From Liolophura sinensis (taxonomy: Eukaryota > Mollusca > Polyplacophora > Chitonida > Chitonidae): a stretch of DNA of 64,000 nucleotides. The stretch is from assembly GCF_032854445.1 (NCBI RefSeq), contig NC_088295.1, forward strand, positions 7,442,501 to 7,506,500, written 5' to 3'. The notes beneath the pieces are model-generated. The model was given only the letters and a program-made list of their open reading frames with translations. It searched no databases and was not told where the DNA came from. Position 1 is the stretch's first letter; every line of letters starts with the position of its first letter. A program made the position numbers and the translations under genes. Of the stretch, positions 1-64,000 are shown piece after piece.

Positions 1-447
1 GTCAGAGGTGTCGTAGAGGGATTGTAAAGCCAAGTCTGATCAGTCGTTCTATTACAATAGAAAACATGGTGCAAGAGATCTTCCTCCGTTATATCCAGGA
101 GATCCTGTACCCATGAAATTAGAGTCTGATAAGCAGTGAGATGCTATGGCCACAGTTATCCAGGCAGCTGGATATCCCAGATCGTATCTTGTTGAAGGGG
201 AAAATGGGGGTGTTTATAGGCGTCACCGGACACATTTACTTCAAGTACGGTGTAGTCCTTGTGAGCAAGTTCTAGTGGTAATTCTGAGAATTCCGGCCAC
301 TGAAAGAGGTCAAACAAACCCTAACAATCAAAATGTTGAGGAATCAGCAAGAGGTATCTTGTCGGATCCTATAATAGAACCTAATGTAAACAAAACGTCG
401 TCATTTGGGCGTGTAATCAGACCAGTGAAGCGTCTAGATCTGTGATT
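1..447 (+). pseudogene. LTR-retrotransposon pol remnant (integrase C-terminal region)
   Basis: The frame reads ...NRKHGARDLPPLYPGDPV... and then, after a TGA codon at about 139, ...PRSYLVEGENGGVYRRHRTHL. The pattern of a basic stretch, LPPLxPGDxV, and PRSYxVExExGxxYRRxRxHL is typical of the C-terminal end of Gypsy-type integrases, where a tryptophan normally stands at the TGA position. The element is therefore broken by at least one nonsense change. A purine-rich tract at about 655-664 (AAAGGGGGAG) could be the polypurine tract before a 3' LTR, but no LTR boundary could be defined. The 5' part of the element lies outside the window. Confidence 0.6.
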
Positions 448-821
448 GTATTTTGTCGTTTTTCTTCAGGACATTGTTAAAGGTCTTGTGTCCTTAATAA
501 AAGTCTTGATTTGATCACATTAATGTTCTAGAGGTGTTTAAAATTCAAAGACTGCAAGTGTGTGTTTTCTTAAATTTGTTTTCATACTATTGTCATATAA
601 AGCTTGTGTCTGTTCTCCTCGACTCATGGATTTCACAGACCTTAATGTAAACGTAAAGGGGGAGATCTGGCCTTGTACGATACAAGGGAGGTAACTCTGA
701 GGACTGTATCGTTTGTGTTAACATTAAGAAACTTTACGTCACTTTACAATATTACGTCTGCTTTACGGTAACAAATTACTCCATGTTTTGCCTCTGAACT
801 GATCGTGTCTTTACAGACATG

Positions 822-1455
822 GTATCCGGTTACAGACAGGGTCACCTTTACAGACATGTTATACAGTTATATACAGGGTCATGTAGAAAGGTTGATGTTG
901 GCAGACATGTTATCTGGTTGCAGACAGGGTGATATTGGCAGTTATACCGTACGGTTATAGATAGGGTGATGTTGGCAGGCATGTTATACGGTTACATACA
1001 GGGTGATGTTGACAGACATGTTATATGGTTACAGACGAGATGACGTTGTCAGACATGTTATACGGCTGTAAACAGGGTGAAATTGGCAGATATGCTATCC
1101 GGTTGCAGACATGGTGCTGTTCACGTACATGTTATCCGGTTGAAGAGTGGTGTTGGCAGGCATGTTATCCGGTTGCAAACAGAGTGGTGTTGGCAGGCAT
1201 GTTATCCGGTTGCAGACAGGTCTGTGTTCGCGTACAAGTTATCCGGTTGCAGACAGGGTTGTGTTAGCGTACATGTTATCCGGTTGAAAACAGGGTTGTG
1301 TTCGCGTACATGCCATCCGGTTGCACAGAGAGTGGTGCTTGCCTACATGTTATCCGGTTGCAGACAAGGTTGTGTCCGCGTAGATGTCATCCGGTTGCAG
1401 ACAGGGCAGGCATTTTATCCTGTTGCAGATAGGGTGGTGTTGGCAGGCATTGTGA
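822..1455. repeat. Minisatellite, about 39 bp unit
   Basis: Degenerate tandem units share ACATGTTATCCGGTTGCAGA and then a variable GGGTGNTGTTGGCAGG-like part. About 15 copies are present. Open frames through it are a by-product of the period and are not genes. Confidence 0.85.
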
Positions 1456-1946
1456 ACACGCCGTTGAGAGGGTGGTGTTTCCCGACGCCTTGGCAAGCAG
1501 CATATTATTTGCTTGATGAGAGAATTGTTTTGATGACATTTACATGTATATATGTATTTCCCAACTTCCCATGAGGGCTGTATGTTGACACGTTCTGTGG
1601 TTCCTAAAAGCGGGGTTGCAGAAATTGGATGGTGTTGTAAAAAGGATGGTGTTGCTAATAAAACGGTGTTGACAAAATATGGTATAGCCAAGAAGATGGC
1701 GTTGCTGAGAACAAAGTGTTGCGGAGAGTATGGTGCGTGTTTACAAGCTACAGGACTGTTGGTATAGGCCTGCAGGCTTTTTATCTTTGTCACATGTACA
1801 ATATACACGGAAACCCATTGAGCAACATTTACCTGAGATTAGTCACTTTAAACAACTGTACAACAGGATGCTGCACAGAATGTCTCTACACTCTTTATCA
1901 CATATCCGTTGAATAATAGCTGTAGTGGACATGGTTCAACACTCAC

Positions 1947-4900
1947 CGATTAATCTCAGCAAGCTTCGCTCTTAAGGCCAAGTTGAAGATTAAAGACTTG
2001 AAACGATTGGTCTTTGAGGCCGACAAAATCTGTTGGAAAGGAAAAAATCTGTGAAACATATGAAAATGACGACAGATCTATACATGGGGCATACTTGGGA
2101 TTAAGATAGACTTAATCTTTCTTAAGCCCAGACTGTACTTAATTAAGTAGGTACCATTAGATGATTGAACATTGTTCTTGGTTTAGACAAAAAAAATGCT
2201 TTCAGAGTGTAGGACCCGCAGTTAATCTTTTTTGGTTATTTGACAAGTCAGGAAGATAATTTAACTGGCAGGGATTTTCTTATCTGCGTGATAAGCATAT
2301 CTACATGACTTTTTTATGTTTTGTGTGTGGATTTTAGTACGCCATATACTGCCTTATGCAATTTACTCATGTTGACATTATCCACATTGCAGTAGTTGTA
2401 ACTACACGTTTCGTTCTGAGAATAATCTTCAATTTAATAGTCACAATTTTTTTTTCACGCACATATATATGTACATCTGTGTATATCAAATGCTGTGGAT
2501 TTGACAACTTCCTGCATTATGTAACCTGCCCATGCTGATTTCATCCATATAGTATGGCTTGTAACTGCGTGGTATCATCAGCACGCCTGTTTTAGATACA
2601 CGTACGCTTAGACTTGTCACACATCATTCATTCCAAGGGAGCCGCCATCAAACAAAATTTTCATCATCAACTAACACGGATTTCTGAACTGTGCAATTCA
2701 CAATCTATTTTAAGCTAGAATAAGACCTCACATAATTGCCTTGATAGCTAAGCGGCTACCTTGTCGTAGAGCCTGTTCAGTAGTCTGGGTACAGTGGCGA
2801 AGATGGTCGGCTTCAGCTCGGCGATGTCGTCCGTCAGGCGCTTAATGTCGCCTTGGTAAAACCCGATCTGTCCACCATTGGTGAACATCATGAACTTTGT
2901 GAAATAACAAGAATGAAGTGATATCAGTGCGACAGACAAACCACTTATGTCTCTGTTAGAGAGAATTTTACTTCCGGTCCCTGAACAAAGATCAGTAGAA
3001 TTCAGTGAATTAGTAGCTATTTCAGGACACCGCAATAAAATTGCGAGAAAACATATGTAATTAAAGCGGATGAAATTCCAGTTAATAAAAAAGCATCAAA
3101 TGTTATCATATTAAAGGTTTATCTTGTCCTGGCAGGTGATTGAACATTGGTGTCTGTAGCATTGTCAGCAACAATAATGCGTTTATCACTCTAATAATAT
3201 ACTTTTCCGAAACCTAGACAGCTTAATGTGTATATTCTTTGACCTCAACGATAACCCTTAAACGTAGACCTGTCATATACGTGTGTACAGTTGTCAGAGT
3301 TGGACTACAGTCATTCGCTTATTTACATGAACACTATGAAATATACATTCCTCCAACAGATTCGGCAAATGGTAATATACATGTGTAGCCATCGATTTAC
3401 TTGCATGTACCTCTCTCACTTACGAACCACCGAAAATTTGGCCTTTGGCCTTTGGCCATCGACTTCCCTGCATCACCTCTGGAACACATGTGTTGCCACA
3501 AATGTTGCCTTTGTACATCAACTTACCTGCATGCACCTCTCGAACATATGCGGCAGCGGTAGATATGACATGTGAACATCGTCAGGGGTGACTCTAAAGC
3601 CAAACTGTTGGATCAAATAGGGCAATCAATTCAAACTACATAAATAATTTACGTATAAGTCTGCAGATGAATGTATTACATTTCCGGGTTTAGCACAGAG
3701 GTAAACTAAGTACATTAGTTATTCCACCAGAATATAACACATTGTTACATTCAGTATGCTAATTATTTCGCAAGGTCTGTTTATATTATATTACACATGT
3801 TTATTATTCTTTCAAAACTAGCAACCAGCTGTTTCAGATAGTTTTATCACTCCAACAAAATCCCCGTAAATAAGATAAGAACGTAGTTATAAATGGGCAC
3901 TAATATTCAGTTATTTATGAATATATAAACATAACATACAGCATTCTTTAGCACTCCAGTTCCCGGAAGCATTGTTCGAAATTTATAAACAGGAACCTTG
4001 AGAGGAACTTACGAAATCAAACTTTGTGATGAAATCGACATTGGCAGCGATGTTGAAATGAGATAACATTACTCCCTTGGGATCACCTAATGCAAGAAAA
4101 CATGAAATTTGTTATGCAACTATAAACATTAGCAGTTCAGGATCATGAAAACAAGAAAATGTTTATCTAGTTATGTTCTACAAATACTGTCGCTTTAAAA
4201 TCATCTAAAACAAGAAAACATGGACCTTGTTATGGAACTACCAACATTATCTCTTGAAGGTCTCATGAAAACAAGAAAATGTGTAACTTGTTATGAAACT
4301 ATCGACAATGATGCTTTGAGACCACCTAAAACAGAGGCGGGGGGAGGGGGGATGGAGTTATGGAACTACTTCATGTGGCGTCGTTAAACTGTACATCGTC
4401 ACCTACTGCGAATTCTAGAAGTTCTTAAAACATCCAACCATAGCTATGACAATATTCAAATTGTTTTATTTTTAATTTTCTATTTTCCCGGACTAGAATA
4501 ATCGAATGTGAAGTATTCTGGCCAGTCCTAAATGTTTATTCTGCTTCTCTTTTCATGCAGAAAAGGTTATGGTCTTTTGGTCGCATATTCCACGGTTCCG
4601 AGGTAATATGCGAAAGCAAAACAGCAGGACTGGGCTCCGATCATCCCAATGGCACTTATATCCCCGAGCTCATCATTCACGGATGTTAGATAATTGTGTA
4701 GTCTGAGCAGTAAGGAGCATCATGGTATACGCATACCTGTGGTGCCGCTGGTATAACAGATAGTCGCTAAGTCCTCTGGTTTCGGAGGCTGTTTAAACAG
4801 ATCAAAATTTGGCTTATTTTACTATACATACATGTTACGAAATTTTATTAATCCCAGTATAATTATCAACAGACGAATGGTAATACTTATTTCTTCGTAA

Positions 4901-7900
4901 CAAAATACTACCACTTTTTCTATGTTTTTCATAGGTATATATGCATACAACTTTAACACAACGTGTATTTATTTTGGCTACTTTTAAAGCTGTATTGGCT
5001 GAGTGGGCACATTTGTTAATGAAAACGTTTTCACCTTACCCCTTTCATGTTTCGTTTCATAATTAACAACTGATTATGCTTGTCATTTAATTTATTTAAA
5101 TATTAGATATTATTCAACAAACACTTGTAACCTGTTATCTCTTTCAAATATATATGCTTTATTCAGCAATGCTACCGCGTTACATGGGGTTCTTAGGAGG
5201 CTTATCAGCAATGCTACCGCGTTACATGGGGTTCTTAGGAGGCTTATCATGTAACTATACATGATAAGTAGGTATTGTCCAGTTTCTATTTACGTATTCT
5301 GCCAGTGTCTCATAATTCAGATATCAATAAAGCAACACAATAACGGTTAAGGTCCACGTGTAACTCATCACAATCCTGATATATTGCTTTCCTTTGCTGG
5401 AAGAAGCCCAGCTCATGCCGACTTCCTCTCCGGCCGTAAGTGGGAAGGTCTGGCAGCAACCTGCGGATGGTTGTGGGTTTTCCTCCCACCATAATGCTGG
5501 CTCCCGTCTTATATGTGAAATGTTCTTGAGTACGGCGTAAAACAGAAATCAAATAAATAAATAAATTTACTGGAAGTATAGTGTATATAATCACCTCTGT
5601 GTTTTATTCAGCACTTTTTCCTTGTCGATCCAGCAGAAAAAAACGGAATACCGAGATCTTTTACGCCACGCTAGTCAGTGATTCACCATATAATTTCAGC
5701 TACATGAACAATAACATTGTTTCATGTGATTATTATGGATCACTATAAATAAGTGTTCTATTAGTACCGTACTCTAGTATATAATATACAGTGAAATTGA
5801 GACACCTTAGAAGAACCGAAGACAAGGCGGTGAGATTGAGAACCTAATACCAGAGGGTGAAATTGAGACATCTCAAAACAACCGAAGACAAGGCGGTGAA
5901 ATTGACAACCTAATACCAGAGGGTGAAATTGAGACACCTCAAAAGAATCGAAGGCCAGGCGGTGGGATTGAGAACCTAATACCAGAGCGTGAAAATGAGA
6001 CACCTCAAAAGAATCGAAGGCCAGACGGTGAGAGTGAGACATCTAATACTAGATGGTGAAATTGAGACGCCTCAAAAGAACCCAACACCAGGAGGTGAAA
6101 TTGAAACACCTAATATTAGACGGTGAAATTGAGACACCACAAAAGAACCAAAGACCAGGCGGTGAAAATGAGACACCTAATACTAGACGGTGATATTGAG
6201 ACACCACAAAAGAACCGAAGACCAGGTGCTGGAAGTGAGACATCTGATACTAGACAGTGCAATTGAGACACCCCAAAAGAACCGCAGACCAGGCGGTGAA
6301 GGTGAGACACCTAATACTAGACGGTGAAATTGAGACAACCCAAATAAACCGGAGATCTTCTAGAACACGGTATTTAAGTTGACCAACACTACTTGATAGT
6401 GTAGATTTCTACACCTAAACGTAGTGTTATCTAAGACTGCACTTTTGTGGCCTTTTAAAAGAAATAGTGTTATAATCTATATTCATTTATTAATTTATCT
6501 GATTGGTGTTTAACGCCATACTCGAGAATATTTCACTTATACGACGATGGTCATCATTATGATGAGAAGAAACTGTGTAAAGTGTTGGTCTATAACAAAA
6601 GCAGTGTTTGCCTACATCCAAAAGTAAAGCACGCCACTACAAAAAGTTATGGAAATTAAAGGAAAAGATTGACTCGGTAAGCCATAGTAAAAGATCAAGA
6701 AGATAAACTTAGGCTTGACATTGTCGAAAAATACAAGTAAATACATAACAGTAAGTACATGTCCTGTCACTTACATGTACATGTACCAGTGTACCGTGTA
6801 TATGTATACCGCTATACAAATATACAAATATGCTCAGAATAACATAAAGGAGGTGGGTGAGGGGGTGAGGGGGTGAGGGGGAGATTCCTATATAAAGCCT
6901 GAGCGTGGACCTCATTGATATACCAAGATAAGCATAGGTTTGTAGTGAGATAAAATTTGGTGGGCGAGGCGTAAGCAGGTCTTCAGTTTCATGTATGTAT
7001 CTAGTGCCGGGTCAATGTGCGTAGGCAGGACAATGTTAAAGTCATGTGGAGCGGTCAGTAAGTTCAGACGTGCGTAATGTTGAGTAACATATGGGAAGTC
7101 ATGTGGAGTGATCAGTAGTTCAGACGTGCGTAATGTTGAGTAACATATAGGAAGTCATTTGGAGTGATCAGTAGTTCAGACGTGCGTAATGTTGAGTAAC
7201 ATATGGGAAGTCATTTGGAGTGATCAGTAGTTCAGACGTGCGTAATGTTGAGTAACATATGGGAAGTCATTTGGAGTGATCAGTAGTTCAGACGTGCGTA
7301 ATGTTGAGTAACATATGGGAAGTCATTTGGAGTGATCAGTAGTTCAGACGTGCGTAATGTTGAGTAACATATGGGAAGTCATTTGGAGTGATCAGTAGTT
7401 CAGACGTGCGTAATGTTGAGTAACATATGGGAAGTCATTTGGAGTGATCAGTAGTTCAGACGTGCGTAATGTTGAGTAACATATGGGAAGTCATTTGGAG
7501 TGATCAGTAGTTCAGACGTGCGTAATGATGAGAAAGGCATGGGAAGTCATGTGGAGTTGTCGGTAGTTCAAAGGTGCGTAATGACGAGAAAGGCAGCGAA
7601 TGTAGAGAGGTCAGTAGTTCAGAGGTGCGTAATGATGAGAAAGGCAGCGAATGTAGAGAGGTCAGTAGTTCAGAGGTGCGTAATGATGAGAAAGGCAGCG
7701 AATGTAGAGAGGTCAGTAGTTCAGAGGTGCGTAATGATGAGAAAGGCAACGAATGTAGAGAGGTCAGTAGTTCAGAGGTGCGTAATGACGAGAAAGGCTA
7801 CGAATGTAGAGAGGTCAGTAGTTCAGAGGTGTGTAATGATGAGAAAGGCAGCGAATGTAGAGAGGTCAGTAGTTCAGAGGTGCGTAATGATGAGAAAGGC

Positions 7901-10900
7901 ATGACAAGTCATGTCCAGTGGTCAGTACCTCAGAGGTGCGTAATGGTAAAGACATGCCAGGTAGACTGGAGTGGCAAATAGCTCAGAGATGCGTAATGAT
8001 GAGAAAGCCATGGAAGTCATGTGGAATGGCCAGTATCTCAGAGGTGTATAGTGATCAGAAAGGCATGGGAAGCCATGTGGACTGGCCAGTAGCTCAGAGG
8101 TGCGTAATGATGAGAAAGGCATGGGAAGTCATGTGGAGTGGTCAGTAGTTCAGAGGTGCGTAATGATTAGAAAGGCATGGGAAGTCATGTGGAGTGGTCA
8201 GTAGTTCAGAGGTGCGTAATGATGAGAAAGACATGGGAAGTCAGTAGTTCAGAGGTGCGTAATGATGAGAATATTGTGAGATGAAAAGACCAAGTGCAAA
8301 GATAAGTGCAGTATTAGAGACTGGAGAATGATCCAGAGGGGCTGAAGATGATAACTGGTAGAACTAACATCAGAATGGAGTTGGGGCGGATTAGATTAGC
8401 AACAGGATGACCAAGAGCTATCAATGATATGTAGGCAAGTATGGAGTGGGCAGTTGTTCCCAAAAAATGGCAAGGGCTATGAAAGAAATGTGTAGTAAAG
8501 ATTTCCATAAGCTTTAGGAAAGCTGCATACGTACCACAGGTTCCCGCGGGTGGCTGCGACCCAGATCCTGTAATCATAACAGAACATCATGTAGATAGTA
8601 CAAGCTCATCATGTGTTTATGTTATCAAGTTAGACACTTCTTATATATAAGTACATGACTACCGTGATCCAGCAGGAACTTATAATCGATACACCCGATT
8701 CTATAGCAGACGAATGTTAACAAAGTACAGTATCCAAATAAGTAGTTTATCAAATGATGCATAGGTTGCCAACATTCACGGGCGATGACAAGCAAAATAG
8801 TATAACGTACAAAATTTCTACTCTTTGTTGGAATGACAACAAGCACGTCCTATATTTAAAATGACATAAACAGTTAATTCTACTTGGGGTGTTTGATCTT
8901 TTTGATCAAAGTTGTTTGATCAAGTCGGCCCGACACGCCTTTTCACAAGACATGCTAGACATACTTACGGTGCCTTTGATTGACACGTCCTAAATTTTCT
9001 ATTTACATAAATCCCTTGCGGCCAGATAAGTATCTCATTGGATAACGGTGACGGTATGTCCAGTTCCGGTTAAAAAACTTTCAAATCGTCTGATCAAGGT
9101 GGTAAACCAATCAGCGCAGCAAAGATAGTATTTTTAATGGTAGTTGCAAATGGAAAGTTGCGTTAAATGCTAGACGCTGTTTACAGCTTAGAGTTGGTCG
9201 TCTATTAAAGTCAGTGAGAACTGAGTCCATCTTGTCTCTGATTCCTCATGCTGTGAACTGCTTTGGAAGAATTCCGAAATTTAAAAGCAGGGGTATCTGA
9301 ATGGAAATATTTTACAAAATTTAATGTGCCATATAGACTTGTTGATATTGTTGATAAGCTCACCTCGACATAGGAGAAGGACTTAATGTCCACGCCAACT
9401 GCCCGACCTTCGACCACTAGTCGCTCACTCAGCGCGTCCATCATTATCAGTCGCTTTAGCGACGGGGTTTTCTTTGCGTTCCTCACCAGACTCATTGCTC
9501 GGTTTTCGCTGTCACACACCACCGTCTCTAGCTCAGCTAACGAACACATAACAGTTTTCACCTTGAAGAAATGTGTAGCTCTGACAGTAACAGTACATTT
9601 GCTGTCTGTTAAAGTCTTTCCCGAGCTGCGCTGTTTACGAATAACGCCCAGATAATGAGAACAATTCATGGGCCGCTTTCTTGCAATTTAAAATGAACTG
9701 AGCCAGATGTTCTCTACTGTTTTTGGTCAACACGAAAATTGGGGCATGCAATATAGAAAGCAGTACATGAAACTCTGACGGAAAATAATAGGATCTTTTT
9801 CATTATATTTTTTATTCATACATTCATTTACAGTCATATTGCGATTGTGTATGTCATTTCTCTGCAATTAGAGGCTTGTCAAGAGAATTATCGTTTCGTG
9901 TTCAGAATGAATGGTTCTTTCTAATGTGGTGCTAAAATGGAGCAGATTGGCCGACACGGTCTGCTTTTGAATGGGTAGTTTCCATAACCATTATTCATGA
10001 ACGTACATGTAAGTCTTGACCGAGAGGGTGTTATTTCCCTAACCTCTGCTGGATAAGGTTACCTTGGTTGATGATGAAGGAAGTTGCCCCGCGCCCCAGG
10101 CTGTCGTAGAGGGGCACTACCACCATGGAATACGCATTCACGGCTTGCTCCGTCAGGGTCCACTGAAATATGGAAAACCGCTACAGAATCAAACAAACCA
10201 TGCTACTACACTTCGGGAGCTACGAAACAGCTAATATAAGGCCATTTTACTGCAACACAGGACACGCAATACAGCTTAAACAGGCCATTTTACCGTAACA
10301 TGTAATAGAGAACGTGTAATAGAGCAAAACAGGCTATGTTACTGGACGCACATTAGTGCTTCAGTAAAACACAGAACATGCAATGCTTATATAGATAACG
10401 TTGTCGTAACACAGGACATGCAAAACAGCCACATTGTCATTTGAACTATGCTACAGTAGCGCGGTATATAGAATAAGGCGATGCAACACTAAAACTACCT
10501 AAAATCGAAAACAAAATCAGATAAATATTGAAAGTTGTATTAAATGCAGTTAATGTTCAATATTCTTACATGTTTAAAAGATGTTTTAAATACTTAACTA
10601 CAGCATCGCCGACAACAGAGTCAACAGTCAACAAGCAACACATTTGGTGGCTTAGCCTTAGATGGGGGCACAAATATGTTTTAACTGGTCTGGGTTTATT
10701 CCATTCTCAAGGGGTATATCTGTGAGCTCTAGGCTTTTACGCCAAGCTTATAGCTTTGGTATAATGGAACACAATTCAAATTCCAATGGGTATCTGTACA
10801 TACGTAAAATCTCAATAAGAAACAGAGGTAAAACTACAGTGGGTAACGGTACAGAAGTCCAATTCAAATGGATAATAGTACAAAGGGCAAATTCCATTGG

Positions 10901-13900
10901 GTAATGGTACAGAAGGAAAAATCCAGTGAGTAATTGTAGAGAAGTATGATTTCAATAGGTAATGGTACAGAAGTACATCCCAATGGGTAATAAAAAACAG
11001 AAGTGAAATTTCAGTGGACAATGGTACAGAAGTAAAATTTCAATTTCTATTGGTACAGAGGGAACATTTGAATGGGTAATGGTACGTGCGTGTCGCACCT
11101 CAATCCGGCTAAGGCTGTAAATGCCCAGGAACGTCCCCTGACGGGGACATAAGCCTAACTCCAGTAGGCCCGATCCGAAATCCTTCACCCTGTCAAAAAC
11201 CTACAACATCAAGCTTGACATGAACGGGTCCGTGAGAACAACAATAATCAACAATCCTCATTAGTATAAAAGTCGCTTTTTAAAAAGGGCTAGACACTGA
11301 TCGTATTCAACAGAAAAGCAGTAATTCTCATTTAATATATGACAGCCACTGGTATTACTAAACCGAGCGTAAATCAGACAGTGATGATGATCATGTTTAC
11401 TTATCCCATAAAGTCCACTGAAAATAACTTTGATCATACGATATTTAGTTATAATATCTATCTCAACATGCCAGAGGATTACACCGACAAAACTCATTTA
11501 TCATACAGCAGCAACTGATTATGAACAACTCCGTGAGTGTCAGCCAATTATAATAATCACTTAGCATATAACAGCAAATGACTATGCTCACCTCCGCGTA
11601 TGTCAGCCATTGATAGTGACCTTCCGCGCCGCCTCTCTTCCCCAAGCATTTGCCATTTCCTGTTAACACACGTCTCAGTTATTCAAATGTGAACATACTG
11701 TAGATAAGGTGACTTACTGCATTCCTAATACGATATGCAGAACAACCCTTAATTTCGCAGTAATAAAATATGCTCACTGGACAAGCTGAAAGTGTCTGCT
11801 CATACGTATCTATATGTGGGCAAACACACGACCTCTCTCAAGGATGTTTATTCCGATGTATTCATGAATTGAGAGTTGGCAAAAAAAACTGGTATGGAAA
11901 TATCACCCAAAATTAATCACAGACTACATGTAAATAAATAATTTCATGATGTGGTCATACTATATATTACATGAGTATGGAATCTAACGCTTCTATTCAT
12001 GTATTAAGAGCCTCGCCCGCTTTGCTCTAGGGCACTGTAACACTTCCGGCATATAACTTCCTGGGCGTAACGTACGTGATATGCGGAGCCCCCTCTGAAA
12101 GCCCTCGTACAGCGTGTGGACATCCGGTAGATAGCATTCCTCTGAGAAAGGATCTGTGACTAGAGGAGATTGGTAAACACCATCCTGTCAAGAACATAAC
12201 AAATCATCTCAGTCAACAGCAGGTCTCCAATTATAGTGAACGTTCCCGGTCAATAATCACAAGACCGATTTCCAACATGACGTTCAACGGGAATTTATTT
12301 ATTTATTGATTGATTTATTTATTTATTTGATTAGTGTATTACGCCTGTATTGTCCTTCTTAACACTACAGATGTACATATGTTCCCCTCAACACTATAGA
12401 TGTGCTTATACTCTCGGCAAACACTATAGATGCACGTATGTTCTCCTCAACACTACAGATGTACGTATGTTCTCCTCAATACTACAGATGTAAGTATGTA
12501 TTCCTCAACGCTATAGATGTACGTAGGCCCTTAATCAATACTACAGATGTACGTTTACCCTCTGCAACACTATAGATGTACGTGTGTTCCCAATCAACAC
12601 TACAGATGTACGTTTGCTCCTAATTAACACTATCATGCTGGCTTCCTCTCCAGCCGTACGTGGGAAGGTCTGACAGCAACCTGCGGATGGCGTTTCCACC
12701 CAGCATAATGCTCGCCGCCGTCGTATAGGTGAAATATTCTTGAGTACGGCGTAAAACACGAATCAAAGAAATAAATAAATTAATTAATTAATTAACACTA
12801 CAGATGTACGTAGGCCCCTAATCAACACTACAGTGTACGTATGTCCCTAATCAACACTACAGATATACGTGTGTTCCTAATCAACACTACAGATGTACGT
12901 GTGTCCCTAATCAACACTACAGATGTACGTATGCCCCTAATCAACACTACAGTGAACGTGTGTCCCTAATCAACACACTACAGATGTAAAGTATGGCCCT
13001 AATCAACACTACATATGTACATTTGCTCCTAATTAAACTAAAGATGTACGTTTGCCCATAATCAACATTACAGATGTACGTATGCCCCTAATCAACACTA
13101 CAGATGTACGTATGCCCCTAATCAACATTACAGATGTACGTTTACTCCTAATCAACACTACAGATGTAAGTTTGCTCCTAAACAATACTACAGATGTACG
13201 TTTGCCCGTAATCAACACTACAGATGTATGTATGTCCCTAATCAATAATGCAGAAGTACGTTTGCCCCTAATCAACATTACAGATATACGTATGCCCCTA
13301 ATCAACACTACAGATGTACGTATGCCCCTAATCAACACTACAGTGAACGTGTGTCCCTAATCAACACACTACAGATGTAAAGTATGGCCCTAATTAACAC
13401 TACATATGTACATTTGCTCCTAATTAAACTAAAGATGTACGTTTGCCCCTAATCAACACTACAGGTGTACGTTTGCCCCTAATCAACACTACAGATGTAC
13501 GTATGCCCCTACTCAACATTACAGATATACGTTTACCCCTAATCAACACTACAGATGTAGGTATGTCCTTAATAAACACTACAGATGTACGTTTGCCCCC
13601 TAATGAACATTACAGGTGTACGCATGTCCCTAATAAACACTACTGATGTACGCTTAACACGAGCCCAATTCAGCTGGAGGAAGCTCCTTGTAGAACATGT
13701 CTGTCACACTAATGCTCTGATCATATTAAACAATCTGCTGTAAATAAGAAGGAATAATCCTATTCATTTTAATTAGGATTGTGAAAGATAACATACATCG
13801 AGCTCAATCCCCTGTCTGAGCCTGTGGACTGGGTGGCGCCGTGCCGGGCCGGGTCTGTTCAGGCACCTGTACACCGTGATGGCCAGCGCTAGCCCCACTC

Positions 13901-13976
13901 CTCCCGCAGTGACGCCCCACATGGTCCCCGACACGGCCGGCAAAAGCTGAACGTAAGGCCAGACATAATCCGACAT
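1947..13976 (-). CDS. Long-chain-fatty-acid-CoA ligase (ACSL), 5' twelve exons, 3' part outside the window
   Basis: ATP-dependent activation of long-chain fatty acids to acyl-CoA, expected on ER or mitochondrial outer membrane. Exons on the minus strand, in order: 13976-13797 (ATG), 12184-12076, 11659-11592, 11200-11099, 10162-10063, 9536-9364, 8567-8535, 4788-4737, 4086-4013, 3604-3527, 2894-2760, 2029-1947. All have AG/GT borders and phases that join without a stop, giving 395 codons plus 2 bases. Exon 1 encodes a hydrophobic anchor (about residues 19-36). The adenylate-forming signature is split over two exons: YTSGTTG then DPKGVMLSH. LPLPHMFER and AELKPTIFATVPRLLNRLYDK follow, both ACSL family blocks. 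The GTG before the first ATG was not used as start. The next expected exon ([12 protein letters not shown]-like) was not found in 1-1946, so the gene continues to the left or is truncated. Which vertebrate subtype it matches (1/5/6-like) is inference. Confidence 0.9.
4013..4335. repeat. Four to five 62 bp repeats overlapping an ACSL splice acceptor
   Basis: Units share CAAGAAAAYATG...TTATG.AACTA and a variable copy of the CTTGGGATCACCTAA block, which in the first unit is the start of the minus-strand exon at 4086 together with its AG acceptor. The other units carry degraded versions near 4141, 4201, 4261 and 4321. Confidence 0.7.
5163..5249. repeat. Two-copy direct repeat, 42 bp
   Basis: TCAGCAATGCTACCGCG through GGAGGCTTA occurs twice back to back with no differences seen, so the duplication is recent. 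Confidence 0.9.
5404..5567 (+). mobile_element. SINE family 1, 5'-truncated
   Basis: Body from the CTCATGCCGACTTCCTC block through CATAATGCTGGC to the tail GAGTACGGCGTAAAAC and an (AAAT)n run. The tRNA-like head is missing. Confidence 0.85.
5795..6345. repeat. Minisatellite, about 60 bp unit
   Basis: Units of GGTGAAATTGAGACACC, CAAAAGAACCGAAGACCAGG and TAATACTAGAC, about nine copies with point differences. It lies in the intron between the 8535 and 4788 exons of the minus-strand ACSL. Confidence 0.85.
6490..6575 (-). mobile_element. SINE family 1 tail fragment
   Basis: Reverse complement of the family tail: GATTGGTGTTTAACGCC, then ACTCGAGAATATTTCACTTA. Only about 85 bp are recognisable. Confidence 0.75.
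7036..8285. repeat. Compound minisatellite, 56 bp then 51 bp units
   Basis: From 7036 to about 7530 nearly identical 56 bp units contain GATCAGTAGTTCAGACGTGC. From about 7560 the array changes to 51 bp units with GTCAGTAGTTCAGAGGTGCG, then to looser units up to 8285. The two unit types share the CAGTAGTTCAGA.GTGCGTAATG core, so one evolved from the other. Because 51 is a multiple of 3, long open frames run through it in several frames; these are not taken as genes. Confidence 0.9.
10830..11095. repeat. Degenerate minisatellite, about 30 bp unit
   Basis: Units of GGGTAATGGTACAGAAGT plus an A/T-rich remainder. The array stops a few bases before the donor of the minus-strand ACSL exon ending at 11099. 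Confidence 0.75.
12355..13660. repeat. Minisatellite, about 29-30 bp unit, in ACSL intron 1
   Basis: Some 40 units of CCTAATCAACACTACAGATG followed by TACGTNTGCCC. A SINE interrupts it at 12633-12788. It lies in the first intron of the minus-strand ACSL. Units vary throughout and there is no conserved-repeat/unique-spacer pattern, so it is not a CRISPR array. Confidence 0.9.
12633..12788 (+). mobile_element. SINE family 1, 5'-truncated, with 12 bp target-site duplication
   Basis: The SINE body starts at TCATGCTGGCTTCCTC and ends in GTACGGCGTAAAACACGAATC plus A/T-rich tail. TAATTAACACTA is present at both 12621-12632 and 12789-12800, a perfect duplication made from the host minisatellite unit. 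Confidence 0.9.
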
Positions 13977-14299
13977 CGTCACACCTGTTAGCTGGGGTTA
14001 CCGTGTGGTGAACGGTGGCTGGAAGCTGGAGGCTGGACAGTAGCGGTGACCAGGGATTGATAAAGAAAAGAGGAACACCAATAACGATCAGTGAGGTACT
14101 CCCCTTTTTTTCGTCCGATAGAAACTATGTCCTCATTCAGTCTGCTACATACAATAATAGTCCAGAATAAACGTGAAAATATGAAAATAGAAATGTAGGC
14201 CAATGCTAGTAAGGTATCGGCTGATGTCAAGTAGGGAAGTGATTGGGAGTTATCCGACGCACAAGTCACGCTGACTTCCCCCTCTCTCACATATCGGCC

Positions 14300-15359
14300 T
14301 CCACCAGAGGCGCGTACTCAGACAGAGACGTATAATCTATAATGTCACCTAGCAACTGTACACAGGCTTTCAACGTTCAAGCAGTGGGTTGAGCTTACAT
14401 AAATGAACGCTCCTAATGGCCCGAGTGTATACGAGTCTAGAGGTCAAATTCAATGCACGTGCTGCGAAAGGAACATAAAATAAGCAGACATTGCCATACT
14501 ATAATTTAGAACAAATACAAATCTGTATACCGAATTCATTTATGTGACAACCAGGTAGGACACATACTGGAGCTTTGTCTACATTGTACTCTACGGTGAT
14601 ATGTGCATCAGTTAGTGTTACGACCCAAACTGTCTGTACTATAAAGATGGCTTGTTCGAAATACACGACAGTTTAGCCGCACAAAAAAGTAACCAAAACC
14701 AGCAGATTTTATTTTACAACAATTTATTAGGTTTAACAAGAACAGATGACAGGACTTTTACAAATACTAAAGTACTTAAGTTTAACAAGAAAGGATAGCA
14801 GTATCTATACAAATACTAAAGTACTTACATGTACAACGGTGTCAAGTCCAAACGGACGCCATATATTCCACAATGCTTAAAAATGCACAGAGGCATTATT
14901 CAAAAGAGGGAAAATCCACAGTATAACTGAGTGTATGATGAAATATACACAAAATTCCACAGACAGGGTCCGTGTACTAATAAGCACTGTGTACGCAAGA
15001 GTACAAATTAAATATACAAGTTCAGACTGAACAAGTGCTCGGTGGAGATAGGATATAACAAAGCCAGAGGCTATGAAGACACCAAAATTCAGCACAAAAG
15101 GCCTACTGAAGTAACACACAGCGAAAGTATCCAAAACTCTCAATAATTCTCCTTTCTCCCCCTTTGACCTGCTTTCATAGGTCTTATATAGACTGGTGGA
15201 ATTTTCTAGAATAAGAAACACTTTTTGTAAACAAACAGGCCCCGAACTGAGCGTATTCTGGAACATTCTAAGGTAGAGGCAGACAGCAGGCCCTGAACTC
15301 AGCATATGTAAACAGTGGCAAGCTAAATTTAGAAGCTGACGGCAGTTGTTCACATAACA
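14300..15359. other. No recognisable gene; start of ACSL intergenic region
   Basis: Upstream of the minus-strand ACSL start. AT-rich sequence with a short direct repeat near 14725-14830 (AAGTACTTAAGTTTAACAAGAA-like, twice). A 158-codon minus-strand open frame at 15353-14877 shows no family I recognise and no splice or motif support. Confidence 0.5.
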
Positions 15360-15960
15360 GTTAGAATGTAGAAAGTAAGCCAGTTAAGCTTGATGCCACA
15401 GACATGTCATGAACTATGTTACCTGAAGCTTGAAGCCTCGGATATGTCCATCATTAACTTGGCTCCTTGAAACCTAATTCCTCATATATGTCAATAAATA
15501 ACGTCAGTTACATGAAGCTCGAAGCCCCATCCTAAACCAGAATCCTGGAAGCCTAATCCCACAGACTTACATGTCATTAACCATGATACCTGAAGCTTAA
15601 CAGATATGCCCGTCGTAAACCCGGTGCCTAGAAGCCTAAACAATCCTAAACCAGGCTCCTAGAAGCCTAATCCCACAGGCTTACATGTCTTCAACTATGT
15701 TACCTGGAGCTTGAAGCCACAGATATACACATCATAAACCCGGTGCCTAGAAGCCTAAACCATCCTAAGCCGGGTTCATAGAAGCCTAATCCCACAGATT
15801 TACATGTCATGAACTATGTTACCTGAAGCTTGAAACCACAGATATACCCATCAGAGACCAGGCGCCTAGAAGCCTAAACCCACATACATACCTGTCATCC
15901 ATTATGATGTTAATTGTAGTATGATACCACAAATATACCCATCAAACATGTATACCAGTT
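15360..15960. repeat. Long-period tandem repeat, about 125 bp unit
   Basis: About four to five diverged units hold the ordered blocks TGTTACCTGAAGCTTGAAGC, CACAGATATACCCATCA, GGTGCCTAGAAGCCTAAAC and AGAAGCCTAATCCCACAG. Confidence 0.75.
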
Positions 15961-16682
15961 CCGTGAGATATAAATGCCATAGATAAACATACATATCTTT
16001 AACAATATTGCCTGAAATTTGTTGATAGAAATATGACAAATCAGACTGCATGAAACCTACTTCAGTATATTTCTGTTACGAAGCCATAGTTACTCCATGC
16101 ATGGAACCTGGGCCCGTTTTTAACTAATACCAATAATCAGATTCTAAGAAGCATTAGGCCAACTTTTGTTACTTTTAACTCTCTTATCTCTATTATCTCT
16201 CTTGTGGCTTATTGTCGGGTATACCATTACTTTAGACAATGTAAACCTGTGCATATACTGATACCCGAGTAAAAGAGCATGTGTTACTGGGCTTTATGAA
16301 GGATAGTCAAATCCTTATATGTTGACTGTTTACAAGTGTAGGCTTAGGCGACAGATCTTCTCAGTGAGAAGAAGACTGTGTATCCAGATGTCAAATGCCA
16401 GCAAATGCCTGAAATATCTGTTTTGAATCGTCAGCAGAGAAAATATCTCATATGGACTGACAATCAGTAAAACATACAGTATGTCAGCTAAAGTGAAAGG
16501 TCAGAGCGAGTAACGTCTGACGGAGGAAATGTCAGTGTAGCAGTATATGATAGGGAAACTCGCGTTAAATATATCTGTTAGGGAGGAACGTCTGAGTAGG
16601 TAATGTGTTGGCAGAGGAAACATCAAGCGCTGAAAACTTCTAGTTTTTAAGTGACACACTTCATCATTATCTAAGGTGGAAT

Positions 16683-16751
16683 TTATTTATTTGATTGGTG
16701 TTTTAAGCCGTACTCAAAAATATTTCATACGACGGACGCCAGCATTATTGT
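16683..16751 (-). mobile_element. SINE family 1 tail fragment
   Basis: Reverse-complement tail TTGATTGGTGTTTTAAGCC, then ACTCAAAAATATTTCATACG. It abuts the tail of a family 2 SINE at 16752. Confidence 0.75.
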
Positions 16752-17700
16752 GTGAGTGAGCGAGTGAGTGCTTACGGTTTAACGTCGTTCTCAACAACTT
16801 TTCGGTCACATGATGACGAAGGAGTCCTTAGAATGCATGTGATGTACGTCCTTGTTGCAGGTCGGATTTCCACCGCTCTTTTATCTAGTGCTGCTTCACT
16901 GAGACGACATACCGAATGCAAGTAAGCAGCCTCTCCAGAGCCATTGTACTGATGCGGGTCAACCAGTCGTTGTACTTCTCCTTAAAGGAGAACAAAACAT
17001 AAAAATGATGCCAAAATCAGATGAAAGAGCGTCAAAACTTATTTGCAAATATGATCTTTAATATTTTTGGGGATATTTTTTTTCAAGAGAAAAGGGCATT
17101 TGAAAATATTTTTGTATGGTGGGTATTTGGGACCAACTTTTGGTATTGATTGTTGTTGCATACTAATATTCTAAAAAGGATGTGATGCTTGCTTAGTAAA
17201 TTTATTTGAATGTAAATTTGTTGTTCATATCGAAACATATGCATTTAACCTAAATTATGATAATATTTATGAACATATCAAAAATATAAATATAACCCAA
17301 ATTAAGGTTTAACGCATTTGTTAAGTGTAAGGAACAAATTCTAGTGCAACAATATTTATTAATCCTGTGTTACATCCTCATTTTTGACATTATTAAACAA
17401 AGACTATAAATATCAATAGGTGGTCCGAAATACCCACCATACAAAAATTATTTTCAAGTGTCTTTTTCTCCTTAAGGAAAAATTGGAAAAAATATTGAAG
17501 ACCACATTTAGGAATAACTTTTCGCCCTCTTTCATCAGAACTTTATGTCATTTTTATGTTTTCTCAATGTTTAATGCTGAACACCAAGTGAGGAAGCTAC
17601 AACTTCCTCTTTTAAGGTCTTAGGTGCGACACGACCCTGAATTGATCCTGGATCTACCGCCCCATTTTGGTGGGAAGAAACCGGGCACAGACCGGAGATT
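16752..17700 (-). mobile_element. SINE family 2, split by a MITE
   Basis: On the plus strand the tail GAGTGAGTGCTTACGGTTTA starts the element, followed by GGAGTCCTTAGAATGC, TTTCCACCGCTC and GGGTCAACCAGTCGTTGTAC up to 16985. After the MITE the body resumes at 17571 with TGCTGAACACCAAGTGAGG and TTAAGGTCTTAGGTGCGACAC, ending in a tRNA-like head complement (GGATCTACCGCCCC). The same family occurs at 37221-37479, which shows that the two halves belong together. Confidence 0.8.
16986..17570. mobile_element. MITE with long terminal inverted repeats and TTAA duplication
   Basis: The first and last roughly 150 bp are imperfect inverted repeats: outer parts GAGAACAAAACATAAAAATG versus GAGAAAACATAAAAATGAC (reverse complement of the right end), inner parts TTTTTGTATGGTGGGTATTT in both arms. 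TTAA flanks the element at 16982-16985 and 17571-17574, and the host SINE is restored if the element and one TTAA are removed. No transposase is encoded, so it is a non-autonomous element of a TTAA-targeting group (piggyBac-like by target preference only; the ends do not start with CCC). Confidence 0.75.
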
Positions 17701-17701
17701 A

Positions 17702-18145
17702 TCTTCGCTGTAAGTGACACACTTCATCATTATCTATGGTGTAGCGACACCCGTTTTCACCTCTATGATGTAAATGACACACTTCTTCATTATCTACGGT
17801 ATAAGTGACACATCTCTTCATTATCTACGGTGTAACTGACGCATACCATCGTTATCCACTATGTAAGTGACACACACCATCGTTATCCACCATGAAAGTG
17901 ACACACGTAATCATTATATACGGTGTAAATAACATACATCATGATTATGTACTTGATGGTTATCCACTATGTAAGTGATACACACCATCGCTATCTACTA
18001 TGTAAGTGACACACTCCATCGTTATCCGCTATGTAAGTGACACACTCCATCGTTATCCGCTATGTAAGTGACACACACCATCGATATTAACTCTGTAAGT
18101 GACACACACCATCGTTATACACTGTGTTGGTGACACACACATCTA
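17702..18145. repeat. Minisatellite, about 31 bp unit
   Basis: Units of GTAAGTGACACACNCCATCG followed by TTATCCACTAT, about 13 copies, diverged at the left edge and more uniform to the right. Confidence 0.85.
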
Positions 18146-19380
18146 AATAGTGCTCACTGCGTAAAAAATCATAATCAATGATTGTGTTTATTTTCTGTAT
18201 TATTTACTTCTTGTAACTTACTATCCGCGTGACCTACTGATAGATAAACTATGCTTTGTCCTAGGAGTGAATTCTGAACTGGATATGAAAAGATCTCAGT
18301 CAGATCTGTAACATATATTTGTCCAGCGTGCAGCTAATCTCTTGACTATAAACTGATGATGATTTCACATCATGCACATATACACATGTAGTTTATCTAC
18401 CTTCTGTGCTTCTGGCCTATAAAGCAGCAATATGCTCCACATTTCACTGGCCCTGACACTGCCTGCATTCAATGTGTAATGGAATAACATCTTGCTTACC
18501 TAGCCGCATACAGTGCATTGCGCTCAAAGGACAACTAACAAAGCTTTGCCCTCAGAGTCGTCTGCACCTATAAGGATGTGACCAAGCTTGTATTTCCCAC
18601 ATTTTAATCCACATATATAGTAGTACCATGGGACAAATAAAAACAGTACTGAATTGGAGTAAACTTCTTGAGGGAGCGGGCCTTGGTCTAGTGGTTAAGT
18701 GTGCCAGGATACAGCTTTTAGTAGAGAATTTGTAGATTTCCTTCCTGTTACTGCTTGTAGGACATTTGTAACAATCAGCGTTAGACGACGCCGTTTTGCC
18801 CATTTCTGCTCCATAAATATGGTGTCTATAAACCTGCATGTAAGTCACATGTGGCTCAGTAACTTTATATCATAACTGATCGGTGGTTTTGCCCCGTAAG
18901 CATTATGAAACTTATAAAATTGAGGAATTTCTCCAGTTGCACGTGTAGATCTAACAATCCACAAATCTCACATCCGTCTGATTAGGCACATCTTCCACAA
19001 ATACCAAGTCCATAGTCTGATCATTTATTCTAGGGATTTTTTTAGTGTTCACGATTTTACATTTAAAGTTAAAAATTTATTTTACTGACATTTACGGTTC
19101 ATGGGTAACATGACTGTTTGCATACTATGTTATTGTTTTTACTTTTATCGTGTTTATTCTGATTTATTTTAGATTCAGTCTTAATTTTGTTTTTAATTTA
19201 AGCGATGGCTTTTGCATATAGGATTGTATTTACATATATATTCAGACCTTGTTCTGGGCGATGAGATTTGTGGATGTCGACCAGCCTTTCTCCGCTGTGG
19301 TAGGCCGACCTGACAAGTCTGCTGACATACAATGTACATGTATGAAGTTGCGGTTAAAACAACTACAACTATATTTAGTT

Positions 19381-19608
19381 TCCTCCATGGCCGAGTGGTG
19401 GGCGTGCTAACGCAGAACAATACCTCAAGAACCTTTCACCAAGGCGGTCGTGAGCTCCACTCAAGTCCAGCCCTTGCTGGTTCCCTCTACAGCCGTACGT
19501 GGGTAGCTCTGACGGCAACCTTCGGACAACCTCCCAATATAATACTGGCCGCCGTCGTATAAGTGATATATTCTTCTGTGCGGCGTAAGTATAATCAAAT
19601 AAATAAAT
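19381..19608 (+). mobile_element. SINE family 1, near full length
   Basis: tRNA-like head (CCATGGCCGAGTGGTGGGCG with an A-box-like block and CACTCAAGTCCAG in the B-box region), body GCCGTACGTGGG, tail TATTCTTCTGTGCGGCGTAA and (AAAT)n. Confidence 0.85.
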
Positions 19609-19659
19609 ATATACAGCCGGATTCGAACGCTCCGGGAAGACTAACGGTGAATGCGAATA

Positions 19660-19830
19660 AGCCAGCCAAGGGTTTCCTTTAACTTGCCTATTTTCAGCGC
19701 TCTATAAAATCACTCACGCATGGTGGCAGCCAAAATTTGCTTTCGTTAGTGACAGGTAACACCACCATCCCTACATATCTATAGGTCGGACGTTCATTAT
19801 TGCACAGAAAAATGCCCTTAAATACATTTT
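19660..19830 (+). repeat. Diverged dispersed repeat, partner at 37640-37830
   Basis: CTCTATAAAATCACTCACGC and GGACGTTCATTATTGCACAG here correspond to CTCTGTAAAATCACT and GAACGTCCGTATTATTGCGA in the partner, in the same orientation and at similar spacing. No coding content is seen. Confidence 0.5.
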
Positions 19831-20275
19831 CTAATTCATGGTGTTATTTAGTCCATAATATTGGTTTCGAGGTCAATAGTGAGCAGTTCTAATGTGAAAG
19901 TACTGCACCTTCTTAACATCTTGCTGACTGATACTATTGGACTTCAGCGGTATAAATGTCACTGAGTGATGAAAGTGGACATTTTTATTCGGGTACAGCC
20001 TCTCAAACACAACACGGCTGTGGGGGATTCAGTGACGGAAACATTTACTTCGTTACTAAGTACTAGCATCGGCTCAAGTTTCTTCTAAAACGCACAGCTG
20101 GATTATTCGCTGTACAGTTATTAGAGTATTGACCCAGTAATAGCGCCTACTTTGGTTTAATATAACATTACAAACCCAACGAGGTACGTGTAGTACAGAG
20201 CCAATAGAAGCGTCTTCATTTGGTACAGGTTATAGCATGATCGTGTTACAACAGCCCATTTAGTTTTTGCAGGTT

Positions 20276-20405
20276 CCTCTCACCATAATGGTGGCCGCCG
20301 TCGTATAAGTGGAATATTCTTGAGTACGGCGTAAACGGCATAATGGTGGCCGTCGTCGTATAAGTGGAATATTCTTGAGTACGGCGTAAAAGCATCGATC
20401 AGTCA
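20276..20405 (+). mobile_element. SINE family 1 tail, tandemly doubled
   Basis: The last about 65 bp of the SINE (CATAATGGTGGCCG to GAGTACGGCGTAAA) occurs twice in direct succession. Confidence 0.85.
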
Positions 20406-20524
20406 AATATTTTTTACAACTAGCATAGCATATTCCTTATAAAGGATTTTTATTTGCTGCATACTAGCCGTGTCATAAGAATAACCTCTTTAATATTTCT
20501 TACAATGAGCACACTATATTCTCA

Positions 20525-21860
20525 ATTAAGTGTCTTTATTTCTTCCAGGATAGTATTAATTCTGCAGAAGAAACTTTATTTGTTACAGGATAGTATTGAT
20601 CATACAGGAGAGACTTTATTTGTCACAGGATAGTATTAACCCTACAAAAGAGACTTTAATTGTCACAGGATAGTATTAACCATACAGGAGAGACTTTATT
20701 TGTTACAGGATAGTATTAACCATACAAGAGAGAATTTATTTGTTACAGGATAGAATTAACCTACAGAAGAGACTTTATTTGTCACAGGATAGTATTAACC
20801 CTACAAAAGAGACTTAAATTGTCACAGGATAGTATTAACTCTACATGAAAGACGTTATTTGCTACAGGACAGTATTAATCCTATAGAAGAGACTTTATTT
20901 GTTACAGGCTAACATTAATACTACATTAACCCAACAGGAAAAACTTTATTTATTACAGAATAGTAGTAACGCTGCAAGGGAGACTTTATTTGTTACATGA
21001 TAGTATTAATCCTACAGAGGAGGCTTACATGTATTTGTTACTGAACAGCAGTAACCCTACAGGAGAGACTTTATTTGTTACAGGATAGTATTAACCCTAC
21101 AGAAGAGACTTTATTTGTTCCAGGGTAGTAGTCTCCAAAAGAGACTATTTCCTACAGAATAACTTGTTTCAGGATAGTAGTCTTCAGAAGAGACTTTATT
21201 TGTTCCGGGACAGAAGAGACTTTGTTTTTTCCAGGGTAGTAGTCTTCAGAAGAGACTTTATTTCTTTCAGGATAGTAGTCTCCAGAAGAAAGATTTTATT
21301 CGGTACAGAATAGCATGGCCACATCACTGGATATTAGACTACAAAAGAGACTTTAATTGTTCCAAGATAGAAGAGACTTTAGTTGTTCCAGGATAATAAT
21401 CTACAAAATGAACTCTATTTGCTACAGAATTGCATGGCCACATCAGTAGCGATTTAATATATATTGATACAGGATGATATAGACTCTACAAGTTGGTGGA
21501 AAGTATTAAGTCTATAGGAGAGACTTTATTTCTTACAGAATAGTATTAACTCTACAAGAGAGAGTTTATTTCTGACAGGATTTATCACAGGATAGTATTA
21601 ACTCTACAAGAGAGAGTTTATTTCTGACAGGATTTATCACAGAATAGTATTAACTCTACAAGAGAGAGTTTATTTCTGACAGGATTTATCACAGAATAGT
21701 ATTAACTCTACAAGAGAGAGTTTATTTCTGACAGGATTTATCACAGGATAGTATTAACTGTACAAGAGAGAGTTTATTTCTGACAGGATTTATCACAGGA
21801 TAGTATTAACTCTACAAGAGACCCTTTATTTCTTACAGAATAACATTAACTCTATAGCCA
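20525..21860. repeat. Minisatellite, 40 bp family with 57 bp sub-array
   Basis: Basic unit GAGACTTTATTTGTTACAGG plus ATAGTATTAACCCTACAGAA. From about 21535 to 21840 a 57 bp variant containing TTTCTGACAGGATTTATCAC repeats almost exactly five times. The non-LTR elements sit at its right end, and similar units resume at about 35370. Confidence 0.9.
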
Positions 21861-22478
21861 GGTGTTACGGTATTGAAAACAGCAACAGAAAACAGACTCA
21901 GTGACTCAATATTACAATGTAAACAATGGCTTTGTATATAAAATGAGACGTACAGTTTTTAGACAGTTCAACAACAACAACATAAAAAAAAACACACATC
22001 AGTATTACCGGTCTTTAAAAGTTTCCAGTTCACCTTTGCATCCCAAGGAACGTGTTCCAGGTGATCCAACGTAAAGACCATGGGATAAACACACAATTCA
22101 CACAAGTCACAAATTGTCCCAGACAGGTACTTCGCCAGGTTAGCGAACGCGAACACAGTACACAGGTTACACAGAACTGGAACAGTCAAGCCTTTGAATG
22201 ACGTCACACCCGCAGAGCACAACACAGGGTAAATACAGGCATGGAGGTATAATCCACTTTAGAACAGTTTCCCGCAGAAACTCACAAACGAGCCGTTCAG
22301 AGACGTAGAGTAATGTCACCTTGTGGCAGAACGAACGTCCTTTACAAAACTGAAAACTTCAGTTTAGAGTCCTTGACGACCTTGTCGGTCAGGTGAGGTC
22401 AGCGTGTTAAACAAATTACACAGTCAACACTGTATAATCATAATAAAGATCCGAACACTATAGTCATTAGTTACAGCC

Positions 22479-23549
22479 ATGGATGACGCAGAAGGAGACG
22501 ACATGGAAGTCGTGGAAACGCGATCCACTACAAAACGAACGCGCGATTTTTCAACAGATAGAAGCTCCCAGGAAGGGAAGAAAGCAAAGCAGGTGGGTCA
22601 GAAGCAGGGAAATAACAATAACAATGTTGTAATTTCATCTATGGGGGGCTTACCCGTCACTGGGTGGAACCCAATTAAATTTGGTCAGAGTTTACAACAA
22701 GCAATTGGCAATGTAAAACAAGTAAAGAAAATTAACGGTAAAGACCTAATGATTGTTTGTAATAGTGCCACTCAAGTCAAAAAGGCACTCAGCATAACAA
22801 CGCTGATGGGAAGAGATGTCTCCTGCAGGCTGCACTCCAATATCACCCTTTCACGTGGGGTGATTTATGGGTTAGGGGAAGACATCACTGAAGAAGAAGT
22901 ACAACAAGCACTGAAAAAATACAAAGTAACGAAAGCACAGCGTCTGACTAAAGGGAAGGAAAAAACTAAAACCAAATGTATGTTGTTATATTTTAATTCG
23001 GATGCACTACCGGAAGAAGTTTCTCTCGGTTACGAAATATTTCCTGTCAAGCAATATGTTCCACCCGCCATACGTTGCTTCAAATGTCAGTCCTTTGGGC
23101 ATATTTCAGGGGAATGTAGGGGACGCCAGCGATGCCCAAGATGTGGCGGTCCCCATACATTTGATGAATGCCACAACCTGGATCGCCCCAAATGTGTCAA
23201 CTGCGGGTCAAATGAGCGAGCTCTAACAGAAGGGCCGGTAGTAGATACCCCCTGAACAGCCCCATTCTATTACGATTACACCCGTCAAGCCAATCCTTAG
23301 GTCCATAGCTACTCAAACCCCACGTGGTGAACCCACTCAGACAGACGATATGTCCTTCACAATGGCCACAAGGCTTATCGCCATCTTTTCGGAAATACTA
23401 ATAAAAGTCTTCGAAATCGAAGACCCTAAGAGTTTGGTACAAGTAGTGTTTAGCATCGCTCAGAGTCGTCTTGGCTCTGAGGCTGTTGATTTTAAAAGAC
23501 TGAACAATATTCTATTTACTGTGTCCTCGGATGGTGAACATTCATAATG
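22479..23549 (+). pseudogene. Retrotransposon ORF1 protein, copy 1, broken
   Basis: Same protein as the copy 2 ORF1 (29691-30914) through the first two zinc knuckles, CFKCQSFGHISGEC and CPRCGGPHTFDEC. At CVNCGS an in-frame 153 bp deletion removes the third knuckle and the next 50 or so residues. The copies share GGGTC at both breakpoints. Further on, a net 2-base loss in a C run shifts the frame into a TGA at about 23253-23255. The original frame can be followed beyond it to the ORF1/ORF2 junction at 23547. The truncated product of 258 codons would lack its C-terminal third. Confidence 0.9.
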
Positions 23550-26500
23550 TATCCTTTATATAATATAAATATATATTCCTATCTTGTTTTACCTCTATTA
23601 TCAATGACTTTTAACATGTTACATCAAAATATTTGCGGTCTTGGCGCTCATGGAGAGGAATTCAAGTGTTATATTCAAAATCTTAAGCCCGCTCCTCATG
23701 TTATATGTCTTCAAGAAACTTTTTTAAAGCCACATTTGGATTTTACTTACCCTGGGTATTTTATAGGTAGAATGGATAGGAATACAGACGGGAGAGGGGG
23801 CCTGGCCATGCTTCTGAAAGACGGCCTATCCTTTTCAGAACTAAAGTTACCTCCCTTTAACAGTATTGAGGCACAATGTTTTAATATTGCTACGAGGTCT
23901 GGTGCACCCACAAGTGTTGTTAATATATACAATCCTTCTAGTCGTATTGATAGAAAAGATTTTGATACTCTTATGTCTTATATTAATAGCACTTATATAT
24001 TGTGTGGGGACTTTAACGCTTACGGACCCTTATGGGGTAGCATTACAACGAATTTCAATGGAAGGGTAATGACTGCTCTAGTTAATGATTATGAAATGTG
24101 TGTTTTAAATGATGGGACGGGCACTCGTGTAGATCCTCATTCTGGTAATCTGTCTCACTTAGACCTTACTCTTTGCTCAGCAGATATAGGTCTGTCTTTT
24201 AATTGGTTCGTTGATACCATAAGCCCTTGTCCTAGCGACCACTTACCAGTTCTAGTCACCTGTAATATAGACCACCATGTGAATCCTGTAGGCCAGCCTC
24301 CCAGATGGTGTGTGAAAAGGGCAAACTGGGATGTATACAAAGAAGAATGTTTGAGGTCTTTTTCTCAGGATGTGTATAATAATGATGTTGATATTTTTGC
24401 AGATAATGTACTTAATGCCATTGATGTGGCTGCACAAAAATGCATTCCAAAATCCTCAGGTAAGGTGTCTAGTAAAATACCTGTTCCTTGGTGGAACGAC
24501 GATTGTTCTAATGCTATAAAAAATCGGAAACGTTTAAAAAATCGTGCAAAACGCACTCGCCTATACCAAGACATTGTTTTATTTAAACGAGCTAAAGCTG
24601 TAGCACAGCGGGTGATTAAAACAGCTCAGAGAGATCACTGGCGACAATACTGTTCGAATTTATCTGAAAATACAAATACCAAAGAAGTCTGGAATAAAAT
24701 AAACTCGATTAAAGGTAAAAGAAAATCAAATAACACCCCAACTATTGTTCATAATAATAGTAATTATGTTACTAATATTGACAAAGCCAATATTTTGGCA
24801 GACAGTTTCTCTTTCGTTTCCAGTTCAAACAATTATTCTCCTGAGTTTATATCCCATAAGGAAAATATTGAAGAAATGCATCCTTTTAATAATATTCTTT
24901 TTGATGACATGCCAATTAACAATGATTTTTCTTTACTAGAATTAAAGCAGGCCTTATCCTCATGTTCGGATTCGTCACCGGGTGAGGATACTATTACGTA
25001 CTCCATGTTGTACAATTTGCCATATCACTGTATGACTATATTACTATTGCTGTACAATGCCGTTTGGTCTAGTATGAAACTCCCTGCTAAATGGAAAACG
25101 GCAATTGTTGTGCCCGTTGCTAAACCAGGTAAGGATCCCTCGTTCACATCTTCGTACAGGCCTATAGCCCTCACGTCCTGTCTCTGCAAGGTCATGGAGC
25201 GTATGATAAATTCTCGATTGATGTGGTTTTTGGAGAAACACAATATACTTAGTCCAGTACAGAGCGGTTTTAGAAACAAACGTTGTACTACTGACCATGT
25301 GGTTAATTTAGAAACCTCCATCAGACACTCTTTTAAATATAAAGATTATTTACTTGCCGTGTTTCTCGATATAGAAAAAGCGTACGATATGGTTTGGAGG
25401 ACTGGGGTGTTAATTAAGCTGCGTAATATTGGCATTGGTGGGAAAATGTTGGGTTTTTTGAAGGATTTCCTGTCCGGACGTTTTATTAAAGTTCGAGTGG
25501 GACAGAGTTATTCTCGCATGGTTCCGGTGGAGAATGGGGTTCCCCAGGGAAGTGTCTTATCTCCCACTTTATTTAATGTAGCCATAAATGACTTACCCAA
25601 TGCCATATCCCCTAAATTAAATTGCACGCTTTTCGCTGATGATAAATCCATGTGGTTTTGCTCTAGGTCCCTTGCCTCTTGTGTCAAGCATATTCAGCAA
25701 GGTCTAGATGATATAATGAAATGGAGCCGGGACTGGGGGTTTAAGTTTTCTTCTGTTAAAACAGAAGCTGTTGTGTTTACACGGCGCCATACTGGTAATG
25801 TTTGTCTAACCCTTAATAACTCGACGATCAAAATCTCCTCTTCTTTTAAGTATCTCGGGGTTATATTCGATAATAGGCTTACTTGGGGTAGACATATTGA
25901 CTATTTGATAGCAAGATGTGATAAAGTTCTAAATTTAATGAGGTGTGTATCGGGCAAATGTTGGGGGGCTGAGAAAAAATCATTACTACTGCTATATCGC
26001 TCTCTCATCCGGACCAAACTTGATTATTGTTGTGAAGCCTATGATTCTGCTTGCATTACGCTTAAAGAAAAATTAGATTCTGTTCAGTGCGCAGCGCTGC
26101 GGATGTGTACAGGAGGTATGCGCACCACACCACTTAACGTTCTACAGGTATTCTGTAACGAGTGACCATTGTCTATCCGTCGGCGCCTGCGCACCCTCAA
26201 GTTCTTTTTCAGGCTCAAATGTTCGGTTAATAATGCTTCGTCTCGTTTGCTCGAACCTTCCTTTTATGACAACTTGCATGACTTAAATAGTTATGCTGGG
26301 TTACCATTTAGTTTGAGATCAAAGAACATATCTTCGTCTTTAGATTGTGATAATGTTGCTTTGCAGTCATCCCGTGTTCCTGATTTCCCCACATGGAATC
26401 TAGAACTTCCCTACATTTCGACTACTCTGAACGATGATAGAAAAAAATCTGATAATCCGAATGTTTCCTTACTATGTGCTACGGAATATATACATACAAG

Positions 26501-27374
26501 CCTATCCCAGTACTTGCAGGTATACACTGATGCCTCCAAGTGTCCAGACAGCAACAGAGTTGGTGCAGCTTTTTGTGTCCCAGAGTTAAAATATTCCAAA
26601 TCCTTTAGATTATCCAATTTTATCTCAGTATTTACAGCAGAACTTACAGCTATCATCTGTGCTCTTCAGTTTCTCCTCGACCTAAAACCTTCCAGGGCTG
26701 TTATACTTACCGATTCTTTATCTTCCTTGCAGGCCATGTCAAATTATGTCTGGTATAATTCTTCATCACTTGTGTTTGAAATACTACATTTATGCACCGC
26801 TCTTCGTTACCAGGGCGTCTCTGTGAATTTTGACTGGGTACCAGCTCATGTCGGTATTGTGGGAAACGAAATGGCAGACTCCCTGGCGAAGAGAGCTTCA
26901 TCCTTTTTAGATATATCCATACACGTGCCCTTAAACATTAATGAAATCATGAGTCATGTCGCACCTAAGTTTGTGGATATTTGGCAGCGGCAGTGGGATG
27001 AAGCTAATAAGGGGAGGTTTTTTCATGAGTATAATCGTTCTGTCTTGTTAAATTCGCCAATATCATTACGTTCCCGACGAGATGAAACGCTAGTTTTCCG
27101 CCTTATTTCTGGACATGTACCTACAAATACCTATTTATTCAGAATGAATCTGCACCCATCTGGGTTATGTGACGTATGCCTAATTAACGATGATATCGCT
27201 CATCTCTTATTTACGTGTACCCGGCACTCTAACGCTCGCCGTGTTCTTTACCGGGACTTACGCTCCATTGGCCTTCGGCATTTTACGTTAGCATCTGTTT
27301 TAAATCCTAAAGCGAACCGAAGTAAGACTTTCCAGGCCCTGGCGAATTTTCTTAGCAGATGTCGTCGTTTTTAA
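23547..27374 (+). pseudogene. Retrotransposon ORF2 (endonuclease-RT-RNase H), copy 1, one nonsense codon
   Basis: Reads as the copy 2 ORF2 from 23547 but has TGA at 26163-26165 where copy 2 has TGG (33530-33532). The break falls after the reverse transcriptase and before RNase H, so the upstream 872 codons keep endonuclease and RT while RNase H is left in a second open stretch (26166-27374). No other frame damage was seen. Scattered single-base differences from copy 2, many silent, point to recent divergence. Confidence 0.9.
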
Positions 27375-27698
27375 TAATGGTTTTTTTTTTAATGTTAACA
27401 TGGTTGGATCGGCCTATTTGTTGCTTTTAAAGTGGTTGTTGTCGTTTTTTTACCCGAACAGAACTGATGTGAGCTGACGCTTCTACTGTTTTTTTTTGTC
27501 CAGGCGTTGTGTATGTATACTGTTCAGCTCCTCCTGTACTATACTCTGTGTTCCATATATGTTATAACATCGTGAGTGTTCTAACGCCCACCTTTCCCAA
27601 AATCTCTCTTTAACCCATGTACCTGCCCATCTTGTACTGTAAATATGGATTGTACACTAAGAAACGGTCATCATAGTGAATAATGACCCTCTGCAAAC

Positions 27699-27733
<35 letters not shown>

Positions 27734-28018
27734 CTTCTTTTAGTCATGAAGCCCAAAATTCGTCGGCTATAATGCTACAATGTCCATAGCACTAGTACTG
27801 AAACTTCTTCTTCTTGTCCTAAATAATATACTCTTCCTTTATATACTATCCAGCTTAAAAGCATTTTCAATGACGCCAAGTTTTGGCGCGCATCGGCCCT
27901 TTGGGCCGGAAAAGCGCCAGTGCAAATCAACCCCCCCCCCCCCCCTATAACATATAATTTATATTTCAGATAATAATACAGATATTTCTACTTGCTCAGC
28001 TCGATAGAAGGTATAGAT

Positions 28019-28049
28019 ATGTCTGGACGCGGTAAAGGAGGCAAAGGTC
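28019..28049 (+). pseudogene. Fragment matching the start of a histone H4 gene
   Basis: ATG TCT GGA CGC GGT AAA GGA GGC AAA GGT translates to MSGRGKGGKG, the invariant N-terminus of histone H4, and the match stops one base into the next codon, where H4 should continue with LGKGG. The sequence just before the ATG could be H4 leader. It sits 60 bases after the 3' end of retrotransposon copy 1, so it is either a target-site flank or carried sequence. Confidence 0.65.
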
Positions 28050-28254
28050 AACTTAACCCCCTTTCTTGTACAGGCGTTCATTGAGAGTGGTTTTTCATAG
28101 TGTTGTATATTTGACTTTTTTTTTTTGCATTTATTTGTGATAGCTTTCGGTCTTGTAAAATTCTTCTAAATTAATAATACACGTTTGTTGCTTAGTATTG
28201 GGCTTTTTGACAACAATTTTTTTTGTTTTTTTTTTTGTTTTTTTTTGTTTTTTT

Positions 28255-28454
28255 NNNNNNNNNNNNNNNNNNNNNNNNNNNNNNNNNNNNNNNNNNNNNN
28301 NNNNNNNNNNNNNNNNNNNNNNNNNNNNNNNNNNNNNNNNNNNNNNNNNNNNNNNNNNNNNNNNNNNNNNNNNNNNNNNNNNNNNNNNNNNNNNNNNNNN
28401 NNNNNNNNNNNNNNNNNNNNNNNNNNNNNNNNNNNNNNNNNNNNNNNNNNNNNN
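28255..28454. other. Assembly gap (about 200 N) in a T-rich run
   Basis: A run of Ns follows a degenerate poly-T stretch (28219-28254). The 5' end of retrotransposon copy 2 lies inside or at the edge of the gap. Open frames crossing it are meaningless. Confidence 0.95.
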
Positions 28455-29690
28455 ACAGTTTTTAGACAGTTCAACAACAACAACATAAAAAAAAACACAC
28501 ATCAGTATTACCGGTCTTTAAAAGTTTCCAGTTCACCTTTGCATCCCAAGGAACGTGTTCCAGGTGATCCAACGTAAAGACCATGGGATAAACACACAAT
28601 TCACACAAGTCACAAATTGTCCCAGACAGGTACTTCGCCAGGTTAGCGAACGCGAACACAGTACACAGGTTACACAGAACTGGAACAGTCAAGCCTTTGA
28701 ATGACGTCACACCCGCAGAGCACAACACAGGGTAAATACAGGCATGGAGGTATAATCCACTTTAGAACAGTTTCCCGCAGAAACTCACAAACGAGCCGTT
28801 CAGAGACGTAGAGTAATGTCACCTTGTGGCAGAACGAACGTCCTTTACAAAACTGAAAACTTCAGTTTAGAGTCCTTGACGACCTTGTCGGTCAGGTGAG
28901 GTCAGCGTGTTAAACAAATTACACAGTCAACACTGTATAATCATAATAAAGATCCGAACACCAATAAACGTGACTTCCGCAGAAATTCACATAAACCAGA
29001 CATCAGTACAACTGTGGTACACAAACGGTGCCGGCATAAAAATCTGTCCTCCCAAACGAAACTGGCATCACCAGCTCATATAAATATAATGGATTCGATA
29101 CGAGAGCGTCGCACACTCTCCTGGCTCCCAGTGGATGCAGCAAAAATACCTCCACTCTGCACAGAAAAACACGGCTTATATACGGTCCAGGTGGATTCAA
29201 CTATTCTTAGACACAGAATTAACAGCCAATGAACAGCCAGTTAAATAAACAGAGCATTGAACAAGGTGCTTTCGGCCAGGTCCGCGCTGTACATATATAA
29301 TAGGGCCTGTTATGCTTTTTTTTTTTTTTTTTTTTTGGCTGATAAGCAGTCACATCTGATATTAGAAATATAGTTAATCCATAGAAAAAAAGTTCTATAA
29401 TTGATTGTATATATAGTAATATATAGTGTATATAGTAATATATAGTGTATAATAGTAATATCGTTAGTATTATATAGTAGCATAGGGCTATAAGTTACTA
29501 TACTTTAGGTATAGTGTACAATTGTGGGATAGGAAATCCTGTACTTACACTGTCTCTTCCACACCTAACAGAGCGCCTTTCGTCTTTTCTCCCTGGCTCG
29601 GAGCAGCTCCCGAGCAACTTCTGCTATTTTTAACTGTCGTCTTGTAATAACTCCCCTGTGCATACACCACTATAGTCATTAGTTACAGCC

Positions 29691-30914
29691 ATGGATGACG
29701 CAGAAGGAGACGACATGGAAGTCGTGGAAACGCGATCCACTACAAAACGAACGCGCGATTTTTCAACAGATAGAAGCTCCCAGGAAGGGAAGAAAGCAAA
29801 GCAGGTGGGTCAGAAGCAGGGAAATAACAATAACAATGTTGTAATTTCATCTATGGGGGGCTTACCCGTCACTGGGTGGAACCCAATTAAATTTGGTCAG
29901 AGTTTACAACAAGCAATTGGCAATGTAAAACAAGTAAAGAAAATTAACGGTAAAGACCTAATGATTGTTTGTAATAGTGCCACTCAAGTCAAAAAGGCAC
30001 TCAGCATAACAACGCTGATGGGAAGAGATGTCTCCTGCAGGCTGCACTCCAATATCACCCTTTCACGTGGGGTGATTTATGGGTTAGGGGAAGACATCAC
30101 TGAAGAAGAAGTACAACAAGCACTGAAAAAATACAAAGTAACGAAAGCACAGCGTCTGACTAAAGGGAAGGAAAAAACTAAAACCAAATGTATGTTGTTA
30201 TATTTTAATTCGGATGCACTACCGGAAGAAGTTTCTCTCGGTTACGAAATATTTCCTGTCAAGCAATATGTTCCACCCGCCATACGTTGCTTCAAATGTC
30301 AGTCCTTTGGGCATATTTCAGGGGAATGTAGGGGACGCCAGCGATGCCCAAGATGTGGCGGTCCCCATACATTTGATGAATGCCACAACCTGGATCGCCC
30401 CAAATGTGTCAACTGCGGGTCCCTGAGCCATAGCTCGGCGTATATGGGTTGCCCATATAGAAAGCAGGTATGTAAAGCGCAGTTCATAAAGGTTACCAAG
30501 AAAATTTCTTTTGCTGATGCTTTAAAATCAGTACGTGAAAAAGATAACCCCCATAGAATTCACCCAGAGGGGTCAAATGAGCGAGCTCTAACAGAAGGGC
30601 CGGTAGTGGATACCCCCCCAGAACAGCCAAATTCTATTACGATTACACCCGTCAAGCCAATCCTTAGGACCATAGCTACTCAAACCCCACGTGGTGAACC
30701 CACTCAGACAGACGATATGTCTTTCACAATGGCCACAACGCTTATCGCCATCTTTTCGGAAATACTAATAAAAGTCTTCGAAATCGAAGACCCTAAGAGT
30801 TTGGTACAAGTAGTGTTTAGCATCGCTCAGAGTCGTCTTGGCTCTGAGGCTGTTGATTTTAAAAGACTGAACAATATTCTATTTCCTGTGTCCTCGGATG
30901 ATGAACATTCATAA
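29691..30914 (+). CDS. Retrotransposon ORF1 nucleic-acid-binding protein
   Basis: 407 residues. The N-terminal third is charged (acidic start, then KRTRDFSTDRSSQEGKKAKQ). The middle has a fold-like block resembling the RRM-type region seen in such ORF1 proteins (inference). Three zinc knuckles follow: CFKCQSFGHISGEC (200-213), CPRCGGPHTFDEC (219-231) and CVNCGSLSHSSAYMGC (239-254). This Gag-like layout binds the element RNA in the transposition particle. The ATG follows GTTACAGCC and is shared with copy 1. The TAA stop overlaps the ORF2 ATG as TAATG, which suggests coupled termination-reinitiation. Confidence 0.9.
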   Translation: MDDAEGDDMEVVETRSTTKRTRDFSTDRSSQEGKKAKQVGQKQGNNNNNVVISSMGGLPVTGWNPIKFGQSLQQAIGNVKQVKKINGKDLMIVCNSATQVKKALSITTLMGRDVSCRLHSNITLSRGVIYGLGEDITEEEVQQALKKYKVTKAQRLTKGKEKTKTKCMLLYFNSDALPEEVSLGYEIFPVKQYVPPAIRCFKCQSFGHISGECRGRQRCPRCGGPHTFDECHNLDRPKCVNCGSLSHSSAYMGCPYRKQVCKAQFIKVTKKISFADALKSVREKDNPHRIHPEGSNERALTEGPVVDTPPEQPNSITITPVKPILRTIATQTPRGEPTQTDDMSFTMATTLIAIFSEILIKVFEIEDPKSLVQVVFSIAQSRLGSEAVDFKRLNNILFPVSSDDEHS

Positions 30915-33900
30915 TGTATCCTTTATATAATATAAATATATATTCCTATCTTGTTTTACCTTTTTTATCAATGACTTTTAACATGTTACATCAGAATATT
31001 TGCGGTCTTGGCGCTCATGGAGAGGAATTCAAGTGTTATATTCAAAATCTTAAGCCCGCTCCTCATGTTATATGTCTTCAAGAAACTTTTTTAAAGCCAC
31101 ATTTGGATTTTACTTACCCTGGGTATTTTATAGGTAGAATGGATAGGAATACAGACGGGAGAGGGGGCCTGGCCATGCTTCTAAAAGACGGCCTATCCTT
31201 TTCAGAACTAAAGTTACCTCCCTTTAACAGTATTGAGGCACAATGTTTTAATATTGCTACGAGGTTTGGTGCACCCACAAGTGTTGTTAATATATACAAT
31301 CCTTCTAGTCGTATTGATAGAAAAGATTTTGATACTCTTATGTCTTATATTAATAGCACTTATATATTGTGTGGGGACTTTAACGCTTACGGACCCTTAT
31401 GGGGTAGCATTACAACGAATTTCAATGGAAGGGTAATGACTGCTCTAGTTAATGATTATGAAATGTGTGTTTTAAATGATGGGACGGGCACTCGTGTAGA
31501 TCCTCATTCTGGTAATCTGTCTCACTTAGACCTTACTCTTTGCTCAGCAGATATAGGTCTGTCTTTTAATTGGTTCGTTGATACCATAAGCCCTTGTCCT
31601 AGCGACCACTTACCAGTTCTAGTCACCTGTAATATAGACCACCATGTGAATCCTGTAGGCCAGCCTCCCAGATGGTGTGTGAAAAGGGCAAACTGGGATG
31701 TATACAAAGAAGAATGTTTGAGGTCTTTTTCTCAGGATGTGTATAATAATAATGTTGATATTTTTGCAGATAATGTACTTAATGCCATTGATGTGGCTGC
31801 ACAAAAATGCATTCCAAAATCCTCAGGTAAGGTGTCTAGTAAAATACCTGTTCCTTGGTGGAACGACGATTGTTCTAATGCTATAAAAAATCGGAAACGT
31901 TTAAAAAATCGTGCAAAACGCACTCGCCTATACCAAGACATTGTTTTATGTAAACGAGCTAAAGCTGTAGCACAGCGGGTGATTAAAACAGCTCAGAGAG
32001 ATCACTGGCGACAATACTGTTCGAATTTATCTGAAAATACAAATACCAAAGAAGTCTGGAATAAAATAAACTCGATTAAAGGTAAAAGAAAATCAAATAA
32101 CACCCCAACTATTGTTCATAATAATAGTAATTATGTTACTAATATTGACAAAGCCAATATTTTGGCAGACAGTTTCTCTTTCGTTTCCAGTTCAAACAAT
32201 TATTCTCCTGAGTTTATATCCCATAAGGAAAATATTGAAGAAATGCATCCTTTTAATAATATTCTTTTTGATGACATGCCAATTAACAATGATTTTTCTT
32301 TACTAGAATTAAAGCAGGCCTTATCCTCATGTTCGGATTCGTCACCGGGTGAGGATACTATTACGTACTCCATGTTGTACAATTTGCCATATCACTGTAT
32401 GACTATATTACTATTGCTCTACAATGCCGTTTGGTCTAGTATGAAACTCCCAGCTAAATGGAAAACGGCAATTGTTGTGCCCGTTGCTAAACCAGGTAAG
32501 GATCCCTCGTTCACATCTTCGTACAGGCCCATAGCCCTCACGTCCTGTCTCTGCAAGGTCATGGAGCGTATGATAAATTCTAGATTGATGTGGTTTTTGG
32601 AAAAACACAATATACTTAGTCCAGTACAGAGCGGTTTTAGAAACAAACGTTGTACTACTGACCATGTGGTTAATTTAGAAACCTCCATCAGACACTCTTT
32701 TAAATATAAAGATTATCTACTTGCCGTGTTTCTCGATATAGAAAAAGCGTACGATATGGTTTGGAGGACTGGGGTGTTAATTAAGCTGCGTAATATTGGC
32801 ATTGGTGGGAAAATGTTGGGTTTTTTAAAAGATTTCCTGTCCGGACGTTTTATTAAAGTTCGAGTGGGACAGAGTTATTCTCGCATGGTTCCGGTGGAGA
32901 ATGGGGTTCCCCAGGGAAGTGTCTTATCTCCCACTTTATTTAATGTAGCTATAAATGACTTACCCAATGCCATATCCCCTAAATTAAATTGCACGCTTTT
33001 CGCTGATGATAAATCCATGTGGTTTTGCTCTAGGTCCCTTGCCTCTTGTGTCAAGCATATTCAGCAAGGTCTAGATGATATAATGAAATGGAGCCGGGAC
33101 TGGGGGTTTAAGTTTTCTTCTGTTAAAACAGAAGCTGTTGTGTTTACACGGCGCCATACTGGTAATGTTTGTCTAACCCTTAATAACTCGACCATCAAAA
33201 TCTCCTCTTCTTTTAAGTATCTCGGGGTTATATTCGATAATAGGCTGACTTGGGGTAGACATATTGACTATTTGATAGCAAGATGTGATAAAGTTCTAAA
33301 TTTAATGAGGTGTGTATCGGGCAAATGTTGGGGGGCTGAGAAAAAATCATTACTACTGCTATATCGCTCTCTCATCCGGACCAAACTTGATTATTGTTGT
33401 GAAGCCTATGATTCTGCTTGCATTACGCTTAAAGAAAAATTAGATTCTGTTCAGTGCGCAGCGCTGCGGATATGTACAGGAGGCATGCGCACCACACCAC
33501 TTAACGTTCTACAGGTATTCTGTAACGAGTGGCCACTGTCTATCCGTCGGCGCCTGCGCACCCTCAAGTTCTTTTTCAGGCTCAAATGTTCGGTTAATAA
33601 TGCTTCGTCTCGTTTGCTCGAACCTTCCTTTTATGACAACTTGCACGACTTAAATAGTTATGCTGGGTTACCATTTAGTTTGAGATCAAAGAACATATCT
33701 TCGTCTTTAGATTGTGATAATGTTGCTTTGCAGTCATCCCGTGTTCCTGATTTCCCCACATGGAATCTAGAACCTCCCTATATTTCGACTACTCTGAACG
33801 ATGATAGAAAAAAATCTGATAATCCGAATGTTTCCTTACTATGTGCTACGGAATATATACATACAAACTTATCCCAGTACTTGCAGGTATACACTGATGC

Positions 33901-34741
33901 CTCCAAGTGTCCAGACAGCAACAGAGTTGGTGCAGCTTTTTGTGTTCCAGAGTTAAAATATTCCAAATCCTTTAGATTATCCAATTTTGTCTCAGTATTT
34001 ACAGCAGAACTTACAGCTATCATCTGTGCTCTTCAGTTTCTCCTCGACCTAAAACCTTCCAGGGCTGTTATACTTACCGATTCTTTATCTTCCTTGCAGG
34101 CCATGTCAAATTATGTCTGGTATAATTCCTCATCACTTGTATTTGAAATACTACATTTATGCACCACTCTTCGTTACCAGGGCGTCTCTGTGAGTTTTGA
34201 CTGGGTACCAGCTCATGTCGGTATTGTGGGGAACGAAATGGCAGACTCCCTGGCGAAGAGAGCTTTATCCTTTTTAGATATATCCATACACGTGCCCTTA
34301 AACATTAATGAAATCATGAGTCATGTCGCACCTAAGTTTGTGGATATTTGGCAGCGGCAGTGGGATGAAGCTAATAAGGGGAGGTTTTTTCATGAGTATA
34401 ATCGTCCTGTCTTGTTAAATTCGCCAATATCATTACGTTCCCGACGAGATGAAACGCTAGTTTTCCGCCTTATTTCTGGACATGTACCTACAAATACCTA
34501 TTTATTCAGAATGAATCTGCACCCATCTGGGCTATGTGACATATGCCTAGTTAACGATGATATCGCTCATCTCTTATTTACGTGTACCCGGCACTCTAAC
34601 GCTCGCCGTGTTCTTTACCGGGACTTACGCTCCATTGGCCTTCGGCATTTTACGTTAGCATCTGTTTTAAATCCTAAAGCCAACCGAAATAAGACTTTCC
34701 AGGCCCTGGCCAATTTTCTTAGCAGATGTCGTCGTTTTTAA
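30914..34741 (+). CDS. Retrotransposon ORF2: AP endonuclease, reverse transcriptase, RNase H
   Basis: 1275 residues, uninterrupted. Endonuclease (about 20-240): HQNICG, CLQET, CGDFNAYGPLWG (D155, N157), LSHLDLTL and SDHLPV (D231, H232). Reverse transcriptase (about 490-790): SSYRPIALTSCLCKVMER, QSGFRNKRCTTDH, FLDIEKAYDMVW, GVPQGSVLSPTLFNV, the catalytic FADD at 696-699 and YLGVIFDNRLTW. RNase H (about 985-1115): YTDASK (D995), TAELTAI (E1032), LTDSLSS (D1056), WVPAHVGIVGNEMAD (H1101, D1111); all acidic catalytic residues are present. A C-terminal CDICLVNDDIAHLLFTC block may bind zinc. The protein would nick target DNA, prime on it and copy the element RNA. Confidence 0.95.
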   Translation: MYPLYNINIYSYLVLPFLSMTFNMLHQNICGLGAHGEEFKCYIQNLKPAPHVICLQETFLKPHLDFTYPGYFIGRMDRNTDGRGGLAMLLKDGLSFSELKLPPFNSIEAQCFNIATRFGAPTSVVNIYNPSSRIDRKDFDTLMSYINSTYILCGDFNAYGPLWGSITTNFNGRVMTALVNDYEMCVLNDGTGTRVDPHSGNLSHLDLTLCSADIGLSFNWFVDTISPCPSDHLPVLVTCNIDHHVNPVGQPPRWCVKRANWDVYKEECLRSFSQDVYNNNVDIFADNVLNAIDVAAQKCIPKSSGKVSSKIPVPWWNDDCSNAIKNRKRLKNRAKRTRLYQDIVLCKRAKAVAQRVIKTAQRDHWRQYCSNLSENTNTKEVWNKINSIKGKRKSNNTPTIVHNNSNYVTNIDKANILADSFSFVSSSNNYSPEFISHKENIEEMHPFNNILFDDMPINNDFSLLELKQALSSCSDSSPGEDTITYSMLYNLPYHCMTILLLLYNAVWSSMKLPAKWKTAIVVPVAKPGKDPSFTSSYRPIALTSCLCKVMERMINSRLMWFLEKHNILSPVQSGFRNKRCTTDHVVNLETSIRHSFKYKDYLLAVFLDIEKAYDMVWRTGVLIKLRNIGIGGKMLGFLKDFLSGRFIKVRVGQSYSRMVPVENGVPQGSVLSPTLFNVAINDLPNAISPKLNCTLFADDKSMWFCSRSLASCVKHIQQGLDDIMKWSRDWGFKFSSVKTEAVVFTRRHTGNVCLTLNNSTIKISSSFKYLGVIFDNRLTWGRHIDYLIARCDKVLNLMRCVSGKCWGAEKKSLLLLYRSLIRTKLDYCCEAYDSACITLKEKLDSVQCAALRICTGGMRTTPLNVLQVFCNEWPLSIRRRLRTLKFFFRLKCSVNNASSRLLEPSFYDNLHDLNSYAGLPFSLRSKNISSSLDCDNVALQSSRVPDFPTWNLEPPYISTTLNDDRKKSDNPNVSLLCATEYIHTNLSQYLQVYTDASKCPDSNRVGAAFCVPELKYSKSFRLSNFVSVFTAELTAIICALQFLLDLKPSRAVILTDSLSSLQAMSNYVWYNSSSLVFEILHLCTTLRYQGVSVSFDWVPAHVGIVGNEMADSLAKRALSFLDISIHVPLNINEIMSHVAPKFVDIWQRQWDEANKGRFFHEYNRPVLLNSPISLRSRRDETLVFRLISGHVPTNTYLFRMNLHPSGLCDICLVNDDIAHLLFTCTRHSNARRVLYRDLRSIGLRHFTLASVLNPKANRNKTFQALANFLSRCRRF

Positions 34742-35292
34742 TAATCCGTTTTTTTTTTTTGTTTTTTTTTTTTAATGTTAACATGGTTGGATCGGCCTAT
34801 TTGTTGCTTTTAAAGTGGTTGTTGTCGTTTTTTTTACCCGAACAGAACTGATATGAGCTGACGCTGTTTTTTTTTGTCCAGGTATTGTGTATGTATACTG
34901 TTCAGCTCTTCCTGTACTATATTCTGTGTTCCATATATGTTATAACATCTTGAGTGTTCTAACGCCCACCTTTCCCAAAATCTCTCTTTAACCCATGTAC
35001 CTGCCCATCTTGTACTGTAAATATGGATTGTACATTAAGAAACGGTCATCATAGTGAATAATGACCCCTCTTTTTTTAGTCATGAAGCCCAAAATTTGTC
35101 GGCTATAGTGCTACAATGTCCATAGCACTAGTATTGAAACTTCTTCTCCTTGTCCTAAATAATATACTCTTCCTTTATATACTATCCAGCTTAAAAGCAT
35201 TTTCAATGACGCCAAGTTTTGGCGCGCATCGGCCCTTTGGGCCGGAAAAGCGCCAGTGCAAACCAACTCCCCCCCCCATAACATATAACACA
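34742..35292 (+). other. Retrotransposon 3' untranslated region with terminal hairpin
   Basis: Conserved with copy 1 (27375-27960). The last 80 bp hold nested inverted repeats: CCAAGTTTTGG-like, GGCGC/GCGCC and CGGCCCTTTGGGCCG, followed by oligo-C and ATAACATATAA. Non-LTR elements often use such a 3' structure for template recognition; that role here is inference. Homopolymer T and C runs differ in length between the copies. Confidence 0.6.
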
Positions 35293-35339
35293 AAGGCCCG
35301 CAGACTAACAGTACATGAAAACGTTAAATAGTCATACAT

Positions 35340-35480
35340 AACACAGGAGAATCTTTACTTCTTACTTATTTTATTTGTTTATTTCCTACAGGATAATATT
35401 AGTACCAGATAGGTGTCTATTTGTTACAGGGGAGTATAAAATCTCCACGTTTATTCGTCACATGCTGTATGTAATATAAA
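35340..35480. repeat. Remnant of the 40 bp minisatellite, right of the retrotransposons
   Basis: TTATTTCCTACAGGATAATATTAG and TATTTGTTACAGG repeat the unit of the 20525-21860 array, so the retrotransposons appear to have landed in this array. Confidence 0.65.
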
Positions 35481-35876
35481 CCCGACAGAATTTCTGTATG
35501 TGTTACAACACAGTTTTACAGGACAAAACACACTTATTCTTTACATCTTGGTCAGCACAAGTCCACCAAAGGTGTCTTTTCCGGTCCCTTTATGTGTGCC
35601 AGTTAGTATAATTTAAAAGTCACCTGACTTTATAAAGTGCCTTTATTTGTTTCAACAAGGATTGTATAAAACGACCAAAAGCTTTCCAGCTGGAAAGGTT
35701 ATGTCTAACAGAGGAGTTTTATTCGTTAGAGGGCGATAAAAGCACAACAAATGCGCTAGCATAAATTTTAATTTTTAATTAATTACCTTCCGACCGTATG
35801 ACGTATAATCTGAGCTCGCCCTGCAGTTAGAAATGCACGTAGAAATTCGAACTTTATAAGTTACTTGATCCATAAA

Positions 35877-35932
35877 ACTAACCGCTGTCGTATAAGAGAA
35901 ACATTCTTAAGTACAGAGCCTAACGCAATTCA
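35877..35932 (+). mobile_element. SINE family 1 tail fragment
   Basis: GCTGTCGTATAAGAGAAACA, then TTCTTAAGTACAGAGCCTAA is a diverged copy of the family tail. Confidence 0.5.
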
Positions 35933-35939
35933 TACTATG

Positions 35940-37210
35940 CCTAAATAAAAATCCAGTATAAGAGGTTTTCGTAATTCCTTCGAAGCTGGTTTGCACTGAA
36001 GTGCTTTTTTTATTAAACTTTAGCACAAAGAATCAGAAGTATAGTTTTGCATTCATGGTGGCAGCAAGGGAGGAAGGAAATATCTCCAGTTATTGTATTG
36101 ATTCAGAATATTTCTATTTAACTATGCCTAGGGGCCTATTAGCCCCCAGAGGTCCCCCAATGATCTAGATTCATCGGCTGAACTGTAAATGTTGTCGCTA
36201 CTTCGGCTGTGTCCTCAGTCGATGTAGGGGAAATAACTTTGGCAGGTTGTCCTATCATTTACCCGCATGCACACGTGTTACCGCGTGGCTGCAGAATATC
36301 TGGATTCGTTCCACACACTATTAGGTCAATGAAAAGATTATACTGTTTATTATGAAGTCCGTTTATTGAAGAAGGTGGTTTTTCACAATGAATATAGAAG
36401 AGGGTCATGCATGAACCGCAATATAAACGTTAATATTCACTCAGGGGATCGTATTTAGCGTATCTACGCATACATATACGTACGTAGTGTAATAATGATA
36501 GAGGTTCAGTGATTGATAAACAACGCTTGAGACTGTCTCCCATTACTGCAAGAATGGCTGCATTCTTGTGACATCATGGTGTACATCACTAGGCTATAGG
36601 CTATGTGCATATACTTTTACATGGCTCACTAGCCACCTTTACGCTCTCAATGCGGCTTGCCACTAAAAATTGTCACATCTTATTCTGCGTCTGAAATGAG
36701 GTCAACTACACTGCAGAGTTGTCATGCCCCAGTGGCTGTCATGCAGAACTTGCTAATACAGACTGAGGGCTATACCCGGCCAGTTGGTGCATAGAGGCGG
36801 GGTCGGAGGTAAGTGTAGCATGACATTGACGTTAACACAGGATTAAGAAGAGCCTATCTTCCTCACAACTTTCACACTCGTTCGTCTACGTACGTTACAT
36901 AAGCCACAATTACGTCGTACATGTACTAGCCCTCAAGACACTTATTGATACACGCTGACAGTAATATTCTGGAGTGTACTTTATCAGCGAGACTTTCTTT
37001 ACATTGACCGTGTGACCAGTCAGCTGGTCATGGGCCACTGCGTGGAGCGTCACGCAAATAATATGGGGGATATGGTGACCGTATATAGCCCTGCCCTTAT
37101 GGGAGACATTGGTGTCATTGGCAAGACTACAGGAATGTATACATTTTAAAACCAACTACAGTACCCGTATATACATTTGGTACGTATTCGAATCTGCCCT
37201 CGAGTTGATC
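35940..37210. other. No recognisable gene
   Basis: AT-rich intergenic sequence between the two ACSL genes. I see no exon-like open frame with splice borders and no tandem array here. Confidence 0.4.
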
Positions 37211-37220
37211 CCACAATTTG

Positions 37221-37479
37221 AGTGAGTGCTTAGGGTTTAACGTCGCACTTAAATATTTTTCAGTCAAATGGCAACAAATTAGTCCTTAGAGTGCGTGTAC
37301 GCGTAATGTGCCTTCTTGTTGCAGGGCGGGTTTCGACCGCTGTTTTACCGAGACAACTTACCAGAGGCAAGTAAGCTGCCCCACCCGAGTCATTATACTA
37401 AAACGGGTCAACCAGTTGTACGTTGGATCTACCGCCCCGGAAGCGGAGGCTCTACCAACTGAGCCATCAGTGCCGGTCC
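37221..37479 (-). mobile_element. SINE family 2, near full length, with imperfect target-site duplication
   Basis: On the plus strand it runs tail first: AGTGAGTGCTTAGGGTTTAA, GTCCTTAGAGTGCGTG, TTTCGACCGCTG, GGGTCAACCAGTTG, then the complement of a tRNA-like head. Read on the minus strand the head is GGCTCAGTTGGTAGAGCCTC (A-box) and later GGCGGTAGATCC. Flanks CCACAATTTG (37211-37220) and CCACGATTTG (37480-37489) are a one-mismatch target duplication. Confidence 0.85.
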
Positions 37480-37639
37480 CCACGATTTGAATACAGCCTT
37501 GATGTACAGCTGTATCGGGGTCAACTAGTCAACGATTGGCCAGCAGACGTCTGGGCATTCTGCTTTGTTAGTTCTGAGCTCAGCTTGCTAAAAATTAAAT
37601 GAAGAGAGGAGTGAGATTTTACTGCTATAGTCTTTTTCT

Positions 37640-37830
37640 TTTGCCAAGTCGCCTATATTCACCTCTCTGTAAAATCACTTAGCCTCACTACCAAGATTGA
37701 CGACGTTAAACCCAAACACTCACTCACTACCAAGATTGCCTTTGGTCTCTGACTTGTAACACGAAAAGATCTGCACACACTGATATGTTGAACGTCCGTA
37801 TTATTGCGAGGAAAGTTTAGTTAGAATACT
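37640..37830 (+). repeat. Diverged dispersed repeat, partner at 19660-19830
   Basis: Matches the segment at 19660-19830 in order and orientation. It is interrupted by a 26 bp insertion at 37700-37725. Confidence 0.5.
37700..37725 (-). mobile_element. 26 bp SINE family 2 tail insertion with 13 bp target duplication
   Basis: CGACGTTAAACCC through CACTCACTC is the extreme 3' end of SINE family 2. ACTACCAAGATTG flanks it exactly on both sides (37687-37699 and 37726-37738). Confidence 0.75.
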
Positions 37831-38589
37831 TTACAAATAACTCAAAATGTTATAAACATTTTTCCAGACGGAGACTTTGTTGCTTTGATTGTCGTCAAAA
37901 TTATTAAAGAAACTAATGGCAAGTTGAATAATAGACGGAGTGCTAGCATGTGTTTGAACAGAGGGCGATACCAGTTAAATCTAATATGTGATCGACTTTA
38001 CTGTAAACCCTGTTAATTTCTGACACTGTCGTGTTTAAAATTGCTTTCAGGTTATAACATAATATAGCGTTGATATGTAAACTATATTTTATTTGTTGTA
38101 GCTAAGTCTGTATGATCTCACGAAAACCATGGCGGCATGTTTTGATGCTATAAGTTCTGTTATAAAAAAAAATGCGGTCTTATCGTGAATGCACTCACGT
38201 AAGATTTGTTACTGTATTGCGCTTGTTCTAAGCCGATGGGGTGTTGATAGAGCGAAACTGATATCCCTCCACGGTCATTGATTAGTATGTCGCTTCTTGT
38301 ACAGTCATTATGAAGTCATTTCTAATTCCACGGTCTTTGCTATAATATTAGCATCCAGCATATCGTTGAATAGTGCTTGTAATGTGAACGTGTCAATGAC
38401 GAAAGTCAATTTAGATGGTGAGTATGAAGGAATTTACAAACAGCTATACAATATTAATGTAGGCCACAAGTTTGAAGAAGCTGATTACAGTTACTTCCAT
38501 GTCTGCTACGGCTTATACATTAATACATGCTGCACATCTGAACAAATAAACTCTATTTCTTGAAGCTCCACGCGATATTACCAAATTAG

Positions 38590-38825
38590 TCGTCAAGAGG
38601 GTTATCCGTCAACATTTGTTTGCGTGGATGGTCATTCGTCCTCATCAGTGTCCACCCGCCTGTATGGCGGTCAGCCACCCACCTGCGTGGGCAGATATCT
38701 ATCCGAATGGGCGCCATCTGTCTGCATGGAGGGTCATTCGGCAGATGAGTCACCCATCTGCATAGACAACCATATGTCGACATGGGCGGCCATCCGTCTG
38801 TATATTCACCTGGGTAGCCTTTGTG
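38590..38825. repeat. Degenerate tandem repeat
   Basis: Imperfect units around GGGCGGCCATCCGTCTGTAT, GGGCGCCATCTGTCTGCATG and TGGATGGTCATTCGTCCTC, about five or six copies. Open frames on both strands follow from the repeat. Confidence 0.6.
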
Positions 38826-39236
38826 CTTCTTGTCTTTTTTCTTTTCCACCGTCATTCACTTCCCAGGTTACCATGACATCCAAGTCATCATTTGGCACTC
38901 AGTAACTAAATATGCCCGGATATGTCAAACACCTACCAAAGTCGTGGGATTTTTTTTTCTATTTTGAAGAAAACAAATACACTGTGTTGTCTGAGAAGAT
39001 AAGCATAGTTCAGAAATGGCTTTCATAACCAAATGGCACTGCTCTTTCGGGTGGGCTCACCGGAGGTATACATTTAGGTTACAACTTTCCAAGTTTTCTA
39101 AAGAATGAAATGGCCTCGCATCAGCAAAACCTTGAGGAAGATAAAATATGCTGCTTAGTTTCTCTGTGTATTTCACTTTGCTTTCTATATCACAGTACAC
39201 AGAATGTATTATATCCCATGTCATTGTCTTTATCAG

Positions 39237-42200
39237 ATACAGGCGTGGACAACAACAGCCTTGGAGTATCTGTCAGAGTATCGTGCGTACGTGGGAAGAT
39301 AAGTTGTAATCTTACTCGGTGGAGCGGCTGGTTACGCAATGTGGTCCAAACCTCAGCCTGTACCGACGAGGATAGATCCCGAGCACAGGTCTAAACAGCT
39401 AAAGGTGAGGCTTGCATCACCCTGAGTGTGCACAACCGATACCAAGCGGTCAGTATACAAAATCACAAAGGGTAACACCTCGCATGATCTTTACCTGGTG
39501 ACTCTACGCATCACACCAAACGGTTAGGATGCGGAATAACGAAGAGTAGCTCTACACATTGTGTCGTAACATGTCCAATCATTCATGAGATAGTTGTGAC
39601 AAACGTAACAACAATAACTTGTGCCCGTTCGTCGTTTGGAAATGTTAATGTATATTTATAATGTGGCTACAGGGCTTTTGTTTCAGGATGGAAGTCGGAT
39701 CATGGCGCAGTACACGGATCCATTCTCTGACGAATACATGATTGAAGACGTCCGGACGTTGTATGACGTTTTCAACAGGGGGCACCGCCTATCAAGTATG
39801 GAGTTTTGGTGTAGTATATGGAATCAAATGTCGTCAGGGTAACTAGCATGGGGCCAAGTACGAGTAGCAGAACTATGATAAAGCACTAACTCGACGAAAT
39901 TAGTAACAGGTTAAAACAGGAGAGAACGAACCGACTAGGCAGATACAACCAGGGGTTATTCCGTTAGAAAATACCTGGCTAGTGCCAGTCTCGGACAGCT
40001 ACTGCAGGGAATGGCTAGTGCCAGTCTCGGACATAGCTACTGCAGGGAATGGCTAGTGCCAGTCTCGGACATAGCTACTGCAGGGAATGGCTAGTGCCAG
40101 TCTCGGACATAGCTACTGCAGGGAATGGCTAGTGCCAGTCTCGGACATAACTACTGCAAGGAACCCCGTGGTTATTTAGAGTGCTCGGTATGTTTGTTGT
40201 AACTAACTGTTCGAGGACTATTGCATGTACAATTCGATGGTCAGTGCCAATGTTTCGCATTTCTATCGTCATGATTGTAAATGACTTCCTTTTCTAGTGT
40301 CTGTTGAAAGTAACCCCGTGGTTAGTGCATGTGCTTGGAGTCACTGTTTAGAAGATGCTTGGTTACAGGGCTCGACATGATTAATTTAGGCAAAATTCTG
40401 TCCTGTCTTGTGTCTAGTGATGGGTTTAGGTATAGTGAGTGTTGAGTTGTTGACTGTTATGATTATTACTGTGATTATTATGTGATTATTCTGATGTCGG
40501 CTGACTTTTCTCCTCACACAGAGCACAAGGCCTGCCTTGGAGAGAGGACTGGACCTGCCCAGAAGTATCAATGGATCACTTACGACGAGGTTAGTGTTAC
40601 TATCAATAACGCCAGCCTAGTGAATGTTAATTACATCATTCGTAATGTTCCCTTTGTCATTAAAGGTGGCTATTTGAGGTGTGTGCTTTCTTTTAAGGCA
40701 AGTTTAAATGTGAACATAATATACACGTATACGTTACTCTTTATTGGTCAGTACAAATTTGCGCATGTGCATCTTGTGGAAAGACACTTCCCTACACTTT
40801 ACATTTGTATGGATAGAAAATATCAGAAAAAAAAGCGTCAGAATTTAAATAAGCTTTATATTTCAGTTTTTGTACATTTTATTTTGTTGACTCTATTGTG
40901 AGTTGTAAATGTTTGATTGTGTTTAATGTTGTGCAGTGTTTCCACCCATGAAAGGGACTGCCGTCATTATAAGCCATACATTTATTTATTTGATTGGTGT
41001 TTAACACCGCACTCAAGATTTTTTCATTTATAGGCCTACCACCACGACCAGCATTATGGTTGAAGTAAACGGGCCGAACCTACGACCACCCTAAATGATA
41101 AATAATGAGCAGGAACTTTGTAGATTGCCCCGTTTCACTGTTTATGGGGCCATGGTAACAACAAATGATCGGCGACGCTCGTGCAGCGCATATCTGTTTG
41201 TCTGTATAAGTTCGCTAGTACTTTGTTAAATGTGACTGTTTTTTACCCTGTCTCTCTGATTTCCCCCACCTATAAATCTGGCCGCCACCTTATAACTTAA
41301 AATTTCCTAAATAACAATCAAATAAATACATTATACTTTCTTGCGTATACGGCATTAAGCGCCAAAAAAATTCACCTTAGTAAATATGTTGATATTCCTG
41401 AGTACGCGCGTAAAACACCGATCAATAAATAGCTAAATAAATACTTTGTTGTGGTGATATTGTACATTACTTCTGTTGTGTAATGTGTTATGATTGTGTG
41501 TCAGTTTATAATGTGGTGTTACTGTTGTACCTTTATCCCCCAGGCAATGACTCGCTCACGGAATTTTGGCTCGGGGCTGGTTCATCTTGGATTTCAAAAG
41601 GGAGATAACTTTGGCATTTACAGCGTGAACAACAGCAAAGTATGTAACATTTCAACTACAACGTGAAAAAGGCATAATTAGTATGTAATATATCATTTAC
41701 AGTGTAAATAACACCATCGTATCTTTTGGAGCATATATAGAGACAAAATATGTAATAATATCGTTGACAGACTAAATGAAACAACTATAACCGCTCTTGT
41801 TTAGTCAATGCGTTGTAATATTCCGCTCAAGATATCCAACTTTAATTTGTCTCTCCCCAACGAAATGCTTCTGCTGTTTAAAAAGTACAACACGTATTAA
41901 TATCTCCCGACATTTTTCTATTTTTCTGACAGTTGGTAGCGAACAAGCTTATGTATAGATATTGGTATCAGCCAGTAAGTCCTGACGGTAATGAAAATGT
42001 AGGGCCCCAAGCCCAAATTCAAATTAAAGGATTGGTTATTTATTCATAATTAGCTACCTCTGTATATGTTGTAAAACTGAATGTAAAAAATATTGGAAAA
42101 AGGTACAGGAGGCCTACTCTGAGTAATATGACATTAAAATCACTAGATAATGAAGCTGGGTTTATACATTTTTTCCGCCAACACTCGGTAGTCTCCGCCC

Positions 42201-45200
42201 AATGACGTCATACAAGTCCAACCATTACGAGTTGCCAGAACCATTTAGTTCATTGTTAAAAAGTCACACAAGTGACAGCAAACGTATCGAATTTTCTCCA
42301 GGAAACGATTTGCTGTTCTGCATGCGGTTGTAAAAACAGACCGTGGAAAAACCCTTGAGTTAGTTTTTTTCAAGTTTCCAGACGAGTTGACCCTCAGGAA
42401 AGCGTGGCTTTTACAGCACAAGACGAAAGGGTAGTACACCCACCACAGCCAAATCTTTGCCGGGCTGGTAGGAGTTGGAATACGGAGTCCTGGCGGGCAC
42501 CTAAATCTTAGCAGTAGGGAGAAAATTTAGGCTCTAAATATATGTATATAAACTCTGGTACTAGAGCTTGGTGGGTGTAAAATAAAGCGGGCGTTCATTC
42601 GTCATTAGTTTGATCAATCATTGGTATACCCGTAAAGTGAAAGAGAAGTAGATATAACCACTTGATGGCTTCCAATGAATGTCGCTTTGATACACAGTAC
42701 CCTGTTGGCTGTGTCTCTCCTGTGGACCAGTGAGTGAGCTTCTAAAAATTGTGAACTGTGTACATCAACACAATGGCTGTTTGGCAGCTACGACAATGCT
42801 AGCGGTTTCTGACTGGCTACAGAGACGATTAAAACCGAAACAATCCGAAACTAATATTTATTTATTTATTCAATTGATTGGTTGTTTTCGCCGTACTCAA
42901 GAATATTTCACTTACACGACGGTGGCCAGCATTATGGTGGGAGGAAACCTACGACCATCCGCAGGTTGCTGACAGACATTCCCACGTACGGCCAGAGGGG
43001 AAGCCAGCATGAGCTGGACTTGAACTAACTTCGACCGCATTGGCTCCTGTATCATTGCGTTGCGCTAACGCGCTGTCTAACTGAGCCACTGAGCCCAGGT
43101 TAGAAATGCCTGGGCAAACATCAAAATCAACGTCTGAAAACTCGGCATCTGAAGTCTGGCCAGAGATGTCAGTGTCATAAATCGAAACTTCAACGTCGTC
43201 CACTATGGATTCAAATTGATACGGCAGTATATTTGCTTCTGTGTAGGTAGAATCCGTCACGAAAATGACAACGTTTTGATACGAATTCCCAAGTTATATA
43301 GGCCAGATATGATGCCACCTGCTGAGCTTTACCGGGTGGCCAGCTGGAGATCCGCTAGGGCAGTAAATCTATCGTTTTTGGTGGATTTAAAGTTATAATT
43401 ACGTTTTTGAGAGACTCTCCCAGTAACATACTGTTAAACAGGTTATAAACTTCATACTAAGGACAAGTAAGTAAATCTAATCCTTTAATAAATCTTAAAT
43501 TTTGTTTGACAAGATTTTAACCAGTCAAATTGTATTTCTCTGTTCTCACGTCTTTTATGATATCAGCGGTTTGTTGTTATTGTTTCAGTGGGTACTGACT
43601 GAACAGGCCTGTAACGCCAACAGCCTTGTCACCGTTCCGCTATATGACTCACTTGGACCGGACGCGTTCAAATATATCATTAATTTGAGTAAGTGTACCA
43701 AACGATTTGTATTTACATGTAATATACATAAGTATCTATGACAAGTGATCCGTTATCCGACGTCATCACAATCAGGTGTACACCGGTATAGGTCATTGTG
43801 CCCAATCCTGATGTATATGTGCTTGGCCGTTCTTCATCTAGTCATACCCAAACGTTCCTGATCCTCGCCTGATAGGCCTTCGTCAGTTAATATGTCGTAC
43901 TTAAGTGTGCCTTTGGCCGGCATACTTGAATGTGTCACATCCTGGAATACTCGAACGTTCCTAATCCTTTAATACTCGATTGTTCCTGATCCTGGAATAC
44001 TCTAACGTTCCTGATCTTGACTTACTTGTACGCTCGGCGGTGCCGGCGGTACCTGAGTGTGCCTGTTCCCGGTATACTTGAATGTGTCACATCCTGGAAT
44101 ACTCGAACGTTCCTAATCCTGGAATACTCGAATGTTCCTGATCCTGGAATACTCTAACGTTCTTGATCTTGACTTACTTGTACGTTCCTGATTCTTGAAT
44201 ACTCGAACGTTCTTGATCCTGACATTCTTGTACGCGCCTCATCCTGAAATACCGGAACGTTCCTGATCATGATATATTGTACGCTCCTGATCCTGGAATA
44301 CTCGAACGTTCCTGATCATGACATACTTGAACCTTGACTTTCTTGATATACTTGTACATGTAGGCCTACGTTACTGTTCCTGGAACACTCGAAAGTTCCA
44401 ATGTAAGATATACGGTACGTTCTTATGTTAAGTTTACCTTTCAGCTGAATTGAAGGTTCTCGTTTGCGACACTGTGGACAGGGCAAGAAAAGTCGTCACG
44501 AACTCAGCTGAAATTCCCTCATTAAAAACTATCATTATTATGTCGGATATGGATGATGATCTGAAGAAAGACGCCACAGAGAAAGATTTATGTATTTACA
44601 CATTTGAGCAAGTTGAGGTAATTTACTTATTATTTTATCACCTGGGTCTTTCAGCGACCTGCGGATTGTCGTGGGTTTCCCCATGGCTCTGCCTGAGTTC
44701 TTCCCACCATATTGCTGACCGCCGTCGTATAAGTGAATATATTCTTGAGCACAGCATACATCACTAATCAAATAAATAAATAAATTTGCTCACCTGTTTT
44801 TCTATAAAATACAAATACCACCATTTCTGGTTAGAAAAATTAATACATATGTAAATCGCGTAAGAGCAAGATATGAAGGAAATAACATGTCTGATGCTGT
44901 TTTCTGGACGGCGCTTCCAACTTGATGGGAATTCCTCATACACAAAACTCTAAACTGTTCTCTGTGGTGGTGCTGCAATTACGTTTACATACTATAGACC
45001 ACAGGGCCACCATAGGGACACCGTCTGGTCAATTGTATCCTGTCTGCATCATTGGTTGTTGTCCTCCAGAATAGTAAATGCTCCATTCTCTTCTCTTCAC
45101 AGACATACGGGATTAACAATCCACATGAAGCCTCTGTAAGTAGTCTGGCCACCTAGCCTATGTTAATGATATAAGTTAGGGGTGTTATATATATTATATA

Positions 45201-46748
45201 GGCGGACTATATTTGAGTAATTGTACCAATCGATTTGTATTTACATGTAATATACATGAGTATCTATGATCTCATTGGAGATAAACCTACGTTAACCACA
45301 AGTTCATATTGGCCAAGTCATTGTGAATAAGCCAAAGTAATCCACAAATTCGTATTGGTAAATTCACTGTGGATAAAGCCAAAGTAAACCACAAATCTGT
45401 CTTGGTAAAGTCTTTGTGGATAAGCCAAAGTAAACCACAAATCTGTCTTGGTAAAGTCTTTGTGGATAAGCCAAAGTAAACCACAAATCAATATGGGTGG
45501 AGTCATCGTGGATAAGCCAAAGCAAACCACAATTTCGTATTGGTGCAGTTATTTTGGATAAGTCAAACCACAAATATGAACTACAAATCTGAACCACAAA
45601 TCTGCATGGGTAGTCATTGTGGATAAGCCAAAGAAAACCACAAATCCGTATAGGTAAAAGTGATTGTGGATAAGCCAAAGTAAAATCACAAATGTGTGAG
45701 TCATTGGTGATAAATACACTACAAATCCATATTAGTAAAGTCATTGTGAAGAACTTTATTAAAGTAAACAGCACATTCATATTGGTGAGGTAATTGTAAA
45801 CAAGCATACATTAAGCAGAGATTCCTGTCGGTAAAAGTGAGTGTGGTTATAATTTATAAACCCATTGTGGATATTATAGTTCCCTAATCTTGTACATCTC
45901 TAACCTTGCAGCCTCCGGCCCCTTCAGACCTCGCCACGATCTGCTTCACCAGCGGCACCACCGGTAAGCTCGACGTTACGATAAAGCTCGACGCTACATT
46001 AAAGCTCGGCACTACACTAAAGCTCGGCACTACATTAAATCTCTGCACCACAGAAAAATTTACCACCAATGAACGCGTGAATGCGCATTTCCAGTGTGTT
46101 TCTGCAGTTACTACTAAGATTGTTCATTGACCTTCGTCCAAATGCATGTACTTGTAGGCTTCCCCAATAAGTTACACTGTACCTACTAATGAGAGTGGCA
46201 TTAATATGTTGGATAGAGTACATGTACATATCTTGTGTTGTGAGCCAGTACTCGTGTAAGCAGGACAGAGTATAATAATGTGAACCAGAGTTAAGACAGA
46301 AGAGTACAGGGCAAGTTGCTCCCATGCAAACACGCATCCTGGCGTGACTCGTACCCAACACCAGTCACATCGTATCCGGTACTATGCCAGTCATACCCAG
46401 CTTTTAAATCATCAAAATATTCAAATATTTCTAAACGTATTTGCTGACCACGGGAGGCTTTGTACGGCTTGAAACAATACAAATTGAACATCCTTCACTT
46501 GCTCAGCGGCTACATTAATTCATTCTCTTAATATATGTAAATGACGTGACTATTCAGATCCCTTCTCTTATCCAGGATGAACTGCGATCATGTTGGAATC
46601 TGTATTTCTACACATATTACACCATGCAGAATTGGGTGTGATGCGTATTATTTTTTGACTTTGGACAGGTACTCCTAAAGGAGCTATGCTTTCCCACGCC
46701 AATATTGTGAGAAATGCGAGCACTCTGTCCTCCACACCTGATCATGTG

Positions 46749-46835
<87 letters not shown>

Positions 46836-49800
46836 ACATACATGGCTGTCTGTGCAAGTAACACTGACTGTTAACTTCCTTTTATGTACTCTGGTTTTAT
46901 GCATGTTTATGAAGATGTCACGTTTGCAGTCCTGGTTTTTCATTCACAAAATTTATGTCTTCCAACAACTTTCTTCTCTACGCCGACACAAATGTGTTTC
47001 TATTTTACCTGCTTGTATACCCTCAAGTCAATTCAGCCAGTGAACTAATTAGAAACGAACATGGGGCCTCCGTGTCAATTCAGCCAGTGAACTAATTAGA
47101 AACGAACATGGGGCCTCCGTGGCTCAGTCGGTTAAAGCGCTAGCGCAGCGTAATGACTCAGGAGTCTCTCACCAATGCGGTCGCTGTGAGTTCAAGTCCA
47201 GCTCATGCTGGCTTCCTCTCCGGCCGTATGTGAGAAGGTCTGTCAGCAACCTGCGAATGGTCGTGGGTGTCCCCCGGGCTGTGCCCGGTGTTTCCACCCA
47301 CCATATTGCTGGCCGACGTCGTATAAGTGAAATATTCTTGAGTACGGCGTAAAACACCAATCCAAAAAAAAAAAAAGAAACGAACATTAATACACTCTTT
47401 TCTTTCTTACAGATCGGGAAGATGTTCTCTGCTGAGGATTGTCATTTTTCATATCTTCCCTTGGCACATATGTATGAGAGGACAATACAGGTACATTTAA
47501 CATAATGAGAGGACAATGCAGGTACATGTAACACAATGATAGGACAATACAGGTATATGTAACATAATGATAGGACAATAGAGGTACATGTAACACAATG
47601 AGATGACAATACAGGTACATGTAACACAATGAGAGGACAAGACCGGTACACGTAACGCAATGAGAGGACAATGCAGGTACATGTAACAATGATAGGACAA
47701 TACAGGTACATGTAACATAATGAGATGACAATAGAGGTACATGTAACACAGTGAGAGGACAATACAGGTACATGTAACATAATGATAGGACAAGAAGGTA
47801 CATGTAACACTATGATAGGACATTACAGGTAATTATAACACAATGATAGGACATTACAGGTACATGTAACACAATCGGAGAACAATACAGGTACATGTAA
47901 CGCAATGAGATGATAGCACAGGTGTATTTAACATAATGATTATTTTGACAGAAGTTTAAATAATTCAAATACACCTGACCAAAATAATCTCAATACATCT
48001 TACCACAGCGATTTTGTAGCCGACCAAATTTCCTTAGTTTAGGTTATAACGCTAAATGCTGGTTCTCCCCAGGCAATGATGTTCTTACACGGATGCCGGA
48101 TAGGGTTTTTTCGAGGTGACGTGAAGCTGCTGGTAGAAGACATGCAGGAACTGAAACCCACCATATTTACTGCTGTACCCAGGTTGCTGAACCGGATCTA
48201 TGATAAAGTAAGACTTTCTGTGTGGTATTATCAACACTGCATGACGTATAACCATAAAAACTGTACTGTACTTAAATATCACACGGCTGTCAATTATGAC
48301 AATAGCTTAAAAGAAAAGACACTACCAGGCTGAATGCATATATGCACCGACAAAGTATTCCACTTGAAATTTAAAAAAGCAGAACTTTTATTGTCTTTGT
48401 GATGCTGCACAACCGAGGTATCACAGTTTAAAGTAAGATAATGTTACGCCATGTTACCAGTTTTGATCAGTTTGACGCGAGTTATCTCTTTAACCTAAGA
48501 ACTTGCCGTTTAACAATATGAGCGTGAGGTATGAGTGAGGCCACATCCTTCTTCCGGTTTCTTTAACATGGCACATCCCATGAATTCGTAAGAACTGCAG
48601 ATTAAAAATTGACTTGTTGAGTTCAGAAAAAAAGAAAAAGAAAAAACCATCAGAAAAACTGGCTGTAACCGTTTAAGATTCCATACCTTTTCCTGAATAT
48701 CTGAGATTATAGTGAGTGCTGCTTTTTTAAATCTGTAAACTATCGCGGTAGTAGGCCTATTAAGGTGCAAAATGTAACAGAAACACAGCTCTGCCAGTTA
48801 TGGCAGTAGATTAAAGCAAAAGACCACCTAAAGATGGAGAGTGCTTCAAGAGAAAACACATTTGTATCTCAAAATACTCTTACTTTTTGTAGATTCTTTT
48901 TTCTCACTGAATGAAACCTGGAAGTGCATTCCTTGGTTTGTTAAAGTGGTCCTATAGAGGGCATGTTGACATTTTGCAGCTTTAGGCCACTGTAATGTAA
49001 GGTAGATTTAAGCTTGTGTGGTAGGTAGGAGTATGAGATTGAGAAATGCGGCATATCTAGGCTGCTGTAGTGTCCCAAAGTGTGTATAGTGTGATATATT
49101 GAGTCACTTCAGTGTACCTGTAACCAATGCGTTTTGGGCTGTTGTGACTTGGGCGAACCCGAGTAAGTATTCAATGATTTGCGGCTGATTTAGGCTGCAT
49201 TACAGCATTGTTACTTGTCCTGTAAGTGTGTCTCTTGTGTTACGGAAGGGGTTAAAATAAATGAAACTGAATCCATACATTTAGTGTATGTGTAGTATTA
49301 CTGCATGCCATAAGCGGCTGATATATGGATGTCTTACTATCAGATTCAAGCGGGTGCTCAAGGCAGTCGAATAAAAAAGTTCTTACTGGATACGGCCATT
49401 CGACAGAAACAAGCGGAAATAGAGCAGTAGGTGGTGTTTATTCTAATAAAAAATAATCTGTTATTGAGCATACAGTTATGTTTTTGAGTGATAGCAGAAT
49501 AGAGTCTGGGAATGTTACACAGTACGAACAAAAATGTTCACTTAGATTAATGGAACAAGTTATAGTTTGTGGTAATGTAATCTATTCTGTCATCACTCAG
49601 GACAGAATATTCTGTCACTTCGCGACCTGCACTCTAACAAACTAGTACTATAATTGTTTTTTGGGGGTGTAGGTCACCAGCTAATGATAAAAGTTTGCCA
49701 ATTTTTTTGCTCCTTACAGGTAAGAATATATATGTACATAGAAAGGCAATCCAACAGTCCCCTTACTCAGTTTTCTTCTTTTCAACAGGGGAATCGTGCG

Positions 49801-52800
49801 TAAAGATTCTTTCTGGGATAAGCTCGTGCTTCACAAAATACAAGCCCTTCTCGGTGGCAATGTACGAGTGATAACGACTGGATCGGCTCCATTGTCTGAG
49901 GAAGTACTCAAATTTATGAGAGCGGCATTGGGTTGTCTTGTGAGTTCGTTGGAATATCTATATGTATATTCTCAGGTTTTGCATCAATGTTAGACAGTAC
50001 TACTTTGCGGTGTATACTTCTTCACCCTAAAGGAGTATTATCTGAGGTTGACTTTTTCAATCACAGCCTTGAACAGGGAATTTCTAGATTTTCCCAATCC
50101 AATTATTCGTGGGACCAAGAAAACGGCAAGCATTAGTCTATCAAACAAACCTTGGTTAAGCTGAAACAGAAGATAAAGCTTTATTTTTTCCCATCCTGTC
50201 ACACACCTGGCAAGTTTCATGCAAATTGACAACACGTTTGTTCTATCACTGATAGATAATGGAAGGTTACGGTCAAACTGAAGCCACGGCTGCTGTGACA
50301 TTCCAGTATGCGGGGGAACGAGAAACGGGTGAGTGACATTCTAAAATATAAAACATCTGAAAGATATTCTGACGACCTTCACCTTGTGGCGAAATTCACC
50401 ATGACGTTATGTCGTCAGGGGTCAACTCATCAGTTGATATCATCAGAGCAAATCAAATAACGTTATGAATCAACATGGTTTGTTAACAAACCATACTGTA
50501 CTACAAATATCAGGCGTATTGAAGGTAAGAGTAGGTGCATTGTACCTGCATGTTTATGTGTCGGAGATATTGCCTTTGTGGACGGCAGCATGCTATTTCA
50601 CACGCGGAGATTTCTGCTTTGAAGAAAAATGATTTCCTTGTGAATGGCTGATTGTGAAAAACAGTTTTCTTCGCTGAAAGTTATTGTGTATGTAAACCGG
50701 TTAACTAACTTTACCAATAAACAGCTTAATGCCATACTAGTAAGTATATATTGAAAACATTCAAGAAATTGACGTGAAATTGCATGGCAGTAATGAGCCA
50801 CCGTAAATCAGGAGTGTGAACCTATTATCAGCGGCTTTTCCAATGCGCTCCAGTTAAAGTCGCCGGAAGCCTGTGATCTGTGATCGTGGTATGTTGCTGT
50901 ATCTACAAAATGTCTTGACATTATACAGGCTTTAGCAACTGAAATGATCTCTTTGCTTTCAGCTAAAGACATTTTGCAGTGGAAAACTTTTCTCGCTAAA
51001 GCTGTGTAGTTTGTTGCTTACTAACGTAACGTAACTGGTAACGTATTGTCTGATAGTACTCCTGCATTTAGAAGAACGGTCAATCCAGCTTGAACCCGAG
51101 TCGCCATTGCCGGGGGAAAATCATTGTCGCAATCTGATAACGTTGGTAAAGACCCCGATCCTCCTTTGTAAATTTAACTTTGGACGCTTCGATGTAAGAT
51201 TTCACCAATGTTCGTCTTGTCTTCAAATACGACAGGACACGTGGGGGGACCAGTCGCCTGCAACTATGTGAAGTTGATTGACGTCCCGGAGATGGACTAC
51301 CACTGTTCTGACGACAAAGGCGAGGTGGGATGGTACATGTATGGGCATAAGCTAAGACAACCTACTGGCAGGTCCAGTGAATGATGTTTTAATTCTAAAG
51401 ATGGTCATTGGCATAACCAGGGGAAGTATTAGCTTAACGAGTCATTAGCGTAGAGGATCACAGTAAATGCTATTTTTGCTATGATATCTTGTCTTAGCCA
51501 GATTAGGTGAACGATATCTTGTCTTGGCCAGGCTAAAAGTGAAAGATGTCTTGCCTAAGGCAGGCTAAGTGAACGATGTCTTGTTTTAACCAGGCTAAGT
51601 AAAACGATGTCTTGTCTTAGCCAGGCTATGTGAATGATGCATTGGCTTAGTCAGGCTAAATGAATGATGCATTGGCGTAGTCAGGCACAGTTAATGATGT
51701 ATTGGCTTACACAGGAACAGTGAACGATGTATTGGCTTAGTCAGGTTAAGTGAATGATGCATTGGCTTACGCAGGAACAGTGAACGATGTATTGGCTTAG
51801 TCAGGTTACGTGAATGATGCATTGGCCTATTCAGGCACAGTTAATGATGTATTGGCTTACACAGGAACAGTGAACGATGTATTGGCTTAGTCAGGTTAAG
51901 TGAATGATGCATTGGCTTAGTCAGGCACAGTTAATGATGTATTGGCTTACGCAGGAACAGTGAACGATGTATTGGCTTAGTCAGGTTAAGTGAATGATGC
52001 ATTGGCCTATTCAGGCACAGTTAATGGTGTATTGGCTTACACAGGAACAGTGAATGGTGTCTTGACTTAGTCATACTCAGTGAATGATGCATTGGCTTAC
52101 GCAGGAACAGTGAACGATGTATTGGCTTAGTCAGGTTAAGTGAATGATGCATTGGCTTACGCAGGAACAGTGAACGATGTATTGGCTTAGGCAGGTTAAG
52201 TGAATGATGCATTGGCCTATTCAGGCACAGTTAATGATGTATTGGCTTACACAGGAACAGTGAACGATGTATTGGCTTAGTCAGGTTAAGTGAATGATGC
52301 ATTGGCTTACGCAGGAACAGTGAACGATGTATTGGCTTAGTCAGGTTAAGTGAATGATGCATTGGCCTATTCAGGCACAGTTAATGATGTATTGGCTTAC
52401 ACAGGAACAGTGAACGATATATTGGCTTAGTCAGGTTAAGTGAATGATGCATTGGCTTAGTCAGGCACAGTTAATGATGCATTGGCTTACACAGGAACAG
52501 TGAACGATGTATTGGCTTAGTCAGGTTAAGTGAATGATGCATTGGCCTATTCAGGCACAGTTAATGATGCATTGGCTTACGCAGGAACAGTGAACGATGT
52601 ATTGGCTTAGTCAGGTTAAGTGAATGATGCATTGGCCTATTCAGACACAGTTAATGATGTATTGGCTTACACAGGAACAGTGAACGATATATTGGCTTAG
52701 TCAGGTTAAGTGAATGATGCATTGGCTTAGTCAGGCACAGTTAATGATGCATTGGCTTACACAGGAACAGTGAACGATGTATTGGCTTAGTCAGGTTAAG

Positions 52801-55800
52801 TGAATGATGCATTGGCCTATTCAGACACAGTTAATGATGTATTGGCTTACGCAGGAACAGTGAACGATGTATTGGCTTAGTCAGGTTAAGTGAATGATGC
52901 AGTGGCCTGTTCAGGCACAGTTAATGGTGTATTGGCTTACACAGGAACAGTGAATGGTGTCTTGACTTAGTCATACTCAGTGAATGATGCATTGGCTTAC
53001 GCAGGAACAGTGAACGATGTATTGGCTTAGTCAGGTTAAGTGAATGATGCATTGGCCTATTCAGGCACAGTTAATGATGTATTGGCTTACACAGGAACAG
53101 TGAATGGTGTCTTGACTTAGTCATACTCAGTGAATGATGCATTGGCTTACGCAGGAACAGTGAACGATGTATTGGCTTAGTCAGGTTCAGTGAATGATGC
53201 ATTGGCCTATTCAGGCACAGTTAATGATGTATTGGCTTACACAGGAACAGTGAATGGTGTCTTGACTTAGTCATACTCAGTGAATGATGCATTGGCTTAC
53301 GCAGGAACAGTGAACGATGTATTGGCTTAGTCAGGTTAAGTGAATGATGCATTGGCCTATTCAGGCACAGTTAATGATGTATTGGCTTACACAGGAACAG
53401 TGAATGGTGTCTTGACTTAGTCATACTCAGTGAATGATGCATTGGCTTACGCAGGAACAGTGAACGATGTATTGGCTTAGTCAGGTTAAGTGAATGATGC
53501 ATTGGCCTATTCAGGCACAGTTAATGATGTATTGGCTTACACAGGAACAGTGAATGGTGTCTTGACTTAGTCATACTCAGTGAATGATGCATTGGCTTAC
53601 GCAGGAACACTGAACGATGTATTGGCTTAGTCAGGTTCAGTGAATGATGCATTGGCCTATTCAGGCACAGTTAATGATGTATTGGCTTACACAGGAACAG
53701 TGAATGGTGTCTTGACTTAGTCATACTCAGTGAATGATGCATTGGCTTACGCAGGAACACTGAACGATGTATTGGCTTAGTCAGGTTAAGTGAATGATGC
53801 ATTGGCCTATTCAGGCACAGTTAATGATGTATTGGCTTACACAGGAACAGTGAACGATGTATTGGCTTAGTCAGGTTAAGTGAATGATGCATTGGCTTAC
53901 GCAGGAACAGTGAACGATGTATTGGCTTAGTCAGGTTAAGTGAATGATGCATTCCTATTTAGGCACAGTTAATGATGTATTGGTTTACACAGGAACAGCG
54001 AATGATGTCTTAGCTTAGTCATTTGCAGTGACAGTGAGTTGATGTCTCTACATGACTTCCAACATACGTGGTCATGTACTTATGCTAATCATATCTATCA
54101 TTTGTCGAATCATCCTCAGGTCTGCGTAAAGGGGCCGAACGTATTCCAGGGATACTACAAACAGCCTGAGTTAACAGCCGATGCGATAGATGAGGAGGGC
54201 TGGCTGCACACAGGCGATATCGGAATGTGGCTCCCTGTAAGATCACCTGCCTGTATGCCTTCCTGTGCAATCTGTCAGTTAGGTTGACCTACAGCCGTGT
54301 GTCGTAATAAATACGTAACTTTACTGTCTGTAGGACTCATTTTTTCATACTTAGAAAACATAAGAAATATGCCTCAACATTAACACAGGTGCAATACTGC
54401 AGACGCAATGCAAAAGAAAAGAATAAGCTAAAGAAATGACATAGCAGTACATGCTTTTGAATTGAACTTTTTCATCTATATACCTCCTTTTCAGAACGGA
54501 GCTTTGAAAATAATTGATCGGAAAAAGAACATTTATAAACTGGCTCAGGTAAGTCTCGAATATTTGTAGTCTGCACTGCTTTTGGTATCTTTATGGGGAA
54601 TGTCTGTTTTGGATCATGTTGTGGTGGAAAGTAAAGTGAACATAGTCCGCCACTATATATACATAGAAAAAACGATATAGGACACAATTATCACAGAAAA
54701 TATGTGAAAAAATTATATAAAGTTTATATTGGGGATATGGCTCTGACGGACAATTCACTCCCGAGTACCCATTTTATAAAAGCCCTTATGAACTTGGCCA
54801 GTCACTAGCGCTGAATGCGTCACGTGATGATTGACAGCCAAGTCAAAAAACCTATTAGCTCTCGATTGTCGGTGTGGTTTCTTATAGTGGATAGACAAAT
54901 AGCGACGCAATGAATTGTATTTTGCGATTAGGTTCAGTGTTAAATCGATGCATTTTGAACCACACATATATGAGCAAGGAACAATGCGTGCATGTTGGAC
55001 AGGGTACGGCAGTAACTTGTCAGGATGAACTGGCAAGAAAACCGCTACGGGAGAGTCATTTTTTTTAAGAAAAAACAGTATGACTTTGCATTACTTTTCC
55101 TTAGCAAAGTCAGATTTAGTACGAAAATCTCTTCCCAAAATCGGAATGAAAGAGTGTCTTATTAATCAGAAGACCCTGCTATATTGGGCAAATTCCCTAA
55201 AGTCAATACAGCCAGATATGCCAAATGCTTACACCCATGCAGGACGAGAACCAGTAGGGCGGCTAAAACACGACGCTTGGGTCCACGTAAATCGCCCTGA
55301 CCAAGCGCCCCAAAATAAACATCGGCCCTTTGAACATGGAACAGAGCTGATACTCCTTGGTTGGGTATCAGGTGTTTTTGTTTGTATTTTCTCATTGTCA
55401 CATTGTTTAATACCGATGGTAAGGGAGAACGCATAGGTTTTGTGACGTCACTCTAGATAGCTATAACATGGCAAAATTGTGTCACCAAAAAGTGGCTAAG
55501 TACTGACGATCGTTTGTTATTACTTTGCTGCTAAGCGATGTAGAATTTTCTAAATATTTATAGAAAATTTCTGGAATACTACTTCATTATATGATTCAGC
55601 TTTAGTGGCTGACTTTATGTTCACTTTGAACATTCTACAGTGGTAAAACTAGACGTATGTTTGTTCAAAGATTCTTACGTGTATTAATAGAACCATTTGC
55701 CATTCATACAGCTCTTCGACATTAATATATTTTTTGACTCTTTCAGCTCATTGATATTAATGCAGCACTTTATCATCCATCAGCCGTTTGCAATTCATCA

Positions 55801-58800
55801 GCCCTTTATCATTCACACAGCCCTTTGATATAAATGAAGTCCTTGCTGCTCCTACAGCCCCTTGCCATTCATCAGCCCTTTACCATTCATCAGCCTTTTT
55901 TCATTCATTAGCCATTTGCCATTCGATAGCCCTTTGCAATTCACACAACCCTTTGGTATAAATGCACCCCTTTGCCACCCATACAGCCCTTTGCCATTTA
56001 TTAGCCCTTTGCCATTCATTGGGACTTTGCCATTCATTGGGACTTTGCCATTCACACACCCCTTTGCCACTCATACAGTCCTTTGCCATTCATTGGCACT
56101 TTGCCATTCACACAGCCCTTTGCCATTCATACAGCCCTTTGCCATTCATTAGTTCTTTGTCATTCATGAGCACTTTGTCATTTGTACAGCCCTTTGCCAT
56201 TCATACAAAAACGTTCGTCAAAGAGACTGGTTGTGCTTAACTACACTTAAGGTATGAACCACCAGGAGTGTGTCGGCAAATCTGTTTTAAAAAGTGTATG
56301 TATTGTGCTGAGCAGGGCGAGTACATAGCCCCGGAGAAGATAGAGAATGTGTACGCGCGAAGTGCCTTTGTCATGCAGGCCTTTGTGGATGGAGACTCTT
56401 TAAAGGTTCGTGTACATACGCTTCTGTATCCAAAACATGAACGTGCTCAACTATGTATATATATATATAAAATAAATATATTCTTGTTGTGATTGTCTGA
56501 TACAGCCTTCAGCAATATCCCCTTACATTCAACATCGTCCTGTATTTTTTTTGGTTCTTCGCCATTTTGAGTCTGTAAGTTTGCCAAATTCCTTTTTCAT
56601 TGGCATGCCCTGTTTTTGAGTCTGGCTCTTTGGTATACCCATGTGTTTTCCGTCTACATAGGCCTATACCTCATTGTGTGGCCTCTATGGCTAAGGTGAC
56701 CCAGAAGCCACTCACCAGTGCGGTGACTGAGTTCTAGTTCATGCTGGCTTCCTCTCCAGTCATACGTGGGAAGGTCCTCCAGCAACCTGTGGATGGTCGT
56801 GGGATCTCTCTCCGGTTTCCTCCCACCATAAGTGAAATATTCTTCAGTACGAAGTAAAACACCAATCAAACAAATAAGGAAATAAATACCGTATTGTTAT
56901 ATCCAATGATTTCCGTCGGATTGTATATCCAGTGGTTCAAATCTGTCTCATTCACATGTCCTATGTTTTAATCTTGCCTCATTGATATGTCCTACAGTTC
57001 AAGTCTTTCTCATTGGCATATCCCATGTCTCACATGCATGTCATATGCTTTAAATTTGCCTGTTTGGGATATCTTTTTTTTTATTCTGCCACACTGACAT
57101 GTACTATGTTTTCAGACCTGTTCTATGGCGGTAATCGTTCCGGATCCAGAAGTCTTAATCCCATGGGCGCGTGGAAAACATCTTGAGGGGGAGCTTCAAG
57201 AATTGTGCAAAAATCCGGTATCTGTTTAATACTTTGCTGAACTGCGAAACTTGTTATTTGCCTCGTGACACATGACTCTAAATTATTAATCACCGTTACC
57301 AATTCCATCCTCCTTTTTTTAAAAAAATAAAATGAGCAGTTCTCGCCATTAGGTAAAACATTTAAACCGGTTCCACTGGATGATGTGATAGAAATGTGAA
57401 TATCCAGTTTGTACACGTTGTGCTAAAAACAATTTGTGGGGCATTTTGACCAGAAATTAAGCATGTACCGATCTTTGTACCGATCGTAAAAGAACATGTA
57501 TTTTTCAACCTTATTATGTCCCTGATCTCGCTTTATCTGTTCCAGTCATATTTTGATTTCCAGTGTGTCTTTCAGAGTTGTTTGTTATGTCCCCTTGCAA
57601 ATGCAATGACTGTATCTTTATTTACACCTGTCCGTCTGCTGGTGTGTGTGCGAGCGTGGGCTGGGGTGTGGTATCCTGGTGATATCTTGTGTACACGATT
57701 TGTCAAAAGCTATTAAAGATAGAGCTTTTGGTACACACATTCTCCTCTCTGCGTGCAGGACAGATCAAACTATTATTATTCTGTTTTCGTTACTTCACAG
57801 ATTTTGTACTTGGTCGTTTTCTATTCAGGAACGCCCTACTTTACGCTTTTGCATAATTGGTGCAGTGCTGCTATACGCCTGCAGTTTTGCTGAGGAGTTG
57901 TTTTTTGTTTGTGTTTGTTTGTTTGTTGTTGTTGTTGTTTTTTGTCAAGTGATACAGTATTTAGTAGTGTTATTGGCATTTGTTTTTCAGATCGTTAAGC
58001 AGGAAGTTTTCCAGGACATTTTAGACGTGGGAAAATCTCATGGTCTGTCATCTTTAGAGCAGGTAGGTGTTTCAGGACATGTTAGTACAGGTATGGATTC
58101 CTACAGATATTATGCACCGGGGAATTGGTGTACATGTCGTCGGCACCACGAGGTAGATATTGGGACATTTCAGGAAAGGGGCGTGTAAGTGTATGTCGTC
58201 ACTACAAGTAGATATCAAGACATAGTGAAAAACGAGACTTTAAGAAACTGTCGGGACGTTTTGGAATGGGGGGGGGGGAGTTCAATGAACATCTTTCCGG
58301 CGAAAAGGAAATGTCAGGCCATATTACTTATAAGATCAGGGGAAATTCTTCGTTAGAACAAGTATATGTCGAGCGATGTTAGACGAGGAGTGACTTGAGC
58401 CATGGTGGTAAAGGATGTTAAAGCATTGACATGATCTGTTAAAAACAAAAAAACTAAATGAGGTAATTTTACACCAGACAAAATTGGGTGCGACCAGATG
58501 CAAATTATGACACTGCTCTCAGTGATGTCTACAGTCTTCTAACAGGAGTGCTAGAGAATATTTCAGCTTCAGACACCGCTCCGTTCGGTCCATTGAGGCC
58601 AAAGTTGAGACCAAGAGCTAAACGACGACTACAGTATGACATCATTCAGAACGTAGCTTTCCAGTGCGTAATGATTTTGATGGATATTTATTGCAGATTC
58701 GCTTACAGTCGTCTTTCAGTGGGATGATATAAACAGCTGTAACGGGTGTAAAACAGATATTTTTAGTGATACTTCATGATATGGGAATTAATGCAACTTT

Positions 58801-59038
58801 CTTCAATACATCAGTTTGATCACTTTTGCACAATAGTGAAGACATAAACATTGTGAAGAATGTCAGATCTCTTTGTAACCGTTTTGCCTTATATCTACAG
58901 GTGAAAGACATTTTCCTGTGTGCCGACATTTTCACGCTGGACAATGGGCTGGTGACACCAACGTTCAAGAATAAACGGCCTGTTCTGAAGAAGTTTTTCG
59001 CCGAGGAATTCGATCGGATGTACTCAAGCGTAAAATGA
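39237..59038 (+). CDS. Long-chain-fatty-acid-CoA ligase (ACSL), 21 coding exons
   Basis: Same enzyme family as the minus-strand gene. Exons: 39237-39404, 39687-39795, 40522-40589, 41544-41639, 43589-43688, 44445-44617, 45103-45135, 45912-45963, 46669-46745, 47413-47490, 48073-48207, 49344-49426, 49789-49939, 50256-50328, 51236-51324, 54120-54236, 54495-54548, 56316-56405, 57116-57217, 57991-58062, 58901-59038. The sum is 2058 bases (685 codons plus stop), the usual ACSL length, and all phases join. Motifs numbered from the 39237 codon: FTSGTTG/TPKG (261-271), [16 protein letters not shown] (444-450), GWLHTGD (522-528), [16 protein letters not shown] with the probable catalytic lysine at 549, and APEKIENVY. 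The stop is TGA. Odd point: TAA at 39300-39302 lies in frame inside exon 1, between [12 protein letters not shown] and the hydrophobic [17 protein letters not shown] at 39339 would start below the anchor, giving 651 residues. The true 5' exon is unresolved. Confidence 0.9.
39976..40165. repeat. Minisatellite, 38 bp unit, five copies
   Basis: GGCTAGTGCCAGTCTCGGAC followed by ATAGCTACTGCAGGGAAT, almost identical copies within the second ACSL intron. Confidence 0.9.
40979..41095 (-). mobile_element. SINE family 1 fragment
   Basis: Reverse complement of the tail (TTTGATTGGTGTTTAACACC) and then CCAGCATTATGGTTG from the body. Confidence 0.75.
41262..41445 (+). mobile_element. SINE family 1 tail pieces, two diverged
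   Basis: One piece reads CTGGCCGCCACCTTATAACT and ends AATCAAATAAATAC (about 41262-41331). Another reads ATATTCCTGAGTACGCGCG, then TAAAACACCGATCAATAAA (about 41390-41440). Confidence 0.55.
42310..42434 (+). pseudogene. Possible THAP-type zinc finger relic with frameshift
   Basis: One frame reads [10 protein letters not shown] from 42311. After a shift of one base near the A-rich AAAAACAGACCGTGG the next frame reads [19 protein letters not shown], then [10 protein letters not shown] and a TAG. THAP domains begin with a C-x(2-4)-C pair and contain an FFKFPxDxxLRxxWL-like block at this spacing. The C-terminal C-x2-H pair is not visible. It lies inside an ACSL intron (41640-43588). A domain call by eye from about 40 residues is weak. 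Confidence 0.35.
42857..43098 (-). mobile_element. SINE family 1, near full length
   Basis: On the plus strand: (TTTA)n, GATTGG, CCGTACTCAAGAATATTTCA, CCAGCATTATGGTGGGAGGA, CCCACGTACGGCC, CATGAGCTGGACTTGAACT and then a tRNA-like head complement (GCGCTAACGCGC, AACTGAGCCACTGAGCCC). Confidence 0.9.
43850..44400. repeat. Minisatellite, about 25 bp unit
   Basis: Units of TCCTGGAATACTCGAACGTT and CCTGA alternate with CTTGACTTACTTGTACG variants. The array is in the intron before the 44445 exon. Confidence 0.8.
44649..44786 (+). mobile_element. SINE family 1, 5'-truncated
   Basis: GCGACCTGCGGATTGTCGTG, CCGCCGTCGTATAAGTGAAT, tail and (AAAT)n. Confidence 0.8.
45290..45800. repeat. Minisatellite, 46 bp unit
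   Basis: Units of AAGTAAACCACAAATCTG, TNTTGGTAAAGT and NTTGTGGATAAGCC, about ten copies, best conserved at 45390-45480. Confidence 0.85.
45964..46055. repeat. 18 bp tandem repeat starting at an ACSL splice donor
   Basis: The donor GGTAAGCTCGACGTTACGA is followed by TAAAGCTCGACGCTACAT, TAAAGCTCGGCACTACAC, TAAAGCTCGGCACTACAT and a weaker TAAATCTCTGCACCACAG. The first unit includes the 5' splice site of the exon ending at 45963. Confidence 0.8.
46747..46838. repeat. (CA)n microsatellite
   Basis: About 40 CA units directly after the donor of the exon ending at 46745 (GTGAGTA then CACA...). Length is likely polymorphic. Confidence 0.95.
47028..47121. repeat. 47 bp direct duplication over a SINE 5' junction
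   Basis: Two adjacent copies (47028-47074 and 47075-47121) each contain TCAATTCAGCCAGTGAAC, the target duplication AGAAACGAACAT and the first 12 bases of the SINE. Confidence 0.9.
47110..47375 (+). mobile_element. SINE family 1, full length, with 12 bp target duplication
   Basis: Head GGCCTCCGTGGCTCAGTCGG with A-box-like TGGCTCAGTCGG, B-box region GAGTTCAAGTCCAG, body CTTCCTCTCCGGCCGTATG, tail GAGTACGGCGTAAAACACCA and poly-A. AGAAACGAACAT occurs at 47098-47109 and 47376-47387. This is the best copy of the family in the window. Confidence 0.95.
47473..47935. repeat. 31 bp minisatellite derived from an ACSL exon end and its splice donor
   Basis: The exon ends ...TATGAGAGGACAATACAG at 47490 and the donor is GTACAT. 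About 14 intronic copies of ATGAGAGGACAATACAG, GTACATGTAACACA follow, most keeping CAG|GTACAT. Confidence 0.9.
48210..49340. other. ACSL intron without recognisable features
   Basis: Between the 48073-48207 and 49344-49426 exons. I see no tandem array, SINE or additional coding stretch here. Confidence 0.5.
51450..54015. repeat. 2.5 kb intronic satellite, 30 bp monomers with 150 bp higher-order repeat
   Basis: From about 51620 monomers are exactly 30 bp. Five monomer types can be told apart: TGAATGATGCATTGGCCTAT..., TTAATGATGTATTGGCTTAC..., TGAATGGTGTCTTGACTTAG..., TGAATGATGCATTGGCTTAC... and TGAACGATGTATTGGCTTAG.... From about 52921 to 53820 they recur in that order as a 150 bp block, about six times. 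The left part (51740-52900) mixes the same types in other orders. Edge units (51450-51620 and after 53940) are degenerate. Confidence 0.95.
54550..55760. other. ACSL intron, no gene recognised
   Basis: Open frames at 55036-54755 (minus) and 55080-55436 (plus) have no motif I recognise and no homologous exon in the other ACSL gene. Confidence 0.4.
55765..56210. repeat. Minisatellite, about 19 bp unit
   Basis: Units of AGCCCTTTGCCATTCATAC with variants in the last four bases, about 22 copies, in the intron before the 56316 exon. Confidence 0.9.
56676..56888 (+). mobile_element. SINE family 1, near full length, diverged
   Basis: GTGTGGCCTCTATGGCTAAG head, CATGCTGGCTTCCTCTCCAG, CGTGGGAAGGTC, then TATTCTTCAGTACGAAGTAA and AAACACCAATC. 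A deletion removed the CGCCGTCGTAT part of the body. Confidence 0.8.
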
Positions 59039-59466
59039 AAGGTGTACATGCATTGTCATTCTCTGAGATTACGCGCTGGTGGTGTGTGAGGTCTGAAGGA
59101 CAAAAGGCGGGATTTATGGAAATGGTAATTCTCTGACTGTGGTGTACGAGGCTAAACGTTATACATACAAATTGTCATTCACGTGTGCTTAATGGCCTTT
59201 AACCGACTCAAAACTGTATCTAAAATCGGTTCATTTACGCTTGTGTTTATTAGGTCCATAAACAAAGCCAGAACCTTGGTATCGTGAACAATAATGATTA
59301 GCTACAACACATCCTTCATGCACACTGCCAGTACTGAAAAAAAAAAAAAACTATTCCACATTTGTATATTTACATGCATCAAAGCTTTGTATATTTTGCA
59401 CATGTAGAATGCTTTCTTAGCTATCTGATTCTGATACATTCATTGTCAACTCCTGTGGAAAAGGTC

Positions 59467-59482
59467 AATAAAATACAATAAA
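59467..59482 (+). promoter_or_regulatory. Polyadenylation signals of the plus-strand ACSL
   Basis: Two AATAAA hexamers (59467-59472 and 59477-59482) lie about 430 bases after the ACSL stop codon, with no other gene between. Confidence 0.55.
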
Positions 59483-59499
59483 TAATACGAGCGCTTCCT

Positions 59500-60640
59500 T
59501 CACGAGTTTGTTACATTTACAACGAGTGCGCGTGTTTGTTTAAAACGAGGTCGGGGTAAGATTATTTTTGTAGAAGATCACAAACTGATAATTGGCTCTA
59601 TTTGCAATTCCATTTGATAATTATACATGCCCGTTATATATGCCCGTTATGCACAACTTCCGGCGCACAACTTCCGGTGACAATTTTGGTGACAGTAAGA
59701 AGTCGGCGCCGTCCATGGGACTTGTGCCCACACCACATGTCTGCCACCAATATGGCGTTCTAGCCAGGGTATACCCCACGTTATAAATGTTGTCTGTGAG
59801 TTCCCAAAGGCTAGTCAGTGTTTCACCTCGGACACTACATACAGTATTTTACACACACGATCACATCCTTGGTCATAGTTTAACGAAGTGACATCCTGCA
59901 ACTTAAAGTAGAAGTACAGAGTAAAACAGATCCTTTTCCTAAAGCGATCGGAGATTTCCAATGGAGTACACGCTTTTGGGTATTTAGTGTTATACTTGAT
60001 GTTGATGTTTAAAAAGAAGCAATATTTTATTACATGGGTATATTACATTTTTATAAAACAACCTTATATTTAGTGTTCACTATATGTAAAGCGATGAATT
60101 TCATGCTCGTAGATCTTATCGATTCACGGATGGTGTACACGTAGCATACCTGAGAATTATGTACCTATGTTGCATCTACCCCCACAATAAGGAGAGAAAG
60201 AGAGGCACAGCGTGTATCCGTTCCTCGCAATTAGCCGTCATCTTGCCCAGGCGTGAAAAAAAAGAGTCAGGTAACAAATTCAGCTCAAGCACGCGCAGAT
60301 GACCTGAGTTAAACGAAAGAATGACGGTTTGAAGAAGAAAAGCCAGGCTCGTCTGTACAGGGACTTCGACTTTTTTCTAAAGTGAAAATTACAAAGAAAT
60401 GCGTTTTAATAACATAAAAAGTTGTGTTCAGCAGTAAGAAACAGTTAAATACTACAGATTTCTTATAGTGTAAAATTGAAAAGTACCTGTATCTAATGCA
60501 AGCTTTGTCGAGTTTTACTGCCCCATTGTACATTGAAAATTCCAACGTACGGTAATAATGATTGCCATTTACTGCCACATTGTACATTGAAAATTCCAAC
60601 GTACGGTAATAATCCCAAGACGTTTTCGCAGAACAGTCGT
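59500..60640. other. Intergenic, no gene recognised
   Basis: AT-rich sequence after the ACSL gene. A 61 bp unit with TGCCACATTGTACATTGAAA and ATTCCAACGTACGGTAATAA occurs twice at about 60517-60612. Confidence 0.45.
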
Positions 60641-60644
60641 TATC

Positions 60645-61150
60645 TTTGTGTTATCTGTTTATCATCCTTCGTAACAAATCCCTGAACACGCGTTTGTTTA
60701 ACAGCCCTCACGTATCAAAATCCCTAAACACGTGTCTGCCTAACAGCCCATATTTCAAAATCCCGAATGCAGAATAGCCCTCATCTTAGTTTCCTCACCG
60801 ACGTCTTTGCATGACAGCCTTATCTCCTATTCCCGAAGACGTGCATGGAGAACAGGTTGCAAATGCCCGATGTACGGTTTAGGTGCTCTTATCTCAAATC
60901 CATGAAAACGAGTTTTCATGGATAGAAAGCACTTATTTCAAATCCACGAATACATGTTCGACGGACAGCCCTTATCTTAAATCTCTCAACAAATACATTT
61001 GCAAGACAGCCTTATCTCAATCCCGTAACACGTGTTTGCTCTACAGCTCTCATCTCCAATCCCCGAACACATGTTTGCATGAGAGCCTTTTCTCAAATCC
61101 CGTAACACGTGTTTGCAGAACAGTCGTTATCTCAAATCACCCGACGCAGC
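60645..61150. repeat. Degenerate minisatellite, about 40 bp unit
   Basis: Units around TCTCAAATCCCGTAACACGT, GTTTGC and AACAGCC, roughly a dozen copies, weakly conserved. Confidence 0.7.
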
Positions 61151-61659
61151 CAATGAAACAATTTTGATATTATTACAGCAAAACAGCCTTACTTGTATGT
61201 GTTACATGGTCTTGTGCTGGGTGCTACAGAATTATCAGGCGAGTCATAATTAAATTAGTATAACCCAAAACATGACCGTGTGACATCTTTATCAGCTTTG
61301 TCCAAAGTCTTCAAATTTTTAAAGAAAATTCAGGAGTTGGAATTTATAGTGCGATTCCCCACAGAGATAATTATATACAAATGCACTAAAACCTATGAGC
61401 ATCCACGGTAAAATAAAAAGTATAATATTAGAATAAGGGTGTCGTCAGTTTGTGACATGGTTTAAATGATACAAGTTAGATTATGTTAGGTCAATGCATG
61501 GTATAGTAGAAATACAGAGCCCATGTGTTATATCGTGTAATCCGAGCCAAACATCACCTGATTTATCTAACACACATCCAGTTCGCGGTATCTGGGTCAG
61601 TCACTTATAACTGAAGAAATATCCATATCTGATAAAAAGTAAGCCAACGACGCGAAATA

Positions 61660-61851
61660 TTTATTTATTTTTGTCTGATTGGTGTTTAACGCCGTACTCT
61701 AGAATATTTCACTGACGGCAGTCAGCATTATGCTGAGAGGAAACCGGGCAGAGCCCGGCGGAAACTCACGATTATCCGCAGTTTGCTGCAACACTTTCCC
61801 ACGTAAGGCCGGAGGAAGCCAATAGGAGCTGGGCTTGAACTCTTCATTGAA
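61660..61851 (-). mobile_element. SINE family 1, head missing
   Basis: Plus-strand order: TTTATTTATTT, GATTGGTGTTTAACGCCG, TACTCTAGAATATTTCACTG, GGAAACCGGGCAGAGCCCGG, CCCACGTAAGGCCGG and GAGCTGGGCTTGAACTC. It keeps a GGAAACCGGGCAGAGCCC segment that most other copies here lack. Confidence 0.85.
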
Positions 61852-61854
61852 CTT

Positions 61855-63155
61855 CTTCTTCAACTTTTCTTCGTATTGTTTTGTTTACGGGCTTAATCCG
61901 CTACTTCCTTAAAGGCGTTATTAAATTACTAAGTATGCACTTAATAAGCAGCGGTGAGAATTTCGACATTCTGGTTATGTATGTAACAACACAATGCAAT
62001 CATTCTGCCGATAACTCCTGAGGGACTGAAACATTTTTTTCATTCAAAAATTTTCAAAAATGGTTTATGATATTATCATTCTAGTTTACATGGTTTACAT
62101 TTCACCGATTTTTGGCGAAGAACATGTCAGGTCGGTATATCGATATATCAGTTCTTTCCTTGGAATTCAGTTATTGGTCACAACAATTGTGAAACAGTTT
62201 TTTCATTTTTAACTAGCCTCATTCCGGTCTCGATTATAACACTTGTACTTATACGATATTCAGCTTGATGGCCGTCTTAGAATCGAGTACATCTACATGA
62301 GCACATAAATAAGAAGAATGACATAAATAAGAAGAATGACGAACACGTATCGAGTTGTCACCAGATACCCTCGGCCATATATTTTAGTGGCTTCTATATA
62401 TGTCAAGCAATTCTCTCGGTTTGTCATTTAATTTTCCGCTGTATCTGTGTCAAATTTTAATACGGACATTTTGTTCCAATCGTACACTAGCAGTCAGATA
62501 GGCCTACTTTATATCAGTTATACGGTTTTATTAGGATCTAAGTGGATAAGCTCGCTGTGCAGTGAGTCCACGTACATTGTAAAACTTCAGGTAGCCCTGA
62601 AACACCTTGTTAACCAACACAACTAAATACCGCTGCTGTTAAGTAAATCTGATCCGAAGGCAGTGGTCATGCCGTCCCAAGGATGTCGGCATGATTAAAC
62701 AGATGTGACTGTCAGTGCGTGGAAGAGTGCACGGCCAGAGTAGAGAAATCTTTGTTATGGAGACAGTAAGTCCGTTACTACAATACAGCAGCGACCGACC
62801 TAAATAGAGGTGTACATACCCGGCTGGATTACATGTCCATGCAGTGTCTTCTGCACTAACTGTCCGTCGGTAACGTGCACCTGTCTTGTGCATAGCGCGT
62901 TTCATGCGACCAGGCTGGGTGGGCGTGTGCCTCCACAAGGCACGCAGTCGCCAGGAACTACAGCGATGGTGCCTTCAACGACCATTGGCTAGCAAAACTG
63001 GCCTGAGAGAGGAGGTGATCCAGCCTGTGATGTAAAGTCGACTAAACAGTCGTCCAGCCAGGTAAATTAAGGGACATAAATTGGCTGACGCTCTCTCAAA
63101 CATTCGCTTATGTAGAGCGGCATAACTGCTGCCGTTGTTGCGAAGAAAAGACTGG
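61855..63155. other. Intergenic, no gene recognised
   Basis: AT-rich to about 62.6 kb, then higher GC toward the 63160 start, which may include the leader of that gene. No supported exon was found. Confidence 0.4.
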
Positions 63156-63159
63156 GATA

Positions 63160-63706
63160 ATGGAAGTTGTCGGCCGTGGACTTGCCTATCTAATGGCAAA
63201 GTTACAGTCCTGGCCGATTGCCTTTGAACGACAAAGGTTATTAAAATATGTGAAATCTGGAACAGAGAAATGTGTGAAGTGCGTCCTATCCTTACCCCCT
63301 GTGTGGTTCCTGTTGACTCGTGTACTTATTCTTGTCGACAAGTTGCGATCATTGCTAATCATCCGGGCCATTACTCGGGTGGTAATGACTGTTGCGAATC
63401 TAGTTTTGTGGATATTGAGTGTAACACTTGACAGAAAGAGGCCCTTCTTACCCTACGTGCTGTGGGCGCTGGTCAGTGGGGCCCTGGGTGTGCAGCTGCT
63501 GGGCTTCAGCACCCCCTGGTGGATTTTCATGCAAGGCCACTACGTGGATCCGTGCTCTCATGTGCAGGGCTTGTGGGAGGTGTGCATCATGTTGTCATCC
63601 GGTATAATAAATGCCTGTGAAATCACCTATCAGTTACAGAAAGAACACCCTCCAAGCAGCTTTGTCAACTCTTGTGGCCAGAACCACGTGTACTTGGATG
63701 GCGTTA
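63160..63706 (+). CDS. Claudin/PMP22-like membrane protein, first coding exon
   Basis: The ATG at 63160 follows an open leader. The exon ends at a GTAAGT donor (63707), leaving 182 codons plus one base, and the rest lies to the right. After an N-terminal region of about 95 residues with hydrophobic stretches at about 43-60 and 66-90, a segment FLPYVLWALVSGALGVQLLG (about 96-115) is followed by FSTPWW, then QGLWEVC (GLW 137-139, C142) and a second cysteine at 153. W-GLW-C-C in the first extracellular loop after a first helix is the claudin superfamily signature; the C-to-C spacing is 11 here against 10 in typical claudins. The N-terminal extension is unusual, since claudins have only a few residues before helix 1. 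Family placement is inference from this motif; function (junction, channel subunit or other) cannot be told. Confidence 0.5.
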
Positions 63707-63784
63707 GTAAGTCAAGTGTAATTCTTCCTAGTTGTTTACTTCACCCTATGAGATCAAGGAAATTACAGGCATTGGACTAAATTA

Positions 63785-64000
63785 CATACTGTTTTACATG
63801 ACATGTTCAGTATAGCTCAGTCAAACAAGGAAATGCCAAAGTAAACAAACCTGAAAACAAAATACAGGCAAACCTGTTGTATGCGGACAGTGAAGGGAGA
63901 CGTAAAAAGTGGCCGTATATGACAGTTGGCCACATAAGACAGGTTTTGGAGACCAAGCCAAATCACAACTGAATTAAGTTTCAGGAAATGTACACATGTG
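63785..64000. other. Probable intron of the claudin-like gene
   Basis: Follows the GTAAGT donor at 63707. No second exon is seen before the window ends. Confidence 0.4.

Follow-up and report, generated by a model that had tools for sequence, protein, structure and literature searches.

Tandem repeats that straddle exon–intron borders are already on record. The closest described systems are the lancelet mirages, which span such borders in the Adh, globin, troponin C and PGBD5 genes (PMC3087553, PMC3902484). Mirages are reported to vary in length (PMC3087553, PMC3902484), and RT-PCR, as described there, points to regular splicing going on undisturbed (PMC3087553). Within the open-licence literature consulted, the papers with the word mirage in its splice-junction sense are these lancelet ones. 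A human counterpart is the VNTR of ABCA7 intron 18, whose 25-bp unit includes the exon 18 donor and which holds 12 to about 427 units (PMC5954066). There the donor of the next unit is used at 2 ± 1%, shifting the frame and leading to decay, and exon 19 skipping rises with VNTR length (PMC5954066). Human segmental duplications carry variable internal tandem repeats, with units averaging ~30 bp, some of which are described at exon–intron borders (PMC2812944). The Rogers model derives new introns from tandem duplication of AGGT segments, and multiple 24-bp duplications in fission yeasts are cited under it (PMC4974935).

Here we characterize an array of this type in a mollusc. The window, meaning the whole 64,000-nt stretch of DNA that was analysed, contains two ACSL (long-chain acyl-CoA synthetase) genes arranged head-to-head, and in one of them the end of exon 8 is repeated, together with its donor, into the adjoining intron. 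Judged from its sequence, the array is most likely neutral, slippage-made DNA that is spliced at its exon-proximal site. The fuller reading, of a mirage-type array that is exon-derived, made by slippage and functionless, with splicing at the exon-proximal position 47491, has in our estimate a probability of about 0.85.

The exon 8 array and its origin

The features of the two genes and of the array are as follows.

39687-59038, plus strand: ACSL gene, 19 exons found
12184 down to 1947, minus strand: ACSL gene, 10 exons found in the window
47413..47490, plus strand: ACSL exon 8, phase 0, ending ...HMYERTIQ; the final 17 bases supply the exonic portion of each repeat unit
48073..48207, plus strand: ACSL exon 9; intron 8 is 582 bp, of which the array makes up 449 bp
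3527..3604, minus strand: exon 8' of the minus-strand ACSL gene, homologue of exon 8; the introns that follow the two exons agree in codon position and in phase
47474..47939, plus strand: minisatellite spanning the junction of exon 8 and intron 8 (TRF: 31 bp x 15.1, 83% matches)
47522, 47553, 47584, 47615, 47646, 47677, 47706, plus strand: decoy donors 1-7
47737, 47768, 47798, 47829, 47860, 47891, 47922, plus strand: decoy donors 8-14
47474..47477, plus strand: left ATGA, a 4-bp direct repeat at the founder-unit edge in exon 8; read directly, with a putative role in slippage
47936..47939, plus strand: right ATGA, the end of the last copy; read directly

The joined peptide of exons 8 and 9 matches the Pfam AMP-binding family (3.4e-12), and at least six further exons of the minus-strand gene lie within the next 20 kb. 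Two details of the exon models are soft: the donor of E14' is uncertain, and E3' may start further upstream. In the plus-strand gene, an AC microsatellite of 45 units (46746-46842) has its start 6 bases inside the donor of exon 7.

Each unit of the array joins 17 exonic to 14 intronic bases, and the consensus is identical to exon 8 across all 17 copied positions. TRF and the comparison of copies thus bear out the preliminary description, which had reported a 31-bp unit copying the last 17 bases of an ACSL exon and the donor, followed by about 14 copies after the real donor; there are exactly 14, from 47522 to 47922. Together with the true donor at 47491 they give 15 GT sites spaced 29-31 bases apart. 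That most copies keep an intact CAG/GTACAT (the slash marks the border) proved half right: GT is kept in 14/14 decoys (15/15 with the true donor), GTACAT in 10/14 and the exact CAG/GTACAT in 7/14. AG directly precedes GT in 13 of the 14, copy 6 reading CCG. The span first given, 47413..47935, also needs adjusting, as the array ends at 47939 and positions 47413-47473 are unrepeated exon. Copies differ from the consensus by ~10%, at many positions. The anatomy is that of a mirage, a tandem unit lying across an exon–intron border with its copies adjoining the true border.

Sequence searches place this array once. In its own intron the exon 8 junction 34-mer reaches a score of 55, whereas none of the 26 other donor-side introns gives it more than 19. 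When the 609-Mb genome was searched with the array at the DNA level (609,464,459 bases in 632 contigs, very common words skipped; the window is C1:7442501-7506500), three places were returned, namely its own locus and two weak matches (70% and 66%); both of these are other minisatellites, which have the word TACATG in common with it. On the strength of that search we reject a dispersed repeat, the two further matches being other arrays. Two other repeated elements were seen along the way. The palindrome TACATGTA occurs 24 times in the window, 10 of them in the exon 8 array, against 2.5 expected, and is also present in a weakly matching array on C6. A SINE-like element at ~47110-47360 and in other places ends in GTCGTATAAGTGAAATATTCTTGAGTACGGCGTAAA; the window has 7 such ends with at most 3 mismatches, and the element may resemble the molluscan (limpet) Nin-DC SINEs. 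Neither viral_contigs nor genome_contigs contains an exact match to it.

The direction of copying can be read from the coding half of the unit. The 17 copied exonic bases encode ERTIQ, within a motif whose counterpart in the paralog is FERCMQ. What was copied is thus the coding end of a conserved ACSL motif, and the exon must be the source and the intron the recipient. The sequence TTTAACATA is common to the first and last copies alone and is presumed to be the ancestral start of the intron. In a mirage the copies at the cluster boundary would be expected to escape homogenisation; here the last copy is 54-71% identical to the others and alone markedly diverged, the first 78-94% like the inner ones. 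A founder flanked by ATGA, with TTTAACATA confined to the edges, fits an ancestral 31-base duplication followed by turnover of the inner copies. The closest pairs of copies, 3/8 and 5/9 (97%), lie at distances of five and four units, a hint of block duplication within the array; several other pairs reach 94%.

What the sequence shows is that a 31-base segment, bounded by the ATGA of exon 8 and the one at the start of the intron, underwent tandem duplication into the intron and grew to 15 copies. The first duplication may have been replication slippage between the two ATGA repeats, as the 4-bp repeat suggests; later growth would have come from slippage or unequal exchange inside the array. The suggestion in the preliminary description that the array arose by tandem duplication across the exon–intron border holds, given that the exon is conserved coding sequence and that the founder lies between two ATGA. 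We saw no intron gain by duplication at exon 8, where the same phase-0 intron is present in both paralogs, after ...HMYERTIQ in exon 8 and ...HMFERCMQ in exon 8'.

Arrays at other exon borders

Comparable copies lie at other borders of the two ACSL genes. Each junction 34-mer was scored against the adjacent intron and, as non-cognate controls, against all other introns; a copy was counted if it extended 5 bases or more to both sides of the border and scored at least 22. Junction-crossing copies were found at 6/66 borders of the two paralogs, against 9/2,112 non-cognate comparisons. Donors contributed 4/33 (exons 8, 8', 2' and 3; controls 5/1,056) and acceptors 2/33 (exons 7' and 12'; controls 4/1,056), with best non-cognate scores of 33 and 27, respectively. 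The scores of exon 3 (22), exon 7' (23) and exon 12' (23) are marginal, but at exons 7' and 12' arrays with several or many copies lend added support.

3384..3490, minus strand: two degenerate copies of the exon 8' end and donor, spacing ~60-66 bp versus 31 bp at exon 8; CAG/GGAAGT in 3448-3490, CAA/GTAAAT in 3384-3415
11516..11546, minus strand: one degenerate copy of the exon 2' end and donor, period 63 bp, GT lost
41658..41694, plus strand: possible degenerate copy of the exon 3 end and donor, gapped, of marginal score
4093..4297, minus strand: 59-bp array at the exon 7' acceptor (exon 4013-4086), of marginal score
L012:2248-4604, minus strand: 32-bp array of ~73 copies reaching the first bases of exon 12'
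45966..46052, plus strand: 18-bp array beginning inside the exon 6 donor (exon end 45963), copies lacking GT

The exon 8 and 8' arrays look independent, since their periods differ. Units of the exon 7' array comprise the acceptor region and the first exon bases, with AG kept in 1/3 upstream copies. In the exon 12' array AG is absent from 72/73 copies; the founder may have lost its AG before expansion. With 5 exonic bases shared, copying out of the exon is presumptive at this border. The exon 6 array abuts its junction rather than spanning it and is uncounted among the junction-crossing cases.

A second gene family shows the same pattern. A myosin-head search gave 81 matches, from which 7 loci were picked by place, their sequence unseen beforehand. 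Exon edges here are approximate, being the cores of a paralog comparison. Arrays cross the junction at 4 of about 97 exon edges, a denominator made up of 50 donor and 50 acceptor edges plus 5 from L038, minus ~8 from four SINE-like cores; these are four of 52 cores, and none of them is a counted case. With 50-base windows at score 30 and no crossing filter, 3/50 donors and 2/50 acceptors had copies, compared with 6/2,450 donor and 2/2,450 acceptor control comparisons. Among these edges one donor (L032) and two acceptors (L036, L037) cross the junction, as judged by eye.

L032, donor: exon end ...CCAGCTGTTGTTG/GTAAGTCAG, 31-bp array x 6.2 copies, GT in 6/6 donors
L036, acceptor: 95-bp array x 3.1 copies, 3 intact acceptors plus ~48 exon bases
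L037, acceptor: one upstream copy of the acceptor and exon start, with another array between the copies
L038 with L039, acceptor: TCTTGTCTGCTGTGTTTGTAG/GTTTGAGCG before exon ERNQSIIVSGESGAGKT, 32-bp array x at least 34.8
C2:5377401-5383200, positions 1-1105 of the joined stretch: the L039 and L038 acceptor array, decoys TGTAG/GTTTGA; true exon start at about 5378497

At L036, use of either upstream acceptor copy would yield a stop. The acceptor ladder of L038 and L039 is more striking than the exon 8 donor array: 31 decoy acceptors with AG precede the true one, and 27 of these match it at all of 21 intronic bases. The acceptor motif is missing from about three more units, and the array runs beyond the examined stretch. 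The three exon cores of L038 supply 3 donor and 2 acceptor edges (core 1647-1904, SINE-like, was left out), and at its second acceptor (score 25) the copy does not reach into the exon. Arrays at L033 and at the L037 donor begin just inside the intron and were left out of the junction-crossing count.

Do junctions attract such arrays, or are they carried along? Among random 34-mers taken from inside ACSL introns, 191/656 had a downstream copy that lay no more than 700 bases away and reached score 22, and 61/459 did so once three array-rich introns were set aside; in this comparison 4/27 ACSL donors and 1/27 acceptors had a nearby copy. Enrichment of junctions over other intronic positions is thus unsupported, and because introns at large are duplicated about as often, the junctions look like passengers of general tandem duplication. 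Arrays would be visible on the intron side only because copies inside an exon would break the protein.

The region as a whole is rich in minisatellites. Their share is 17.6% in the window; it is 52% and 35% in the two 10-kb stretches that precede it and 9.7% and 27% in the two that follow, compared with 3.9% over 14 10-kb stretches at round positions on C1, C6 and C8. The haemocyanin stretches have 1.0% and 0.5%, and the six myosin loci examined first 1.4-36%. Arrays that are otherwise unrelated often have a period of 29-32 bp, both in the window (at 10822, 12361, 12789, 17698, 17959, 47474 and 51483) and at L012, L032 and L038. On C8 we noted eight consecutive haemocyanin beta-sandwich matches; the molluscan haemocyanin plan is described as eight functional units (PMC7931591). 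On this ground the host is taken to be a mollusc, and a lancelet is rejected; 14 control genomes, in which myosin heads gave no match either, carry no weight in this. The window also holds two LINE-like elements in tandem (endonuclease, reverse transcriptase, RNase H), at 22464-27374 and 29676-34741, which are 98.7-100% identical over their aligned parts and have the window's only N run (28255-28454) between them; the pair is either a real duplication or an assembly duplication.

Splice-site choice among near-identical donors

Pairing with U1 is at or below the true donor's -7.1 kcal/mol at 9/14 exon 8 decoys, with copies 3 and 12 better than the true donor. These values support the early suggestion of a ladder of near-identical donors; that the ladder matters to the spliceosome is conjecture. 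Since so many decoys equal or exceed the true site in U1 pairing, sequence alone does not explain why the true site should be chosen. Between competing equal donors, the intron-proximal one would be favoured. RNA structure as a means of hiding the decoys was rejected: 92/100 shuffles fold at least as well as the array (z +1.41), and the predicted accessibility of the true donor, 0.35, falls within the decoy range of 0.00-0.72.

Every decoy takes in GTA CAT TTA ACA TAA, so that the reading becomes ...RTIQVHLT and then stops. The preliminary description had argued for frame shifts from most decoys on the ground that 31 is not a multiple of 3; that argument is unneeded, because all decoys give this same early stop. 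The exon 8 array shows no sign of selection on its decoy donors, whose bases are no better kept than its other columns. The invariance of GT is itself no evidence of selection, because 11/31 columns and 5/30 adjacent column pairs are invariant too.

We propose that splicing picks the exon-proximal donor at 47491, which would be made first and would alone have a complete exon before it. If a decoy were used now and then, the outcome would be a single truncated product, ...RTIQVHLT-stop, expected to be cleared by nonsense-mediated decay. The array itself is probably without function, and would survive because its copies sit inside the intron alone, leaving the mRNA unaltered while the outermost site is used.

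The decoys might be put to use in other ways. A regulated poison extension, in which they are used on purpose and the VHLT-stop lowers ACSL output by decay in certain tissues, would suit both the U1 pairing of the nine strong decoys and the stop common to all of them, and ABCA7 offers a precedent of low decoy use with decay. We consider it unlikely, as the decoy bases are kept no better than other array columns and similar arrays lie at unrelated myosin borders, which speaks for a general mutational cause. Less likely again is scarless recursive splicing, in which an AG/GT unit serves as acceptor and rebuilds the same donor, leaving the final mRNA unchanged. The 14 kept GTs, 13 with AG directly before them, would allow this, each step leaving the mRNA intact. 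A recursive (ratchet) splice site, however, is a pyrimidine-rich 3' splice site joined directly to a donor, and the units lack a pyrimidine tract ahead of CAG, where the array consensus has 3 pyrimidines in 14 bases (ATGAGAGGACAATA). Intron 8, moreover, is just 582 bp long.

Other readings concern how the array came about. Junction arrays might be made by a process that seeks out splice sites, for example R-loops or spliceosomes paused at borders, and not by general duplication. The homologous ends of exons 8 and 8' both have arrays, of different periods, and ACSL junction copies stand far above the non-cognate controls. Such a process is nevertheless improbable, for nearby copies turn up in introns at large as often as at junctions or more often, and minisatellites fill the region (17.6% of the window versus 3.9% over the 14 sampled stretches). 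Misassembly is the least probable of all: tandem arrays are prone to it and the window holds a 200-base gap (28255-28454), but the copies diverge from their consensus at many positions, the array sits in a 96-Mb contig, and similar arrays are found at other places on C1 and also on C2. Slippage that happened to start across a junction remains the preferred account, and the arrays at other ACSL and myosin borders support the same process as at exon 8.

A wider reading, which we advance tentatively and at somewhat less than even odds, is that junction-spanning minisatellites form a genome-wide class here, present at a few percent of borders and with tens of intact decoy donors or acceptors at single borders, among which the site is chosen by place and not by strength. 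The spliceosome would have to choose by place because decoys and true site are nearly identical. If this is true, the choice would fall on the exon-proximal site, with exon definition or the order of transcription deciding it, and junction arrays would be ready-made natural tests of splice-site choice: they hold the sequence of the site near constant while its place varies, so RNA reads would reveal the choice among equal sites. Their presence in two unrelated gene families of one mollusc suggests a general outcome in minisatellite-rich genomes.

Comparison with known junction repeats

Set against the described systems, the exon 8 array comes closest to the lancelet mirages: its unit spans the border, its copies adjoin the true border and many keep AG/GT. 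The unit sizes given for lancelet Adh3, 10-72 bp, cover its 31 bp. It differs in its mollusc host and in offering a donor array of 14 decoys and, elsewhere in the genome, an acceptor array with at least 31. Like the ABCA7 VNTR, the array takes in the true donor; the ABCA7 unit is described as starting with GT, whereas 17 of the 31 bases of the exon 8 unit are exonic. The repeats of human segmental duplications change exons or make novel introns, while the exon 8 intron is old and common to both paralogs. As in the Rogers model, a segment bearing AG/GT has been duplicated in tandem; unlike in that model, no new intron has formed at exon 8, the paralog having its intron at the same position and phase.

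Such arrays yield more cases for studying splice-site choice, possible intron gain and repeats like that of ABCA7. Arrays of this kind are already known, from the lancelet mirages and human ABCA7; what is added here is the mollusc phylum and their recurrence within one genome.
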